Position numbers and translations under genes: made by a program. DNA of 64,000 nt from Cryptosporangium minutisporangium (lineage in GTDB: Bacteria > Actinomycetota > Actinomycetes > Mycobacteriales > Cryptosporangiaceae), in contig NZ_BAAAYN010000066.1 in NCBI RefSeq assembly GCF_039536245.1, positions 1-64,000 on the forward strand. Direction: 5' to 3'. The notes below the pieces were generated by a model. The model was given only the letters and a program-made list of their open reading frames with translations, did no database searches and was not told where the DNA came from. Below are positions 1-64,000 of this stretch, piece by piece (the first letter of the stretch is position 1; every line of letters begins with the position of its first letter).

Positions 1-104
1 CTGGGTGCGACCGGCTGGGTGCGGGGCGTGGCCGGCGGGGCCGGGCGCGCGGGCGCGGTCGATGATGGAGCCGGGGTGTCGGACCGAGGCTCTATCGTCG
101 GGGC

Positions 105-2219
105 ATGGCGGAATCGAGCGGGTCTCCGGCCGGTGCGGCGGAACCTCCTGCGGACGACGGTGCGCGGCCCGGCCGGGCACCGCTCGCGGCCTTGCTGCGG
201 CCGGGCGAGCGCCTGGGGTGGGTCTTCCGTGACCGCAACCTGTTCCGGCGTCCGTTCGGCCAGCCACCGCCGACGCCGGGCGAGGTACCGGCCGACGTTC
301 TGGCCTCGGCCCGCGCCGCAAACCCGCACCTCGTCCGGAACATCGCAATCGCGCTTCCGGCGGCGCTGATCGTCAGTTTCCTCATCGTCTGCGGGCTGGC
401 CCTGGCCTCCGGAGGCGACGGCGGCGGCCGGATCTTCCTGCTGATGCTGATCGTCGTCGCGCTGGTGTTCGGCGCCGCCGGTGGGCTGGTCTGGCTCGGT
501 GCCCAGCGCGCTCGCGCCGCCGCCTCGCGTCCGACCGCGCTGGCCGCTGAGCAACGCGCCCGCTACGACCGCGAGCTGGCCGAATGGCACCGCCGCAAGG
601 CCGAGTTCGACCACGCCGAACAGCAGCGCAGCGAGCAACTGCCGGAGTGGGCGCCCGCGATCCCGCCACCGCACACCCGCCGCATCGACGTGGTCGGCGG
701 CACGCTGTGGGGGTGGGAGGGCCTGCTGACGGTGTTCGGCTCGTCCACACTGGCCAGTGGCGGTCGGCTCACCGTGCTCGACCTGACCGGCGAAGGTGTC
801 TGCCGGGAACTCGCCGAGCTCGCCGCCGAGGCCGGTTTCAGCGCCGACGTCCAGCTGTTCCCGGACGATCTGCCCACCGCCGACGTCCTCGCCGGGCTCG
901 ACCAGCGGCAGTTCGTCGACGTCCTGGTCGAGGCCGTCCACGGTGGAGACGGCGAGACCGGCGGTACCGACCGGTACGGCCGGGCCGCCGACGACCGGGT
1001 GCTCGGCGCGGTCTGTGCCGCGCTCGCGCCCGGTGGTCTGACGGTGGCGCGGGTACTCGCGGCGCTGCGGGCGCTGCTGGGCGAACCCACGCGTGCCGAC
1101 GACGGACTCGCCGACGAAGAGCGGCGGGCGATCACCGAGGAGCTGTTCAGCGCGGACTACCGGCGGGAGATCGGGCCGCGGCTGCGGCAGCTGGAGTCGC
1201 TTCTTCATCCGCTGGCACCGCTGGGCAGCGCGGCCCAACCCCGGCCGGTGACCCAGCTCAGCTGCATCGCGACGCTGAGCACCGGCAGCACGGCCCGGGA
1301 CGAGGTGCTCGGCGACCTGGTCGTGCAGCGCCTGACCAGGGGTGTCGCCGGGGGTGACCGGACCGGCGGAGGGCCGCAGACGATCGTCGTCGTGGGGGCG
1401 GACGAGATCGCCCGCAGGCACCTGGAGCGCCTGTCCGACGTGTGCGAGCGGCGTGGGGTCCGGTTGGTGTACCTGTTCCGTCACCTGCGCGGGACGTCGC
1501 TCCAGGTGCTGGGCGCCGGGGCGGTCGGCGTGATGCGGCTCGGCAATCACCAGGAGGCCACCGAGGCGGCGGAGTTCATCGGACGACAGCAGCGGTTCGT
1601 GCTCACCCAGCTGACCCACCAACTCGGTGGCGCGGAGACGCACAGCACCGGTGAGTCGGAGACCCAGACCCGGGCCAGCGGCGGAGGAATGCCGTCGCTG
1701 CGGCGGCCGTGGCAGGCGCTCTCCGGGATGGTGGGGAGCAGCTCCCGTTCCTGGCGCACCACCGCCGGGCATGCCGAGGGCACGAACTGGAACAACGCCG
1801 AGACGTACCAGCGGGCGTCGGAGTTCGCGGTCGAGCCCCGGACGTTGCAAGGGCTGCCCGACTACGCGATGTTGCTGGTCACCGCCGGTCAGCAGGGGCC
1901 GTCGATCACCGCCGTCGAGTGCAATCCGGACATCGTGTCGCTGCCGCGGGTCGCGGCCGAGCCGCTGCCGCCGGGTACTGCCGGGGCACCGAGCCTGGCG
2001 GCGCCGCCACCCATCGCCCTACCGCACGCGGTGCAGCCGCCCTACGGGACGACAGCGGCACGCGGCGCTTCGCAGCCGCACCCTGCACCCGCGACACCAC
2101 CCCCCGGCGGTTCGCAGCCGCACCCTGCACCCGCGACACCACCCCCCGGCGCTTCGCAGCCGCACCCCACGCCCCCGCCGCCGAGCTGGCCACACCAAGG
2201 CCCGCCGCCGCCCCGCTAA
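105..2219 (+). CDS. Membrane protein with degenerate VirD4/FtsK-like ATPase fold
   Basis: The function is unknown. The 704-residue protein has two membrane helices (about residues 80-101 and 110-132), a charged helical stretch to about 180, and a soluble domain. In that domain the order of pieces resembles VirD4/TraG/FtsK-type ATPases. A strand-rich GGTLWGWEGLL segment near 197 sits where a Walker A loop would be but lacks GK[ST]; LTVLDLTGEG follows near 225; and VVVGADEIARRHLERL near 428 sits where Walker B would be. I infer a pseudo-ATPase coupling-protein fold. The tail from about 640 is proline-rich with a tandem repeat. The ATG at 105 lies six bases after TATCGT, so transcription may be leaderless. 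Genes further left are outside the window. Confidence 0.75.
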   Translation: MAESSGSPAGAAEPPADDGARPGRAPLAALLRPGERLGWVFRDRNLFRRPFGQPPPTPGEVPADVLASARAANPHLVRNIAIALPAALIVSFLIVCGLALASGGDGGGRIFLLMLIVVALVFGAAGGLVWLGAQRARAAASRPTALAAEQRARYDRELAEWHRRKAEFDHAEQQRSEQLPEWAPAIPPPHTRRIDVVGGTLWGWEGLLTVFGSSTLASGGRLTVLDLTGEGVCRELAELAAEAGFSADVQLFPDDLPTADVLAGLDQRQFVDVLVEAVHGGDGETGGTDRYGRAADDRVLGAVCAALAPGGLTVARVLAALRALLGEPTRADDGLADEERRAITEELFSADYRREIGPRLRQLESLLHPLAPLGSAAQPRPVTQLSCIATLSTGSTARDEVLGDLVVQRLTRGVAGGDRTGGGPQTIVVVGADEIARRHLERLSDVCERRGVRLVYLFRHLRGTSLQVLGAGAVGVMRLGNHQEATEAAEFIGRQQRFVLTQLTHQLGGAETHSTGESETQTRASGGGMPSLRRPWQALSGMVGSSSRSWRTTAGHAEGTNWNNAETYQRASEFAVEPRTLQGLPDYAMLLVTAGQQGPSITAVECNPDIVSLPRVAAEPLPPGTAGAPSLAAPPPIALPHAVQPPYGTTAARGASQPHPAPATPPPGGSQPHPAPATPPPGASQPHPTPPPPSWPHQGPPPPR
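2062..2185 (+). repeat. Tandem repeat coding a Pro-rich tail
   Basis: About two and a half near-identical copies of a roughly 42-bp unit encode repeated SQPHPAPATPPPG blocks at the C-terminus of the membrane protein that ends at 2219. The copies are in frame, so copy number could vary without breaking the gene. Confidence 0.85.
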
Positions 2220-2288
2220 CGCCGGCTGGCCACCGTTCGACTGGCGCTGGCCGACCACACCGGGTCCGCCACCGTTCAGCTGGCGCAG

Positions 2289-2342
2289 TTTGACGCCAAA
2301 TCGGTCTCCACGGGAGCCCGTGGAGACCGATTTGGCGTCAAA
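2289..2342. repeat. 54-bp perfect palindrome
   Basis: Arms of 26 bp (2289-2314 and 2317-2342) are perfectly complementary with only AG between them. The arms begin TTTGACGCCAAATCGG. It lies 70 bp after the stop at 2219 and could fold as a cruciform or act as a bidirectional terminator. There is no U-tract on either side. Confidence 0.9.
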
Positions 2343-2388
2343 GCGTGCGCATCCGAGCCGAGCTGCCGCCCCGCGGCGAGCCGCTCGA

Positions 2389-2768
2389 CCTGGAGCCCGC
2401 CCCAGGGCGACGCTGACATCCGCGCCGCCGCCCGACGGCTAGGCGCTCGGCCCTGGAGCCCGCCCCAGGGCGACGCTGACATCCGCGCCGCCGCCCGACG
2501 GCTAGGCGCTCGGCCCTGGAGCCCGCCCCAGGGCGACGCTGACATCCGCGCCGCCGCCCGACGGCTAGGCGCTCGGCCCTGGAGCCCGCCCCAGGGCGAC
2601 GCTGACATCCGCGCCGCCGCCCGACGGCTAGGCGCTCGGCCCTGGAGCCCGCCCCAGGGCGACGCTGACATCCGCGCCGCCGCCCGACGGCTAGGCGCTC
2701 GGCCCTGGAGCCCGCCCCAGGGCGACGCTGACATCCGCGCCGCCGCCCGCGGCTCGCCGCCGCTCTAA
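2389..2768. repeat. 63-bp tandem array, about six copies
   Basis: Copies start at 2389, 2452, 2515, 2578, 2641 and 2704; the middle ones look identical and the last diverges before 2769. Each unit starts CCTGGAGCCCGCCCCAGG, which can fold on itself, and holds GCGCC-GCCG-CCCGA-CGGC-TA-GGCGC, a second hairpin. The start of each unit matches the left arm of the hairpin repeat at 2769-2916, so the array looks like an amplification of that arm. Because 63 is a multiple of three and the unit lacks stops on the minus strand, long open frames here are artefacts. Confidence 0.9.
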
Positions 2769-2916
2769 CCTGGAGCCCGTCCAGGGCGACGCTGGCATCC
2801 GCGCGCAAGGCCGCCTCGACCTTTGTGTGGTCTCAAGGCCTTGCGCGCGGCTGTCAGCGTTGGTCTGGGCGGGCCGCCCACCGCGGCTGTCAGCGTCGTT
2901 CTGGTCGGGCCGCCCA
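2769..2916. repeat. Dispersed hairpin repeat, copy B
   Basis: The left arm (2775-2811) pairs with the right arm (2838-2874) over 37 positions, with four G-U pairs on the plus strand and two mismatches. The loop carries CTCGACC...TGGTCTCAAG. A second, partial right arm follows at about 2883-2910. The repeat ends directly at the stop codon of the leftward FHA gene (2917-2919), and its similarity to copy C runs through that stop (CTTAGTGGGCGG read leftward). Confidence 0.85.
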
Positions 2917-4806
2917 CTAAGGGTTGCGGTGGGACTCGTAGCGGAAGCCCCGGCGGCCGAAGACCACGCGGGTACCTGGCGTGAGCGTCACCTTGCGGTG
3001 TGCTTCGAGCCGCGTCCAGGACTCGCTGTTCGGCGGCGCGATGTGCGTCCCGTTCGCGGACGCCAGGTCGACCACGTTCACGTCCCAGCCGTCCAGCTCG
3101 ATCCGAGCGTGGATGCGCGACACGACCCCCTTGGGATCGTCGATGCGCAGCGCTCGCGCCCGTCCCTGCAGCACCGCGTCGTCCCGCTCGGGCTCTCGGC
3201 CGACCACGTAGTCGGTGTCGAGCCGGAACGTCGCGCCGTCGTCGAGGACGAGCAGGCCCAGCGGTGGCCGCGGACCGGTCCGCGACACGTGCGTGAGCTG
3301 CGCCATCGAGATGCCGCAGACCGCGCAGTACGGCACCCGCGGGTCGTTGAAGTGGTCGTTCTTGCAGTAGATGCCCAGGACGATCGGGCGCGCGTCGGCT
3401 TCCTCGGCACCGTCCGCCGGCACCGGGCCGGGCGGCGGCTGCACGTCGGCAGGCGGGAGCGGCCCGGACGTCTGCGACCGCTCCGAGGCCTCCACCTGGT
3501 CACCGATGAGCAGGACCGCCTCGAACGGTGCCGCCGGGTCGAAGTCCCCCGCGCCCTGCGCTGCGGGCGGCGCGGACGCCGGATGCAGGGCCGGATCCGG
3601 GACCGGCTGCTCCGGCAGCACTGGGGCCGGACCCGTCGGCGTGTGCACCGGCCCGTCGTGCGGCGCGGGCGGCGGCTCGAACGGGGCCGGGGGCACTGGC
3701 CGGTCGTCGAACGACGGAACCGGGGGTGGCGGCGGCGGTGGCGGTGACTCGAACGACGCCGGCGGCGCGGGGGGCACCGGAGGCGCCGGCGGGGCCGAGG
3801 ACGGCATCAATGGGTCGTCGGCCGGGGGCGCCGGGGGCGCGTACCCAGCCGGCGGCACGTCCCAGCCCCGCTGCACGGACGCCGCACCGCGCGACGGCGC
3901 GGACTCGGCCGGCTCCGACGACGGCTCGGACGAGAACGGCGGGGGCGGCGGGTCGTCCAGCAGCGACGCGGGCGGCAGCGGGCGAACCGCCGAGTCCGCC
4001 GCTCGCGGGTCGAAGGCCTCGGTGCGCTGCAGCGGGTCGCGGTCTTCCGGCTCCGGGTCGACCGGCGGCACCGACGCGAGCGGCGTCACCGGAGCGAGTG
4101 GCTCCACCGGCGGAACCGACGGCACGGGCGGCGAGGGCGGAACGGGCGGCGCCGGATCAACCGGCGGCGGCGCGGACGGCATCGCCGTCGTCGGCGGCAC
4201 CGGGTCAGAAGGGGCAGACGGGGCAGGCACCGGCGATGCCTGCCGCACCGGGGCCACCGGGACCGCCGGAACGCCGGGCACGGACGGAGCCGGAGCAGCC
4301 GCCACCGCCGACGGCACGCCGAAGACGAACCCGCCCGCGCGCACCACACCGGCGTCCAGCCGCGACCACGGGTCGTGGCCCTGGACGCCCAGGGTGTCGA
4401 GCGCACCGCGGATCACCCGCGCCGGCGCCGGGATCATCCGGTCGACCCACGTCACCGCGTCCCGGCCGTCGAGCACCAGCTCGCCGTCGTCGGTCACGAC
4501 GGAGACCTGGGCCGCGCCGTGCACGATCACCGCGATCCCGTCACCGACCGGCCCGAACGCCGCGAGCGGTGGGAAGTCGGAATCCTGCGCCGAGATCAAC
4601 AGGCTCGCGAGACGCCGACCGAGGCGTCGCCCATCGCCACCGGCGGCCGACGCGATCGCGTCCAGCACCTCGGCGGTGCGGTCGTCGTCGCCTTCCGGTG
4701 CGGCGTAGAGCAGGACCAGGTCGCCGTAGCGAGCGAGCAGGCCGGAGCCGGCGACCGGCGCGAGCGCCCGGTCGTCCGGCTTCTCATCGGTGTTGCCTGT
4801 GGTCAC
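2917..4806 (-). CDS. Zinc-ribbon and FHA domain protein
   Basis: This 629-residue protein probably reads phosphothreonine signals. An N-terminal globular domain of unknown type (about 1-150) is followed by a long Pro/Ala linker (about 165-430), a treble-clef-like CKNDHFN...CAVC zinc ribbon near 480-498, and a C-terminal FHA domain (about 515-625). The FHA domain keeps the phosphopeptide-binding residues GRE near 537, SRIHAR near 563 and SANGT near 583. The GTG start at 4806 overlaps the upstream stop as GTGA and follows GGGAGG at good spacing; longer in-frame starts would run into the upstream gene. The two genes are therefore translationally coupled. A partner Ser/Thr kinase is not visible in the window. 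Confidence 0.85.
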   Translation of the reverse strand: MTTGNTDEKPDDRALAPVAGSGLLARYGDLVLLYAAPEGDDDRTAEVLDAIASAAGGDGRRLGRRLASLLISAQDSDFPPLAAFGPVGDGIAVIVHGAAQVSVVTDDGELVLDGRDAVTWVDRMIPAPARVIRGALDTLGVQGHDPWSRLDAGVVRAGGFVFGVPSAVAAAPAPSVPGVPAVPVAPVRQASPVPAPSAPSDPVPPTTAMPSAPPPVDPAPPVPPSPPVPSVPPVEPLAPVTPLASVPPVDPEPEDRDPLQRTEAFDPRAADSAVRPLPPASLLDDPPPPPFSSEPSSEPAESAPSRGAASVQRGWDVPPAGYAPPAPPADDPLMPSSAPPAPPVPPAPPASFESPPPPPPPPVPSFDDRPVPPAPFEPPPAPHDGPVHTPTGPAPVLPEQPVPDPALHPASAPPAAQGAGDFDPAAPFEAVLLIGDQVEASERSQTSGPLPPADVQPPPGPVPADGAEEADARPIVLGIYCKNDHFNDPRVPYCAVCGISMAQLTHVSRTGPRPPLGLLVLDDGATFRLDTDYVVGREPERDDAVLQGRARALRIDDPKGVVSRIHARIELDGWDVNVVDLASANGTHIAPPNSESWTRLEAHRKVTLTPGTRVVFGRRGFRYESHRNP

Positions 4807-5246
4807 ACGAACCTCCCACCCCGGAACCGCCAGTGGATCGAGAACACCCGCATGGGGCCGTTCGCGAATACCCAGACTGCCACCCAGACCAGGATGAAGA
4901 GAATCCAGTACGAGAGTGACTGCAAGCCAGTGAGACCTTCGATACCCGGGACGGCGCCGACGAGCAGCAACGCCCAGATCAGCAGCCCCTCGTTCAGGAA
5001 CGTCAGCAGGCCGAGCAGCGTCGGCCAGTCCTTCTCCCAGCGCCACTGCATGAGGAAGTGGTACAGCAGCTCCCAGAGCACACCGATCACCGTAACCGTG
5101 ACCAAGACGGTGTACGCAATGCGGTACTTACCGCCGATACCGACGCCCAGCGGCAGCAGCGGCGTAACGAACAGCGTCACCAAGCCGCCGATGACGAGCG
5201 TGAACACGATCCGGCTCTGGATCCGACCCCACAGCGTGGGCAGCAT
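4803..5246 (-). CDS. Four-helix small membrane protein
   Basis: A 147-residue hydrophobic protein with about four membrane segments (near 13-33, 43-63, 77-97 and 112-130) and a basic C-terminal tail. I recognise no family or catalytic motif. It sits between the flavoprotein-like gene and the FHA gene in a leftward operon, 28 bp after the former and overlapping the latter by four bases. A job as the membrane anchor for the FHA partner is possible but is only inference from the coupling. Confidence 0.75.
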   Translation of the reverse strand: MLPTLWGRIQSRIVFTLVIGGLVTLFVTPLLPLGVGIGGKYRIAYTVLVTVTVIGVLWELLYHFLMQWRWEKDWPTLLGLLTFLNEGLLIWALLLVGAVPGIEGLTGLQSLSYWILFILVWVAVWVFANGPMRVFSIHWRFRGGRFV

Positions 5247-5274
5247 TCTTAACTCCAGTCCTTATGTGTGAGGG

Positions 5275-7017
5275 TCAGATCTGCTGGTTCCGGGCCCACT
5301 TGAGCCACTGACCCACCGACCGGCCAGGGCCGATGCGCTTGCAGAACCCGCGCCGGGCCAGGTCGTCGGCGATCTCCTGGGCGGCCACCTGCAAGCCGAG
5401 GAACGTATCGACGCCCGGGAAGTACCCGCCCAGCGTCGGAGACCCGGACGCGTACATCCGTCCCTCGCCGTTGGCGGTACCGCGCAGCTCGAACGACCGC
5501 TCGACGTCGAGCCGGCCGACGGGGTTGCGTCCGACGCCGCTGTGGTCCATCAGGTCGGCCAACAGCCGGTGCTCCCGGACGTCTGCCTCCAGGCCGGTGC
5601 AGTCGATGATGAAGTCGGCCGAGATGTCGGTGACCTGCCCGTTCCCGAGCTTCACGCGGCTGACGGTCCGGCCGTCCGGCCCGATGCTCACGGCCTCGGC
5701 CGTGCCCTCCAGCGTGTGGTACCAGTTGCCCTGCCGACCGGCATCCATCTGGGCCTGCCAGCGCCGACGCCACGGGGTGTTGGTGCCGCCCATGTCCTTG
5801 TAAGCCTGGGCCCGCTCGGCGCCTTCCAGCTTGCGCATCTTCGCCTTGAGCTGTCCGCCCCAGACCGACTTCGGGTAGTTGAAGCCCTGGTAAGCGAAGC
5901 CGTTGCTGCCCGGCCGTCGCAGCCAGGCATTCTTGCCGTGCGGCCCGCGCACATAGGTGCGGAACAAGTGGACGATCTGCGTCTGCAGCCCGAACTTCTC
6001 CCGGTCGTCCATGAGCCGCTGTAGCACTCGGGAGGCGACGATGCCGCCGCCCCGGACGAGCACGGTACCCGGCCGGGACCTCAGGAACGTGTAGACGTGC
6101 TCGTGGTCCTCGTAGGCGTTGACCACGTGGTGGAAGTCCTGGTGCTTGGTGCGGAAATCCTGCAACTCGGGCAGGAACTTCAGGCCCGGGTAGCCGATCC
6201 CGACGTGCACGTACTGGGAGCGGTAGGCGACGCGCTTGGTCTGGGAGGCACCGTCGGGCGGCGTCAGGATCGTGAAGTAACCGCCACCGTGACGGCGGCG
6301 CACCATCCGCACCTGGCCTTTGACGAGCATGTCCCACCAGCGGATCCGCCTGGCCTCGCGCTCCAGGTTCTCGAACACCATCCCGGCGCGAGGCGTGTAG
6401 AAGTCCGCGAACGTCGGCTCGACCAGCACCTGCCACAGAGCCTTCGGCGACTTGTCCTTCCACGCCTCTTCGACCGCGTAGGACGGGAAGCCCCAGATGT
6501 TGTCCGGGCGGGACGCCGAGTCCGATCGGATGCGCTCCGGACGCGGAATCTGCGAGACCCGGGTGAGGTACTCGTACGTCTGCCACGGGTTGTCGATGTT
6601 GGACAGAATCCGGATGTTGTTCGTCGGAACCCCGGCGATCCGCAGGTAGTCCACGGTCACGAACGATCCGATACCGCCGCCGATGGTGACGAACGGGACG
6701 TCGACGATCGGGATGCCGGCGGCGGCCACGAGCTGGTCGGACCAGACGTCGGTCTGGATCATCTCCGGCGTGAGGTCACCGGCTCCTCCGCCGGCAACCG
6801 GGTAGCTCTGCTGCTGCGGCGCACCCTGGGCGGGGTACGACGGCTGGGCGGGGTACGACGGCTGCTGCGCCGGGTACGGCTGCTGGCTCGGCGGTGAGGT
6901 CGGGTACACGGACGTCGGCGGGAGCCCACGCTCACTTCCGACGGAAGGGCCCGCCGCATACCCAGGGCCAACACCACCGGCGTGGTTCGGCGTCTGACCG
7001 GGGTACGGACTGCTCAT
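5275..7017 (-). CDS. Two-Rossmann FAD/NAD(P)-binding-like protein
   Basis: A 580-residue protein. The first ~75 residues are Pro/Gln/Tyr-rich with repeated SYPAQ-type blocks. A nucleotide-binding motif VTIGGGIGSF follows near 105-114, a second glycine-rich VLVRGGGI near 310, and DFIIDCTGLE near 470, the arrangement seen in flavin-dependent or pyridine nucleotide-disulfide-type oxidoreductases. No redox CxxxxC is seen. The substrate is unknown. The ATG at 7017 is preferred because GTGAGG lies just upstream; the ATG at 7029 directly abuts GAGGAG with no spacing. It is the first gene of an operon with the membrane and FHA proteins, an unusual pairing of a redox-type fold with phosphopeptide signalling. 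Confidence 0.75.
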   Translation of the reverse strand: MSSPYPGQTPNHAGGVGPGYAAGPSVGSERGLPPTSVYPTSPPSQQPYPAQQPSYPAQPSYPAQGAPQQQSYPVAGGGAGDLTPEMIQTDVWSDQLVAAAGIPIVDVPFVTIGGGIGSFVTVDYLRIAGVPTNNIRILSNIDNPWQTYEYLTRVSQIPRPERIRSDSASRPDNIWGFPSYAVEEAWKDKSPKALWQVLVEPTFADFYTPRAGMVFENLEREARRIRWWDMLVKGQVRMVRRRHGGGYFTILTPPDGASQTKRVAYRSQYVHVGIGYPGLKFLPELQDFRTKHQDFHHVVNAYEDHEHVYTFLRSRPGTVLVRGGGIVASRVLQRLMDDREKFGLQTQIVHLFRTYVRGPHGKNAWLRRPGSNGFAYQGFNYPKSVWGGQLKAKMRKLEGAERAQAYKDMGGTNTPWRRRWQAQMDAGRQGNWYHTLEGTAEAVSIGPDGRTVSRVKLGNGQVTDISADFIIDCTGLEADVREHRLLADLMDHSGVGRNPVGRLDVERSFELRGTANGEGRMYASGSPTLGGYFPGVDTFLGLQVAAQEIADDLARRGFCKRIGPGRSVGQWLKWARNQQI

Positions 7018-7152
7018 AACCCTCACCATCTCCTCGCAGCACAGGAACCACGACGGACGCCGTCCGCCGCGTCGGTGAGGTTAGGGGGTCCGGCCTCGCC
7101 CGCGTCGGGCTCTGACGCGAATGCGACTCACCCGTCGGGCGTGGCGTTCTGA

Positions 7153-7263
7153 CCTGGAGCCCGCCCAGGGCGGCGCCGGCAGTCGAGCGCGAGGCTGTCT
7201 CGACCTTGCGGTGGTCTCAAGGCCTTGCGCGCGGCTGTCAGCGTTGTTCTGGGCGGGCCGCAG
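7153..7263. repeat. Dispersed hairpin repeat, copy A
   Basis: The left arm (7159-7195) pairs with the right arm (7222-7258) over 37 positions. Seven are G-U pairs when read on the plus strand and only two are mismatches. The 26-nt loop holds CTCGACC...TGGTCTCAAG as in the other copies. The hairpin ends nine bases before the mfd stop codon (7267-7269), so in the mfd transcript it follows the stop and could act as terminator or 3' stabiliser. Confidence 0.85.
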
Positions 7264-7266
7264 TTA

Positions 7267-10899
<3,633 letters not shown>

Positions 10900-11316
10900 C
10901 CGGATGCCTTCCACTTCACAGGCCGGCCGCCGAGCCCGGCACAGCCGGTCCGGCAGCGGCGAAACGCACGGGTGCGCACACCGAAGAGCCCCCAACCGAG
11001 CGCACGCGGGGGCGTGCGCGGACGGGAGCCGGTGGCCACGCACTCGCCAGACTACGCCGGAACACCGACAGAACGCCGCGCCCGCGGGGCTCTCCGGTGG
11101 CTCGCCGACCGAGTCCGGTGATGCGACTGTTCGCATCGCGCGATCAATTTTTGGCACTTCCTTCGCAAACTTCCGACGACCCGAGCGCAGAAAGTGCGCC
11201 CGATGTTCCCCAGCTCCCTGGGGAATTGCATGAAGCCCTGGATTTGCACCATCTTCGACTGGCGAGTTCCGCTACCGTCCCACCCACTCAAAGCCGCCAT
11301 CAGGCAGGAGGACGGG
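10900..11316. other. 417-bp divergent intergenic region
   Basis: No gene is seen between mfd and the rightward membrane gene. Two small hairpins are visible: GATGCGA-CTGT-TCGCATC (11120-11137), followed 8 bp later by ATTTTT, and TTCCCCAG-CTCC-CTGGGGAA (11206-11225). The stretch 11138-11290 is less GC-rich than its surroundings, as expected for promoters. A small RNA cannot be excluded. Confidence 0.6.
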
Positions 11317-13047
11317 ATGGCGCTACCACCGGCGAGCCCGCGGAACCACCGTGGGCGGCACGCCCGCCCACGGGCCGTACCCGAGGTCGTGGACGCCGAG
11401 CTGGTCGAGCCGGACACGCCGTCGCTGGACGACACCACGGTCATCGACGTCGACGTGATCGACCTCCCCACCGACGCGGGTCACGCCGCCGACGGCCCGA
11501 CCCCGCTGGTGACGACCGGTCGAGCGGCGGGTCGCTGGGTGAAGTGGTTGCGTGCGCGCGGCGAGGAGCCGCCGCCGAGTGCCCGGCCGACGCATCCCGT
11601 GCATCCCGGTCGGGCCGGCCGCCACGCCGCTCCGACTCCGCCGGAGACTCCACCGGAGGCCCCGGCTCCGCCGACGAAGGCGCCACCAGCGCCACCCGTC
11701 GCCTCGACCGCGCACACGGAGACCCTCGGCGCACGAGCGGAGACCCTCCGCGCACGTGCCGAGAACCGCGCCACCCGAGCCGAGGCCCGGCGCGCACCAG
11801 CAGAGGCCCCCGGCGCACCACCGCAGGGCGGCGTTGAGCCGACGGCTGCCGCGACGGCGTCTTCGGCGGCCCCACCGGCCGAAGACACGGCCGCGCCGAC
11901 GCCTGTAACGGTCCGCCCTGCCGGGAAGCCCGCGCGGCCCACGGAGCCGACCACGACTCGGCTGCGTACGGTGCCGGCCCGAGAAGCGCCGGCGTCCGGC
12001 GTCGCCCGGGAGAACGAGCGGGCGAACGACGAGCCGCGGACGCGGACGCGGACGGCGGGGCGTACCGGCGGCGGTTGGCGGGCCTACCTGCGGGCCGGCC
12101 TGCTCGTGGGCGGCGCGCTCGGGATCCAACTGGCGTTCGTCCTGTCGTACGTGGGTGCGTGGAACACGCCGGTCGCCGACGGCTTGCCGGTCGCGATCGT
12201 GACGTCACCGTCGGTGGAGCAGTTCCAGGCGCGGATCGACCGGGACAGCGACGCGATCGGAACCCGTACCTTCACCGACCGCGGCGACGCGTTCGAGGCG
12301 CTCGGCGACCAGGACGTCCACGCGGTCTTCGTCTCCGGCCGCGACGGCTTGGAGCTGCACCTGGCCTCCGCGGCGAGCGGTACGGCCGCCGACACCCTGA
12401 CCCAGCTCTACGGCGAGGTCTCCACCGCCACCGGCGCCCCGCTGGAGGTCTACGACGACTATCCGCTGCCGCCCACCGACGACCGGGGTATCGCCCCGTT
12501 CTACCTGGTCGTGGGCTGGGTGGTCGGTGGCTACCTGGTCTCCACGCTGCTCTCGTTCATCGCCGGGTCGTATCCGGAGCCCCGACGCGGACGGATCCGC
12601 GTGCTGGCGCTGCTGCTCTACTCGGTGCTGTCGGGCATCGGCGGCGCGGCGATAGTGGGGCCGATGCTCGGCATCTGGCAGGGCAACACGGTCGGACTCG
12701 CGGCGCTGGGCGTCCTGGTGGTGTTCGGCGCCTCGGTGACCGCGGCCGCGCTGTCGGCCTTGTTCGGCGCGGTCGGGACCGGGCTGACCTTCCTGCTGCT
12801 GGTGGTGCTCGGCAACCCGGGCTCGGGCGGGCCGTTCCCGCCGGGGTTGCTGCCCGAACCGTTCCACGACCTGCACACCTGGATGCTGACCGGCGCCGCG
12901 ACGGACGCCACCCGCTCGATCGTCTACTTCGGCGGGCAGGGCGTGATCGGCGCTTACCTGGTGCTGCTGCTCTGGTGCGGGTTCGGCTCGGCGCTCTACC
13001 TGACGTCGAGCACCGTTCGGGGCTACCTCCGGCGTCCCACTACTTGA
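11317..13047 (+). CDS. ABC-2/YhgE-like membrane protein
   Basis: A 576-residue protein with a long disordered Ala/Pro/Arg-rich N-terminus (1-240), one membrane helix near 255-275, an extracytoplasmic domain (about 280-390), then about five membrane helices (395-570). This order (one helix, large outside loop, helix bundle) matches the YhgE/Pip and ABC-2 permease-like families. No ATPase partner is adjacent, so transport is unproven. The ATG at 11317 is chosen because AGGAGG lies seven bases upstream; an in-frame ATG at 11194 lacks such a site. The gene ends 103 bp before ppc and may share no transcript with it. Confidence 0.75.
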   Translation: MALPPASPRNHRGRHARPRAVPEVVDAELVEPDTPSLDDTTVIDVDVIDLPTDAGHAADGPTPLVTTGRAAGRWVKWLRARGEEPPPSARPTHPVHPGRAGRHAAPTPPETPPEAPAPPTKAPPAPPVASTAHTETLGARAETLRARAENRATRAEARRAPAEAPGAPPQGGVEPTAAATASSAAPPAEDTAAPTPVTVRPAGKPARPTEPTTTRLRTVPAREAPASGVARENERANDEPRTRTRTAGRTGGGWRAYLRAGLLVGGALGIQLAFVLSYVGAWNTPVADGLPVAIVTSPSVEQFQARIDRDSDAIGTRTFTDRGDAFEALGDQDVHAVFVSGRDGLELHLASAASGTAADTLTQLYGEVSTATGAPLEVYDDYPLPPTDDRGIAPFYLVVGWVVGGYLVSTLLSFIAGSYPEPRRGRIRVLALLLYSVLSGIGGAAIVGPMLGIWQGNTVGLAALGVLVVFGASVTAAALSALFGAVGTGLTFLLLVVLGNPGSGGPFPPGLLPEPFHDLHTWMLTGAATDATRSIVYFGGQGVIGAYLVLLLWCGFGSALYLTSSTVRGYLRRPTT

Positions 13048-13150
13048 TCGATGCGGCGGCGCGGGTCCGGCGTCAACTACCTAGGTTCTAAGCTGGGGTT
13101 ACGCGGGACATCGAGGTCCCTGGAGTCCGACTCGAGCCCGGGGAGCCGTC

Positions 13151-15964
13151 ATGCCCGACACGGAGGCCGTGCCCTCTGACCTGTGGGGTCTGGGCAACGT
13201 CAACAGCATCGCGTCCGACGACGCGAACCAGGCAGATCGCGAGCTGCGCGCCGACATCCGGCGGATGGGCAACCTGCTCGGCGAGACGCTGGTCCGCCAA
13301 GAAGGGCCCGACCTGCTGGAGCTCGTGGAGAAGGTGCGCGCGGCCGCCCGCACCGACGCCGCGGCCGCCGCCGACGCGCTGTCCGGCATCGACATCCCGA
13401 CCGCCATCCGGTTGGTGCGCGCGTTCGCCACCTACTTCCACCTGGCGAACATCACCGAGCAGGCGCACCGCGGCCGCGAGCTGCGGCGCCGCCGGGCGAC
13501 CCAGGGTGGCTGGCTGGACGGGGCCGCTCGCCTGATCAAGGCGCGCGGTCTGTCGTCCGAGGAGATCGCCGAGGGCGCCGCGCACCTGGCGATCCGGCCG
13601 GTGTTCACCGCGCACCCGACCGAGGCGGCGCGCCGCTCCACGCTGGCCAAGCTGCGCCGGGTCGCCGACCTGCTGGAGGCGGAGGCCACCGAGGCCGCGT
13701 TCTCCGGCATCTCGGCCGACGGCGCCGGAAACATGGTGACCCGGCGGACGAACCGGGAGCTCGCCGAGGTAGTCGACCTGCTCTGGCAGACCGACGAGCT
13801 GCGGTTGGAGAAGCCGGAGCCCACCGACGAGGCCCGCAACGCGATCTACTACCTCAACGACCTGCACGCCGACGCCGCGCCCGCGGTGCTCACCGAGCTG
13901 GCCGACACGCTGGCCGACCTGGGCGCGGAGATGCCGCCCACCGGCACGCCGCTGACGTTCGGCAGCTGGATCGGCGGTGACCGGGACGGAAACCCGTTCG
14001 TCTCGGCGCAGGTCACCCGCGACGTCCTGCGGCTGCAGCACGAGTACGGCATCCGGGACACCGACGCCGGCCTCGCCGCGCTGATCGAGGAGCTGTCCGT
14101 CTCCGACCAGGTCGTCGAGGTGTCGCAGGAGCTGCTGGACAGCGTCGCGGCAGACCTGGCGAACCTGCCGGAGCTCGAGCCGCGGTACCGCCGGGTCAAC
14201 GCGGCCGAGCCGTACCGGCTGAAGATCCGGTGCATGCGGACGAAGCTCTCCAACACCCGGCAGCGGCTCGCCCGGAACACCCCGCACCAGCCTGGGCGCG
14301 ACTACCTCGGCTCGCACGAGGTGGTCGCAGATCTGGAGCTGATGCGCCGGTCGCTGCTCGAGCACCGCGGGACGCTGATCGCGAACGGCACGCTCACCAA
14401 GCTGATCCGCACGGTCTCGGCGTTCGGGCTGCACCTGGCGACGCTCGACATCCGCGAACACTCCGGGGCGCACCATCGGGCGCTCGCGCAGTTCGTCGAC
14501 AGGGTCGCCGAGCTCGACGTGCCCTACGCGGAGCTGACCCGCGAGGCCCGCACCGAGTACCTGGCCCGTGAGCTGGCCGGACGGCGTCCGCTGGCGGGCG
14601 CTTCCAGCCGGCTCGACGAGGCGGGCGCGAAGACGTTCGGGGTCTTCGGTGCGGTGCGGGAGATCCTCGACCAGTTCGGGCCCGAGGTGATCGAGTCGTA
14701 CATCATCTCGATGACCGAAGGCGTCGACGACGTGCTCGCCGCGGCGGTGCTGGCCCGCGAAGCCGGCCTGATCGACGTCAACGGTGGCCTGGCGCGGATC
14801 GGCTTCGTGCCGCTGCTGGAGCAGGTCGCCGAGCTGAAGGCGGCCGGCGAGATCCTCGACCAGCTGCTGTCGATCCCCGCCTACCGGGCGATCGTCGCCG
14901 CCCGCGGGGACGTCCAGGAGGTCATGCTCGGCTACTCCGACTCGAACAAGGACGCCGGCATCACGTCCAGCCAATGGGAGATCCACCGGGCGCAGCGGGC
15001 GCTGCGGGACGTCGCCCAGCGGCACGGCGTCCGGCTGCGGCTGTTCCACGGCCGCGGCGGCACCGTCGGACGCGGCGGCGGCCCGACGCACGAGGCGATC
15101 CTCGCCCAGCCGTACGGGACGCTCGACGGCGCGATCAAGGTCACCGAGCAGGGCGAGGTGATCTCGGACAAGTACGCGGTGCCCGCGCTGGCCAGGGAGA
15201 ACCTCGAGCTCACCGTCGCCGCCGTGCTGCAGGCGACGCTGCTGCACACCGAGCCCCGGCAGCCGCAGGCCGACCTCGACCGCTGGTCCGAGCTGATGGA
15301 CCGGGTCGCCGCGCCGGCGCAGAAGGCCTACCGGGACCTGATCGGAGACCCGGATCTGCCCCGCTACTTCTGGGCGTCCACGCCGGCCGAGTTGCTGGGC
15401 GCGCTGAACATCGGGTCGCGGCCGGCGAAGCGTCCGGACACCGGGTCGGGGCTGGCCGGGCTGCGGGCGATCCCGTGGGTGTTCGGATGGACGCAGTCCC
15501 GGCAGATCGTGCCGGGCTGGTACGGGGTCGGTACCGGATTCGCCGCCGCCCGCGAGGCCGGGCTCGGCGACCTGCTGGCCGACGCGTACACCCGCTGGCA
15601 TTTCTTCCGGACGTTCGTGTCGAACGTCGAGATGACGCTGGCGAAGACCGACCTGTCGATCGCTCGCCGCTACGTGGAGCGGCTGGTCGACCCGGGGCTG
15701 CGGCACATCTTCGACAAGATCGTCGCCGAGCACGACCGGAGCGTGGGCGAGATCCTGCGGATCACCGGCGAGCCGGCGCTGCTCGACGCCCAGCCGGTGT
15801 TGCAGCGGACGCTGGCCGTGCGCGACACGTACCTGCAGCCCCTGCACCACCTGCAGATCGAGCTGCTGGCGCGGTACCGCGCGAACGAGGACGACCCGCA
15901 GTTGCAGCGAGCGCTGCTGCTCACGATCAACGGCGTCGCCGCGGGCATGCGCAACACCGGCTGA
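13151..15964 (+). CDS. ppc: Phosphoenolpyruvate carboxylase
   Basis: PEP carboxylase makes oxaloacetate from PEP and bicarbonate to refill the TCA cycle. The 937-residue length fits the family. The catalytic-histidine motif [12 protein letters not shown] lies near 151, GGDRDGNP near 276, [10 protein letters not shown] near 594, the glycine-rich loop [12 protein letters not shown] near 635, and the classic C-terminal MRNTG closes the protein. The ATG follows GGGGAG. It appears monocistronic, with a hairpin terminator after it. Confidence 0.97.
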
Positions 15965-15977
15965 CGGGATAGCTGCA

Positions 15978-16016
15978 ACGAATCGGGGTCCAAGCGGCGC
16001 TCGAATCCCGATTCGT
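15978..16016 (+). terminator. Hairpin after ppc
   Basis: A 10-bp stem ACGAATCGGG/CCCGATTCGT with a 19-nt loop lies 14 bp after the ppc stop. There is no U-tract, which is common in high-GC actinobacteria. Confidence 0.6.
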
Positions 16017-16238
16017 CGTCGAGCCTTCCCACTGCGGACGCAAACCGCGTTGGCACGCGTACTATCGGCTCACCCGCATATGTCGCGCGGCAGACTCACC
16101 GTCGCCCGGCGTCCTCATCGTCGTGGTACTGCGGGGTCCGCTGCCGTTCGGTCAGCGTCGACCGCGCGGTCCCCCTCCTGTCCGAAATGCTGACGACACG
16201 TGAGCGTCGTCGGCCGGCAGCTAGGCGGAGGACTTGCC

Positions 16239-17150
16239 ATGAAGGCGAGACGACTCGGCATCCAAGGGCCACAGATCAGCGCGGTCGGACTCGGCTGCGC
16301 CGGACTGAGCTGGGCCTACTCCGAATCGAGCCGGGACGACGACGTGTCGGTCGCGGTGATCCACTCCGCCCTCGACCACGGTGTGACGTTCTTCGACACC
16401 GCGGACAGCTACGGCGGAGGACACAACGAGGAACTCGTCGGGCGCGCGTTACGGCGGCACCGGCACGAAGTGACGCTCGCCAGCAAAGTGGGCCTGCGTC
16501 CCGGGCCGGGCGGCCTGCACCCGGACGGGCGGCCCGACCACATCGAGACCGCGATCGACGCGACCCTCTACCGGCTCGGCGACGACGTCGTCGACCTCTA
16601 CTACCTGCACCAGGTGGACCCGGACGTCCCGCTCGCCGACACCTGGGGGGCGATGGCCTCGCTCGTCGAGAAGGGAAAGGTGCGCCACCTCGGGCTGTGC
16701 GAGGTGACGCCGGAGCAGGCCGCCGAGGCTCACTCGATCCATCCGGTCACCGCGATCCAGTCCGAGTTCTCGCTGTGGACCCGGGAGCCACTGGAGGCAG
16801 GCGTCCTCGACTGGTGCCGCGAGAACGACGCCACGTTCGTCCCGTTCGCACCGCTCGGACGTGGCTCCCTGACCGGTGCCGTGACCGCGACCCGAGCCCT
16901 GGCCGGAGACGCCGCCGAACCGCCGAACCGCGCGCTGGGTCTACTCCGCGAGGTGGCCGGCCGGCACTGGGCCACACCGGCGCAGGTCGCTCTGGCCTGG
17001 GTGCTGGCGCAGGGTGAGCACGTCGTACCGATCCCGGGGACAAAACACCGCCGGTACCTGCAGGAGAACGTCGGTGCGGCGCGGATCGAACTGACCCCGG
17101 AGGACCTCGACGACCTCGCGACCGCCCCGGTCGTCGCCACCGTCCGCTGA
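16239..17150 (+). CDS. Aldo/keto reductase
   Basis: A 303-residue NADPH-dependent aldehyde/ketone reductase of the (beta/alpha)8 barrel family, substrate unknown. The catalytic tetrad is visible: Asp in DTADSYGGG near 53 with its Tyr at 58, Lys in LASKVG near 84 and His in YYLHQVD near 122. The C-terminal cofactor site PIPGTKHRRYLQEN lies near 267. The start ATG at 16239 follows GGCGGAGG at 7 nt; an in-frame GTG at 16200 has no ribosome site. It stands alone between ppc and the exopolysaccharide locus. Confidence 0.92.
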   Translation: MKARRLGIQGPQISAVGLGCAGLSWAYSESSRDDDVSVAVIHSALDHGVTFFDTADSYGGGHNEELVGRALRRHRHEVTLASKVGLRPGPGGLHPDGRPDHIETAIDATLYRLGDDVVDLYYLHQVDPDVPLADTWGAMASLVEKGKVRHLGLCEVTPEQAAEAHSIHPVTAIQSEFSLWTREPLEAGVLDWCRENDATFVPFAPLGRGSLTGAVTATRALAGDAAEPPNRALGLLREVAGRHWATPAQVALAWVLAQGEHVVPIPGTKHRRYLQENVGAARIELTPEDLDDLATAPVVATVR

Positions 17151-17192
17151 CGCACGCGGCGTCCGCTGACGCACCAGCCTCTGCTTACGCGG

Positions 17193-17762
17193 TCAGGCCG
17201 GTGCGTAGGCACCCGTCGTGCGGGGCCTGGGGCGGAGGTAGCCGAGCGCGAGCACCGCGAGCACACCCAGGCAGAGCGCTCCCGCGCCGCCCACCAGGTA
17301 CAGCAGCCGACGCGGCGGTCCGCTCGGCGCGACCGGCACGACCGCGGGCACGATCAGGTCGGCGATCACCTGCGGATCGTCGACGCTCTGCCGCACTCCC
17401 GCGCGTGCGAGCGCGTTCGCGACCTCGGCGCCGCCGTCGGCGTCGGGGCCGATGACGCTGATCCGCAGACTCACGGTGGCGGGTTGCTGGACCACACGAG
17501 CGCTCTTGGCGACGGCGCCCGGGCGGAGGCCCAGCGTGGCCGCGACGGTGTCGAGCGTCGCCGGGGCGGACAGGTACGCGACGTACCGGCTGGCCGCGAG
17601 CGTGAGGTCGTCCGAGCCGACCTCGGCGGTGTCCCGCGGCGAGAGGCTCAGGACGGCGGTGCTGGTGTAGGTGTCCGGCTGCGCGTGCACGTAGCCGATC
17701 GACGTCGCGGCGAGGCACAGGACGAGCGCGACCACGAGCGCGAGCGGGGAACCGCGGTTCAT
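17193..17762 (-). CDS. Wzz-like chain-length/export protein 1
   Basis: A 189-residue protein with the Wzz/polysaccharide co-polymerase plan: a membrane helix near 8-27, an extracytoplasmic domain and a second helix near 150-172, with a short basic tail. The loop has the LAASRYVAYLSAPATLD segment seen in actinobacterial Wzz-like proteins. No tyrosine kinase domain is fused or adjacent. The ATG at 17762 overlaps the upstream stop as ATGA, giving translational coupling to the propeller-like protein. It probably sets chain length or helps export of the glycan made by the neighbouring genes. Confidence 0.8.
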   Translation of the reverse strand: MNRGSPLALVVALVLCLAATSIGYVHAQPDTYTSTAVLSLSPRDTAEVGSDDLTLAASRYVAYLSAPATLDTVAATLGLRPGAVAKSARVVQQPATVSLRISVIGPDADGGAEVANALARAGVRQSVDDPQVIADLIVPAVVPVAPSGPPRRLLYLVGGAGALCLGVLAVLALGYLRPRPRTTGAYAPA

Positions 17763-18916
17763 CGTGCGATCGCCTCCTCCAGCTCCCGGTCTGCGGCGTC
17801 CGGCTCGGCGGGCACCGGCGGAGGGGGCGTCGTGCGGCGGCGCCAGGCGAGCAGGCCGAGCCCGGCAACGAGCAGGACGCTCGCCGCGGTACCAGCCAGG
17901 ACCGCAGGCGGGACCACCGGGCCGAACACCGGCGCCGGTCCGGGCGTCCGGACGATCGCCACCCGGCCGAGCGGGCTCGGCACCTGCTCCCCCGCCGCCA
18001 GCAGCGCGGTCCCGTCGTCGGTGTAGGTGACGGCCTCGCCCTGGGGCGCACGCCCGAGCGACACCCGCCGGGGCACGCCGGTCCGCAGCGCACGGGCGAC
18101 GTCGCCGTCCGGAGCATCCCACTCCAGGGCCGCGCCGGGCGTCCGGAGCACGAAGCGGACGCCGTCCGGCGCGACCGCTCCGCCGGTCACCGCCAGCGCG
18201 CCGCCGCTACGCCCGGGCAACCAGGGACGCAGGTCCAGCGTCCCCACCCGACGCAGGGTGGTCACCGGGTCCAGCGGCAGGTCGGCTTCGTAGATCGCGG
18301 CGACCCCGGTCCGGTCCTTGCTGACCAGCACGATCTGGCCGGTGAGCGTCACCAGCAGCGCTTCGACGTCCTGCGCACCGTCCGGATAGCGCAGGTCGTA
18401 CCGGCTCACCGCGTTGACCGCCGGGATCGGGTTGTCCCTGGTGACCGGCTGACCAGCGCGGGCGGAGTCGAGCGTCCGGCCCGGTACCCAGCGGTACAGC
18501 GACACCGCGCGTCGTTGGCTCGTGTTCCCACCGGTGTCGGCGAGCCACAGCGCACCGTCCGCGGCCAGGCCGAGGTCCTCCAGGTCCACCGACTTCTCAC
18601 CGCTCGCCCGCAGCGTGGCCCGCGGGTCGTGAGCGGCCGGAAGCGTGAGGATCGTCTGCCGCACGGCGCGGCAACGGCTGTCCAGCTGCCAGACCGTGAC
18701 CGGTGCGGTGTCGTTGACGACGTACAACGCTCCGCGGCTGGCCGCCATCCCGCTGATCTGGTCGAGACGGGGATCGGTGACGGTGCAGCGGGTCGTCGGC
18801 GTGCCGTACGTCGTCCGTGGACCGCTGTCGTCCGCGCGGGCGTACCCGGCGGCGGCTCCGACGAGCGCGAGCGTCGCGACGGCCGCCGCGGCACGGCGCG
18901 TCACCAGCAAACCCAT
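17759..18916 (-). CDS. Secreted propeller-like, membrane-anchored protein
   Basis: A 385-residue protein. It has a signal peptide (residues 1-30, ending ADD), a repetitive beta-rich domain (about 35-330) with LDQISGMAASRGALYVVND and LEDLGLAADGALWLADTGG blocks typical of beta-propellers, a membrane helix near 345-367 and a short charged tail. The topology is thus outside domain, one anchor, inside tail. The function is unknown; operon position with a Wzz-like gene suggests a role in surface glycan assembly. The ATG at 18916 follows GGAGGA; an in-frame start 45 codons earlier would place an Arg-rich run before the signal peptide. Confidence 0.75.
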   Translation of the reverse strand: MGLLVTRRAAAAVATLALVGAAAGYARADDSGPRTTYGTPTTRCTVTDPRLDQISGMAASRGALYVVNDTAPVTVWQLDSRCRAVRQTILTLPAAHDPRATLRASGEKSVDLEDLGLAADGALWLADTGGNTSQRRAVSLYRWVPGRTLDSARAGQPVTRDNPIPAVNAVSRYDLRYPDGAQDVEALLVTLTGQIVLVSKDRTGVAAIYEADLPLDPVTTLRRVGTLDLRPWLPGRSGGALAVTGGAVAPDGVRFVLRTPGAALEWDAPDGDVARALRTGVPRRVSLGRAPQGEAVTYTDDGTALLAAGEQVPSPLGRVAIVRTPGPAPVFGPVVPPAVLAGTAASVLLVAGLGLLAWRRRTTPPPPVPAEPDAADRELEEAIAR

Positions 18917-19288
18917 CCGTGTCCTCCGCGCTCGTCGCTTCCGGGCGCGCGCCCGGAAGCGAGCGAATCGGCCACCACCGGCCGGACACGACCGGCCGGC
19001 GCGGATCGCGTCGGCTGCGGGCCGGGCACGCCCGGCAATCTCTGTGCGCACCGAGGTTACCGTCTTCAGCCGTTTAGTGTTGCCCCGTACCTAAAAGTCC
19101 AGTTATGCGTTTGACTGTCCAGGAAGTACTAGTTCGTGCCTAATTGCGAACTTTGCTGCACGACGGCGGCGGGCGGCGGGGCGACGCCCTTCCTGGTTCC
19201 CTCGCCGGACACGAGGGGGACGGATGATCGACCGGGGCGTCCGGAGTACTAGCTGTGCCGATGACCAGCAGCGACCGGGAGTCAAGAG
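18917..19288. promoter_or_regulatory. Divergent promoter region of glycan locus
   Basis: A 372-bp gene-free stretch separates the leftward propeller/Wzz pair from the rightward initiating transferase. The part from 19050 to 19150 is clearly AT-richer. It contains TACCTAAAAG (19088-19097), which recurs upstream of the second Wzz-like gene, and GTACTAG twice (near 19125 and 19244). No transcription start can be fixed by eye. Confidence 0.55.
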
Positions 19289-20827
19289 ATGACCGCCGAA
19301 CAGGTCACCGACACCCTCGTACTACCCAGAATCCCCGAAGCGGTCCAAGCGGTGGCGCCGGCCGTTCCGGCCGACCGGCAGGACGCTCTGCGGCGCGCCG
19401 CGGTCGCCGCGTGTGACGCGGTAGCCGCAGTCGCCACGGCGACCGTGCTCGGTGGGCTCGTCGACGCGCTCCCGCTCCAGGAGGCGCTCGCGGTGCCGGC
19501 CGGCTGGACGCTCACGGCCTGGGCGGTCGGCGCCTACCACCGGCGACGGCTGAAGATCCGGCTGTGCGACGCGCGCGCGATCCTGCTGACGACCGTGACG
19601 CTGTGGGCGGTGGTGGGCGTTACGACCGCGATTCTGCCGGTAACCGGTGCGCAAGCGTTGACGCTGGTAGCCGTTCCGGTCACCGCGCTCGCGGTCGGCC
19701 TGGCGCGCACCGCGTTGACGCAGCTGACCCGCAGCGGCGGCGCGCTGGCGGCGGCGCCGGTGGTGCTCTACGGGCCGCAGGACGCGGTGCGGCGCTACTA
19801 CGCCACGGCCGGGCGGGACGGCTCCGCGCCGCCGATCGCGGCGGCGTGCGTCACCGACCTCGGCCACGCCGAGTGGGACGACGTTCCGGGCTCGAGCGAA
19901 CGGACGGCGGACCTGTCCGCCCTGACCGTGACCGGCGCGCGTGGCGGGCGGGGCCTGCTCGTGGTGGACGCGACCGCGCGGAACGGCGACGACCCCGCCC
20001 GGGCACTCGACGCCGTCGTGGACACCGTGCGGCGGACCGGCGCCGACACGGTCGTCGTGACCGGCGAGTGCGACCCGGACGCGCTCCGCGCGCTGTCCTG
20101 GCGGCTGGAGGAGCACGCGGTCGGCGTCGCCGTCACCCCGTTGTGGCCGGTCAGCCCGGAGCGGGTGACGGTCCGCGCCTACGGGGACGCGACGCTGGTC
20201 GAGGTCGCGCCGCCCCGGTACGACGGTGCCCGGTTGGCGCTGCGCGATCTCGTCGACCGGGTGATCGCCGCCGCAGCGCTGGTGTTGCTGTCGCCGGTGC
20301 TGCTCGGCGTCGCGACCGTGGTGAAGCTGACCAGCCCCGGGCCGGTGTTCTTCACCCAGCTCCGCACCGGTCAGGGCGGCCGACGATTCCGGCTGCTCAA
20401 GTTCCGCACGATGGTCGCGGACGCCGAGGCGCTGAAGGACGCGCTGTCCGGCGCGAACCAGTACACCGCCGGGACGCTGTTCAAGGTCCGGGACGATCCA
20501 CGGATCACGCCGATCGGCACACTGCTGCGCGCACTGTCGCTCGACGAGCTGCCCCAGCTGGTGAACGTGGTGCGCGGCGAGATGGCGCTGGTCGGGCCGC
20601 GGCCGACCGCGACCCCACCGGAGCAGATGCGGCCCGACTACCGGCGGCGCACGCTGGTCAAGCCGGGGATGACCGGGCTCTGGCAGGTCAGCGGCCGGTC
20701 GAACCTGCCCTGGGAGGAAGCGGTCCGCCTCGACCTGCGGTACGTCGAGAACCGGTCGCTGGCGATGGACCTCGACATCGTCGCCAGGACCCTGCCGGCG
20801 GTGCTCTCCCGCGACGGCGCGTACTGA
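19289..20827 (+). CDS. Undecaprenyl-phosphate sugar phosphotransferase
   Basis: This 512-residue integral membrane enzyme (bacterial sugar transferase, WbaP/CpsE type) starts glycan assembly by moving a sugar-1-phosphate from its nucleotide to undecaprenyl phosphate. About four N-terminal helices (to ~150) and a CoA-binding-like middle domain precede another helix near 330-350. The C-terminal catalytic domain has FRLLKFRTM near 371, LSLDELPQL near 418, VGPRPT near 437 and KPGMTGLWQVSGRSN near 457. The ATG follows GGGAG. It is the expected first enzyme for the GT, Wzy and flippase genes to the right. Confidence 0.92.
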   Translation: MTAEQVTDTLVLPRIPEAVQAVAPAVPADRQDALRRAAVAACDAVAAVATATVLGGLVDALPLQEALAVPAGWTLTAWAVGAYHRRRLKIRLCDARAILLTTVTLWAVVGVTTAILPVTGAQALTLVAVPVTALAVGLARTALTQLTRSGGALAAAPVVLYGPQDAVRRYYATAGRDGSAPPIAAACVTDLGHAEWDDVPGSSERTADLSALTVTGARGGRGLLVVDATARNGDDPARALDAVVDTVRRTGADTVVVTGECDPDALRALSWRLEEHAVGVAVTPLWPVSPERVTVRAYGDATLVEVAPPRYDGARLALRDLVDRVIAAAALVLLSPVLLGVATVVKLTSPGPVFFTQLRTGQGGRRFRLLKFRTMVADAEALKDALSGANQYTAGTLFKVRDDPRITPIGTLLRALSLDELPQLVNVVRGEMALVGPRPTATPPEQMRPDYRRRTLVKPGMTGLWQVSGRSNLPWEEAVRLDLRYVENRSLAMDLDIVARTLPAVLSRDGAY

Positions 20828-20837
20828 ACCTTCACTC

Positions 20838-20876
20838 GGAAGTCAGGTCCTCGGCGACACCGAGGACCTGACTTCC
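20838..20876. terminator. Bidirectional terminator, 17-bp stem
   Basis: A perfect 17-bp stem GGAAGTCAGGTCCTCGG/CCGAGGACCTGACTTCC with a 5-nt loop sits between the converging sugar transferase and Wzz-like genes. Confidence 0.85.
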
Positions 20877-20901
20877 CGACGGTCCGCGAACCCGGACGGG
20901 C

Positions 20902-21696
20902 TCAGCGGCTGCTGGGCGTGATCGAGCGGGTGATCACCGTCGCCGGGTCGAAGACGACGGTGTCCTCGTCCTCCAGCGACGGCATCTCGACGGTGTCCTC
21001 CAGCTCCTCCGGCGGAGCGGGGCGGGGCATCGTCGCGGTCGCCAGCACGGTGTCCGGCCCGGGTCGACGCATCGCCGGTGGCACGACCGGCACAGTGGCC
21101 GGCGGGTACCGGCGCCGCACGTACCACCGCACTCCCCAAGCGGCGAGCGTCCCGACGACCAACGCCCCGAGCGCCGCCCCGGCGAGCAGCGGGCTCTCGC
21201 TCGGCCCCGCCGGGCTCGTCGGCACCGTCGCCTCCGCGAGCATCCGCGCGGCGAGCACCGGGTCGGCCGACGCCCGCTCCACCACCAGCGCCGCGATCCG
21301 GTTCGCCGCCTCCGCCGCCACGGCCGCCGACCGGCCGGAGACCGCGATCGCCACGTTGGCGGTGGTGGCGGGCATCGTGACGTTCAGACCGCTCTGCAGC
21401 TCGGTGGAGGGAACACCCACGACGGCAGCCGCCTGTCGCACCACGTACGGCGACGCCGCGTAGGCGACGTACCGCGGCACCATCAACGTCACCGACGTCG
21501 CGCTGACCGGCCGCTCGCCGACCGGAACGAACGCGATGACCGCCTGGGCCGACCACGTCACCGGCCTGGTGACGACGTGCGCAGCCGCCCCGCCCAGGAC
21601 CGCGAGCGCGGTCACCAGGAAGAACAGCCAGCCACGGAGCAGGAGCGGGGGGCGCTGCCCAGCAGGTGCAGGTGCCGGGGGGTCGAGGGTGGTCAA
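20902..21696 (-). CDS. Wzz-like chain-length/export protein 2
   Basis: A 264-residue second Wzz-like protein: helix near 22-44, outside domain with LMVPRYVAYAASPYVVRQ, second helix near 163-185. A cytoplasmic tail of about 75 residues then ends in two acidic Thr motifs, LEDTVEMP and DEDTVVF. Such Thr-flanked acidic motifs resemble targets of Ser/Thr kinases read by FHA domains, which is inference only. The TTG at 21696 is chosen because GGAAGGA lies six bases upstream and no ATG or GTG fits. It converges with the sugar transferase and diverges from the kinase-fold gene at 21777. Confidence 0.78.
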   Translation of the reverse strand: MTTLDPPAPAPAGQRPPLLLRGWLFFLVTALAVLGGAAAHVVTRPVTWSAQAVIAFVPVGERPVSATSVTLMVPRYVAYAASPYVVRQAAAVVGVPSTELQSGLNVTMPATTANVAIAVSGRSAAVAAEAANRIAALVVERASADPVLAARMLAEATVPTSPAGPSESPLLAGAALGALVVGTLAAWGVRWYVRRRYPPATVPVVPPAMRRPGPDTVLATATMPRPAPPEELEDTVEMPSLEDEDTVVFDPATVITRSITPSSR

Positions 21697-21731
21697 GAGA
21701 GATCCTTCCGAGATCGGTACCGGTTTTGCGG

Positions 21732-21741
21732 CTTTTAGGTA
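21732..21741. promoter_or_regulatory. TACCTAAAAG motif in divergent promoter
   Basis: The decamer (read leftward) lies 36 bp from both the TTG at 21696 and the GTG at 21777. The same ten bases occur at 19088-19097 in the other divergent promoter of this locus, so it may be a shared regulator site. Confidence 0.4.
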
Positions 21742-21776
21742 GTTTGACTCATCTTCGTCCCTTAGGCTGCCGACCC

Positions 21777-22673
21777 GTGACACCCTTCGTGCCGTCCAGT
21801 GCCACGGCGTCGCATCCGCACCCGGAACTCCCGCCGGCCCTTCGGTCCCTGCTGGCCGACGTCGGCGTGCCACCGGACGCGCTGACGACCGCGGGATTCG
21901 TCGGCCCCCGGCGGCCGGTGCACCGCCTGCTCGGCGGTGGGCTGGTGGTCGAGGTCGCGTCGACCGACGCCGGTCGGCTGCGGCTCCAGCGCGAACTCTG
22001 GGGACGCGAGTGGGCGCGGCAGGTCGGCGTCCGGACCGTCCCGATACTCGGCGCCGACCGGAGCGGTGGCTGGATGGTCGCGGAGTGGTGGCGGCCGGCC
22101 CCACCGGCCGGAGCGGCGTTCCTGGACGACGCGGTCGCGACCGCGCTGCAGATCGCCGGCTCCCCGCCACCGGCGCCGGGGCCGCCCCCGGCGCACTGGA
22201 GGTCACCCCGGCGAACGGCACCGATCCGACTCGTCCGCGGGTTGCTGGGCGGCGTACCGACGCGCCTCTGGCTGGCAGCGCGACGAGCCGCGGCCACGCT
22301 GCCGAGCGTCCCGGTCGCGCACGGCGACTTCTATCACCGCAACGCGCTCTGGTGCCCGGAGCGCGGCGGCGTCCACGTCGTCGACTGGGAGTACCTCGGC
22401 CCCGGGCGCAAGCACGGCGACCTGCTCCGGCTCTGGACGCTGCTGCCGGACCGCGCCGACCGGGACGCGCTCCTGCACCGGATCCTCGACCTCACACCGC
22501 CCGACGAGCACCGCGAGGTAGGAACGCTGGCGCTCTACCTCGCGCTGCGGCTGCTCGGCGAGAACGTCAAGGGCAGCCCGGCCGACCGGCACCGGGCCGA
22601 CCTCGAACACGCCCGGTCGATCCAGCCGGAGGCCCGTGCCGTCGCACTGGCCCTGGACGCCTGGCCGGAGTGA
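21777..22673 (+). CDS. APH/choline-kinase-fold phosphotransferase
   Basis: A 298-residue small-molecule kinase of the aminoglycoside/choline phosphotransferase fold. It has the catalytic-loop motif HGDFYHRNALW near 181-191 and the metal-binding VDWEYLG near 202-208; the nucleotide loop at the N-terminus is weak. The substrate is unknown, and its place in a glycan locus suggests a sugar or lipid carrier rather than an antibiotic. The GTG at 21777 has no ribosome site but lies eight bases after TAGGCT, consistent with a leaderless transcript. It ends three bases from the converging GT4 gene. Confidence 0.75.
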   Translation: MTPFVPSSATASHPHPELPPALRSLLADVGVPPDALTTAGFVGPRRPVHRLLGGGLVVEVASTDAGRLRLQRELWGREWARQVGVRTVPILGADRSGGWMVAEWWRPAPPAGAAFLDDAVATALQIAGSPPPAPGPPPAHWRSPRRTAPIRLVRGLLGGVPTRLWLAARRAAATLPSVPVAHGDFYHRNALWCPERGGVHVVDWEYLGPGRKHGDLLRLWTLLPDRADRDALLHRILDLTPPDEHREVGTLALYLALRLLGENVKGSPADRHRADLEHARSIQPEARAVALALDAWPE

Positions 22674-22676
22674 CCC

Positions 22677-23822
22677 TCAGGTGCTGACCTCCGCCTGCGG
22701 GCGGCGTCCGCGGAGCAGCTCGCCGTAGAGGTCGAGCAGCCGCGCCGACGAGTCGTCGCCGATCGTCAGCGCCGCACGCCGCCGCCCGGCGTCCGCCGCC
22801 GCACGGGCCGTCTCCTGGTCGCTGAAGACCGTGACGACCGCCCCGGCGAGCGCCTCCGGGTCCTCCGGCGGGACGATCCAGCCGGTGCCGGGCGGCACCG
22901 ACTCGGCCATCCCGTCCACCGCGGTGACGACCACCGGCCGGCCGAGCGCCATCGCCTCCAGCGGCACCAGCGACATGCCCTCCCAGCGGGACGGGCAGAC
23001 CACGACGTCGGACGCGTAGAGCCAGCTCAGCGCGATCGGACGGTCGACCGGACCGGTGAAGTGCACGCCCTCGGCGCCGGCCTGCTGCGCTGCCGCCTCC
23101 AGCGCCGACCGGGTCGGACCGTCCCCGACCAGCACCAATCGCGCACCGGGTACCGCCGCCCGCACCGCCGGCCAGGCGTCGATCAACACGTCCTGGCCCT
23201 TCTGCCTGGCCAGCCGCGCGGTGCAGACCGCGACCGGGACGCCGGGCTCCACCCCGAGCGCCTCCCGGACCTCCGGGCGCGGCCTGGCCCGGATCGGCTC
23301 GACCGCGGTCGGCAGCACCGCGTTCGGCAGCACCTCCATCCGGCCCTGCAGACCGTGTGCGATGCCGGTGTCCCGCTCCGCCGCACTGACGCAGATGACG
23401 ACGTCGGTCCAGCGCATCGAGTACCGCTCCCAGCCGAGCACGGCATGCCGCAGGGCGCCGTCCACCGCCTGGAACGACCAGGCGTGCGGACTGAAGACGG
23501 TCGGCACTCGCCCGCGGAGCACGGACCGGCCGATCAGCCCCGCCTTGGCGCAGTGCAGATGGACGACGTCCGGCCGGACCTCCTCGAAGATCCGGCGGAA
23601 CGCACTCGCCTCGGCCAGCATGCCCACCCCGGGCCCCCGGGCGGCCCGCCAGGTGACGACGTCCGCGCCGCGGGCACCGGCGAGCGCCGCGAGCCGCCCG
23701 CCGGGGCACGCGACGGTCACGTGCACGCCGTGCTTGGCCTGGTACTCGACATAGTCCGCGACGCAGTGGGCCAGACCGGTGTTGACCGCATGGGACACGT
23801 GCAGAACCTGGACGGACGACAC
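22677..23822 (-). CDS. Glycosyltransferase family 4
   Basis: A 381-residue GT-B glycosyltransferase. The N-terminal acceptor domain has VVHLHCAKAGLIGR near 92, and the C-terminal donor domain has RLARQKGQDVLIDAW near 196, VGDGPTR near 225 and the nucleotide-sugar-binding PSRWEGMSLVPLEAMA near 278 with the family E-x7-E pair. It probably adds a sugar to the lipid-linked repeat unit. The GTG at 23822 follows GGAGGG at 6 nt. It is transcribed away from the rightward fusion GT, sharing a 173-bp AT-richer promoter region. Confidence 0.9.
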   Translation of the reverse strand: MSSVQVLHVSHAVNTGLAHCVADYVEYQAKHGVHVTVACPGGRLAALAGARGADVVTWRAARGPGVGMLAEASAFRRIFEEVRPDVVHLHCAKAGLIGRSVLRGRVPTVFSPHAWSFQAVDGALRHAVLGWERYSMRWTDVVICVSAAERDTGIAHGLQGRMEVLPNAVLPTAVEPIRARPRPEVREALGVEPGVPVAVCTARLARQKGQDVLIDAWPAVRAAVPGARLVLVGDGPTRSALEAAAQQAGAEGVHFTGPVDRPIALSWLYASDVVVCPSRWEGMSLVPLEAMALGRPVVVTAVDGMAESVPPGTGWIVPPEDPEALAGAVVTVFSDQETARAAADAGRRRAALTIGDDSSARLLDLYGELLRGRRPQAEVST

Positions 23823-23995
23823 TAATAACCCTCCAGCACATAAAGGCTTCGTTCTTGCTTTTATCGTTGTAAAGAGACTAAAACGACCCAGGCGACCAGT
23901 GAGCGTGCCACAGCCGAAGCCACCGATGCGAGCCACGCCACGCCGAGCCGGGCCGATCCCCCACCGCCGCCGGCCTACCGGGAGGACAACCACCG

Positions 23996-26374
23996 ATGGC
24001 GCATTCCGCGATCACCCCACCGCTGAAGGCCCTGGTCGTCACGCCCAGCGGCGTGCTCGGAGGTGCGGAGTCGTGGCTGCTGTCGATGCTCGACCACACC
24101 GAACGGCTGCGATCCCGGGTGGTGATGCTGGAGGACGGGCCGCTGCGGGCCGAGCTGGCCCGCCGCGACGTCCCCGTGCTGGTGCGGCCGGTCGGGCGCA
24201 CCGCCGCCGCGATCGCCGGCGGCGCCGGCTGGCTCGCCCGGGTACTGCGGGACCTCGATCCGGACGTGGTCGTCGGGAACGGGGTGAAGGCCCAGTGCGT
24301 GGTGGCGCCGGCCGCGCTGGCCGTCGGTGTGCCGTCGGTCTGGGTCAAGCACGACTACAGCTACGACCGGCGCCTGGCCCCGTGGTTGGCGAAGGCGTCC
24401 GGCCGGGTGATCGCGACCGCCGACGACGTCGCCGTAGCCGCTCGTCGTGCGGACACGGTGACGATCACCCCGCCGCGCCCGCAGGAACCGGAGCCGAGGG
24501 ATCACGCCCTACGGGTGCTCCGGGCGCTGAACGTGCCGGCTGGTGAGCGGCTGCTGCTGGCGATGCCGGTCCGGTTCGTGCCGTACAAGGGCGTCGACAC
24601 CGCGATCAGGGCCCTCGCCGAGCCGCAGGCCGCCGCGTGGGACCTGCTCGCGGTCGGCCCGGACGACCCCAGCCGCCCAGACGAGCGGGACCGGCTGGCC
24701 GCACTCGCCGCCGACTGGGGTGTCGCCGACCGGGTCCACCTCCGGCAGAACGTCCCGACCGTGGGTCGTCTGCTCGCCGGCGTGGACGCGGTCGCGGTGC
24801 TCACCCGCCCGGACGGCCCGCGCACGCCCGGCCGGGAGGGCTTCGGCCTGACCGCGCTCGAGGCCCAGCTGGCGGGCGTGCCGGTGATCGCGATCGACGA
24901 CGGTGGGCCGGTTGCGCGGCGGATCGGCCCGCAGCCGATGAAGCGTGCGGCCGGGCTCCTGGTGCCGCCGGCCGATCCGACCGCCGTCGCGGCTGCGCTG
25001 GCGGCCCTGACCGAGGCGGAGGTCCGGGCCGCGCTCGGCGCCGAAGGCCACCGGCGGTCGGCGCACCATCCGGACGCGGCAACGCAGGCCGCCCGGTTCG
25101 CCGCGCTGCTGGCCGAGGTCGCGCGTCGGCCGGGCGCCGGGCTCCGCCGGGTCGACGCCCCGGCGATCAGCGTCGTCAGCCCGGTACTCGACGAAGCGCC
25201 GGTGATCGACGAACTGATCGGAATGCTCTCGGCGCAGCTCGGCCCGGACGACGAGTACGTGCTGGTCGACGGCGGATCCACGGACGGCACCGCGGAACGC
25301 ATCGCGTCCTGGCACGACTGGGACCCACGGATCCGGCTGGTGCGCCACGGCGGCGGCACCATCGGCTACAGCCGCAACTGCGGGGTGTCCGCCGCACAGC
25401 ACGAGTTCATCGCGTGCACGGACGCCGGCTGCACACCGTCGGCGAGCTGGCTGGAGGGGTTCCGGGCGGCCGCCGCGGAGACCACAGCGGCGGCTCGGCG
25501 GCACGGCGAGAACCCGGCCGAGTTCCCGATCGGGCTGTACGTCGGCGTGTACTCCGCCGCGGTGCGGCCCGGGCGCTGGTTCGAGTCGGCGATGGCGGCG
25601 ATGAACTGGCCTGACCCGGTCGAGCTGCGGCGCCGGACCGCGCTGCGCGCGCTCTACGGCCGGCTGTTCGGCCGGTCGTTCTCCGCTACCCGCGTCGACG
25701 GCCGGTCGGTCGGGTTCACCCGGGACGTCTGGCGGGCCGCCGGCGGGTTCCCGGAGCACCTGCGGACGGCCGAGGACGAGGCGTACGGCCGTGCCGTGCG
25801 GGACGCCGGTGCCCGCACCGCGCTCACTCTGGACGCCGCTGTCACGTGGCACCAGCGACCGAGCATCGGCGCGGCGTTCGCGCAGTTCCGCGGGTACGGC
25901 CGGGGTGGTGGCACCGGGCGGTCCGGGGCGCTGCTGCGGCGGGACGCGATCCGCTTCGGCGGCTACCTCGGGGCGGCGGCCGCGATCACCCGGGGCGGGA
26001 AGCCCGGCCGCGTGCTGGCGGCGGCCGGCGCCGCCGCGTACTTCTCGTTGCCGGTCGCGCGGGTGCTGCGACGCGGGCAGTCTCCGCTGGTCCTGCCGCT
26101 GGTGCCGGTGGCTGCGCTGCTCAAGGACGGCGCCAAGCTGGTCGGCACGGCCGAGGCACTGCTGACCGGGCTCAGCGGGCGCATGCGTCGACGCGCGGCC
26201 GGACGTCCCGCGGCCGACGAACCGCGCGGGCCCGGCACGGCCACGCGGACGCCCGAGCAGCCTCCCGGCTACCGGCCCCGGCACCGCGCCGACGGCCGGT
26301 CGGGCGTCGCGTCGGTGAGACCGCTCGCCGGCGAGCCGGTGACGGCGGGACGATCCATCGAGGCGGAGACATGA
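23996..26374 (+). CDS. Bifunctional GT4-GT2 fusion glycosyltransferase
   Basis: A 792-residue protein with two glycosyltransferases. Residues 1-385 form a GT-B family 4 enzyme with GGAESWLL near 22, PVRFVPYKGVDTAI near 189 and EGFGLTALEAQLAG near 280. Residues 392-640 form a GT-A family 2 enzyme with SVVSPVLDEAPVIDEL near 394, VLVDGGSTDGTAE near 420 and the metal-binding region TDAGCTPS near 475. A helix-rich tail may touch the membrane. One chain adding two successive sugars is the likely meaning. The ATG follows GGAGG at 10 nt. Its stop overlaps the next start (ATGA), beginning a four-gene coupled operon. Confidence 0.88.
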   Translation: MAHSAITPPLKALVVTPSGVLGGAESWLLSMLDHTERLRSRVVMLEDGPLRAELARRDVPVLVRPVGRTAAAIAGGAGWLARVLRDLDPDVVVGNGVKAQCVVAPAALAVGVPSVWVKHDYSYDRRLAPWLAKASGRVIATADDVAVAARRADTVTITPPRPQEPEPRDHALRVLRALNVPAGERLLLAMPVRFVPYKGVDTAIRALAEPQAAAWDLLAVGPDDPSRPDERDRLAALAADWGVADRVHLRQNVPTVGRLLAGVDAVAVLTRPDGPRTPGREGFGLTALEAQLAGVPVIAIDDGGPVARRIGPQPMKRAAGLLVPPADPTAVAAALAALTEAEVRAALGAEGHRRSAHHPDAATQAARFAALLAEVARRPGAGLRRVDAPAISVVSPVLDEAPVIDELIGMLSAQLGPDDEYVLVDGGSTDGTAERIASWHDWDPRIRLVRHGGGTIGYSRNCGVSAAQHEFIACTDAGCTPSASWLEGFRAAAAETTAAARRHGENPAEFPIGLYVGVYSAAVRPGRWFESAMAAMNWPDPVELRRRTALRALYGRLFGRSFSATRVDGRSVGFTRDVWRAAGGFPEHLRTAEDEAYGRAVRDAGARTALTLDAAVTWHQRPSIGAAFAQFRGYGRGGGTGRSGALLRRDAIRFGGYLGAAAAITRGGKPGRVLAAAGAAAYFSLPVARVLRRGQSPLVLPLVPVAALLKDGAKLVGTAEALLTGLSGRMRRRAAGRPAADEPRGPGTATRTPEQPPGYRPRHRADGRSGVASVRPLAGEPVTAGRSIEAET

Positions 26375-27831
26375 CCGCACCGCCCGCGCAGCACCGAACC
26401 GTTCCGGCTCGTTCCTCCGCTCGCACTCCCCGCGGCGACCTGGTGCCGGTCTGGGCGGTGGCGCTCGTGTTTGCGGGCCCGGCCGTGGGCAACCGCCTGA
26501 TCCCCGGCGGCGCGGGACTCCAGGTCATCCACGTCGTCTGCGTCACGGCGATCGCCGTGACCGCGCTCTGGGCACTCGCCGGACGCCTTCCGGTCCGGGC
26601 CGCGCTGCGCCGCCGCGAGATCCGCCCGCCGCTCTGGTTCGGAGCCGGGCTGGTCGCCGTAGCCGGTGCCTCCACGCTCCTCGCCGCGAACCCGCTCCGT
26701 GGGCTGAAGGTCACCACCACCTACGCCGCCGGATGGCTGCTGCTCGTGGCGGTGCTGCTGGTCGCGACGTCCCCCGGCCGCTTGCGGACGCTCGTCGGCA
26801 CCGCGGTCGTCGGCTCGCTGACCGTCACCCTCCCGATCCTGAGCCAGGCCGAGCGCCTGAAGCCGGTCTACGGCGGCGCGGTGGTCCGGAACCGGGCGCA
26901 GTCGATCTTCGCCGACCCGAACCAGTTCGGGTGTTACGCCGCGTTGATCGTCCTGCTCGCGCTCGGCTGGTTCCTCGCGGCACCGCACCGGTGGGAGCGG
27001 GTGCTCGCCCTCGCCGGTGGGGCGGGTGCGGCGGCCGCGCTCGTACTGTCATTGAGCCGCGGGGCCTGGCTCGGTACCGCGGCCGGACTCGTCGTCGCGG
27101 CGATGCTCCACCCCGCCGTGCGGCGCGCGCTGCTCACCGCGGCGGCGCTCGGTGCGACGCTGATCGCGTCCGGGATCATGTTCAGCCTCACCGCTCCCAC
27201 GGAACTCCGGGGTGGCCCGGCGGCCCAGGTCGTCGAGGTCGTGGTGGACCGGATCGCGGTGATCGACGACCGCGCCGCCAACCCGCACGACGTCCGACCG
27301 ATCACCTGGCGCGAGGCGGTGCGTCAGTTCGGTGCGCATCCGGTGCTGGGTAACGGGCCCGGCTCGTTCAGCCGGCTCGCCGCGGAGTCACCGTCGGTCA
27401 TCCAGTTCGCGCCGCGGCTGCACGCGCACAACGCGCTGCTGCACCTCGGCGCCGAGACCGGCGTCATGGGGCTGTTCGCCGGGGTGGCGTTCGTCGGCAG
27501 CTGCGGCCTCGCCGCGCTGATCGCGGCCCGCCGCCTCCGGCGCGCCACACCCACCCGCGGCCGGGAGGACGCGCTCGACGCAACCGCGTCCGGCCCCGCG
27601 CCTCCGGCCGAGGTGGCGTCGTCCCCGGCGGACGGGGCGCGTCCGGCAGACGCTGCGGGTCTGGCGTGCACCGCCGCGGGGCGGGCGCTGGGGCTGGTCG
27701 CCGGAGCGACCGGCGCACTCGTCGCGCTCTCCGTGCACCTGATGGTCGACTACCCGATCCGCAACCCGGTGCTGATGATCACCGCGTGGACGGTCACCGG
27801 CCTGTTGCTGGCCGCCGGGGCCGACCGGTGA
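26371..27831 (+). CDS. O-antigen ligase/Wzy-like polymerase
   Basis: A 486-residue integral membrane protein with about ten to twelve helices. It carries the hallmarks of the Wzy_C superfamily: SIFADPNQFGCYAA near 178-190 and, in the large outside loop, LHAHNALLHLGAETGVMGL near 350-368 with its conserved His. It most likely polymerises the lipid-linked repeat units outside the membrane. The ATG overlaps the fusion GT stop as ATGA and its own stop overlaps the flippase start as GTGA. Confidence 0.88.
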   Translation: MTAPPAQHRTVPARSSARTPRGDLVPVWAVALVFAGPAVGNRLIPGGAGLQVIHVVCVTAIAVTALWALAGRLPVRAALRRREIRPPLWFGAGLVAVAGASTLLAANPLRGLKVTTTYAAGWLLLVAVLLVATSPGRLRTLVGTAVVGSLTVTLPILSQAERLKPVYGGAVVRNRAQSIFADPNQFGCYAALIVLLALGWFLAAPHRWERVLALAGGAGAAAALVLSLSRGAWLGTAAGLVVAAMLHPAVRRALLTAAALGATLIASGIMFSLTAPTELRGGPAAQVVEVVVDRIAVIDDRAANPHDVRPITWREAVRQFGAHPVLGNGPGSFSRLAAESPSVIQFAPRLHAHNALLHLGAETGVMGLFAGVAFVGSCGLAALIAARRLRRATPTRGREDALDATASGPAPPAEVASSPADGARPADAAGLACTAAGRALGLVAGATGALVALSVHLMVDYPIRNPVLMITAWTVTGLLLAAGADR

Positions 27832-29606
27832 CCGCCACGCCCACCCGGCAGCCGACCGCTACCGAGCACGCCCGGCACAGCGCCGAGCTCCGTGGCGTCG
27901 CCCGCGCAGGCACGATCAGCCTGGTCGGATCCGCGACCTCCGCGCTGCTCGGCTTCGTCCTGGTCGTCCAGGTGAGCCGCGGCCTCGGCGCGGCCGGGGC
28001 CGGTGCGTTCTCGGTGGTCGTCGCCGTCGCGATGATGCTCGCCGTCGCCGGCCGGTTCGGTACCGACACCGCGCTGGTCCGGATGGCTCCGCGGCTGCGC
28101 GCGCTCGGACGTACCCGCGACATCGACGCCGCCGCGGTGGCCGCGCTGGCCCCGGTGTTCGTCGGCACCACGCTCCTCGCGGCGACGGCCTGGTGGGCGG
28201 CGCCGCTCCTCGTCGACCTCGTGTTCGAGCAGCCGACGCCGCCCGGAGCGGTCTGGCTGATCCGGGTCGGCGTGACCACCGTGCCGCTCGCGGCGACCGG
28301 CTACGTCGCGCTCGCCGTGACCCGCGGCCTGGGCAGCATCGTGCCGCTGACGATGGTGGAGAGCATCACCAAGCCGGTCCTGCGGTGCGTGTTCGTCGCG
28401 GTGGCCGTGGCGGTCGCGCACCAGCGGTGGCCGGACGCGGAACTCTCGGCCGCACCGGTGCTCTGGACCACCGTGGCGTGGGCGGTACCGACGCTGCTCG
28501 GCGGCGTCTGGTCGGCGATCCTCGCGCACCGCGCCCTTCGAGCGGTCCGCGCCGAGCCGGACGCGATCCCGGGCGACGCGGACGCCATCCCGGGCGGCAC
28601 CGGGGACGGCGGCGCAGCGAGTCCCAGCGGGGTCGCGGCTACCTGGCGGGAGCTGTGGCGATTCGCGACGCCACGCGCCGCCGCGTCCGCCTGTGAGATC
28701 GCCGGCATGCACGCCGGCATCATCCTGGTCAGCGCCCTCGCCGGGGTGACCGAGGCCGGGGTCTACAACGCCGCGCTGCGCCTCGCTCTCGCCGGGACGC
28801 TGGCCCTGCAGGCACTTCGGCTCGCGATCGCCCCCACGCTCGCCCGCCTCCTCACGGTCGGCGACACGGCAGGCGTCGAGCACCTCCACCGCACCGCCGC
28901 GGTCTGGATCACCGTCGTGTCGTTCCCGCTCTACCTGGTCTTCGCGGTCTGGCCCAGCGAGGTACTGCGGCTGTTCGGCCCTGGCTTCTCGGTCGGCGGG
29001 CCGGCGCTGGCGCTCCTGGCCGCGGGCACGCTGGTCAACCTCGCCACCGGCCCGGTCTCCACGCTGCTCTTGATGAGCGGTCGGTCCACGCTCACGCTCG
29101 CCGTCACCGCGACGTCGCTGACCTGCGGTATCGCGCTCGCAGTAGTGCTGATACCGCGGTACGGCGTCACCGGGGCGGCGATCGCCAAGGCGGCGGCCGT
29201 CGTCGGCGAGAACGTCGCGATCACGCTGATCGTCCGCCGGACGGTCGGCGTCCGGACGCTCTCCCGCCCCCTGCTCCGGGCCACCGCCGCCGGGGCCGTG
29301 TGTTTCGTCGTCCCGGCCCTGATCTACGACGTGGCGACCGGACACGCCGTGCCCGACTTCCGGGCCGCGGTGATCCTCGTCCTGCTCGGCAGCGTGGGCT
29401 ACCTGGTCCTGCTCCGGCGCTGGCGGGGCGAGTTCGCGCTCGCGGACCTCGCCGCCGCCCTGCCGACCCACCGACTGCGGCTGCCCGGCAGCCGCCTCCA
29501 CCGCTCCGCTGGGCGACGCCGCCCGGTCGAGCCGCACGACCCGGCCGAGCCGCCACCGCGCCGGACCGATCCCCCTCCGTCCGATGCGAGCAAGGAGTAC
29601 CGATGA
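27828..29606 (+). CDS. Wzx-like polysaccharide flippase
   Basis: A 592-residue MATE/MOP-superfamily polysaccharide transporter with about fourteen membrane helices. The opening GTISLVGSATSALLGFVLVV and the VSRGLGAAGAGAFS motif near 45 are typical. It would flip lipid-linked repeat units outward before polymerisation by the preceding gene product. A charged 80-residue tail follows the last helix. The GTG at 27828 overlaps the previous stop, and the ATGA at the end couples it to the sulfotransferase. Confidence 0.9.
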   Translation: MTATPTRQPTATEHARHSAELRGVARAGTISLVGSATSALLGFVLVVQVSRGLGAAGAGAFSVVVAVAMMLAVAGRFGTDTALVRMAPRLRALGRTRDIDAAAVAALAPVFVGTTLLAATAWWAAPLLVDLVFEQPTPPGAVWLIRVGVTTVPLAATGYVALAVTRGLGSIVPLTMVESITKPVLRCVFVAVAVAVAHQRWPDAELSAAPVLWTTVAWAVPTLLGGVWSAILAHRALRAVRAEPDAIPGDADAIPGGTGDGGAASPSGVAATWRELWRFATPRAAASACEIAGMHAGIILVSALAGVTEAGVYNAALRLALAGTLALQALRLAIAPTLARLLTVGDTAGVEHLHRTAAVWITVVSFPLYLVFAVWPSEVLRLFGPGFSVGGPALALLAAGTLVNLATGPVSTLLLMSGRSTLTLAVTATSLTCGIALAVVLIPRYGVTGAAIAKAAAVVGENVAITLIVRRTVGVRTLSRPLLRATAAGAVCFVVPALIYDVATGHAVPDFRAAVILVLLGSVGYLVLLRRWRGEFALADLAAALPTHRLRLPGSRLHRSAGRRRPVEPHDPAEPPPRRTDPPPSDASKEYR

Positions 29607-30598
29607 GCCCTCTTCAACCTCCGGGCAGCCCTCAACTCGAGCAACCTCGGCGGTCACCGGTCGGAAAGAGTTCATTGAGCATGCTTCGCCACGTCGAGGT
29701 GCCGGATCCGCTGCGTGCCGCCAAGCGCCGGGTGCCGCGCCCGGTGAAGCGGGTGGTCCGCCGCGCGGTGCGACGCTACGGCGAGCACACCGCCGACCAG
29801 CGCACGCTGCCGGACTTCCTGATCATCGGCACGAAGCGCGGGGGCACCACCTCGGTCTGGAACTGGCTGGTCCGCCACCCGAACGTCGCACCGATGTTCC
29901 CGGCGCTCCAGCAGATCAAGAGCCCGCACTACTTCGACATCCACTACAGCCGCGGCGAGCGCTGGTACCGCTCGCACTTCCCGAGCCGCGCCGCGCTCGA
30001 CCGGGCGGCCCAACGCACCGGCATCCGACCGCTGACCGGCGAGGCGAGCCCTTACTACCTGTTCCACCCGCTGGTGCCGGAGCGGGTTCAGCACACCGTC
30101 CCCAAGGCACGGCTGGTGGTGCTGCTCCGCAACCCGGTCGACCGGGCCTACTCCAACTACTGGGAGCGGCGCGGCTCGGCTGCCGAGTGCCTGCCCACGT
30201 TCGAGGCCGCGATCGACGCCGAGGAGGGGCGGCTACGCGGCGAGACCGAGCGGATCCTGACCGATCCGAACTACTACTCGTACCACCACGACTGGCACAG
30301 CTACCTGGCTCGCGGCCGGTACGTCGAGCAGGTGGCCCGGTGGCTCGACCGGTTCGGCCGTGACCAGCTGCTGATCATGCCGTTCGAGGACCTCCGGAAG
30401 AACCCGAGCGGCGCCTACCGGACGCTGCAGGAGTTCCTCAGCCTGCCGGTCGTCGAGCCACCGCGGCTGGCCCACCACAACAAGCTTCCGGCTCCGCCGA
30501 TGGCCACGGCGACCAGGGCGCGACTCGTCGAGTACTACCGCCCGTACAACGCCCGCCTGGCCGAGCTGCTCGGCGTGTCCTTCGACTGGGATCGCTGA
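29603..30598 (+). CDS. PAPS-dependent sulfotransferase
   Basis: A 331-residue cytosolic sulfotransferase. The 5'-phosphosulfate loop IIGTKRGGTTSVWNW lies near 73-87 and the 3'-phosphate-binding RNPVDRAYSNYWE near 176-188, both features of the PAPS sulfotransferase fold. The end of the catalytic domain is marked by LLIMPFEDLRKNP near 256. It probably sulfates a sugar of the glycan. It is translationally coupled to the flippase gene (ATGA, preceded by AAGGAG). Confidence 0.9.
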   Translation: MSPLQPPGSPQLEQPRRSPVGKSSLSMLRHVEVPDPLRAAKRRVPRPVKRVVRRAVRRYGEHTADQRTLPDFLIIGTKRGGTTSVWNWLVRHPNVAPMFPALQQIKSPHYFDIHYSRGERWYRSHFPSRAALDRAAQRTGIRPLTGEASPYYLFHPLVPERVQHTVPKARLVVLLRNPVDRAYSNYWERRGSAAECLPTFEAAIDAEEGRLRGETERILTDPNYYSYHHDWHSYLARGRYVEQVARWLDRFGRDQLLIMPFEDLRKNPSGAYRTLQEFLSLPVVEPPRLAHHNKLPAPPMATATRARLVEYYRPYNARLAELLGVSFDWDR

Positions 30599-30659
30599 GC
30601 CGACCGAAGGCCCGTTCGCCGCCGGTCGGTTCCGACCGGCGTTCGTCCCGAGGAGAAAC

Positions 30660-32504
30660 GTGCGTCCTCCCTCCGATCCTGGCGGTCGCCAGGACCGTCA
30701 TCAGACCCCCGACCCTTCCCACCGCCGACGTCGGCTCAGCCGTGGCGCGACCGCGATCGCGCTGCTCGGCACCGCGATCGGACTGATACCGGCCACACCG
30801 GCGGCGGCGACCCGAGCCGACCGGGTACCCACCGCGGGTACGGCGTCCACCAAGGTTTTCACCGCGGACGCTCAGCCGACGTGGCAGACGAACGGGACGG
30901 TGTGGGCGGTCACCCACGTCGCCGGTGTCGTCTACATCGGCGGCAGCTTCTCGACCGTCCGGCCGCCCGGTGCGGCACCCGGAACCCGCGAGGTGGCCCG
31001 GGACAACCTGGCTGCCTTCGACGCCCGGACCGGGAACCTGCTGCCGCTCTCCCACCGCTTCGCCTCGCCCCGGCACGCGTTCAGCGACTCCAAGCCGGAT
31101 GTCACCTGCGACGTCGACTGGGACGCCCAGGTCTACACCTGCGACACGATCTACCGGATCAAGGCCTCACCGGACGGATCGACGATCTACGTGGCCGGTG
31201 ACTTCACCACCGTGGACGGCCAGGCCCGGAGCAAAATCGCGGCGTTCCCGACCGCGAACGCCGCCCGGGTCAACCCGCCGCTCGACCGCCGCTTCGCCCC
31301 GCGCGGCATCAACTCCCGGGTGCGTGCGCTGGCGGTCGGTCCGCGGACGGTCTACGCCGGTGGGCTGTTCACCCAGGCCGGCGGCGCCGCCCGGGAGCGG
31401 GTCGCCGCGTTCGACCGGCGTACCGGCGCCGTGACCACGTTCAACGCCAGCGCGGACGGCGAGGTCATCGCGATGTCGCTGTCCGCGGACTACTCGCGGC
31501 TGGTCGTCGGCGGCAACTACAACACGCTCAACGGCGTCGCTCAGCATGCGCTCGGAGCGGTCAGTCCGAGCACCGGCCGGAGCACCGCGTGGGCGTGGCG
31601 CGGCGTCCCCCGGACGTCGTACATCACCGACATGGCCGTGGACAGCAACGCTGTCTACCTGACGGCCAACGGCGAGGGGACGTGGGACGGGCGGGCCGCC
31701 GTCGATCCGCGGACCGGTCGGCTGAAGTGGTTCGACAGTTGCCTCGGCGCAAGCTGGGCGGCGGCACTCCACGGCGACCTGCTCTACACGGGTTCGCACG
31801 CGCACAACTGCAACGACACCGATGGTGGCTTCCCCGAGCAGGCCACCGACCAGGCGGAGCCGCGCTACTACCGGCTGCTGGCGCAGACCACCCGCGGTAA
31901 CAGCACGACGATCCAGTACTGGTTCCCGTCGACGAACGGCGGTGACCCGAACATTCCGGCGACCCGTTCGCCGTCGAAGCTGGGCCCACGCGCGATGGCC
32001 AGCGACGGCCGGTCGCTCTGGGTCGGTGGTCAGTTCACGACCGTCAACAACGTGCCGCAGCAGGGCCTGACCCGGTTCACGCTCACCGCGCGGTCGAAGC
32101 CACCGGCGACGCCCGCCGCGCCGACCCTGCAGAACAGTGGACAGAGCCAGGTGACGGTCACCTGGCGTGGGGTCGAGGACCTCGACGACCCGGTCGTCAC
32201 CTACCAGGTCTACCGCGGTTCGACGTTGGTGTACCGAGGCCGCGCGTCGGCGAAGCCGTGGGAGACGTCGAAGAGTTATTCGTTCACCGACCGCGGACTG
32301 ACCGCAGGCACGACGGTTCGGTACACGGTCCGCGCGGTGGACGGACGCGGCACCGCAGGCGCGTTCTCGCCGGCGGCGACCGCCACCGTCGGCCGGAGCG
32401 TCGACGAGGGCAACGGCAACGGCTGGTCCGACCCGTGGGGCAACGGCTGGGGAGAGCAGGACAACGCCTGGTCCGACACGGACTGGAGCTGGGGCGGCTG
32501 GTAA
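30660..32504 (+). CDS. Secreted propeller-like + FN3 protein
   Basis: A 614-residue exported protein. An Arg-rich signal peptide (RRRRLSRG, hydrophobic run, cut near ATPAAA) could be Tat-type. Repeated blocks with VYIGGSFSTV and IYVAGDFTTVDGQ (about 65-475) form a delta-60-like repeat domain. A fibronectin type III domain (about 480-580) precedes a Gly/Trp/Asp-rich tail with GNGWSDPWGNGW and a final GGW. No sortase motif or C-terminal helix is seen. It ends the glycan operon, 61 bp after the sulfotransferase. The GTG follows GAGGAG. A role as a surface or matrix protein is inferred. Confidence 0.8.
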   Translation: MRPPSDPGGRQDRHQTPDPSHRRRRLSRGATAIALLGTAIGLIPATPAAATRADRVPTAGTASTKVFTADAQPTWQTNGTVWAVTHVAGVVYIGGSFSTVRPPGAAPGTREVARDNLAAFDARTGNLLPLSHRFASPRHAFSDSKPDVTCDVDWDAQVYTCDTIYRIKASPDGSTIYVAGDFTTVDGQARSKIAAFPTANAARVNPPLDRRFAPRGINSRVRALAVGPRTVYAGGLFTQAGGAARERVAAFDRRTGAVTTFNASADGEVIAMSLSADYSRLVVGGNYNTLNGVAQHALGAVSPSTGRSTAWAWRGVPRTSYITDMAVDSNAVYLTANGEGTWDGRAAVDPRTGRLKWFDSCLGASWAAALHGDLLYTGSHAHNCNDTDGGFPEQATDQAEPRYYRLLAQTTRGNSTTIQYWFPSTNGGDPNIPATRSPSKLGPRAMASDGRSLWVGGQFTTVNNVPQQGLTRFTLTARSKPPATPAAPTLQNSGQSQVTVTWRGVEDLDDPVVTYQVYRGSTLVYRGRASAKPWETSKSYSFTDRGLTAGTTVRYTVRAVDGRGTAGAFSPAATATVGRSVDEGNGNGWSDPWGNGWGEQDNAWSDTDWSWGGW

Positions 32505-32517
32505 CGCTGCAGAGCGA

Positions 32518-32543
32518 CGGGGCCCGGCATCTGCCGGGCCCCG
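32518..32543. terminator. Bidirectional terminator
   Basis: A perfect 11-bp stem CGGGGCCCGGC/GCCGGGCCCCG with an ATCT loop, followed by TTCGTTT on the plus strand, separates the converging FN3-protein and CysQ-type genes. Confidence 0.9.
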
Positions 32544-32548
32544 TTCGT

Positions 32549-33337
32549 TTACTTGGACGCTTCGATGGCCGACAGCATCTGTTCCGCGAGTTCGGGACGG
32601 CAGATCAGCAGGTCGGGCTGGTACGGGTTGGCGTTGTTGTACGACAGCGGGGATCCGTCCACCCGGGACGTGTGCAGACCCCCGGCACGAGCCACCACCA
32701 CCGGCGCGGCCGAGTCCCACTCGTACTGCCCGCCGTCGTGCAGGTACGCCTCGGCCTGGCCGCGGACGACCGCCATCGCCTTCGCCCCGGCCGACCCCAT
32801 CAGCAGCAGCTCCGCGCCGAGCTTCTCGGCGACCGCCTCGGCGTACGCGGGCGGCCTGCTGCGGCTCACCAGGATCCGCGGCTGCGGCGCCGCCGGACGC
32901 AACTGGGGAGGCTGCTCGCTGGTGAGCGTGGGCCCTAGGCCGGGCAGCGCGACCGCGCCGGCCACCAGGTCGCCGTCCTCCCAGAGCGCGACGTGGATCG
33001 CCCAGTCGTCCCGATCGAGCTCCGAGTACTCGCGCGTGCCATCGAGCGGGTCGACGATCCAGACCCGCCGGGCCGACAGCCGGACCGAGTCGTCCGCGCC
33101 CTCCTCGGAGAGCACCGCGTCGGCCGGCCGGAGCTTGGCCAGTGCCGCGGTGAGGAAGTCGTGGGACCGTCGGTCGCCGTCGGCCTTCAGCCGGCTCGCC
33201 GGCCCCGGCTTACGGGTGCGCAGCCGGAGCAGGATCACGCCGGCGTGCGTGGCCAGCAACCGTGCTAACTCGACGTCGGAATCGCACGTCATCCGTACCG
33301 CGAGGGTATCCGGGAAATCGGGCTCGGAGAGAGTCAC
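32549..33337 (-). CDS. cysQ: CysQ-type 3'(2'),5'-bisphosphate nucleotidase
   Basis: A 262-residue inositol-monophosphatase-fold enzyme. The lithium-sensitive phosphatase motifs are present: LSEEGADD near 76, WIVDPLDGTREY near 92-103 and EWDSAAPVVVARAGG near 205-219. CysQ-type enzymes hydrolyse PAP to AMP, removing the by-product of sulfotransferases. Its place beside a PAPS sulfotransferase supports that role over inositol phosphate. The GTG at 33337 follows GGAGGG. It is convergent with the glycan operon and separated from it by a terminator. Confidence 0.88.
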   Translation of the reverse strand: MTLSEPDFPDTLAVRMTCDSDVELARLLATHAGVILLRLRTRKPGPASRLKADGDRRSHDFLTAALAKLRPADAVLSEEGADDSVRLSARRVWIVDPLDGTREYSELDRDDWAIHVALWEDGDLVAGAVALPGLGPTLTSEQPPQLRPAAPQPRILVSRSRPPAYAEAVAEKLGAELLLMGSAGAKAMAVVRGQAEAYLHDGGQYEWDSAAPVVVARAGGLHTSRVDGSPLSYNNANPYQPDLLICRPELAEQMLSAIEASK

Positions 33338-33515
33338 CGGACCCTCCGCTCAGTCGGCCGGGCTGCCGTAACCACCTGTGTTACCCCCTGCCCCGGGTGC
33401 CGTCTGTTCGACACCACGTCGCTCGCAGCCCCGAGGCTAATGGGTGACGACGGTCCTGAACACCGGGACCGGTGCGGGGTGCCCCTCCCCCGGACGGACG
33501 ACGTTCTCGATTCGG

Positions 33516-33917
33516 TCACAGCCGGACCCACGACGTCTGCAACGGCTTCGCCTGCGGCGACCGAAGCGGCCGTAGCACCAGGCTGAACAGGCCGGTGGGG
33601 ACGTCGAACTCGGCGTGTCCGTCGTCGTCGGTGGTGACGGTGAACGTGGCGCCGGTACAGCGCACCTCGGCGGACGCCCGCTGGGCGGGCAGGACCTCCA
33701 AGCTCACCCGCCGTCCGTTGCCGCGATCGCTGACCCGGAGGTCGGCGCCGCCGTTCCGGTGGCCGAACCGCATCGTCCGGACGGTCGGGTCGGCTGCGGC
33801 CCGGCGATCGTGGTCGAGGACCGAGTCGAACATCAGGTCGGCGACGAGCGTCTCGACCGGACGGGCGTCGAACGCGCGACGTGCGGCGGCGCGCACCGAC
33901 TCGGGGACGACGTTCAC
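33516..33917 (-). CDS. Conserved hypothetical in sigma operon
   Basis: A 133-residue soluble protein I do not recognise. The N-terminal half is helical with LVADLMFDSVLDHDR; the C-terminal half is beta-rich with a TFTVTTDDDGHAEFDVPTG block like small Ig-like or transthyretin-like folds. The GTG at 33917 follows AAGGAGGG; an in-frame start at 34001 would reach back to the sigma gene. It lies 93 bp after the ECF sigma gene on the same strand, where small proteins of this shape follow sigma genes in other actinobacteria, but no anti-sigma motif or membrane helix is visible. Confidence 0.7.
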   Translation of the reverse strand: MNVVPESVRAAARRAFDARPVETLVADLMFDSVLDHDRRAAADPTVRTMRFGHRNGGADLRVSDRGNGRRVSLEVLPAQRASAEVRCTGATFTVTTDDDGHAEFDVPTGLFSLVLRPLRSPQAKPLQTSWVRL

Positions 33918-34010
33918 GGGCCCTCCTTCATCCACCCGGACGTCCCACGGCCGGGCCTCCCCCTCAGCGGCGTGGGCCCTACGCAACGGTTCCGGTGACA
34001 CTGCTACCTC

Positions 34011-34796
34011 CTAGGAAGAGCCGGCAGTCGCCGGATTGATACCCGTGCCTTCGACGATTCCCCGCAGCTTCTCCAGACACCGGCCGCGCGTGGGGCCGAT
34101 GCTCCCGATCGGGATGTCCAACGCGGCGGAGATCTCGTCGTAGCTGGGCGCCGGATCGAGCAGCAGCAGTTGCAGGAGTTCGCGGCAGCGGGGGGTGAGC
34201 CGTCCGAACGCGCTCCGCATCTCGGCCTCCTGTTCGGCGGCGAGCAGGGCGGCGTCCGCCTCGGGCGTCGCCAGCCGGAGCCGGTCGGTGGCCGGGTCGA
34301 GCTCTTCGCCGGAGAGCACCGTGCGCTTCGCCCGGCCGAGCAGCCGGAGGCACTCCCGCCGTGCGGTGGTGGCGAGCCAGGCGCCCACCCGGCTGGGATC
34401 GCTGAGCCGGTCGATGTTCTCCACCAGCCGCAGCCAGGTCGTCTGGCTGACGTCGCCGGCGTCCCCGGAGCTCAGCCGGTGGTTGCGGGCGACGGTCCAG
34501 ATCAGGCCGCCGTACGCATCGACCAGCGCGTCCCAGGCGCTGCGGTCCCCACCGGCGGCGGCGCTCACCAGCATCGCGGCTTCCTCGGGAGCCAGGTTCG
34601 CCCGACGACTGCCGGCCGGGCGGTGGCCGATCGCGGGACCCGCCTCGGACTCGTCGACCTCGGTCTCCGGCTCGTTCACCAGGTCGGTGAGGCCGGACAC
34701 CTCGTCGGGTTCGAGCTGGGGTAGTTCGGCGGTGTCCGGTAGCGCGGCCAGTCCGATCCGCGGTACCGAAGCGCTCGCCATCGGGTCCGGCGTCAT
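34011..34796 (-). CDS. ECF-type RNA polymerase sigma factor
   Basis: A 261-residue group 4 sigma factor. A 75-residue disordered acidic extension precedes region 2 (WDALVDAYGGLIW near 93 and DVSQTTWLRLVENIDRL near 117-133, which bind the core enzyme and the -10). Region 4 has the HTH around LLLDPAPSYDEISAALDIP near 211-229, which reads the -35. The ATG at 34796 overlaps the stop of the sigma-like gene upstream (ATGA). No obvious anti-sigma gene is present. Confidence 0.92.
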   Translation of the reverse strand: MTPDPMASASVPRIGLAALPDTAELPQLEPDEVSGLTDLVNEPETEVDESEAGPAIGHRPAGSRRANLAPEEAAMLVSAAAGGDRSAWDALVDAYGGLIWTVARNHRLSSGDAGDVSQTTWLRLVENIDRLSDPSRVGAWLATTARRECLRLLGRAKRTVLSGEELDPATDRLRLATPEADAALLAAEQEAEMRSAFGRLTPRCRELLQLLLLDPAPSYDEISAALDIPIGSIGPTRGRCLEKLRGIVEGTGINPATAGSS

Positions 34797-35200
34797 CGGG
34801 CCTGGCCACCGGCGTCGGCGGACTGGTAGCCCGCGGCCGGCTGGAAGCCCGGAGCCATCCGGACGACGCCACCGTCGGCGAAGGCGGCCTCGCGGCGGCG
34901 TCGACGCTCTTCGCGCACCCAGGCGTCGACCTCGGAGCGCGCGGTGTGCAGGATCCACTCGTCGACCTGGGCCGTCGGCTGCTCGACCGGGTGCAGGGCC
35001 GGGTCCTTCACGTGGGCGAGCGCCCGGACGGTCGGCCATCGCTCGGCCATCCGGAGCCAGGTGAGCTGCGAGACGACAGCCGCCTCAGTGCACTCGAGGC
35101 CGGCGGTGGTCGCGAGGCCCCAGATGGTGTCCATGTGCTGGTCGACGAGCGCGTCCCACAACTGGTCGACCCCACCCACATCACCCGACATACCGGACAA
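34793..35200 (-). CDS. Sigma region-2-like protein lacking region 4
   Basis: A 135-residue protein whose first 55 residues copy the layout of sigma region 2. LWDALVDQHMDTIWGLA and VVSQLTWLRMAERW line up with the WDALVDAYGGLIWTVA and DVSQTTWLRLVENI segments of the ECF sigma encoded directly downstream. A basic, helical second half with WVREERRRRREAA follows, and there is no region 4. It may be a decoy or accessory sigma partner that binds core polymerase without promoter recognition, or a decaying duplicate. Coupling to the real sigma gene (ATGA) favours a working partner. Confidence 0.75.
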   Translation of the reverse strand: MSGMSGDVGGVDQLWDALVDQHMDTIWGLATTAGLECTEAAVVSQLTWLRMAERWPTVRALAHVKDPALHPVEQPTAQVDEWILHTARSEVDAWVREERRRRREAAFADGGVVRMAPGFQPAAGYQSADAGGQAR

Positions 35201-35237
35201 TATACGCGTGTCGACGCATGGCGCGCCCGGGCGCTGC

Positions 35238-35269
35238 GCACTTCGGCGCGGTATAGCCCGCCGAAGTGC
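35238..35269 (-). terminator. Hairpin after pth
   Basis: An 11-bp stem GCACTTCGGCG/CGCCGAAGTGC with a 10-nt loop lies between the pth stop and the sigma-like gene, both read leftward, and would separate their transcripts. Confidence 0.65.
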
Positions 35270-35291
35270 ACACCGCTCGGACGGTGACGAG

Positions 35292-35882
35292 CTACTTGGC
35301 GTGAAAGGTGTTCTGCACGGCCGCGAGGTCGGCGCCTAGCAGCGCCTCTACGGCGTCGGCCGCCGTGTCGACCAGGAACGGCAGATCCTTGCGTTCGACC
35401 GCGCTGAAGTCGCGGAGGACGAAGTCGGCCGGGTCCTGCCTGCCGGGCGGCCTACCGATCCCCACCCGGACTCGCAGGTAGTCGCGGGTTCCCAGCGACG
35501 TGGAGATCGAGCGCAGGCCGTTGTGACCGTTGTCGCCGCCACCGCGCTTGAGCCGGACCGCGTCGAACGGGATGTCGAGCTCGTCGTGGACGACGATCGT
35601 CCGCCCCGGCGGGATGCGGTAGTAACTCCGCAGCCCCGCGACCGGGCCGCCGGACTCGTTCATGTACGAGAGCGGCTTGGCCAGCACGACCCGGTGACCA
35701 CCGAGCCGCCCCTCGACCACCTCGGCGCGGGACTTGTGCTTGGTGAAGCGGCCACCGATCCGCTCGGCGAGTAGGTCGACGACCATCTGGCCGACGTTGT
35801 GCCGGTTACCGGCGTACTTCGGGCCGGGGTTGCCCAGTCCGACGACGAGCCACGGGCCGTCGTCGCCCGAGTTGGGGGCCAC
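35292..35882 (-). CDS. pth: Peptidyl-tRNA hydrolase
   Basis: Pth recycles peptidyl-tRNA that drops off the ribosome. The 196-residue protein is of family length and has [17 protein letters not shown] (15-31) with the catalytic His28, [13 protein letters not shown] near 69-81, and [18 protein letters not shown] with the catalytic Asp near 99. The GTG at 35882 follows GGGAGGG. It lies downstream of rplY on the same strand, a pairing common in bacteria, but a hairpin separates them. Confidence 0.96.
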
Positions 35883-35902
35883 GGGGTCCCTCCCTCATGA
35901 GT

Positions 35903-35936
35903 CCGGCCGGAACCCCGAAGTACGGGTTCCGGCCGG
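35903..35936 (-). terminator. Hairpin between rplY and pth
   Basis: A perfect 13-bp stem CCGGCCGGAACCC/GGGTTCCGGCCGG with an 8-nt loop sits 14 bp after the rplY stop, so rplY and pth may be only partly co-transcribed. Confidence 0.75.
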
Positions 35937-35950
35937 TCAGCTGGTGACGA

Positions 35951-36574
35951 TCAGACGTCAGCGGTCTGCTTCTCGTCCCGCTCGATGCCCGCCTCGGCCT
36001 CAGCGGCCTCCATCTCGGCCTCCGCCTGGGCGGCGCTCTGCTGAGCGACGACACCGACGACGCCGGCCTCGGGGTCGGTCACCAGCGTGACGCCCTGGGG
36101 CAACGCGATGTCCTTGGCGAGCAGGTGACGGCCGATCTCCAGGCCGTCGATGTCGACCTCGACGCCGTCCGGGATGTTGGTGGCCTCGGCCTCGACCGTG
36201 AGCGTGGTGAGGTCCTGGTTGACCAGGCCGCCGCGCTGCACCTGGCCGGTGAGGACGAGCGCCAGCTCGACGGTGACCTTCTCGCCCTTGCGGACGAGCA
36301 GCAGGTCGACGTGGTCGATCGTCATCTTCAGCGGGTCGCGCTGGACGGCCTTGGGGAGCGCCAGCTCCTTGCCGCCGTCGATCTCGATCGTCAGCAGGGT
36401 GTTCGCACCGTGCTTGATCGCGTTGGTGAACTCACGGGCCGGCAGCGCGATGTGCCGAGGGGCCTGGCCGTGCCCGTACAGCACGGCGGGGATCTTTCCG
36501 GCCCGGCGCGTGCGGCGTGCGCCGCCCTTGCCGAACTCAGTGCGCGGCTCGGCGGCGATTCGGACCTCGGACAC
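35951..36574 (-). CDS. rplY: 50S ribosomal protein L25/Ctc
   Basis: A 207-residue long form of L25 (general stress protein Ctc), which binds 5S rRNA. The N-terminal L25 domain has GKGGARRTRRAGKIPAVLYG near 15-34, HGANTLLTIEI near 55, and DPLKMTIDHVDLL near 80. The C-terminal TL5-like beta domain (about 95-185) ends in an acidic Glu/Ala tail. The GTG follows GAGGAG at 7 nt. It is preceded by a 565-bp non-coding stretch. Confidence 0.95.
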   Translation of the reverse strand: MSEVRIAAEPRTEFGKGGARRTRRAGKIPAVLYGHGQAPRHIALPAREFTNAIKHGANTLLTIEIDGGKELALPKAVQRDPLKMTIDHVDLLLVRKGEKVTVELALVLTGQVQRGGLVNQDLTTLTVEAEATNIPDGVEVDIDGLEIGRHLLAKDIALPQGVTLVTDPEAGVVGVVAQQSAAQAEAEMEAAEAEAGIERDEKQTADV

Positions 36575-37026
36575 GACTTAACTCCTCGAACGCAAGCGTG
36601 AATATCGATTGACGTTGGGCGAGGGGCCGTGTCGTGGGCACCGCAGACGACGCGAGAAATATTCAGCGCGTCGATCACGGAGCCTGCGACACAGCCCCCT
36701 CGCCGGGCAACCTCGCCATCCTATCTTGCCCGGCCGGTACAACACGAACCGGTCCCCTGGAAGCCTACAAGCTGTACAGACTCCCGCATACCCGGGCAGA
36801 TAGGGTTATCCAGCACATCTCATGTGCATCGAGGGTTACCAAGGGCCCCGGGGCCCTCACCCCCAGCGTGCGCAACCCGAGCCGAATCCGCAAATGCGCT
36901 GGACGCTGCGCGGCACAACGTCGCCCAGGACGCAGTTGCCGTTGAAGCGCCGCCAAGCGCGTCGCTAAACGTCGACCTGACGCAGTGGTCGTTGAAGCGC
37001 CGCCAGGCGCGCGCAGTTGCTCGAAC
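36575..37026. other. Gene-free region upstream of rplY
   Basis: About 450 bp without a credible gene. The part from 36710 to 36830 is AT-richer and likely holds the rplY promoter (for example TAGGAT read leftward near 36720). Two 33-bp imperfect direct repeats lie at its prs end, followed by the hairpin repeat copy C. Confidence 0.6.
36929..37011. repeat. Two 33-bp imperfect direct repeats
   Basis: Copies at 36929-36961 and 36979-37011, 50 bp apart, share GACGCAGT...GTTGAAGCGCCGCC. They adjoin the dispersed hairpin repeat at 37027 but do not match its arms. The function is unknown. Confidence 0.8.
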
Positions 37027-37139
37027 CTGGAGCCCGCCCAGGACGAGGCTGGCAGTCGAGCGCGAGGCCGCCTCGACCTTTGCTCTGGTCTCAAGGCCTC
37101 GCGCTCGCCTGTCAGGCTCGCCCCTGGTCGGGCCGCCCA
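37027..37139. repeat. Dispersed hairpin repeat, copy C
   Basis: The left arm (37032-37068) pairs with the right arm (37096-37133) with one bulge and a few mismatches. The inner helix CGAGCGCGAGGC/GCCTCGCGCTCG is perfect although its sequence differs from copy B, that is, paired changes. The loop again holds CTCGACC...TGGTCTCAAG. It abuts the prs stop codon (37140-37142). Confidence 0.85.
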
Positions 37140-38117
37140 CTAAGAGGCGCCGCCGAAGAGGGAGGTTACGGAGCCGTCGTCGAAAACCTCGCGGATCGCG
37201 CGGGCGATCAACGGGGCGATCGACAGCACGGTCAGCTTGTCGAGCTCCTTCTCCGGCGGGATCGGCAGCGTGTTGGTGAGGATCACCTCGCTGATCGGTC
37301 CGTTCTTCAGCCGCTCGGTGGCCGGGTCGGAGAGCACGCCGTGCGTGGCCGCGACGACGACGTCCGCCGCGCCCTCCGCCTTCAGCGCGTCGGCGGCCTT
37401 CGCGATCGTGCCGCCGGTGTCGATCATGTCGTCGACGAGAATGCAGGTGCGTCCCCGGACCTCACCGACGACCCGGTTCATGACGACCTGGTTCGGCACC
37501 AGCGGATCACGGGTCTTGTGGATGAACGCCAGCGGCGTGCCGCCGAGGATGTCCGTCCACCGCTCGGCGACCCGGACCCGTCCCGAGTCCGGGGCGACGA
37601 CGGTCAACTCGCGGCCCGCGTACCGGTCCTTGACGTAGTTCGCCAGGAGCGACAGCGCGAACAGGTGGTCGACCGGTCCGTCGAAGAAGCCCTGGATCTG
37701 GGCGGTGTGCAGGTCAACCGTGAGGATCCGGTCGGCGCCCGCGGTCTTGAGCAGGTCGGCGACCAGGCGGGCGGAGATCGGCTCGCGCCCCTGGTGCTTC
37801 TTGTCCTGCCGCGAGTACGGGTAGAACGGCACGACGACGGTGACTCGCTTCGCCGAACCGCGCTTCGCGGCGTCCAGCATGAGCAGAAGCTCCATCAGGT
37901 GCTGGTTCACCGGCGCGCACATGCTCTGGATGATGAAGGCGTCCGACCCGCGGACCGATTCCTGGAACCGCACGAACAGCTCGCCGGAGGCGAACTCGAG
38001 CGCCCGAGTAGGCGTCACCACGGTCTCCAAGTCAACCGCGATCTCCGCGGCCAGCTCGGGGGCCGCCCGACCACTCAGGAGCACCAAGCTCTTCCGGCTC
38101 TTGGCGTGAATAGCCAT
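37140..38117 (-). CDS. prs: Ribose-phosphate pyrophosphokinase
   Basis: PRPP synthase makes phosphoribosyl pyrophosphate from ribose-5-phosphate and ATP for nucleotide, His and Trp synthesis. The 325-residue length fits. VPFYPYSRQDKKHQGREPIS (near 96-115) is the catalytic flexible-loop region, TVDLHTAQIQGFF lies near 131 and the PRPP-binding loop ILVDDMIDTGGTI near 225. The ATG at 38117 begins MAIHAKSRKSL; the ribosome site is weak, perhaps because it lies 71 bp after glmU in one transcript. Confidence 0.96.
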   Translation of the reverse strand: MAIHAKSRKSLVLLSGRAAPELAAEIAVDLETVVTPTRALEFASGELFVRFQESVRGSDAFIIQSMCAPVNQHLMELLLMLDAAKRGSAKRVTVVVPFYPYSRQDKKHQGREPISARLVADLLKTAGADRILTVDLHTAQIQGFFDGPVDHLFALSLLANYVKDRYAGRELTVVAPDSGRVRVAERWTDILGGTPLAFIHKTRDPLVPNQVVMNRVVGEVRGRTCILVDDMIDTGGTIAKAADALKAEGAADVVVAATHGVLSDPATERLKNGPISEVILTNTLPIPPEKELDKLTVLSIAPLIARAIREVFDDGSVTSLFGGAS

Positions 38118-38188
38118 CGGTTCTGCGTCGCTTTCAGTGCAGCCGGGCGGCAGAGGTCCGACCGGTTCGGCATGGGGGGAACTGAGTG

Positions 38189-39688
38189 TCACTGCCCAGA
38201 GCCGGGGATGTCGGTTGTGGCAGGAGGAATCGACCCCTCGACGGTACCCTCCCCACCTGCGACGCGCCGAGCAGCCGCCGCCGCGTCGGCGGCGGCTGTA
38301 CCGGGCCGACGTCGCTCGACCCACCCCTCGATGTTGCGCTGACGAGCGCGGGCCACCGCCATCGCCCCCGGCGGAACGTCCTCGGTGATGACCGAGCCGG
38401 CCGCTGTATACGCACCGTCACCGACTGACACCGGAGCGACAAACATGTTGTCGCTTCCGGTCCGGCAGTGGTCACCGATCGTGGTGTGGTGTTTTTTCAC
38501 ACCGTCGTAGTTGACGAAGACACTCGCCGCGCCGATGTTCGAGTGCTCGCCGATCGTGGCGTCACCCACATAGGTGAGATGGGGCACCTTCGAACCTTCG
38601 CCGATCTGTGCGTTCTTCGTCTCGACGTAGGTGCCGACCTTCGCCTTGCGGGCCAGCACCGACCCCGGGCGCAGGTACGCGTAGGGCCCCACCGAGGCTT
38701 CCGGCCCGATCTGTGCCTGCAACGCGTGGGCACGCACGACGGTCGCACCCTCGCCCACTCGCGTGTCGACCAGCGTGGTGTCCGGCCCGACCTCGGCCCG
38801 GTCCTCGATCACCGTCGCTCCGCGGAGCTGGACGTTCGGGTGCACGACGACGTCCCGCCCGAGGACGACGTCGACGTCGAACCAGACGCTGGCGGGGTCG
38901 ATCACGGTGGCGCCCGCGCGCATCGCGGCGGTCACCAGCCGGTCGCGCAGCAGCGCCCGGAGGCCGGCGAGCTCTACCCGGTCGTTGCAGCCGAGGGTCT
39001 CCCGGTAGTCGGGCGCGACCATCGCGGCGACCGGGTGCCCCTCCTCGACGAGCAGGCCCAGCACGTCGGTCAGGTACTCCTGGCCCTGGTCGTTGTCGGT
39101 GGTCAGCCGGTCGAGCATGGCCCGCAGGTGCTTGGCGTCGAACGCGAACATGCCGGAGTTGATCTCGGCGATCGTGCGCTCTTCCGGGGTGGCGTCGCGG
39201 TGTTCGACGATGCGCCGCACGCGACCCTCGGCGTCCCGGACGATGCGGCCCAGCCCGGTGGGGTCGGGCACGGAGGCCGTGAGCACGGTGGCCGCATTGC
39301 CTGCTTCGACGTGAGTGGTGACCAGTGCCTGCAGCGTCTCCGCGGTGAGCAGCGGGGTGTCGCCGTTGAGGACGACGACCGGCCCGTCGAGGTCGGGGAG
39401 TTCAGCGAGCGCGCACCGGACCGCGTGGCCGGTGCCGAGCTGCTGGTCCTGCACGGCCGGCACGATGCGGTCGTTCAGGCCGGTCACGTGGGCGGCGACA
39501 CGTTCGCGCTGGAAGCCGACGACGACCGCCAGGTGCGCGGGCTCGAGCCGGCCGGCGGCCGCGAGCACATGGCCTACCAGGCTGCGTCCGCACAGCTCGT
39601 GGAGGACCTTGGGGGTGTCGGACTTCATCCGGGTGCCTTCGCCTGCGGCGAGGACCACGACGGCAGCCGGGCGGGCCGGGCTCGTCAC
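38189..39688 (-). CDS. glmU: Bifunctional GlmU
   Basis: GlmU makes UDP-GlcNAc, the peptidoglycan and glycan precursor. It acetylates GlcN-1-P and then transfers UMP from UTP. The 499-residue protein has the pyrophosphorylase motif [11 protein letters not shown] (13-23), [10 protein letters not shown] near 84, NGDTPL near 107 and EINSGMFAF near 174, then a left-handed beta-helix (about 265-460) with the acetyltransferase His in [14 protein letters not shown] near 384. The C-terminal 40-residue Ala-rich tail is usual in actinobacteria. The GTG at 39688 follows AGGAGA. The order glmU-prs-rplY-pth matches mycobacteria. Confidence 0.97.
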
Positions 39689-39869
39689 AACGGTCTCCTG
39701 GGTATTCGGCGGCTGTGAGAAGTAGGTACTGCTGCGGTCACGAGGACCAGGGTCCGCGCGTTCATCCGTTACCCGGCGCGCACGCGCTCAGCCGCATGCT
39801 AGCCAGCGGGCGTGGGGAGCGGATGACCGGCGGCGCCCTCCGAATGGGGCGCATACCGCTAGAAAAGGG

Positions 39870-39941
39870 CTCGGCCGCCAGGATTCGAACCCGGACAAGC
39901 GACACCAAAAGACGCTGTGCTGCCTATTACACCACGGCCGA
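39870..39941 (-). tRNA. tRNA-Gln(UUG)
   Basis: Read leftward, the sequence starts TCGGCCG and ends CGGCCGA plus a G discriminator, giving a 7-bp acceptor stem. The T-arm has GGGTTCGAATCC, and the anticodon loop TTTTGGT has anticodon TTG. CCA is not encoded; a T-rich run (TTTTCT) follows and may terminate transcription. One anticodon-stem pair looks mismatched. Confidence 0.93.
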
Positions 39942-40091
39942 AGGCATCTCGATTCTTCCACAGCACGCGCCGGAGGGCTGGCGGTATCCCACCGCGCGGG
40001 TCGCCAGGGCCGTCCGCGGGGCGGGGCGACCCGTCCGCAAGGCTGAGGTGACACCAGCCGTTGGGCGAGGAACCGAATCAGTCGTGCGAGA

Positions 40092-40119
40092 TTGGCAAGT
40101 TCGACTGGACACTTGCCAA
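40092..40119. promoter_or_regulatory. 9-bp inverted repeat in desaturase promoter
   Basis: TTGGCAAGT and ACTTGCCAA are separated by 10 bp. The right half includes TTGCCA, which lies 18 bp from TACGCT and could be the -35 of the desaturase promoter. A dimeric regulator could bind here. Confidence 0.6.
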
Positions 40120-40121
40120 AC

Positions 40122-40150
40122 TTACGGGGGCGTAGGTTACGCTTCCGTAA
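40122..40150. promoter_or_regulatory. Tandem TTACG-N4-CGTAA palindromes
   Basis: Two copies lie 15 bp centre to centre: 40122-40135 (TTACG-GGGG-CGTAG, one mismatch) and 40137-40150 (TTACG-CTTC-CGTAA, perfect). They overlap the likely -10 and lie 84-112 bp before the desaturase start. The TetR gene downstream is the obvious candidate binder. Confidence 0.65.
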
Positions 40151-40233
40151 GCGTCGGTTGCTCACTGCCGAGCGGACGACGTACGCACCGCAAGTTTGAT
40201 GCTGCTGTACTTCCTGACTGAGGGGAAAGGCCA

Positions 40234-41238
40234 TTGACTCCGACGACCGCAGCGGCCACCGAGGTGGCCTCATCTCCGGCTCCGGAGGGGACCGAGGCCG
40301 CCGCCGGGGCGAAGCGTTCCGGTCAGCGTCCGCTCATTTTCGGGCGTAAGGGCAACATCGAGATCGCGTTCCTGTGGTTCTTCGTGGTGGTGCCGTTCGT
40401 GGCGCTCATCGCGGCGGTGCCGTGGGCCTGGGGCTGGGGCCTCACCTGGGTCGACGTCGCCATCTTCGCGGTCTTCTACGTCATCACCGGGTTCGGCGTG
40501 ACGGTCGGCTTCCACCGCTACCTCACGCACGGCGCGTTCAAGGCCAAGCGCTGGCTCCGGATCGCACTGACGATCGCCGGCACCATGTCGGTCGAGGGTG
40601 CACCGATCCGCTGGGTCGCCGACCACCGTCGGCACCACCAGTACAGCGACCAGGAGGGTGACCCGCACTCGCCGTGGCGTTTCGGCGAGTCGACCAAGGG
40701 CCTGATCAAGGGCCTGGTCTGGGCGCACGTCGGGTGGCTGTTCGAGCGCGACAACTCCAACGCGCGTCGCTTCGCCCCGGACCTGATCCGCGACCCGGAC
40801 ATCCGCCGGATCCAGAAGAACTTCGTGCCGATCATGCTGTTCTCGCTGTTCGGCCCGGCCCTGATCGGTGGTCTGGTGACCTGGTCCTGGTGGGGCGCGG
40901 TGACCGCGTACTTCTGGGCTTCGCTGGTCCGGATCGCGCTGGTGCACCACGTCACCTGGGCCGTGAACTCGGTCTGCCACGTGGTGGGCGAGCAGCCGTA
41001 CCGGTCGAACGACAAGGCGCACAACTACTGGCCGCTGGCGATCCTGAGCTTCGGCGAGTCGTGGCACAACTCCCACCACGCCGACCCGACCTGCGCGCGG
41101 CACGGTGTCGACAAGGGGCAGATCGACTTGTCGGCCCGGCTGATCTGGCTGTTCGAGAAGGCGGGCTGGGCGTGGGACGTCCGCTGGCCGAAGCGCGAGC
41201 GGTTCGAGGCCCGGCGCGTCGAGAAGGTCGCCGCGTAA
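40234..41238 (+). CDS. Acyl-CoA delta-9-type desaturase
   Basis: A 334-residue membrane di-iron fatty acyl desaturase that adjusts membrane fluidity. The three His boxes are complete: HRYLTH near 93, HRRHH near 131 and HNSHH near 278. Four membrane helices surround them (about 43-65, 68-88, 205-225 and 229-250). A variable 30-residue N-terminus precedes the first helix. The TTG at 40234 follows GGGGAAAGG and no better start is seen. Promoter palindromes and a TetR gene downstream suggest lipid-responsive control. Confidence 0.93.
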   Translation: MTPTTAAATEVASSPAPEGTEAAAGAKRSGQRPLIFGRKGNIEIAFLWFFVVVPFVALIAAVPWAWGWGLTWVDVAIFAVFYVITGFGVTVGFHRYLTHGAFKAKRWLRIALTIAGTMSVEGAPIRWVADHRRHHQYSDQEGDPHSPWRFGESTKGLIKGLVWAHVGWLFERDNSNARRFAPDLIRDPDIRRIQKNFVPIMLFSLFGPALIGGLVTWSWWGAVTAYFWASLVRIALVHHVTWAVNSVCHVVGEQPYRSNDKAHNYWPLAILSFGESWHNSHHADPTCARHGVDKGQIDLSARLIWLFEKAGWAWDVRWPKRERFEARRVEKVAA

Positions 41239-41249
41239 CACCGCACTCC

Positions 41250-41289
41250 CCCGACGGCCGCCGCGAGTTCGCTCGCGGCGGCCGTCGGG
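41250..41289 (+). terminator. Strong terminator, 18-bp stem with TTCG loop
   Basis: A perfect stem CCCGACGGCCGCCGCGAG/CTCGCGGCGGCCGTCGGG closed by TTCG lies 12 bp after the desaturase stop. Confidence 0.92.
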
Positions 41290-41307
41290 TGCTTCCGCCA
41301 GTCAGTG

Positions 41308-41351
41308 CGGCATATGGACGCTACGCAGCGCGGCGAAGCGTCCATATGCCG
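41308..41351. repeat. 15-bp inverted repeat before TetR gene
   Basis: CGGCATATGGACGCT and AGCGTCCATATGCCG are separated by 14 bp, ending 69 bp before the TetR start. It may be a second terminator or an operator for autoregulation. Confidence 0.7.
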
Positions 41352-41420
41352 TTACTGTCACTCACCAACGGCGGGCAACCGTCCGTTCGACTCGCTTCGC
41401 GCGGCTGACAGGATGTTCGA

Positions 41421-42062
41421 GTGAGCGACGACCACGAACGCAGGCGCGGCGCCCGGGTCCGGATGACCGGCAAGGAACGACGCGAACAGCTACTGACGAT
41501 CGCCCGCAAGCTCTTCGCCGACCGCGGTTTCGAGGCCACGTCGATCGAGGAAATCGCGACTCGCGCCAGCGTCAGCAAGCCGGTGGTCTACGAGCATTTC
41601 GGCGGCAAGGAAGGGCTGTACGCGGTCGTCGTCGACCGCGAGATGCGGCACCTGCTCGACAGCATCACCAACGCGCTGACCGGTGGGCACCCGCGGATCC
41701 TGCTGGAGCAGGCCGCCTTGGCCCTGCTCACCTACATCGAGGACGAGACGGACGGCTTCCGCATCCTGATCCGCGATTCGCCCGTCGCTACCTCGGCCGG
41801 CACGTTCTCCAGCCTGATCAGCGACATCGCCAGCCAGGCCGAGTACATCCTGGCCGCTGAGTTCAAGAGCCGCGGCTACGAGAGCAAGCTCGCGGGCCTC
41901 TACTCCCAAGCCCTCGTCGGCATGGTGGCGCTGACCGGGCAGTGGTGGCTCGATGCGCGGAAGCCGAACAAGGAGGACGTCGCCGCCCACCTGGTGAACC
42001 TCGCCTGGAACGGGCTGTCCAACCTGGAGGCCAAGCCGCGCATCCGCGGCAAGGAGAGCTGA
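41421..42062 (+). CDS. TetR-family regulator
   Basis: A 213-residue repressor. The HTH (about 20-66) has LLTIARKLFADRGFEATSIE and ASVSKPVVYEHFGGKEGLYA; the rest is a helical ligand domain, and a WWLDARKP motif near 175 is typical of the TetR group that controls fatty acid and lipid genes. It lies 182 bp after the desaturase, as in the mycobacterial lipid-desaturase regulators, so the desaturase is the likely target. The GTG start has AGGA about eight bases upstream. Confidence 0.9.
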   Translation: MSDDHERRRGARVRMTGKERREQLLTIARKLFADRGFEATSIEEIATRASVSKPVVYEHFGGKEGLYAVVVDREMRHLLDSITNALTGGHPRILLEQAALALLTYIEDETDGFRILIRDSPVATSAGTFSSLISDIASQAEYILAAEFKSRGYESKLAGLYSQALVGMVALTGQWWLDARKPNKEDVAAHLVNLAWNGLSNLEAKPRIRGKES

Positions 42063-42068
42063 CGCAGA

Positions 42069-42092
42069 AGGCCGGCCCCGAAGGGCCGGCCT
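42069..42092. terminator. Bidirectional terminator
   Basis: A perfect 10-bp stem AGGCCGGCCC/GGGCCGGCCT with a CGAA tetraloop lies between the converging TetR and DUF4383 genes. Confidence 0.88.
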
Positions 42093-42107
42093 CGAGGCGA
42101 GCGGTGG

Positions 42108-42590
42108 TCAGTGCGCGGCGCCGACCGGCTCCTTCGACGACGAGTCCGCGGACGACGGGCGGCGAACCGCCGACGAGGTGGAGACGCCGGCGTAGAGCGC
42201 CGCGGTGAACCACAGCGTGCCGATCGTGTACATCACGCAGACGCTGGTCACCGTGAACGCGAGGAAGTTGTCGCCGTTCCGGATGAAGATCAGGCCGATC
42301 GTGCCGACCACCCAGAGGAACGGCCCGAGCACCGAGTTGACCTTGGCGTCGATGTTGCGCCCGGCCAGCGCCGCCAGCAGCGCAATGCCGCCGACGACGA
42401 TCCAGAACACACCGGCCGCCGGGTTGGCGGTCATCAGACCCCAGACCTTCTCACCCTCGCCGTCGGTGAACGAGCCGCCAGACGTCTGGGCCAGTGCGGT
42501 GGCGCCGTAGGCGACGGACGCCGCGCCGGTGACGATCGTCAGGCCCCGGTACAGGCCACGAAGCGGATGGTCGACCGGTAGGTGGGACAT
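42108..42590 (-). CDS. DUF4383-type membrane protein
   Basis: A 160-residue protein with four membrane helices (about 13-33, 50-73, 83-103 and 110-133) and a Ser-rich cytoplasmic tail. The layout and the HPLRGLYRGLT opening match the DUF4383 group of actinobacterial membrane proteins, whose function is unknown. The ATG at 42590 follows GGGAGG at 8 nt. It lies 113 bp downstream of the ABC-F gene on the same strand. Confidence 0.8.
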   Translation of the reverse strand: MSHLPVDHPLRGLYRGLTIVTGAASVAYGATALAQTSGGSFTDGEGEKVWGLMTANPAAGVFWIVVGGIALLAALAGRNIDAKVNSVLGPFLWVVGTIGLIFIRNGDNFLAFTVTSVCVMYTIGTLWFTAALYAGVSTSSAVRRPSSADSSSKEPVGAAH

Positions 42591-42702
42591 GTGGGGGGCC
42601 TCCCTGTTCTGCGGCCGGACGCGGTCGTCGGCCAGATTCTGCCCGAACTCATCGGCTAACTGCCGACCAGGTGTCGACAATCGGTGGAATCAGTGCGGCG
42701 GA

Positions 42703-44553
42703 TCACACGTGTTCGGAGAGCTGCAACCATGATTCCTCAGCGGCCTCTCGCTCGGCTTGCAGACCGCGGAGCTCGGCGTCCAACTCGGCGACCTTCGCGA
42801 AGTCGGTGGCGTGCTCGGCCAGCTTGCCGTGCAACTTCTTCTCCCGCTCCTCCAGCTTGGCGATCTGCCGTTCGAGTCGGCTGAGCTCCTTCTTCGCCGC
42901 CCGCTGGTCGGCTGCGGACAGCCCCGGCTCGTCCGACGACGTCCCCGGGTCCACGCTCGCCGCACCTGGCTCCGCAGCGCCTCCGCCGGGCGTGCCGGTC
43001 GCACCCGTGCCGACGCGGCGCCCTCCGCCGGAGGTGAAAACGGCCCGGCGTTCGAGGTACTCCTCGATGCCGCCGGACATCATCCGCAGCGCGCCGTCGC
43101 CGAGCAGCGCCCAGACCTGGTCGGTGACGCGTTCGACCAGGTAGCGGTCGTGGCTGACCACGATCAGCGTGCCCGGCCAGGAGTCGAGCAGGTCCTCCAG
43201 GGCCTGGAGGGTATCGATGTCGAGGTCGTTGGTCGGCTCGTCGAGCAGGAGGACGTTCGGCCCCGCCATCAGCAGGCGCAGCAGCTGCAGGCGCCGACGT
43301 TCACCTCCGGAGAGGTCGCCGACCGGTGTCCACTGCCGCGCGGACGAGAACCCGAACATCTCCGCCAGCTGGGAGGCCGTGAGATCGCGGTCGCCCACGG
43401 TCAGGCGCCGCGCCACCTCCTCGACCGCCTCCAGCACCCGGAGCGTCGGTGACAGCTCGGCGACCTCCTGGGACAGGTAGGCCGCCTTCACCGTCTTGCC
43501 GACCTTCACCTCGCCCGAGTCGGGCTGACCGGCGCCGGCCAGCAGGCGGAGCAGCGTCGTTTTGCCCGCGCCGTTGACGCCGACCAGCGCGAACCGGTCG
43601 CCGGGACCGATCCGCCAGGTCACCCGGTCGAGGATCGTCCGTTCGCCGAACCGCAGTGTGGCGTCCTCGACGTCGTACACCTGTTTGCCGATCCGGGTGC
43701 CGGCCAGCCGCTTGAGCTGGACGGTGTCGCGCGGATCGGGGACGTCGGCGATCAGCGCGTTGGCAGCCTCGATCCGGAACTTCGGTTTGCTCGTCCGGGC
43801 CGGCGCGCCACGCCGCAGCCAGGCGAGCTCCTTGCGCATGAGGTTCTGCCGACGCTCTTCGGTGGCCTGTGCCTGCCTGGTGCGCTCGGCTCTGGCCAGC
43901 ACCCACGCGGCGTACCCACCCTCGTACTGCTCGACCCGGCCGTCGGTGACCTCCCAGGTGCGGGTGCAGACCGCGTCCAGGAACCACCGGTCGTGGGTGA
44001 CGACCAGCAGCCCTCCGCGCCGTCCGACCAGGTAGTCGGCGAGCCAGGCCACGCCCTCGACGTCGAGGTGGTTGGTCGGCTCGTCGAGGACCAGCAGGTC
44101 GGTGTCGCGGACCAGCAGCGCTGCCAGCGCGACCCGGCGGCGTTCACCACCCGACAACGACCGCACCGGGGCGTCCAGACCGATCGTGTGCAGGCCGAGG
44201 CCGTCCAGGACGGTCCGGATCCGCGCGTCGCCCGCCCATTCGTGCTCGGCGCCGAAGGCGTCGGGCAGCCAGGCCGAGCCGATCACGACATCGTGCACCA
44301 GCGCCTTGTCGGGGAAGATCACCGACTGCGTCAGGTGACCCAGGCGGAGACCGCCGCGGTGGGTGACCCGTCCGGAGTTCGGCTCCTCCGCCTTCGTGAG
44401 GACGCGCAGCAGCGTCGACTTCCCCGCGCCGTTGAGGCCGACGACGCCGATCCGCTCGGCCTCCCCCAACCCCAGCGACACCTGGTCGAGCAGCGTCCGG
44501 GTGCCGTGGCTGACGCTGACGTTCTCCAGGTTGACCTGATTGACGGTGGCCAT
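42703..44553 (-). CDS. ABC-F family ATPase (Uup/Ettα-like)
   Basis: A 616-residue soluble protein with two ABC domains and no membrane part, of the class that acts on ribosomes. Walker A motifs GLNGAGKST near 40 and GVNGAGKTT near 330, signatures LSGGERRR near 136 and 428, and Walker B LVLDEPTNHLD and LLLDEPTNDLD are all intact. The inter-domain linker is basic (RRGAPARTSKPKFR), and a C-terminal coiled coil (about 550-610) is Uup-like. Its start overlaps the ispE stop by one base (TGATG). Whether it resolves stalled translation or gives antibiotic protection is not decidable here. Confidence 0.93.
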   Translation of the reverse strand: MATVNQVNLENVSVSHGTRTLLDQVSLGLGEAERIGVVGLNGAGKSTLLRVLTKAEEPNSGRVTHRGGLRLGHLTQSVIFPDKALVHDVVIGSAWLPDAFGAEHEWAGDARIRTVLDGLGLHTIGLDAPVRSLSGGERRRVALAALLVRDTDLLVLDEPTNHLDVEGVAWLADYLVGRRGGLLVVTHDRWFLDAVCTRTWEVTDGRVEQYEGGYAAWVLARAERTRQAQATEERRQNLMRKELAWLRRGAPARTSKPKFRIEAANALIADVPDPRDTVQLKRLAGTRIGKQVYDVEDATLRFGERTILDRVTWRIGPGDRFALVGVNGAGKTTLLRLLAGAGQPDSGEVKVGKTVKAAYLSQEVAELSPTLRVLEAVEEVARRLTVGDRDLTASQLAEMFGFSSARQWTPVGDLSGGERRRLQLLRLLMAGPNVLLLDEPTNDLDIDTLQALEDLLDSWPGTLIVVSHDRYLVERVTDQVWALLGDGALRMMSGGIEEYLERRAVFTSGGGRRVGTGATGTPGGGAAEPGAASVDPGTSSDEPGLSAADQRAAKKELSRLERQIAKLEEREKKLHGKLAEHATDFAKVAELDAELRGLQAEREAAEESWLQLSEHV

Positions 44554-45533
44554 CAGTCCTCCACCGTCAGGCGCGCGCCGTCGACCGAGCCGTGCGCGAC
44601 CAGAACCGCACTGACACCCGGCACCGCTGCGGCGCGCAGCCGGTCGGCGATCTGGGCCGAGTGGTCGGCGTCGACGGCGAGGAATGCGCAGGTGGGGCCG
44701 GACCCGGAGACGATGCCGGCGAGGGCACCGGCGGCGGTGCCTGCGGTCAGTACGTCCGCGAGCTCGGGACGGAGCGAGAGCGTCGCGGCCTGCAGGTCGT
44801 TGCAGAGCGCGTCGGCGAGCGCGGCGGGATCCGGGTCGTCGAGCGCCTTGATCACCGCCGCCGGGTCGGACGCGTCGGCGTCGGTGCCGCGCAGCCGGTC
44901 GGTCTCGGCGTACACGGCGGGCGTGGACAGGCCTTTCCCGGCGACCGCGAGCACCCAGTGCCGTCGGTACGGGTGGGTCAGCGGAGTGAGCCGCTCGCCG
45001 CGACCGGTGCCCAGCGCGTCACCACCGTGCAGCGCGAACGGAACGTCCGAGCCCAGGTCGGCGGCGATCGTGTGCAGCCGCTCGGCCGGTGTGGCGAGGT
45101 TCCACAGTGCGTCGCCGGCCACCAGCGCGGCCGCAGCGTCGGCGGAGCCACCGGCCATGCCACCCGCCACCGGGATGCCCTTGCGCAGGCGGATGGTGAC
45201 CGCGGGCTCGACCTTCGCCGCGTCGGCCAGCGCGTAGAGCGCCCGCACGGCGAGGTTGCGCGCGTCGGTGGGGACGCCGTCGGTGCGGATGCCGTCGGTC
45301 GGGGCACCCTCGGCCGACAGGTCGACAGCGGGCTCGTCGAGGATCAGTCGGACGCCTGGCGGACCCGGCTCCAGCGTGAGCTCGTCGGAGAGTGACACCG
45401 CGTGGAAGACGGTCGCCAGATCGTGGAAGTTGTCGTCGCGCAATGGCCCGACACCCAGATGCAGATTGATCTTGGCCGGGACCCGAACGCGAACCACGGA
45501 ACGGGACTGAACGGTCAGCGGATACTCCTCCAT
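44553..45533 (-). CDS. ispE: 4-diphosphocytidyl-2-C-methylerythritol kinase
   Basis: IspE phosphorylates CDP-ME in the MEP isoprenoid pathway. This 326-residue GHMP kinase has RVPAKINLHLGVGPL near 16-30, the ATP-binding PVAGGMAGGSADAAAAL near 120-136, GSDVPFALHGGDALGTG near 160 and IVSGSGPTCAFL near 285. The start is uncertain: the ATG at 45533 begins MEEYPLTVQ, but the GGAGGAG inside its first codons could instead serve a start a few codons later. rsmA is normally the neighbour; here a large secreted-protein gene intervenes. Confidence 0.93.
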   Translation of the reverse strand: MEEYPLTVQSRSVVRVRVPAKINLHLGVGPLRDDNFHDLATVFHAVSLSDELTLEPGPPGVRLILDEPAVDLSAEGAPTDGIRTDGVPTDARNLAVRALYALADAAKVEPAVTIRLRKGIPVAGGMAGGSADAAAALVAGDALWNLATPAERLHTIAADLGSDVPFALHGGDALGTGRGERLTPLTHPYRRHWVLAVAGKGLSTPAVYAETDRLRGTDADASDPAAVIKALDDPDPAALADALCNDLQAATLSLRPELADVLTAGTAAGALAGIVSGSGPTCAFLAVDADHSAQIADRLRAAAVPGVSAVLVAHGSVDGARLTVED

Positions 45534-45608
45534 CGAACGGGCGTGCGTGCTCAGGCTACCGGTCCCTGGAGTACCGCCGGTCCCTGGCGGCCCCGCCTGT
45601 GGACACAG

Positions 45609-45641
45609 AACGGGGCCCACCCCGGCTGGGTGGGCCCCGTT
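45609..45641. terminator. Terminator, 14-bp stem
   Basis: A perfect stem AACGGGGCCCACCC/GGGTGGGCCCCGTT with a 5-nt loop lies between the large secreted-protein stop and the ispE start, both leftward, so it isolates ispE. Confidence 0.9.
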
Positions 45642-45669
45642 ACTGTTTGTTACGGACTAGCGGGTCGCC

Positions 45670-48600
45670 TTAGCTGGTCGCGGACTCACCCGTGACCGGC
45701 ATCGCGCCGTTCGCGTTGAACGTCACGGTCGGCTTGCCGCGGAAGTGCCAGGTTCCCTTGCTCGGCCGGTACACGGCGTAGTCGGACGCGCCGTCACCGT
45801 CGAAGTCACCGGCGAGCGGGATGTCGCCGGAAGCGCCGTACTGGACGTTCGCGCCCCCGTGCAGGTACCAGGTGCCGTTCGACGGACGGAACACCATGCG
45901 GTCGGCATCGCCGTCGCCGTTCCAGTCACCCCGGACCGGGATGTCGCCACGCTGGCCGTACTTGACGCTGGCTGCGCCCCGCACGTACCAGGTGCCGTTG
46001 GACGGACGGAACACGGCGATCTCGTCCGTGCCGTCACCGTTGTAGTCGGCGGCGGCCGGAACGTCACCCACGGTGCCGTGCTGCACACCGGCAGCCGGTC
46101 CGCCCTGGTAGTACCAGGTGCCGTTCGACGGGCGGAAGACCGCGATGTCGGCCTGGCCATCGCCGGTGAAGTCACCCGACACCGGGATGTCCGTGGAGCG
46201 ACCGAACGCGACCGACGGCCCGTCCTCGATCATCCAGGTGTTGCCCCGGACGACGGTCTTGTCGAACTCCGGGTCCTCGTCGAAGTTGCCGACGACGAAC
46301 CGGTCGCCCGTCTGACCGAAGTTGTCCGAGCCGCCCTGCCAGGCGAAGACGCCGTTGCGGTAGGTCGCGATGTCCGTCCGCCCGCTGGCGTCGTAGTCAC
46401 CCCACGCGACGTCGGTCGGCTCCGGCTCTTCGCCCTCGTCGACCGTCAGCGTCGCGATCCGCGAGTACTCGAAGTTGCCGGCCGCGTCGGTGATCCGCAC
46501 CTGGTAGAAGGTGTTGTCGTCAGCGCCGGTCACGTTCGACCGGGTGTACGACGCACTGGTCGCACCCGGGATGTTGCTGAACGAGTTCTCCGCACCCGTG
46601 GTGCTGCGCTGCCACTGGTAGCTCAGCGGCGGGCTGACCGGAGCGGTCGCCGACACGCTGAACGTGACGTCGTCGCCCTCGTCAGCGGTCTGGTCCTGCG
46701 GCTGGGTGTTGATCACCGGGCCGCCGGTGACCTCGAGCGTCACCGCGTTGGTCGTGACCGTTCCCAGCGTGTTGGTGAGAATGGCCCGGAACTGGGTGTT
46801 GTTCAGCGCCTGCGGCGCGTCGACCACGGTGAGCGTCGACGACGACGCGCCGGTCACCACCGTGAGGTTCGACCCCGACACGTTCGCCCAGCTGCCGTTC
46901 GCCGAAGCGCGGGTCTGCCACTGCACGGTCGGGTTCGGCGTACCCGTGAAGGCCACGGTGAACGTGGTGTTGTCCGCCCCGGTGAAGACCCGCTCGCTCA
47001 GCGGCTGCGTGGTGATCGTCGGGAAGTTCGTGATCGCCAACGTGGCCGGCGACGTCATCGCCGTCCCGGCGACGTTCGTACCCACGGCACGGTACTGCGT
47101 CCCGTGCTGGGCAGCGCTGACGTTGAGCACCGTGAGCGTCGAATCGGTGCTGGTGGTGAGCACCTGGTTCAGCGTTCCGGGTCCGGTGGCGACCGTTGCC
47201 CAGTCCGAGGCGCCCGGCGCCCGGCTTTCCCACCGGATGGTCACCGGCGCGGTGCCGGTGAAGTCAGCGTCGAACGTCTGCGAGTTGCCGACTGCGACGG
47301 TGCCACCGCCACCCACTAGCACCGTGAGCGGGTTGAACACCGGGGCTACCGGCGGCACGACCTGCGCGAGGCGCCAGCTGGCGACGTCGTACCGGGTCTC
47401 CCCGACGACGGTCCGGGTGGTGCCCGCACCGACGACTGCGCCGCCCGCCGTGAACGTGATCGGCTCGGCGCTCACGCTTCCGGCATAACCGAAGTCGATC
47501 CCGCGGAGACGAACCGTGCCGCCCGCGCCGAACGTGGTGTCCGGAGAGCCGCCCAGGTAGAACCGGAAAATTTCGCCGCTGCCGCCGCAGTCGTTCGTCA
47601 GCCAGTACCGCGAGCTGTTCGACGCGAGTTCCGGCTGGCCCGACGAGCAGTTGCTCTGCAACGTGGTCGGCGAGATGCCGCCGCCACCCCAGTTCTCGTC
47701 GATCGTGCCATTGGCGTTGACCCGGGCGAGGAAGAGGCTCGTACCGGCCCGGCCGGAGATCACGACCTTGCCGGCAGAGTCTGCGGCTTCGATCGCGTCG
47801 CCGAGCGCCTCGTTCGTCCAGGAGCGACCGCCGGTCTCGAAGGCGGTCTCCAACGCGGTGGACTGACCGACCGGGTTCCCGCCGGTGCCACCGAACGTGG
47901 TGAGTGGCGTGCCGGCGGTCTCGGGGCCGCCAGTGGTGCCCGCCACGGCGAACACGACCGACTGGCTGTCCGCGCCCGCCGAACCGGCGATCTGCGCCGT
48001 TCCGACGATGTTGTTGGAGGTGGCCAGGACCGCGATGCCACCGATCGACAGGGCGCCGGTGCCGAGCCCGGTCGGCAGGGTGGCGATACCACCCGTGCCG
48101 AAGGTGTCGAACGCACCGGCCGAGGTCACCCGCATGATCCGGGCATCCCGATCGCCGGCGGTGCTGACCGCCTGAGTGGCGATCACCAGGCTGGTGCCGC
48201 TCATCTCGACGTCGACCACGGTGAAGCCGGCTTCGTAGCTGGCTCCGAGGCCCGACGCGCGGGTGGCGACGCCGAGGGTGCCGAAGCCGCCCACCGCGGC
48301 TCCCGCAGCGTCCAGCGCGGCGATGATGACGTTCGTGCCACTGCGGCCGACGACGTAAAGCCGACCGCCGCCGTTCGAGTCGTAGACCAGGTGCGACACG
48401 GTCGTATTGGCCGGCAGGTTGGCGACCGTCACCGCGCCGTTGGTGCCCCAGGCGGTGTCTCGGTCGCCAGCCGCGGTGAACCGGGTCAGCGTGACCGGTC
48501 GTGGGTCGACCCCACCCTGCCGCTGCCCTAGGACGTAACGCTCGTCACCGGCGAGACCTCCCGCTTCGAATGCGACCGCATCGATGCCGAGGACGTCGGT

Positions 48601-48768
48601 GTAACCGCCGAGTGCCGTCCGGTCCGCGCCCCCGTATGTCGGATCGGCGATGTAGTCGACAGCTCCTGCGGGTGGACTGGCAAGCATCGCAGCAACGGTG
48701 CCAACTGTGGCAGCGGCCGCGACCGCGGGTGCTCGCCATCGGGACGCACGACGTGCGTGTACCCCCAT
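45670..48768 (-). CDS. Large secreted Ig-like/FG-GAP repeat protein
   Basis: A 1032-residue exported protein. The signal peptide ends near residue 37 (SPPAGAVDY). The first ~440 residues carry delta-60-like repeats such as RFTAAGDRDTAWGTNGAV. Three Ig-like domains (about 490-770) follow, with repeated ITTQPLSE and INTQPQDQTADEGD openings. The C-terminal 250 residues hold FG-GAP/VCBS-like blocks of ~40 residues, each with GDxxGDGxxD calcium-type loops and FRPSNGTWY. No anchor motif is seen. The ATG at 48768 follows GGGGGGA at 6 nt. The gene splits the usual rsmA-ispE neighbourhood, suggesting insertion. A role as adhesin or matrix protein is inferred. Confidence 0.85.
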   Translation of the reverse strand: MGVHARRASRWRAPAVAAAATVGTVAAMLASPPAGAVDYIADPTYGGADRTALGGYTDVLGIDAVAFEAGGLAGDERYVLGQRQGGVDPRPVTLTRFTAAGDRDTAWGTNGAVTVANLPANTTVSHLVYDSNGGGRLYVVGRSGTNVIIAALDAAGAAVGGFGTLGVATRASGLGASYEAGFTVVDVEMSGTSLVIATQAVSTAGDRDARIMRVTSAGAFDTFGTGGIATLPTGLGTGALSIGGIAVLATSNNIVGTAQIAGSAGADSQSVVFAVAGTTGGPETAGTPLTTFGGTGGNPVGQSTALETAFETGGRSWTNEALGDAIEAADSAGKVVISGRAGTSLFLARVNANGTIDENWGGGGISPTTLQSNCSSGQPELASNSSRYWLTNDCGGSGEIFRFYLGGSPDTTFGAGGTVRLRGIDFGYAGSVSAEPITFTAGGAVVGAGTTRTVVGETRYDVASWRLAQVVPPVAPVFNPLTVLVGGGGTVAVGNSQTFDADFTGTAPVTIRWESRAPGASDWATVATGPGTLNQVLTTSTDSTLTVLNVSAAQHGTQYRAVGTNVAGTAMTSPATLAITNFPTITTQPLSERVFTGADNTTFTVAFTGTPNPTVQWQTRASANGSWANVSGSNLTVVTGASSSTLTVVDAPQALNNTQFRAILTNTLGTVTTNAVTLEVTGGPVINTQPQDQTADEGDDVTFSVSATAPVSPPLSYQWQRSTTGAENSFSNIPGATSASYTRSNVTGADDNTFYQVRITDAAGNFEYSRIATLTVDEGEEPEPTDVAWGDYDASGRTDIATYRNGVFAWQGGSDNFGQTGDRFVVGNFDEDPEFDKTVVRGNTWMIEDGPSVAFGRSTDIPVSGDFTGDGQADIAVFRPSNGTWYYQGGPAAGVQHGTVGDVPAAADYNGDGTDEIAVFRPSNGTWYVRGAASVKYGQRGDIPVRGDWNGDGDADRMVFRPSNGTWYLHGGANVQYGASGDIPLAGDFDGDGASDYAVYRPSKGTWHFRGKPTVTFNANGAMPVTGESATS

Positions 48769-49056
48769 GCTGTTTCCCCCCAAGGTCGTGTAACCCCCCT
48801 CCCGACGATGATCGGGAGTTCTCGTCGCACGCTAGCACTATCCGGACATAAGTGACTTATAGGATTCTCACGCCACGCATATCCGTCTACCGGAGAGCCG
48901 CGAGCCGACGCGAATGACCTCTGCGCGCCTTGGAGAGCGTCGTTAATCCAGATCAACGCCGTTTACACGACGTCCACAGTGCGACCCCTGAGAGGCGTTG
49001 CACGATTGCGTCTGCTGGAGGGGAGAAAAGTGTGCAGCGCCCGGCGGCGACGCGAC
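48769..49056. promoter_or_regulatory. Intergenic between rsmA and secreted-protein gene
   Basis: About 290 bp with no gene. The stretch near 48835-48890 is AT-richer and may hold the promoter of the large secreted-protein gene. No clear terminator for rsmA was found. Confidence 0.5.
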
Positions 49057-49983
49057 TCAGCGCGCGGCGGCGATCCGGGTAAAGGTCGCGACGTCGATCG
49101 TCTCGCCGCGCGCGGTCGGATCCACCCCGGCGGCCCGCAAAGCCGCCTCCGCGCGCACCGCTCCCCCGGCCCAACCGGCCAGCGCCGCCCGCAGTGTCTT
49201 GCGCCGCTGCGCGAACGCCGCGTCGACCACAGCGAACGTGTCCTTGCGCGACGCACCGACCGGCGGATCGCGCCGTTCCAGCCGGACCAGCCCGGAATCC
49301 ACATTGGGAACGGGCCAGAACACGGCCCGCGGCACGGCGCCGGCCTTGGTTACCGCGCAGTACCACGCTGCCTTCGCGCTCGGGACACCGTAGGTCCGCG
49401 AGCCGGGCGGGGCAGCCAGCCGGTCGGCGACCTCGGCCTGCACCATCACCAGCCCGGTGCGCAGCGTCGGCACGGTCTCCAGGAGGTGCAGGACGACCGG
49501 CACGGCCACGTTGTAGGGCAGGTTGGCCACGAGCGCGGTGGGCCCGTCGACGCCACGCGCCCCCTCGGCCGCCGACCCGGCCGGAACCGTCGCCGGACGG
49601 CTGCCGACGACACGCCGAGCGGCGTCGGCCAGCTCCTCGCACGACACCGTCATCGCATCGGCGGTCAGTACTTCCAGGTGCGCTGCCCGCGACGCCAGCC
49701 GCTCGGCGACGGTGCCCGGTAGCGCGCCGGCCAGCACCGGATCGATCTCCACCGCCACCACCCCGGCGGCGGCTCCCAGCAGGCCGAGCGTCAACGACCC
49801 GAGTCCTGGGCCGACCTCCAGCACCACGTCGTCCGGGCCGACTCCGGCGGTGCGGACGATGCGCCGGATCGTGTTCGGATCGTGCAGGAAGTTCTGGCCG
49901 AGCGTCTTGGTCGGACGCACACCGAGCCGCGAGGCCAGCGCACGAACCTCCGCCGGCCCGAGCAACCCGTCATCGCTGGACAC
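49057..49983 (-). CDS. rsmA: 16S rRNA dimethyladenosine transferase
   Basis: RsmA (KsgA) dimethylates two adenines at the 3' end of 16S rRNA. The 308-residue SAM-dependent enzyme has GQNFLHDPN near 29, motif [14 protein letters not shown] near 54, VAVEID near 76 and the catalytic [10 protein letters not shown] near 134; the C-terminal domain has [12 protein letters not shown] near 262. The GTG at 49983 is the first start giving the usual N-terminus. A 20-bp hairpin lies just upstream, between it and rpfB. Confidence 0.95.
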
Positions 49984-50000
49984 CCGAGGAACCCTACCTA

Positions 50001-50060
50001 CCGGCAGGCGCTGTGCGTTTCGGCGACCTATGGCCTGCCAAAACGCACAGCGCCTGCCGG
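50001..50060. terminator. 20-bp perfect stem between rpfB and rsmA
   Basis: Arms CCGGCAGGCGCTGTGCGTTT (50001-50020) and its complement (50041-50060) enclose a 20-nt loop. It lies 17 bp after the rpfB stop and 17 bp before the rsmA start. It may end the rpfB transcript, or control rsmA translation if transcribed through. Confidence 0.8.
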
Positions 50061-50077
50061 ATCGGAGGACGCGGGGC

Positions 50078-51178
50078 TCAGCTGAAGAGGCGCGAGCCGC
50101 AGACCGGCCACTGCCCGGCGCCGGCCGCGTTGTACAGCTTGATCGCGCGGTAGGTCTGCTCCGCAGGGCTCGCCTGGCTGGGCAGACCGGTGCCGCCCAC
50201 GCGCTGCCACGTCGAGACGCTGAACTGATAGAGCCCGTGGTAGGTGCCACCCGCGGAGACCACGGAAGCACGACCGCCGGACTCGCACTGCGCCAGCGCC
50301 GCCCAGTTCAGCCCGTTACCGCCGCTGGGGTACGCCTTGGTGCCCTTCGCGACCACGGTCGGCTTGGCGGCGGTCAGCACGGTCTTGGAGACCACCTGCT
50401 GCGTCGTGAGCTTGCCGTCCGTGTAGACGGACCGGACGACGCGGCGCTCCTTCCCGGAGCGTCCCTGAGTCACCACGCGCTTCTCGCCGGAGAACATGCT
50501 CGCGTCCTTACGCGTCGTTACCGGCGCCGCGATCGTCACGGTCTTGGTCGCGGTCTTCGTCGTGATCCGCTGCACCGTGACCTTCTGGCCGGTGGCCAGG
50601 ATGGTGGCGACCGCCGGGATCGCCCGGTCGTCCACGTCGAGCGAGAGGCCCTGCTCGACGAGCAGCTCCTCCACGGTCGCCGCGTAGGTGGTGGGGGTGG
50701 TCGTCCGGCCGTCCGCCTTCAGACTCACCTGCTTCTGCGTGCGGACGCTGAGCGCCGCGCCGTCGAGCGGCAGGCGCGAGCGGCGGGACGCGGAGAGCTT
50801 GATGTCACGGCGGCCCATGCTGAGCTCGTCGAGCGCCTCCTCGACGGTCGGCGCGGTGACCCAGACTTCCTGCGTCGTGCCGTCGACCGTGACCTTCAAT
50901 TTCCGGGCCCGGTCGACCTCGATCGTGTCCCCGCGACGGACCTCGGCATCAACGGCGGGGATCACTTCGTCGCGGTCACTGAGTTCGACCCCTGCGGAAG
51001 CCAGCACACCCCGGACGTCGTCCGCGTGGGTGTGGACCGTTCGCTGTTCTCCGTCGACACGGAGGGTCACCGCACGATCAGTGGCTACCCAGGCACCTCC
51101 TCCCGCGAGTAACGCCGCGACAGAGGCGATCTTGATTCCGGTAGCGACTTTGGACGTGCGCGGCGAGCGTTGAAACAC
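50078..51178 (-). CDS. rpfB: Resuscitation-promoting factor RpfB-type
   Basis: A secreted muralytic enzyme that wakes dormant cells. The 366-residue protein has an N-terminal signal/anchor helix (about 14-32), three DUF348 repeats (about 35-190), a G5 domain (about 200-280) and a C-terminal transglycosylase-like Rpf domain (about 290-366). The catalytic Glu lies in [11 protein letters not shown] near 299, and [18 protein letters not shown] and paired cysteines follow. Domain order and place beside rsmA match mycobacterial RpfB. No DUF348 repeat is missing. The start is GTG. Confidence 0.95.
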
Positions 51179-51420
51179 CCGACTCCAGACCTCAACGGAC
51201 CCGGGCAGGACGGTGATTCGTCGTGCTGTCCATCCCGGCTGCGTGGGTCGCTAGATGCTCCCTGGCGACCCGACGGGCCACCGTACGTGCCCGTTCGCCA
51301 CGCTGCCACCCGACCATCTCGGCACGTTCGGGACATCCAGGCCCCACAGCATCCGATTTGTAGCGCGCTCCGACGCCGGTTTCGTGGACTTCCTCACGCC
51401 CGCCGAGCCGCGCCGGACCG

Positions 51421-52242
51421 CTATCCCCAGGGCCCGAAGACGCGTTCCCCGGTGGCCCAGAGCGCGGCGGACAACTCGTCGATGTCGTCGCCACGGACCT
51501 CGGCCAACGCCCGCACGATCAGTGGAATCAAGTACGGAGCGTTAGGACGTCCGCGATACGGCATCGGCGTCAGGAACGGACCGTCGGTCTCCACCAGCAG
51601 GAGGTCCCGTGGCGCCACCGCAGCGGCGTCCCGCAGGTTCTGCGCGTTCTTGAACGTCAACGTGCCGGCGAAGCTCATCACGTACCCGGCGTCGGCACAG
51701 CGGCGGGCCATCGCCTCGTCGCCCGAGTAGCAGTGGAAAACGACCTTCTCCGGCGCTCCTTCCGAGGAGAGCACTCGGAAAACGTCCTCGTGGGCGTCCC
51801 GGTCGTGGATCACCAGCGCCTTGCCGGACCGCTTCGCGATCGCGATGTGTGCCCGGAACGACTCCTCCTGCGCCGCTATCCCCTCCGGACCGGTCCGGTA
51901 GAAGTCCAGGCCGGTCTCCCCGATGCCACGAACCTCGGGCCGCGACGCCAGCTTCTCGATCTCCGCGAGAGCGCCGTCGAGGTCCTCCAACGCGGGCACG
52001 TCGTTGGGGTGGATCGCCACCGTGGCGGCCACCCCCGGATGCGCGGCCGCGAGGTCGGCGGCCCAGGTCGAGGACGGTACGTCGCACCCCACCTGGACGA
52101 CCCGGGTGACGCCCACCGCCGCGGCCCTGGCGAGGGCCGCGGCGGGGTCACCACCCTGGACGTCGAGGTGGGTGTGGCTGTCGAGCACCGGAACCGCGAG
52201 CGGCTCGGGATCGGGAGGCGCTTCCCCCGAACGACCGCTCAC
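51421..52242 (-). CDS. tatD: TatD-family metal-dependent hydrolase
   Basis: A 273-residue TIM-barrel hydrolase; TatD proteins act as DNases or deoxyribonuclease-like enzymes. Metal-binding residues are present: DSHTHLD near 22-27, GETGLDFYR near 108, [10 protein letters not shown] near 146, FHCYSGD near 170 and ETDGPFLTP near 219. The GTG start overlaps the metG stop as GTGA, the standard metG-tatD coupling. rpfB follows 242 bp downstream. Confidence 0.95.
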
Positions 52243-54029
52243 GAATCCCCCAGCCGCGCCAACTCTTCCTCCACGATCGACTCGTCGAGCTTCTTGAACA
52301 CCGGCTTCGGGGGCGCGAGCGGACGCCCGACCTCGATCGGCCGGGACACCCAGCGGGCGGACGCGGCCGCGTAGTCGCCACTGATCACCGGGTAGTCCGG
52401 TCCGCCCTCCTCGGAAACCTCGCGGACCTCAGGCGAACCCGACCAGACGCCGGTCTCACCGAGCAGCTCGTGCACCTTCTGGGCGGAGTGCGGCAGGAAC
52501 GGCGTCAGCAGGGCCTTGCAGTCGTCGACGACCTGGAGTGCGGTGTACAGGACCGTGTCCCGACGCTCGTGGGTAGAAGGATCCTTCAACGTCCACGGCG
52601 CCTGGTCGGAGAGGTACTTGTTCGCGTCGCCGACCACCCGCATCGCCTCGCCGATCGCCGCCTTGAACCGGGACCGCTCGAGCAGCGCTCCCACCGACGC
52701 GAACGCAGCCTTCGACGAGTCGAGCAGCGCAGCGTCGGCCTCGGTGAGCGTCCCGGGGGTGGGCACCGCACCGACGTTCTTGGCCGCCAGCGAGATCGAC
52801 CGGTTGACCAGGTTGCCCCAGCCGGCGACCAGCTCGTCGTTGTTGCGGCGCCGGAACTCCGTCCAGGTGAAGTCCGTGTCCTGGTTCTCCGGACCGGCCG
52901 CCGCGATGAAGTACCGCAGCGCGTCGGCGTCGTACCGGGACAGGAAGTCGTTGACGTAGATGACCACCCGCCGGGACGAGGAGAACTTCTTGCCCTCCAT
53001 CGTGAGGAACTCGCTGGAGACCACCTCGGTCGGCAGCTCCAGCGTCCCGAACTCGCCCGGCGAACCACCGCGCGACCCACGACCGTCGTAACCGAGCAGC
53101 TCCGCCGGCCAGATCTGGGAGTGGAACGTGATGTTGTCCTTGCCCATGAAGTAGAACGAGGACGCCTCGGGGTTGCACCACCAAGACTTCCACGCGTCCG
53201 GCTCCCCCGAGCGGCGCGCCCACTCGACCGACGCCGAGAGGTACCCGATCACCGCGTCGAACCAGACGTAGAGCCGCTTGCTGGGGTTGTTCTCCCAACC
53301 GGGCAGCGGCACCGGCACGCCCCAGTCGATGTCCCGCGTCATCGCCCGCGGCTTGATGTCGTCGAGCAGGTTCAGCGAGAACTTGAGGACGTTCGGCCGC
53401 CAGTCGGTGCGGGTCTGCAACCAGGACCCGAGCGCCTCGGCCAGCGCCGGCAGGTCCAGGAAGAAGTGCTCGGTCTCGACGAACTGCGGCGTCTCCCCGT
53501 TGATCTTCGAGCGCGGGTCGATCAGGTCGGTGGGGTCGAGCTGGTTGCCGCAGTTGTCGCACTGGTCGCCGCGGGCGCTCGGGTAGCCGCAGATCGGGCA
53601 GGTGCCCTCGATGAAGCGGTCGGGCAGCGTCCGGCCGGTCGACGGGCTGATCGCGCCCTTCGTTGCTTTGGGGATCAGGTACCCGTTGCGGTGCAGGGTC
53701 TTGAACAGCTCCTGGGCCACCGCGTAGTGGTTGCGCGTCGTGGTCCGGGTGAACAGGTCGTAGGAGAGCCCGAGTCCGGTCAGGTCGTCCACGATCACCC
53801 GGTTGTAGCGGTCGGCGAGCTCGCGCGGCGACACGCCCTCCTGCTCGGCCTGCACCAGGATCGGCGTCCCATGCTCGTCCGTCCCGGAGACCATCAGGAC
53901 CTTGTTGCCCGCCATGCGCTGGTACCGGCTGAAGACGTCGGACGGGACGCCGAATCCGGAGACGTGGCCGATGTGCCGCGGACCGTTGGCATAGGGCCAC
54001 GCGACCGCGGTGAGGATGTGACGGGTCAT
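52239..54029 (-). CDS. metG: Methionyl-tRNA synthetase
   Basis: A 596-residue class I aminoacyl-tRNA synthetase. The HIGH motif appears as PRHIGHVSG near 17, the zinc knuckle CPICGYP...CDNC near 139-160 and the KMSKS-type loop as GKKFSSSR near 352. The C-terminal anticodon domain ends without the dimerisation extension found in E. coli. The zinc knuckle has four Cys. The ATG is the only reasonable start. Confidence 0.97.
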
Positions 54030-54218
54030 GGGGACAAGCCTAGGCCCCGTCCGTCGATGGGCTCACCCTCGCCGGGCGCGCTCGGCGCACCCATGCGCCG
54101 GGCGCGTGCCTAGGCCGTCAGTGGGGAACCGTTTTCCCGCGCCGCGGGGTGCGCATGCGCCACGCCGACAAACGGAACTATCCGTCATAACGGGCGAGGT
54201 GCGCGCTCCAATGGATCC

Positions 54219-55340
54219 GTGGGCACCAGCAACGACACAACGACGGACATTCGGACGGCCGAGACGGCGTCGGCTCTGTCCACCGAGGTACCGACGTTCG
54301 CCGGTTCACCCTCGTCGGCCGCCGCCGACGAGCCGGTCCTGTTCGAGTGGGACGCTCCGGTCTCCGGCGCTCACCCGCCGGCTGCGAACGCGTCCCGCGC
54401 GGACCCCTCCGACACCGACGAACTCCTGGTGGACGAGGGACGAGCCGCGCCGCACGAGATGGAGGGCGCGGAGCCGCTCCCCCTGGACCTGCCCGACCCG
54501 GCGGCACCACCGGCGCGGCCCGACCCGGAGCCCTCGCTGGTGCTCTACCGATCCGCCCCGCGGACTGGCGCGGACCGCTGGGTGGACGCCGGGCTCGCGC
54601 TGCTGCTCCGGGACCGCGTCCGCGCCGACGGAACACGCACCGGCGGAGCCGCCGGGCAGCACTGGCCCGCTCGGCACAGCATCGCCGGGGTGTCCGGCCT
54701 ACCCGGGAACGTCGGCGGCGTGCTCGGTGCGCATCGCCGGGCGGTCGGCGAGCGGGCCACCCAGCCCTCGATCCGCCGCGGGGCCGCACACGGGAGCCAG
54801 GAGACGACGCCCCCGGCACCTCCCGCCACCCCGAGCCATGCCGGTCTGCGCCACCCCGCGGCCGGACTCGTGCCTGCGCTGGCTCTCGGTCTGCTGGCGG
54901 CGTTCTTCGGCTGGGTGAGCGCGGCGCCATTCTGGCTGGCGAACGGGGTGGGAGCCGAGGGCACCGCGACCGTTACCCACTGTCGGCAGCAGGCGCTCGG
55001 CGACCGCTGCACCGGACGCTTCGTCGCTGACGACGGAACGTTCACCCGGATCGTCCGGCTCGCCGATCTGGATCCGTCCGACCGGGCGACCGGCAGCACC
55101 GTCGATGCTCGGATGCTGCCGGGTGGGAACGTCGCTTACGCCGGGCCAGCCGCCGGTCTGCACCTGCGGTGGATGCTGGGCTTCCTCGGGGTGCTGGCGT
55201 GCGGTGTCGGCGTCGGTGCGGCCACCGGAGTGCAGCGGCTGCGCCGCGAGGGCCCCCGCAAGGTCGGTGTCCTCTGGGCGCTGTCGCTCGGTGGCCCCGC
55301 CGTCCTCGCGCTGATCACTCTGGTCGCCGCGCTCCTGTGA
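54219..55340 (+). CDS. Membrane protein with extracytoplasmic beta loop
   Basis: A 373-residue protein of unknown function. The first 210 residues are acidic, Ala/Pro/Asp-rich and probably disordered, with a KISS-free globular patch near 110-180. A membrane helix (about 221-242) leads to an outside loop with a CRQQALGDRCTGRF cysteine pair near 253-265, like DUF3592-type domains. Two further helices lie at about 312-332 and 347-371. The GTG at 54219 has no clear ribosome site. It converges with rsmI, leaving a 10-bp gap. Confidence 0.7.
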   Translation: MGTSNDTTTDIRTAETASALSTEVPTFAGSPSSAAADEPVLFEWDAPVSGAHPPAANASRADPSDTDELLVDEGRAAPHEMEGAEPLPLDLPDPAAPPARPDPEPSLVLYRSAPRTGADRWVDAGLALLLRDRVRADGTRTGGAAGQHWPARHSIAGVSGLPGNVGGVLGAHRRAVGERATQPSIRRGAAHGSQETTPPAPPATPSHAGLRHPAAGLVPALALGLLAAFFGWVSAAPFWLANGVGAEGTATVTHCRQQALGDRCTGRFVADDGTFTRIVRLADLDPSDRATGSTVDARMLPGGNVAYAGPAAGLHLRWMLGFLGVLACGVGVGAATGVQRLRREGPRKVGVLWALSLGGPAVLALITLVAALL

Positions 55341-55350
55341 CCCGGCCGAA

Positions 55351-56208
55351 TCAGCTCTCGCTCCGCTTCGCCGCCTGCACCGCGTCGTAAACGACGCTGC
55401 GGGAGACGCCGACCGCGGTGGCGACCGCGCGCATCGCCTCCTTGCGCGGCACGCCGCCGGCCTCGGCGAGCGCCACCCGGCGGGCGAGTTCGGCGGCGTC
55501 GGGTGCGTCCTCGGCCCGGGGCGGCGGGGCCCCGGCGATCACGACCGTGATCTCGCCGAGCAGCCCGTCCTTCGCCCAGTCGGCGAGTTCGCCGAGCGTC
55601 CCCCGGCGGACCTCCTCGTGCGTCTTGGTCAACTCCCGGCAGACCGCGGCGTCCCGGTCGGCACCGAACGCCGCCACGGCGTCGGCGAGTGAGGACCCGA
55701 TGCGCTTGGGCGACTCGAAGAACACCATCGTGCGTGGTTCGCTCGCGAGCGCCGCGTACGTGCTCCGCCGCTTGCCCGGCTCCCGGGGCGGGAAGCCCTC
55801 GAAGCAGAACCGAGCGCTCGGCAGGCCGGACAGCGTGATCGCGGTGGTCACCGCCGACGGGCCGGGCAGGACGCTCACCGGGATGTCGGCCGCGATCGCC
55901 GCGGCGACCAGCCGGTACCCGGGATCCGAGACGCTGGGCATGCCGCCGTCCGTGACCAGCAGGACGGTGGCGCCGGCGACAGCCCGGTCCCGCAGGCCGT
56001 CGGTCTGCCGCTGCTCGGTGACGTCGTCGTAGCGGACGATCTGCCCGCCGACGGTCACTCCGAGGTCGGACGCGAGCCGCCGCGCCCGCCGAGTGTCCTC
56101 GGCCGCGATCACGTCCGCGGTCGCCAGCGCGTCCTTCAGCCGATCGGTCGCGTCACCCGGGTTACCCAACGGCACACCAGCGAGGACCACCCTGCCCTGA
56201 GCACTCAC
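55351..56208 (-). CDS. rsmI: 16S rRNA C1402 2'-O-methyltransferase
   Basis: RsmI methylates C1402 of 16S rRNA. The 285-residue tetrapyrrole-methylase-fold enzyme has VLAGVPLGNPGDATDR near 8-23, AAEDTRRARRL near 35, LVTDGGMPSVSDPGY near 83, PGPSAVTTAI near 109 and FFESPKRI near 156. The GTG at 56208 lacks a ribosome site but lies six bases after GATACT, fitting a leaderless transcript. metG-rsmI proximity is common in actinobacteria. Confidence 0.94.
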   Translation of the reverse strand: MSAQGRVVLAGVPLGNPGDATDRLKDALATADVIAAEDTRRARRLASDLGVTVGGQIVRYDDVTEQRQTDGLRDRAVAGATVLLVTDGGMPSVSDPGYRLVAAAIAADIPVSVLPGPSAVTTAITLSGLPSARFCFEGFPPREPGKRRSTYAALASEPRTMVFFESPKRIGSSLADAVAAFGADRDAAVCRELTKTHEEVRRGTLGELADWAKDGLLGEITVVIAGAPPPRAEDAPDAAELARRVALAEAGGVPRKEAMRAVATAVGVSRSVVYDAVQAAKRSES

Positions 56209-56228
56209 CGCACAAGTATCCCGGTCGG

Positions 56229-57410
56229 TTACGCGGCGGGTGTATCCCAGTCGACGTGGTAGCGGTACATCCAGTCGTTGTTCATCGAACGCGACGCCAG
56301 TCGCAGGAACACCGGCATCATCGCGTCCCGCAGCACTCGCCCCACCGGCCCGGCGGCCTTCATCGAGCTGGTCCTTGCGCCGGCCGCCACGACCCGCTCC
56401 ACCCGCGGCCGGCGCAGCGCGACGTAGGTGGCGAACGCGTCCGCGACGTCGGGCAGGTCCCGCAGGCACTTGGCGAGCACCACCGCGTCCTCGATCGCCA
56501 TCGACGCCCCCTGCCCGGACGACGGTGCCGTCGCGTGTGCGGCGTCCCCGGCCAGGACCACTCGCCCGCGGTACCAGTTCGGCACCGCGCGGAGGTCGTA
56601 CGTGGCCCAGCCGGTCATGGGGTTCGTGCTCGCCTCGATCAACGCGACGGCCGGCGAGCGATCTCCGGCGAAGAGGTCGAGCAGCCGTTGCCGCCACGCG
56701 TCACCCGTGGCGATCTCGGCGAGTTCCGCCGCCGTCGGCGGGGTGGGATACGGCGGGTTGGCGAACCACCACACCTCGCCGTTCGGCGCCGGTACGTAGC
56801 CGAAGAACGCGCGCTTGCCGAAGACCATCGTGAACGTTCCCGGCTCGGCGTCGACCTCCACACCGCGGGCGTAGCCACCGGTGTTCAGTACCGGCACGTA
56901 CCGCGGAGCCGGTGCGTCCGGGTCGATGACGGTCCGGGTCAACGAGTGCAGGCCGTCGCACCCGACCAGGAGGTCGCCCTGCGCCTCGCTCCCGTCCGCG
57001 AAGCGGGCTCGGACGCCGTCCGGCGTCTGCTCGACGCCGACCAGGCTCTTGCCGTACTCGACCGGCACGCCCCGCCGCACCGCCTCGTCGCGAAGCGCCC
57101 GGTACAGGTCGGCACGGCGGATCGTCCGGCTCGTCGCGCCCTCGGCCCCGTGCGCCATCCGGCCGAGCACCCGGCCGGTTCCGCTGCGCATCACCATCCG
57201 GGGCGTCGGGAACGCGGCGGCCTCGACCGGCTCGGCCGCCCCGAGAACGCGCAGAGCGTCCATTCCGTTGCCGGCGAACGTGAGGAACAGCCCGACGTCG
57301 TCCGCGACGTCCGGATGCCGCTCGTAGATCGTCGCGTCCAGACCGGCGCGGCGGAGCGCGATCGCGGCCGCCGCGCCGGCGACGCCACCACCGATGACAA
57401 GCGCATGCAT
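56229..57410 (-). CDS. FAD-dependent monooxygenase
   Basis: A 393-residue group A flavoprotein monooxygenase (PHBH fold). It has the FAD dinucleotide motif VIGGGVAGAAAA near 5-16, the DG motif VGCDGLHS near 145 and the GD motif LAGDAAHATAPSSGQG near 287. Such enzymes hydroxylate aromatic substrates; the substrate here is unknown. The ATG at 57410 faces a MarR gene across 54 bp, so the MarR protein probably represses it and is relieved by the substrate or a drug. Confidence 0.9.
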   Translation of the reverse strand: MHALVIGGGVAGAAAAIALRRAGLDATIYERHPDVADDVGLFLTFAGNGMDALRVLGAAEPVEAAAFPTPRMVMRSGTGRVLGRMAHGAEGATSRTIRRADLYRALRDEAVRRGVPVEYGKSLVGVEQTPDGVRARFADGSEAQGDLLVGCDGLHSLTRTVIDPDAPAPRYVPVLNTGGYARGVEVDAEPGTFTMVFGKRAFFGYVPAPNGEVWWFANPPYPTPPTAAELAEIATGDAWRQRLLDLFAGDRSPAVALIEASTNPMTGWATYDLRAVPNWYRGRVVLAGDAAHATAPSSGQGASMAIEDAVVLAKCLRDLPDVADAFATYVALRRPRVERVVAAGARTSSMKAAGPVGRVLRDAMMPVFLRLASRSMNNDWMYRYHVDWDTPAA

Positions 57411-57433
57411 GACCGTCTCCGTCCGTGGAAGTA

Positions 57434-57453
57434 TTTCGTTCGGCCAAACTAAA
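57434..57453. promoter_or_regulatory. Candidate MarR operator
   Basis: TTTCGTTCGG/CCAAACTAAA forms a 20-bp palindrome with two mismatched positions in the 54-bp divergent promoter. It lies 11 bp before the MarR start. Confidence 0.55.
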
Positions 57454-57464
57454 CATAAAGTACG

Positions 57465-57941
57465 ATGTCAAGCGTGGCCTCCGAACGCGAGACGCTGATC
57501 GCGCAGCTGGACATGGCGGGACGGGCGCTCAGCACGGTGGCGGTCATGTTCCACACGGCGCTCGCCGAACTCTCCGGGCTGAGCGCCACCGAGCAGAAGG
57601 CGCTGGATCTGATCGAGCGGTTCGGCCCGCTCACCGCCGGCGATCTCGCTCAGCGCTCGGGCCTCGCGCCCGCCTCGGTCACCGGCCTGTTGAGCCGTCT
57701 GGAGAAGAAGGGGTTCGCACGGCGCATCCCCAACCCGGAGGACCGGCGCAGCGTCCTGGTCGAGATCGTCCGCGGCCGCCTGGATGCGATCGGACCGCAC
57801 TTCGTCGAGTTGCTGCGGCCGTTGCACCAGCTCTACGACACGTTCAGCGACGAGGAGCTGCGCGCGATCTTGCGCTACCTGACCGAGGCGGCGAGGCTCC
57901 AGCAGGAGGTCACCGGACGGCTCCCGAGGGCCGACAGATGA
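57465..57941 (+). CDS. MarR-family regulator
   Basis: A 158-residue winged-helix repressor. The DNA-binding core lies at about 35-105 with LTAGDLAQRSGLAPASVTGL (recognition helix) and the wing region RRIPNPEDRRSVLVEI; flanking helices form the dimer. It is divergent to the FAD monooxygenase with a palindrome between, a typical autoregulated pair. It ends six bases from the converging membrane-protein gene. Confidence 0.92.
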   Translation: MSSVASERETLIAQLDMAGRALSTVAVMFHTALAELSGLSATEQKALDLIERFGPLTAGDLAQRSGLAPASVTGLLSRLEKKGFARRIPNPEDRRSVLVEIVRGRLDAIGPHFVELLRPLHQLYDTFSDEELRAILRYLTEAARLQQEVTGRLPRADR

Positions 57942-57947
57942 GCGGCC

Positions 57948-58958
57948 TCACGCGCTCAGGACGAGGTACTCCTCCAGGGATTTGCCCAGCGACCAGAGGT
58001 ACTCGAAATCGGCCGCCCGCTTCCTGAGCTGACCGATGTCGAGCACCAACTTGGTGTTGAGGATCGCCGGCACCGCATGGTTCACCCGGCTCGACGAGGC
58101 CACGGTCTCGTAGCTGACGTCGCCGTCGAAGATGATGAAGTCGCGCAGGTCCATGTGGGACTGGTTGATGCGGTGGTAGTCGAGCACCCGAAGGTCGATA
58201 CCGGCGGCCCGCTGCATCGTGCAGATGTCCCGGAATCCTTCGTCGGTGACCATGTCGGGCTTGTCGAAGATGAAGATGCGCCGCACCGTCACGCCGCGCT
58301 GCCGGGCGTCCTGTTGAGCCTGGAGGTACCGGCGCCCGAGCGCGCTCTGCCAGAAGCCGTTCCCGAAACTGTCACCGCCGGCGTCCACCGTCGCGAAGCT
58401 GGTGGCGTCGATGTGGGAGCGCGTGCAGTCGGTCAAGCCGATCAGCCAGTCCCGGTCCTCACCCTCGTAGGTGGCCTCGCCGGCAGCCAGCGCCTTCAAG
58501 AAGGACGACGTGCGAGTGATTTCGTTCTGCGCGAACTCGTAGACGAGATCGGGCTCGCCCGGCTTGATCAGGATCGCGTGCCGGACCATCTGGGTGACCG
58601 CGTCGGAACGCGCCGCACTCTCCTCCAGCATTCCCAGCAGACGCGACGACTCGGTGATCCGCGTGAATGCGCGATGGACCACCTCGTGAATGTTCTGCTC
58701 GTGGTCGATCTGCCGCTCTTCGATCGCCCGTAATCGCCCATCCAGCTCCATCAGGAACTGGACGACCAGCACGACGCCGCCGAGGAAGACCGAGAGTGTC
58801 AGCGCGGTCAGTGCGGCCTGATCCGGTGCGCCCGATCCGCGCGCATTGGTCAAGCTCGTCAGTCCGTAGGTCAGTCCGCCGATCGCCAACGAAATAACGA
58901 TGCGCCAAGCAATTCGCGCGTTGCTTCCCCCCATGCGACGACTCGTCCCCCCGCTCAT
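57948..58958 (-). CDS. Membrane protein with PLD-like/unknown C-terminal domain
   Basis: A 336-residue protein at the end of the SCO2521-2525-like cluster. Two membrane helices (about 20-40 and 48-70) are followed by a coiled coil (about 72-110) with LRAIEERQIDHEQNIHEV, and a soluble alpha/beta domain (about 175-310). Strands IDATSFATVD, VRRIFIFDKPD and LRDFIIFDGDVSYE in that domain resemble phospholipase-D-like folds without HKD motifs. The ATG at 58958 follows GGGAG at 5 nt and overlaps the stop of the SCO2521 remnant (ATGA). Function unknown; it may be the membrane sensor or anchor of the cluster. Confidence 0.75.
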   Translation of the reverse strand: MSGGTSRRMGGSNARIAWRIVISLAIGGLTYGLTSLTNARGSGAPDQAALTALTLSVFLGGVVLVVQFLMELDGRLRAIEERQIDHEQNIHEVVHRAFTRITESSRLLGMLEESAARSDAVTQMVRHAILIKPGEPDLVYEFAQNEITRTSSFLKALAAGEATYEGEDRDWLIGLTDCTRSHIDATSFATVDAGGDSFGNGFWQSALGRRYLQAQQDARQRGVTVRRIFIFDKPDMVTDEGFRDICTMQRAAGIDLRVLDYHRINQSHMDLRDFIIFDGDVSYETVASSSRVNHAVPAILNTKLVLDIGQLRKRAADFEYLWSLGKSLEEYLVLSA

Positions 58959-59251
58959 CCGCACTCCCCTACTGATTCCTGCGGCATCACATCCAGGTGC
59001 CTGACCGGAGCCACCGCGGATCGGTCGCACACTCGGTCGGCCTGCGCCCGCCGGACCAGGGCGGATACGCGGCCCACGCCGGCCGCCGGCAGTCTCCCAG
59101 CGCGCTCCGCGGCCGGCGAGCCGATCGTGTCCGGCCGCGCCCGGTGATCGGCGACACGGTGCGTCATCGAATTTGTAATCGGCGTGGAATGTCGCAGCAG
59201 CCCGGTGTGTACCTCGTCAAGTACCAGCACTCTCGCCCCCGGTCCAGTCAC
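58955..59251 (-). pseudogene. Remnant of a second SCO2521-like gene
   Basis: An open frame of 98 codons starting GTG at 59251. Its first ~26 residues, with VLVLDEVHTGLLRHSTPI, resemble the start of the intact SCO2521-like protein (MLAMSEIHTGLAQYPTSV), including the EhHTGL core. The rest is Arg/Ala-rich and does not resemble the family. It ends overlapping the next gene. I read it as a truncated copy whose 3' part was lost or scrambled; it could still be translated and couple the downstream gene. Confidence 0.65.
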
Positions 59252-59257
59252 AGCCGG

Positions 59258-59433
59258 CTATGGCTCGCCGACGTTCCCGCCAAAAACGTAGTTGATGCGG
59301 TTCGCGATTTCGCGGGGAAGACGGAAACCTTCGGCCACACTTCGCTGAGTGATCTACCCGACCACCGCACCGTCCACATTAATTCGGCTGAGAATCACCG
59401 GCACCGTCTGCTCCACCAGTCAGAAACAGGTCA
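59258..59433 (-). pseudogene. Remnant of the 3' end of a second SCO2522-like gene
   Basis: Reading leftward in one frame to a TAG at 59258-59260, about 55 codons align without gaps with the last ~50 residues of the intact SCO2522-like protein: LVEQTVPVIL with ATEHAVRTIL, INVDGAV with VEVDPAV, and LPREIANRINYVF with LPREIIERISYVF. The frame holds two stops, TGA at 59420-59422 and TAG at 59354-59356, so it is dead. It begins at the methyltransferase stop, showing that the rest was deleted when the junction formed. Confidence 0.75.
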
Positions 59434-60183
59434 CTACACCTTCTTCCGGCCGACGGCGAGGATCATGCCGTCATAACCCTCGCGGAGCGATCCGTCCTCG
59501 GTGGCCGCCGGCTCGTAGTGCACGCTCAGCCCCTCCACCACCGGCGAGAGCAGGCGGGTGATGTCATCCCGGTCCACCCGTACCGCCGGGAAGGGCTTGC
59601 CTGCCACCTGATAACCCCGCGAGTTCTCCATGAATGCACTGGCCAACGGCGCCCCTGGCTTGAGTAGCGTCAGGAAACGCTCCAGGGCGAGTTTGAACTC
59701 TTCCCAGTCGGCCGAGATCGACTCCGCTACGAAGAACATCGTCCCGATGTCGTACTGCACCTCCGGCTCGAACGTGTAGAGGTCACGGAGGAGGACCGAC
59801 CCGGCCCGACGAAACGCGGCTCGCGGATCCATGATTCGGCGATAGATTGCGTTCTCGCACAAAACTTGCCAAAAAGGATCCCACGATCGATCGTAGAAAC
59901 ACAACTGTCCGGCAATCCATCGCACGTTCGATACGGAGCGGTCCAGCAACGTCAACTTCTCGACGAAGGGAAGCATCGTGAAAGCCGGATACAAATTGGC
60001 GCCGGTTCCGAGATCGACACCGATCGCGCCCGGGCGCGGCGGGTGGGCGGTGAAATGGTCGCGCGTCGCGATGATGAAGTTTCGGTCGTCCCCGCGCAGC
60101 GTCCGGTAGTTGTGCCGGAGATAGCTTTTCGCATCGAAATCGTTCCAGTTGACTTCTTCATTGCGCGGCTGGCCGGCATCCAT
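59434..60183 (-). CDS. SCO2525-like SAM-dependent methyltransferase
   Basis: A 249-residue class I methyltransferase resembling the NNMT/PNMT-like group and the actinobacterial SCO2525 family. It has the family-type start NWNDFDAKSYLRHNYRTL, motif I GVDLGTGANLYPAFTML near 51-67, LTLLDRSVSNVRW near 74 and MFFVAESISADWEEF near 150. The substrate is unknown. The ATG at 60183 follows GGGGGAG at 5 nt. A 180-bp AT-richer gap with a palindrome separates it from the SCO2521-like gene, so it may have its own promoter. Confidence 0.85.
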   Translation of the reverse strand: MDAGQPRNEEVNWNDFDAKSYLRHNYRTLRGDDRNFIIATRDHFTAHPPRPGAIGVDLGTGANLYPAFTMLPFVEKLTLLDRSVSNVRWIAGQLCFYDRSWDPFWQVLCENAIYRRIMDPRAAFRRAGSVLLRDLYTFEPEVQYDIGTMFFVAESISADWEEFKLALERFLTLLKPGAPLASAFMENSRGYQVAGKPFPAVRVDRDDITRLLSPVVEGLSVHYEPAATEDGSLREGYDGMILAVGRKKV

Positions 60184-60292
60184 CAGCACTCCCCCGGATC
60201 TACGGCGGCAGATGCTCGACAGCACTTCCCAGAAATCCCGCTGCCAACCTTTACAGCGTAGATGGTGGATGACCACCGCTGAGTGAAAATTC

Positions 60293-60311
60293 CGTGATCA
60301 GGTGAATCACG
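60293..60311. promoter_or_regulatory. Palindrome upstream of methyltransferase
   Basis: CGTGAT-N7-ATCACG lies about 110 bp before the methyltransferase start in the AT-richer gap 60184-60363. It could be an operator; the GTGA...TCAC arrangement is like sites of several actinobacterial regulators. Confidence 0.45.
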
Positions 60312-60363
60312 TCAATGGCGCGGTGAGACGAAAGCGCATTGTTGTGAACAGCGAGACACATTT

Positions 60364-61344
60364 CTACTCGCCGACGGCTCGGGGCTCCGCCCGGCTACCC
60401 AGCCCGCGCAACAGAGTGATCGTGTGCATCGCTAGCTGATCGCGGATACGAGCGACCTGCGTGTCCCACTGCCGGCTGAACCCCGATGCGCGCTCCAGGC
60501 TTTCCCAGTACGGCGTCAGCTGGTCGTCCAACCGGGCCGTCGGCATCCACAGGTGCAGCAGGTGATCCACGATCGGCTGCAGCTTCGCCAACGCCTGGTC
60601 GTCGATGCCCTGATCGAGGCGGCTTCGGTCGACGTAGGTCTTCAACGCGGTGAGCAACCAGTCGTGCCTGGCCACGACCGCGGCGAAATCACCGGCCTGG
60701 TCCGGCGTCAGGGAGGAGGATCGTATCCGGAGCACTCGCAGCGATCCGTCTTGCAGGCCGAACGCGACGCGATCCTCACCGCCGTCCTCGGTGAGCTGCA
60801 GTACCCAGCGGAGTTGGGTCCGCGCGCCCCGGATCGCGCGCGGGCGTCGCGCCGCCGGTAGCTTCTGCCCCTCTCTCAGGAGCGAACGCTGCACCTCGTC
60901 CATGAGCCGCTCCGCGATACCACCCAGGTACAGTCCGGAGCCCGCCGCCGCGGTCAGGAAGCCATCGGCGATCGCGTCCGGCCGGGTCTTACCGATGGTC
61001 TCCACGATGCCCGGACGAGTCAGGTAGTACGCCCAGGGCCGGCGTCGGTCGGATTCGCTCCGGACCACCTCGACCATCGCCGACGATTGAAGAATTCGCT
61101 CCCCGCTGATCGAGGCGCGGCTCGCGACGGCGCCCACCACCCGGGGTCGGCCGCCGGACGAGGTCACGAGACGACAATCGACGCCGACGAAGGCGTCCGG
61201 GGAGACGACGTAGGGCACGGGCCGTTCGAAAGCGCGTACCGACTCACCGACCCGCTGCAAGGCGAGCGCTTGCCTGGCCACCCTCGACGGTACGGATGTC
61301 GGGTACTGGGCCAGCCCGGTGTGGATCTCGCTCATGGCCAGCAT
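60364..61344 (-). CDS. SCO2521 family protein
   Basis: A 326-residue protein of the conserved actinobacterial SCO2521 family, function unknown. The N-terminal EIHTGLAQYP motif, VSPDAFVGVDCRLVT near 48 and VGAVASRASISGERILQSSA near 71 mark the family-like core. The second half is helical with no membrane segment or known catalytic motif. The ATG follows AGGGGG. It lies 33 bp after the SCO2522-like gene in one leftward operon. A broken second copy exists at 58955-59251. Confidence 0.82.
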   Translation of the reverse strand: MLAMSEIHTGLAQYPTSVPSRVARQALALQRVGESVRAFERPVPYVVSPDAFVGVDCRLVTSSGGRPRVVGAVASRASISGERILQSSAMVEVVRSESDRRRPWAYYLTRPGIVETIGKTRPDAIADGFLTAAAGSGLYLGGIAERLMDEVQRSLLREGQKLPAARRPRAIRGARTQLRWVLQLTEDGGEDRVAFGLQDGSLRVLRIRSSSLTPDQAGDFAAVVARHDWLLTALKTYVDRSRLDQGIDDQALAKLQPIVDHLLHLWMPTARLDDQLTPYWESLERASGFSRQWDTQVARIRDQLAMHTITLLRGLGSRAEPRAVGE

Positions 61345-61377
61345 GTGGAGCCCCCTGTCGACGCGCCACCGGGCGCA

Positions 61378-62349
61378 CTACGCACTGAGCGGTCCGCCTC
61401 CGAGAAACACGTAACTGATTCGTTCGATGATCTCGCGGGGCAGCGCGAGTTGTTCGTTTTCGGCACGCCCGTCGACGTCGCGGAGGACGGCGGGGTCCAC
61501 CTCGACCTGTCCCAGTATCGTCCGCACCGCGTGCTCAGTAGCCAGGAATCGATTGGTCATCACCGACAGCGTGCGATAAGCGCTGAAGGGGTCGGCGCGC
61601 TCGTTCAGACGCACAACGGGGGGTACGTCGTCCCAGCTGTCCGGCCAGGACGCCGGAGCATCGGCGAGCGCCGTCACCGGCTTTCCCTCGAAGCGCAGGA
61701 CGCCCAGCCGGAGTAGTTGCCAGACCGCGGCCAGGTAGGCGCACGACCATTTCTCCGCCCCGGTGTCGCCGCTCCACAATTCGATGTCCATGAACACCGA
61801 GTGATTCCGCGCGGCGTTCTCGGTCGGCGGCTGCCACGCCTTACCCGCCTGCATCGCCTCGAGCCCGGTCGACGGTGATCTCATGCCGTTCGAGAGCCAG
61901 CCGACCTCGGTGACCGGTGGGCGGGAGCCGTTGGTTCCGGCAGGTGGCTCGGCGACCAACCGGGACCGCACCAGCGGAGCCAGCGGCACACCGCCCGCCT
62001 CGGCGCACGCTGATTCCCGCGCGATGTAGTCGATGGTGAGGCCGGCTTCGGCCGCGGCGTCGATCACCGCGGGCAGGACCGCCCCCGGCGGGAACGATCG
62101 CCGGAAGTAGTCGTCGACGAGGAAACACGTACTCACTCGCGGGCGCTTCTGGCCGGCCGTCAGCTCTTCGGTCCCGAGCTTCACCCACGGCGCCAGCCGA
62201 CGGAAGTACGCCGTCAAGTCGGTCTGCCCGGGTGCGAAGTCCTCCATGTACAAGTGGCCGACCTCGATGGACACATGCGACAGCGGCACCGAGGCAACGG
62301 GACGGAGCGCACCAGCCGCTTCGCTGTGGGTGGCTTTGACCGGGCTCAC
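61378..62349 (-). CDS. SCO2522 family protein
   Basis: A 323-residue protein of the SCO2522 family, function unknown. Core segments include VSIEVGHLYMEDF near 26-38, VSTCFLVDDYFRRSFPPG near 71, a HSVFMDIELWSGDTGAEKWSC region near 184, and the C-terminal LPREIIERISYVFLGG. The mixed alpha/beta pattern and conserved acidic residues (VDDY, DIELW) hint at an enzyme, which is inference. Its GTG start overlaps the P-loop gene stop (GTGA), so the two are made together. Confidence 0.82.
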   Translation of the reverse strand: MSPVKATHSEAAGALRPVASVPLSHVSIEVGHLYMEDFAPGQTDLTAYFRRLAPWVKLGTEELTAGQKRPRVSTCFLVDDYFRRSFPPGAVLPAVIDAAAEAGLTIDYIARESACAEAGGVPLAPLVRSRLVAEPPAGTNGSRPPVTEVGWLSNGMRSPSTGLEAMQAGKAWQPPTENAARNHSVFMDIELWSGDTGAEKWSCAYLAAVWQLLRLGVLRFEGKPVTALADAPASWPDSWDDVPPVVRLNERADPFSAYRTLSVMTNRFLATEHAVRTILGQVEVDPAVLRDVDGRAENEQLALPREIIERISYVFLGGGPLSA

Positions 62350-63266
62350 AAGCCCTCCCAGGAGGCCGTGTCGAGCAGCTTCTTGGCGAGCGAGGCGAAC
62401 GCCTGCGTCGTCTCCAGGTTGGCGACCTTACGATTCGCGACGTCCTCGTCGAGAATCAGCTGCTCGCGCCACTGCAGGACCGGATCGAGGGGAACGGTAC
62501 CGAGCCGCGCGGTCTGTCCGAGACGCTGCTTGCTCGCCAGGTCGGCGAGTTGGCGGTCGGTGTTGTGCAACCAGGCGATCTGCGGCGGTTGGAGCCCACG
62601 AACAGACGGCGAGTCCGGATCGACATAGGCGGTCCGGACGAATCGCAGCCCGTTCTGCAGCTTCTTCGCCTCGTGCCCGAGGGCCACGCCGTTGTCCAGG
62701 ATCCCGCCGACGCCGTACACCAGGCCGTTCGCGGCGATGATGTGCTGCCGCGTCCAGCGATGGAAGACCAGCCACCGAACGATCGCGGAACCGAGCTCCG
62801 GCGCTCGCGTCGCCTCCAGGACGATGTCCGTCGCGAACGAGCGCCCCGCGCTCAAATCCACCAGGCAGAGGTCGAACTCCTCGTCCAGGCGCGCGAGCAG
62901 GCGAACACAACGCTCGATCGCCGCCGGGGTGGCCGCGAACTCGCCTCCCCCCTCGTCACCCGGGAACAACACCAGCTCACCCGCGCTCCGGGGACGCGCC
63001 TCCCGGATCTCCTCCCGATCCGAGTCGTTCCAGACGTCGACCTCCAGCGGGGTGGCACCGGTCTCGTGGAGGCAGCTGTGGAGACCCCCCGCCTGCGCGC
63101 CGCGGGCGAGGCCGTGGATCTGGAAGATCGCCCCGGCGGTCGGCGATCCGAAATCGAAGTCCAGGTAACACGCGTCGGCGCCTTGCAGCGCAGCGCGATA
63201 GGCGATGTTGGCGCTGGTGACGGAGCGGCCGGTGCCGCCTTTGTCGGAGGTCGCGAATACCAACAC
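62346..63266 (-). CDS. SCO2523 family variant P-loop protein
   Basis: A 306-residue ParA/MinD/SIMIBI-type NTPase-like protein. Its Walker A reads ATSDKGGTGRSVTSANIA near 5-22: the deviant KGGTGKS/T lysine is replaced by Arg. Other ParA features remain: CYLDFDFGSPTAG near 34 (switch-like Asp) and LCLVDLSAGRS near 131 (Walker B/switch II). The family is known for this variant loop. The GTG at 63266 follows AAGGA and lies two bases after the SCO2524-like stop. It may bind nucleotide or partners without normal hydrolysis. Confidence 0.85.
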   Translation of the reverse strand: MLVFATSDKGGTGRSVTSANIAYRAALQGADACYLDFDFGSPTAGAIFQIHGLARGAQAGGLHSCLHETGATPLEVDVWNDSDREEIREARPRSAGELVLFPGDEGGGEFAATPAAIERCVRLLARLDEEFDLCLVDLSAGRSFATDIVLEATRAPELGSAIVRWLVFHRWTRQHIIAANGLVYGVGGILDNGVALGHEAKKLQNGLRFVRTAYVDPDSPSVRGLQPPQIAWLHNTDRQLADLASKQRLGQTARLGTVPLDPVLQWREQLILDEDVANRKVANLETTQAFASLAKKLLDTASWEGL

Positions 63267-63268
63267 GG

Positions 63269-64000
63269 CTAGATCCTTCCCGCGTCCAGGCGGGCGACCT
63301 CCAGCTCGTTCAATGCACGCAACACGTCGTTGGCCAGGACGGCAGCGGTCGCCGGACGCTCGGACACGAGGACGCGGGCGCGGCGTAGATTCTCCCGCAT
63401 CGCGTGCATCGTCGCCTGGATCTTGGTGTTGGCCTGCGCCGAACTCCGCTCCTGCTCCTGGTCGAAGAGCTGCTCTGCCTCGCCCAACACGGCCCAGGCA
63501 TGCTCCACGAGCGGATCGCTGGAGAGCGGCCGGCCCTCGAAGAGCTTCGACAAAGCGACCAGGGATTCCACGATGCGCTCGGTGAAGTACCACGACGGCC
63601 GCTCGTGCCGAGGCAGCGACTCCTCGAGCGGGAAGACCTCGGCCGGCTGGTCCCAGAGTGATTTGCCGGGGCCTTTGCGTAGCCGTCGACGGAGCAGGTA
63701 GGTCCAGACCTCCTCGGCCAGGTCGAGCAGATCCCGGCGAAGCTCCTGGCTGCGGGCCAGGGCGGCCACGGCCACGGTCCGCTTCAGCAGCATCGCGGCG
63801 TAGTCGGAGACGATCCAGGTCAGCTGCTGGGGGCCGGACAGCTCGCTCCCGACCAGCCGCAGCTGCAGGCCCGGCGAGTGCAGCGCGACCGCCGGGTCGT
63901 TGGCCACCGCACGCCGGGTGATCCGGCCACGGCTCGCCAGCTCGTTCAGCACCTGCAGGATCTTGCTCAGCTCCGCGTCGGTGGCACGGCGACGGTCGAG
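63269..64000 (-). CDS. SCO2524 family protein, partial
   Basis: The 5' part lies beyond the window; the open frame runs to the edge. The visible ~243 residues are the C-terminus of a helical protein, with ATDAELSKILQVLNELASRG at the edge, AMLLKRTVAVAALARSQEL and DQEQERSSAQANTKIQATMH. No catalytic motif or membrane helix is seen. Position directly before the variant P-loop gene matches the SCO2524 family. It is the first visible gene of the operon. Confidence 0.75.
   Translation of the reverse strand, partial: LDRRRATDAELSKILQVLNELASRGRITRRAVANDPAVALHSPGLQLRLVGSELSGPQQLTWIVSDYAAMLLKRTVAVAALARSQELRRDLLDLAEEVWTYLLRRRLRKGPGKSLWDQPAEVFPLEESLPRHERPSWYFTERIVESLVALSKLFEGRPLSSDPLVEHAWAVLGEAEQLFDQEQERSSAQANTKIQATMHAMRENLRRARVLVSERPATAAVLANDVLRALNELEVARLDAGRI

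What the first reader, a model, noticed from the sequence alone, without database searches (positions are those of the whole stretch)
57948..64000. SCO2521-SCO2525-type system of unknown function
Five adjacent leftward genes match, in order, the actinobacterial families I recognise as SCO2524 (partial), SCO2523 variant P-loop, SCO2522, SCO2521 and SCO2525 methyltransferase. Three of the junctions overlap or nearly touch. Such a fixed set with a ParA-like variant NTPase, a methyltransferase and three orphan families, plus a local coiled-coil membrane protein, looks like one machine. No function is established to my knowledge, and the membrane protein may be a lineage-specific sixth part.
Basis: partly seen in the sequence, partly recalled or inferred. 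Interest (0 to 1): 0.78.

Follow-up and report, generated by a model that had tools for sequence, protein, structure and literature searches.

The report
Actinobacterial core with swappable effector genes
A conserved but unexplained set of actinobacterial genes is paired, in different genomes, with one of several interchangeable partner genes that look like membrane-acting or NAD-destroying devices, which suggests a self-sacrifice or immunity switch rather than an ordinary metabolic operon.

Summary
Window 59434-64000 carries SCO2525, SCO2521, SCO2522, SCO2523 and the end of SCO2524, all above NCBIfam cut-offs. A second SCO2525 gene lies past the window edge.

The "lineage-specific" membrane protein (57948-58958) is the usual sixth gene: two transmembrane helices, coiled coil, and a phospholipase-D-fold domain (DUF6879) without the catalytic HxKx4D motif. 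Of 149 SCO2524 copies, 94 have it downstream. In 46 the place holds another gene: NACHT/NB-ARC (28, mostly DUF4062-NACHT-HEAT), a channel-like two-helix protein (8), a two-helix glyoxalase-fold protein (8), TIR (2, one locus); 9 have none. No copy has two types downstream. Only about six replacements are needed on the tree. TIR is fused to SCO2521 in two same-genus genomes, and to the pseudo-PLD domain once. SCO2522 is modelled as class I aminoacyl-tRNA-synthetase-like, without sequence support.

In the window the core was apparently exchanged beside a retained partner gene, leaving a stop-ridden SCO2522 relic.

Best reading: a conflict or programmed-death switch with interchangeable outputs (inferred, 0.55). 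Against it: ordinary flanks, stable position, no assay, and a reported developmental role of SCO2525.

The parts
63269..64000 (-). SCO2524 family gene, 3' part only; continues to contig 65113 (614 aa)
   Evidence: NF040567 889 bits on the full protein; L007:8270-10114
62346..63266 (-). SCO2523 family, MinD/ParA-like with KGGTGRS in place of a canonical Walker A
   Evidence: NF040564 470.8 bits; Pfam ParA/CbiA below gathering; motif count
61378..62349 (-). SCO2522 family; predicted class I aminoacyl-tRNA-synthetase-like (HUP) fold; true start may be internal
   Evidence: NF040566 443.4 bits; model; VIA-align, Foldseek weak, no profile signal
60364..61344 (-). SCO2521 family; proposed adaptor for the output protein
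   Evidence: NF040565 324.4 bits; TIR-fused relatives in C31 and G396:C17
59434..60276 (-). SCO2525 family methyltransferase, downstream copy (start uncertain, probably near 60183-60189); a second copy lies outside the window at contig 65145-66062
   Evidence: NF040568 291.3 bits, second copy 295.8 bits
59261..59431 (-). Relic of the C-terminal ~58 codons of another SCO2522, two in-frame stops
   Evidence: E 3.9e-7; 72% identity to the G397 copy
57948..58958 (-). Sixth gene, output slot: 336 aa, two membrane helices, coiled coil and DUF6879 pseudo-phospholipase-D-fold domain
   Evidence: Pfam PF21806; AlphaFold2 model; PLD-fold matches; no HxKx4D in 105 of 105 relatives

Best explanation
The locus is a conflict or programmed-cell-death (abortive-infection-like) switch with an interchangeable output. 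SHOWN by comparison: a fixed core (SCO2524-2523-2522 in one operon, SCO2521 beside it, SCO2525 methyltransferase optional) is accompanied by one type of output gene out of several unrelated ones, and TIR can be fused either to SCO2521 or to the pseudo-PLD domain. INFERRED: SCO2524, SCO2523 and SCO2522 form the sensing and holding complex; SCO2521 is the adaptor that docks the output protein; on an unknown trigger the output is released, giving membrane damage with the two-helix proteins (the window's form) or NAD+ loss with the TIR and DUF4062 forms; the methyltransferase tunes or restrains the switch.
For: Output slot: of 149 SCO2524 copies, 94 DUF6879, 28 NACHT/NB-ARC, 8 channel-like, 8 glyoxalase-type, 2 TIR, 9 none, no copy with two types downstream. 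Zero NACHT, TIR, channel-like or glyoxalase-type matches among 1359 further flanking genes, against 28, 2, 8 and 8 among 527 genes within two of the core (profiles were built from slot members). SCO2521-TIR fusions in the window's genome (C31) and in G396. TIR fused to the same pseudo-PLD subfamily elsewhere in the window's genome, so the two-helix head stands where a TIR effector can stand. DUF4062 is a TIR-like NADase with antiphage activity in a 2026 preprint (PMC13174449), and its candidate Glu is kept in 10 of 10 aligned slot domains (not mapped to the published E97). The core in the window is exchanged relative to its partner gene: 90.3% identity of the partner to G397 but 57, 60, 56 and 43% for SCO2524, 2523, 2522 and 2521. 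Distribution is patchy: 8 of 396 in the phylum sample, 20 of 121 in one genus, 38 of 397 in the order.
Against: Only about six replacements are needed on the tree; channel-like and glyoxalase types are one clade each. L060 has a Roc-TIR-WD40 gene upstream in addition to a DUF6879 gene, so exclusivity holds only downstream. Seventy random flanking proteins look like ordinary metabolism and transport. Position near metG is stable in all four genomes of the genus. No relative in plasmid or viral collections. Core proteins have no good PADLOC match. Reported phenotype of SCO2525 is developmental. No toxicity or protection has been measured.
Confidence: 0.55

Rival explanations
1. A housekeeping signalling complex for growth or development of mycelial actinobacteria; the two-helix pseudo-PLD protein is its membrane anchor or receptor, and NACHT and TIR forms are signalling variants rather than killers.
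For: Second-hand reports that SCO2525 is needed for normal growth or has a morphogenetic role, and HupS control of sco2521-sco2526 (passages). Stable chromosomal position and ordinary flanks. Named hosts in the 80-locus set are largely mycelial genera (lifestyle recalled).
Against: Patchy presence even within one genus (20 of 121); replacement of the sixth gene by TIR- and DUF4062-bearing proteins.
Confidence: 0.25
2. A biosynthetic cluster: methyltransferase, synthetase-like SCO2522 and neighbouring flavin oxidases and acetyltransferases make a modified amino-acid metabolite, and the membrane protein senses or exports it.
For: SCO2525 resembles NNMT/PNMT; SCO2522 model resembles class I synthetases; DAO-type flavoenzymes near 51 of 94 DUF6879-type copies.
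Against: Flavoenzymes near only 5 of the other 55 copies and methyltransferase near 86 of 149; no KMSKS-like motif in 140 SCO2522 proteins; does not explain the NACHT and TIR forms.
Confidence: 0.12
3. The sixth genes are unrelated neighbours; the core works without them and the swap is hitch-hiking in large genomes rich in NACHT and TIR genes.
For: Only about six replacements on the tree; 9 of 149 copies have no recognised sixth gene; profiles used to count enrichment were built from slot members.
Against: SCO2521-TIR fusion in two genomes; partner and SCO2521 stay together in either orientation; full-length slot-type DUF6879 proteins (over 240 bits) in 8 of 397 genomes, all 8 with the core.
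Confidence: 0.08

Closest known systems
NCBIfam families NF040564-NF040568 (SCO2523, SCO2521, SCO2522, SCO2524, SCO2525)
   Same: All five window and contig proteins exceed the curated cut-offs.
   Different: The NCBIfam descriptions returned state no function; the sixth slot gene, its swaps and the TIR fusions are found here. No held paper names these families or SCO2520; three mention the locus tags.
Swarozyc / DUF4062 TIR-like NADases (PMC13174449; abstract, Results part 1 and passages seen)
   Same: 24 of the 28 NACHT-type slot proteins have a DUF4062-type N-terminus by profile (four confirmed in Pfam).
   Different: Swarozyc is described there as a DUF4062 protein with an auxiliary domain; here DUF4062-NACHT-HEAT stands beside the SCO2521-2524 core. 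The window's own locus has no DUF4062.
Actinobacterial ternary and GTPase conflict systems (Kaur et al. 2020, PMC7159879; passages seen)
   Same: Interchangeable effectors including TIR and AP-ATPase; MinD/ParA-like domains predicted inactive; enrichment in multicellular prokaryotes.
   Different: Their core is vWA, MoxR and VMAP or similar; none of these was seen by Pfam in the core genes here.
Phospholipase D / Nuc superfamily and TrmB/FAM83 pseudo-PLD domains
   Same: Fold of residues ~158-330 of the window protein: 7e0m Z 14.9 rmsd 2.8 over 152; FAM83B Z 14.0; TrmB Z 11.8.
   Different: No HxKx4D in 105 of 105 relatives; Asp replaces the Lys in 104.
Class I aminoacyl-tRNA synthetases (ArgRS, MetRS, CysRS)
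   Same: Predicted fold of most of SCO2522: 215 residues aligned to ArgRS, Z 12.4, rmsd 3.9; all 50 rows shown are such enzymes, many of them the same T. brucei MetRS.
   Different: No KMSKS-like motif, only 323 residues, no profile signal, weak Foldseek score (best E 8e-3).

Membership tests
SCO2521-SCO2525 families (NCBIfam) | Score above each curated cut-off | tested here: met
   all five families
SCO2521-SCO2525 families (NCBIfam) | Neighbouring genes in fixed order | tested here: met
   SCO2524 then codirectional SCO2523 in 143 of 149 copies; layouts
DUF6879 (Pfam PF21806) | Score above gathering | tested here: met
   28.8 bits against 23.9; 45 of 48 slot proteins match at E 0.01 or better
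Phospholipase D superfamily, catalytic | PLD fold | tested here: met
   Z up to 14.9 on the predicted model
Phospholipase D superfamily, catalytic | HxK(x)4D catalytic motif | tested here: not met
   0 of 105 proteins
ParA/MinD ATPases | Canonical Walker A KGGxGK[ST] | tested here: not met
   KGGTGR[S/T] in 124 of 125 with motif found; Pfam ParA and CbiA below gathering
Class I aminoacyl-tRNA synthetase | Catalytic-core fold | tested here: inconclusive
   Predicted model Z 12.4, Foldseek E 8e-3, hhalign no signal, though MetRS against ArgRS scored only 19%
Class I aminoacyl-tRNA synthetase | KMSKS motif | tested here: not met
   0 of 140 SCO2522 proteins by regex; HIGH equivalent could not be placed without coordinates
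VMAP ternary conflict systems | vWA, MoxR and VMAP components | tested here: not met
   Pfam scans of the window core and SCO2524 show none; definition from passages of PMC7159879
Known antiphage systems (PADLOC-DB 2.0.0) | Core proteins match a defence model | tested here: not met
   Five of six window/contig proteins no match at E 0.01; SCO2523 only PDC-M28B at E 6e-4, 17 bits. The C31 TIR proteins do match (ThsB 41.6 bits; SAVED_TIR 33 bits)
Antiphage or cell-death systems in general | Protection or killing shown by experiment | not testable with these tools
   Needs expression and deletion experiments

The most novel reading that the evidence does not exclude
A stand-alone aminoacyl-tRNA-synthetase-like protein (SCO2522), held with an arginine-Walker MinD-like protein, makes or senses an aminoacyl-type or tRNA-charging signal that fires a membrane-acting protein or an NAD+ hydrolase through the SCO2521 adaptor: an immune or death switch that reads the state of translation.
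Probability: 0.15. Interest if true: 0.92.

Novelty: new variant of a known kind. Interest (0 to 1): 0.72.

Why it matters
Five protein families that NCBI names only by locus tag get a joint, testable role. If right, the set joins the effector-swapping conflict systems with a core of three or four proteins that I did not meet in the papers I saw on such systems, and it occurs in genetically tractable actinobacteria. It also gives DUF6879, for which no held paper was found, a fold and a probable part.

Tried and rejected
Lineage-specific membrane gene: rejected, 94 of 149 copies. The Fisher test (0 of 109 loci with both DUF6879 and NACHT, p 7e-13) is not used as a probability because the loci are related; the tree count replaces it. 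Potassium-channel claim: the GFGD filter-like motif of L098 is not kept in the other seven, and Pfam finds nothing in the three tested, so 'channel-like' means topology only. Sequence search for solved relatives of SCO2522, SCO2521, DUF6879 protein and SCO2524: none, none, five at E 0.2-0.46, one at E 0.07, none taken as real. Profile test of the synthetase likeness: the first run chose frames badly and used 1 and 3 sequences; repeated with 18 MetRS and 20 ArgRS rows it gave no signal, no better than against unrelated families. Several of those rows are over-long reading frames and MetRS against ArgRS itself scored only 19%, so it is a weak negative. Rfam: nothing at 55000-64000. Promoter scan 0 found, terminator-like 6 against 4.6 expected. 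PMC8195603: none of six terms found. Apparent losses of SCO2521 or SCO2522 in eight loci were gene-caller misses in six; L062 and L120 truly lack them. L120 is counted as NACHT by profile, but Pfam shows NB-ARC-WD40 beside a broken SCO2524. The L218 shorter TIR protein is only a neighbour.
Full report
OBSERVATION. The window is the first 64 kb of a 92.4-kb contig (C66) of a 9.23-Mb genome. Reading past the edge completes the first gene. On the minus strand, in order of transcription: SCO2525-type methyltransferase (contig 65145-66062), SCO2524 (63269-65113), SCO2523 (62346-63266), SCO2522 (61378-62349), SCO2521 (60364-61344), a second SCO2525 (59434-60276) and the 336-aa membrane protein (57948-58958). 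All five family assignments exceed the NCBIfam cut-offs. Pfam sees little: ParA and CbiA below gathering, NNMT/PNMT for the methyltransferase, DUF6879 for the membrane protein.

SAMPLE. I read neighbourhoods of SCO2524 copies from a scan of named genomes (421 relatives, best 80 held), the phylum sample (8 of 396 genomes), close relatives (7 of 61), the genus of G275, probably Streptomyces by size and synteny, a recalled inference (20 of 121 over cut-off), and the window's order (38 of 397). Genes were called by a codon-usage script and labelled with profiles built from the loci themselves. In total 149 SCO2524 copies were examined. The sample leans towards relatives of the query and its members are not independent. 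No relative was found in PLSDB plasmids or IMG/VR contigs, although one named locus, L046, is on a record titled plasmid.

CORE. SCO2524 is followed directly by SCO2523 on the same strand in 143 of 149 copies, median gap 1 nt. In the same 397 genomes SCO2524 is found in 38 and SCO2522 in 39; the 38 are shared and the extra one, G736, carries SCO2523-2522-2521 without a recognised SCO2524. The methyltransferase was detected near 86 of 149 copies, so it is optional. SCO2521 and the sixth gene vary together: both follow the core, or both face it, or the sixth gene stands between SCO2522 and SCO2521 (layouts).

THE SIXTH GENE IS A SLOT. One state per SCO2524 copy, looking downstream: DUF6879 membrane protein 94, NACHT/NB-ARC 28, channel-like two-helix protein 8, two-helix protein with a proline-alanine-rich linker and a glyoxalase-fold end 8 (Pfam tested in one), TIR 2 (both copies at the C31 locus of the window's genome), none 9; no copy has two types. 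An exception outside this rule: L060 has a DUF6879 gene downstream and a Roc-TIR-WD40 gene upstream of SCO2525. The 28 comprise 24 proteins with a DUF4062-type N-terminus by profile (DUF4062, NACHT and HEAT seen by Pfam in the four tested), two shorter calls (L071, L170), L041 (NACHT plus formylglycine-enzyme-like domain) and L120 (NB-ARC-WD40 beside a broken SCO2524). In the G275 genus 22 of the 24 loci read have the DUF6879 gene. Among 1359 further flanking genes there are no NACHT, TIR, channel-like or glyoxalase-type matches and 7 DUF6879; the profiles were built from slot members. A quick tree of 145 SCO2524 proteins needs 6 changes among the five types; channel-like and glyoxalase types are one clade each, NACHT needs 4 (at least 3), and with 'none' there are 14 changes (several long branches). 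The swap is real but rests on about half a dozen events.

FUSIONS. In the window's genome the C31 copy has SCO2521 fused to a C-terminal TIR domain (37.1 bits, cut-off 28) and a TIR-ATPase gene just upstream. A second SCO2521-TIR fusion lies in the same-genus genome G396 (32.2 bits), so this may be one event. On C79 of the window's genome a TIR domain is fused to the pseudo-PLD subfamily of the window's membrane protein (137 bits to the slot profile; Pfam TIR_2 98 and DUF6879 31 bits). A two-helix head and a TIR head on the same receiver domain suggest that the head is the effector; this is an inference.

THE WINDOW'S OUTPUT PROTEIN. AlphaFold2 (48 rows, pLDDT 87.7, pTM 0.69) gives helices 12-39 and 45-113 (two membrane spans and coiled coil), two more helices and an alpha/beta domain from about 158. 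That domain matches phospholipase D, NucT, Nuc, PLD3 and FAM83 (Z 13.6-14.9) and TrmB (Z 11.8) (Foldseek E down to 2e-8). HxK(x)4D is absent in 105 of 105 proteins, but the site is not random: Asp stands at the Lys position in 104 and the final Asp is kept in 105. I read it as a repurposed, probably non-hydrolytic PLD fold.

SCO2522 AND SCO2523. The SCO2522 model (51 rows, pLDDT 86.5, pTM 0.86) aligns over residues 22-323 with class I aminoacyl-tRNA synthetase cores; all 50 rows shown are such enzymes, many the same T. brucei MetRS, best ArgRS Z 12.4 with 215 residues, rmsd 3.9. Foldseek is weak (E 8e-3, none below 0.001), profile comparison gives nothing, and no KMSKS-like motif exists in 140 proteins. 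It is a fold lead only. SCO2523 has KGGTGR[S/T] in 124 of the 125 sequences where the motif was found, 18 others giving no match: the Walker lysine is arginine.

DUF4062. A 2026 preprint (PMC13174449; abstract, part 1 of Results and passages read) reports that DUF4062 is a TIR-like NADase with a conserved catalytic Glu and that a Klebsiella member, Swarozyc, is a portal-triggered abortive-infection protein. The slot domains keep a Glu in S-I-T-x-L-E-Y in 10 of 10 aligned; I did not map it to their E97.

EVENT IN THE WINDOW. Between SCO2525 and the membrane gene lies a relic of the last ~58 codons of a SCO2522 with two stops, 72% identical to the G397 copy. The window's membrane protein is 90.3% identical to that of G397 and 74% to those of G396 and G398, while its SCO2524, 2523, 2522 and 2521 are 57, 60, 56 and 43% identical to G397; for SCO2524, 2522 and 2521 the nearest relative is the second, tandem core of G396 (72, 56 and 51%), for SCO2523 several are about equal. 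The simplest history is a tandem pair of cores, as still seen in G396, of which this genome lost the one that went with the membrane gene. Whether the two work together now is not shown.

AGAINST A DEFENCE READING. Seventy random flanking proteins, one each from 70 of 142 eligible loci, look like transport and metabolism; none of the 25 Pfam families displayed of 106 is an immune domain, singletons mostly not displayed, and PADLOC gives nine families with one to three members each. In all four genomes of the genus metG lies about 7 to 11 kb from a SCO2524 copy, so the site is stable. The published facts are developmental: SCO2525 'necessary for normal growth' or with 'a morphogenetic role', both citing Gehring 2004, and sco2521-sco2526 in the HupS regulon (passages). 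A search for the locus tags found three papers, for the family names and SCO2520 none; so I found no printed description of the slot in this library. A switch that loses its restraint would also give a growth defect, so the phenotype does not decide.

VERDICT. Real, conserved and under-described. Conflict or programmed-death switch with exchangeable outputs 0.55, developmental signalling complex 0.25, biosynthetic cluster 0.12, chance association 0.08.

Noticed in passing
window 52443-54005: metG (MetRS) lies about 7-11 kb from a SCO2524 copy in all four genomes of this genus: a stable chromosomal site.
   Followed up: partly
L020-L099 and others, next to the slot gene or SCO2521: DAO-type FAD oxidoreductases (glycine-oxidase-like or D-amino-acid-oxidase-like by length, Pfam DAO in the two tested) lie near 51 of 94 DUF6879-type copies and 5 of the other 55; many of these loci are close relatives.
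   Followed up: partly
L218:8311-9282 (G000:C79): TIR domain fused to a pseudo-PLD DUF6879 domain, with no core gene in the stretch read.
   Followed up: partly
L217:15360-16361 (G000:C67): Orphan two-helix pseudo-PLD protein with no core gene on its 17.6-kb contig.
   Followed up: partly
L008:4447-6828 and 11958-13820 (G000:C31): TIR-ATPase with ThsB-like match upstream of the C31 core, and a further SCO2524 on the opposite strand just downstream of the SCO2521-TIR fusion.
   Followed up: partly
L140:8649-13407: nSTAND1-WD40 gene overlapping a very divergent SCO2524 homologue that lacks the rest of the core.
   Followed up: no
L120:4943-10418 (G396:C20): Broken SCO2524 convergent with an NB-ARC-WD40 gene in a same-genus genome.
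   Followed up: no
L049, L066, L119, L121: GNAT acetyltransferase genes sit near the core in several lineages (Pfam in four tested).
   Followed up: no
window 55351-57941: rsmI-like 16S rRNA methyltransferase, a FAD_binding_3 monooxygenase (56229-57410) and a 158-aa gene (57465-57941, +) beside the slot gene; not treated as parts of the system.
   Followed up: no
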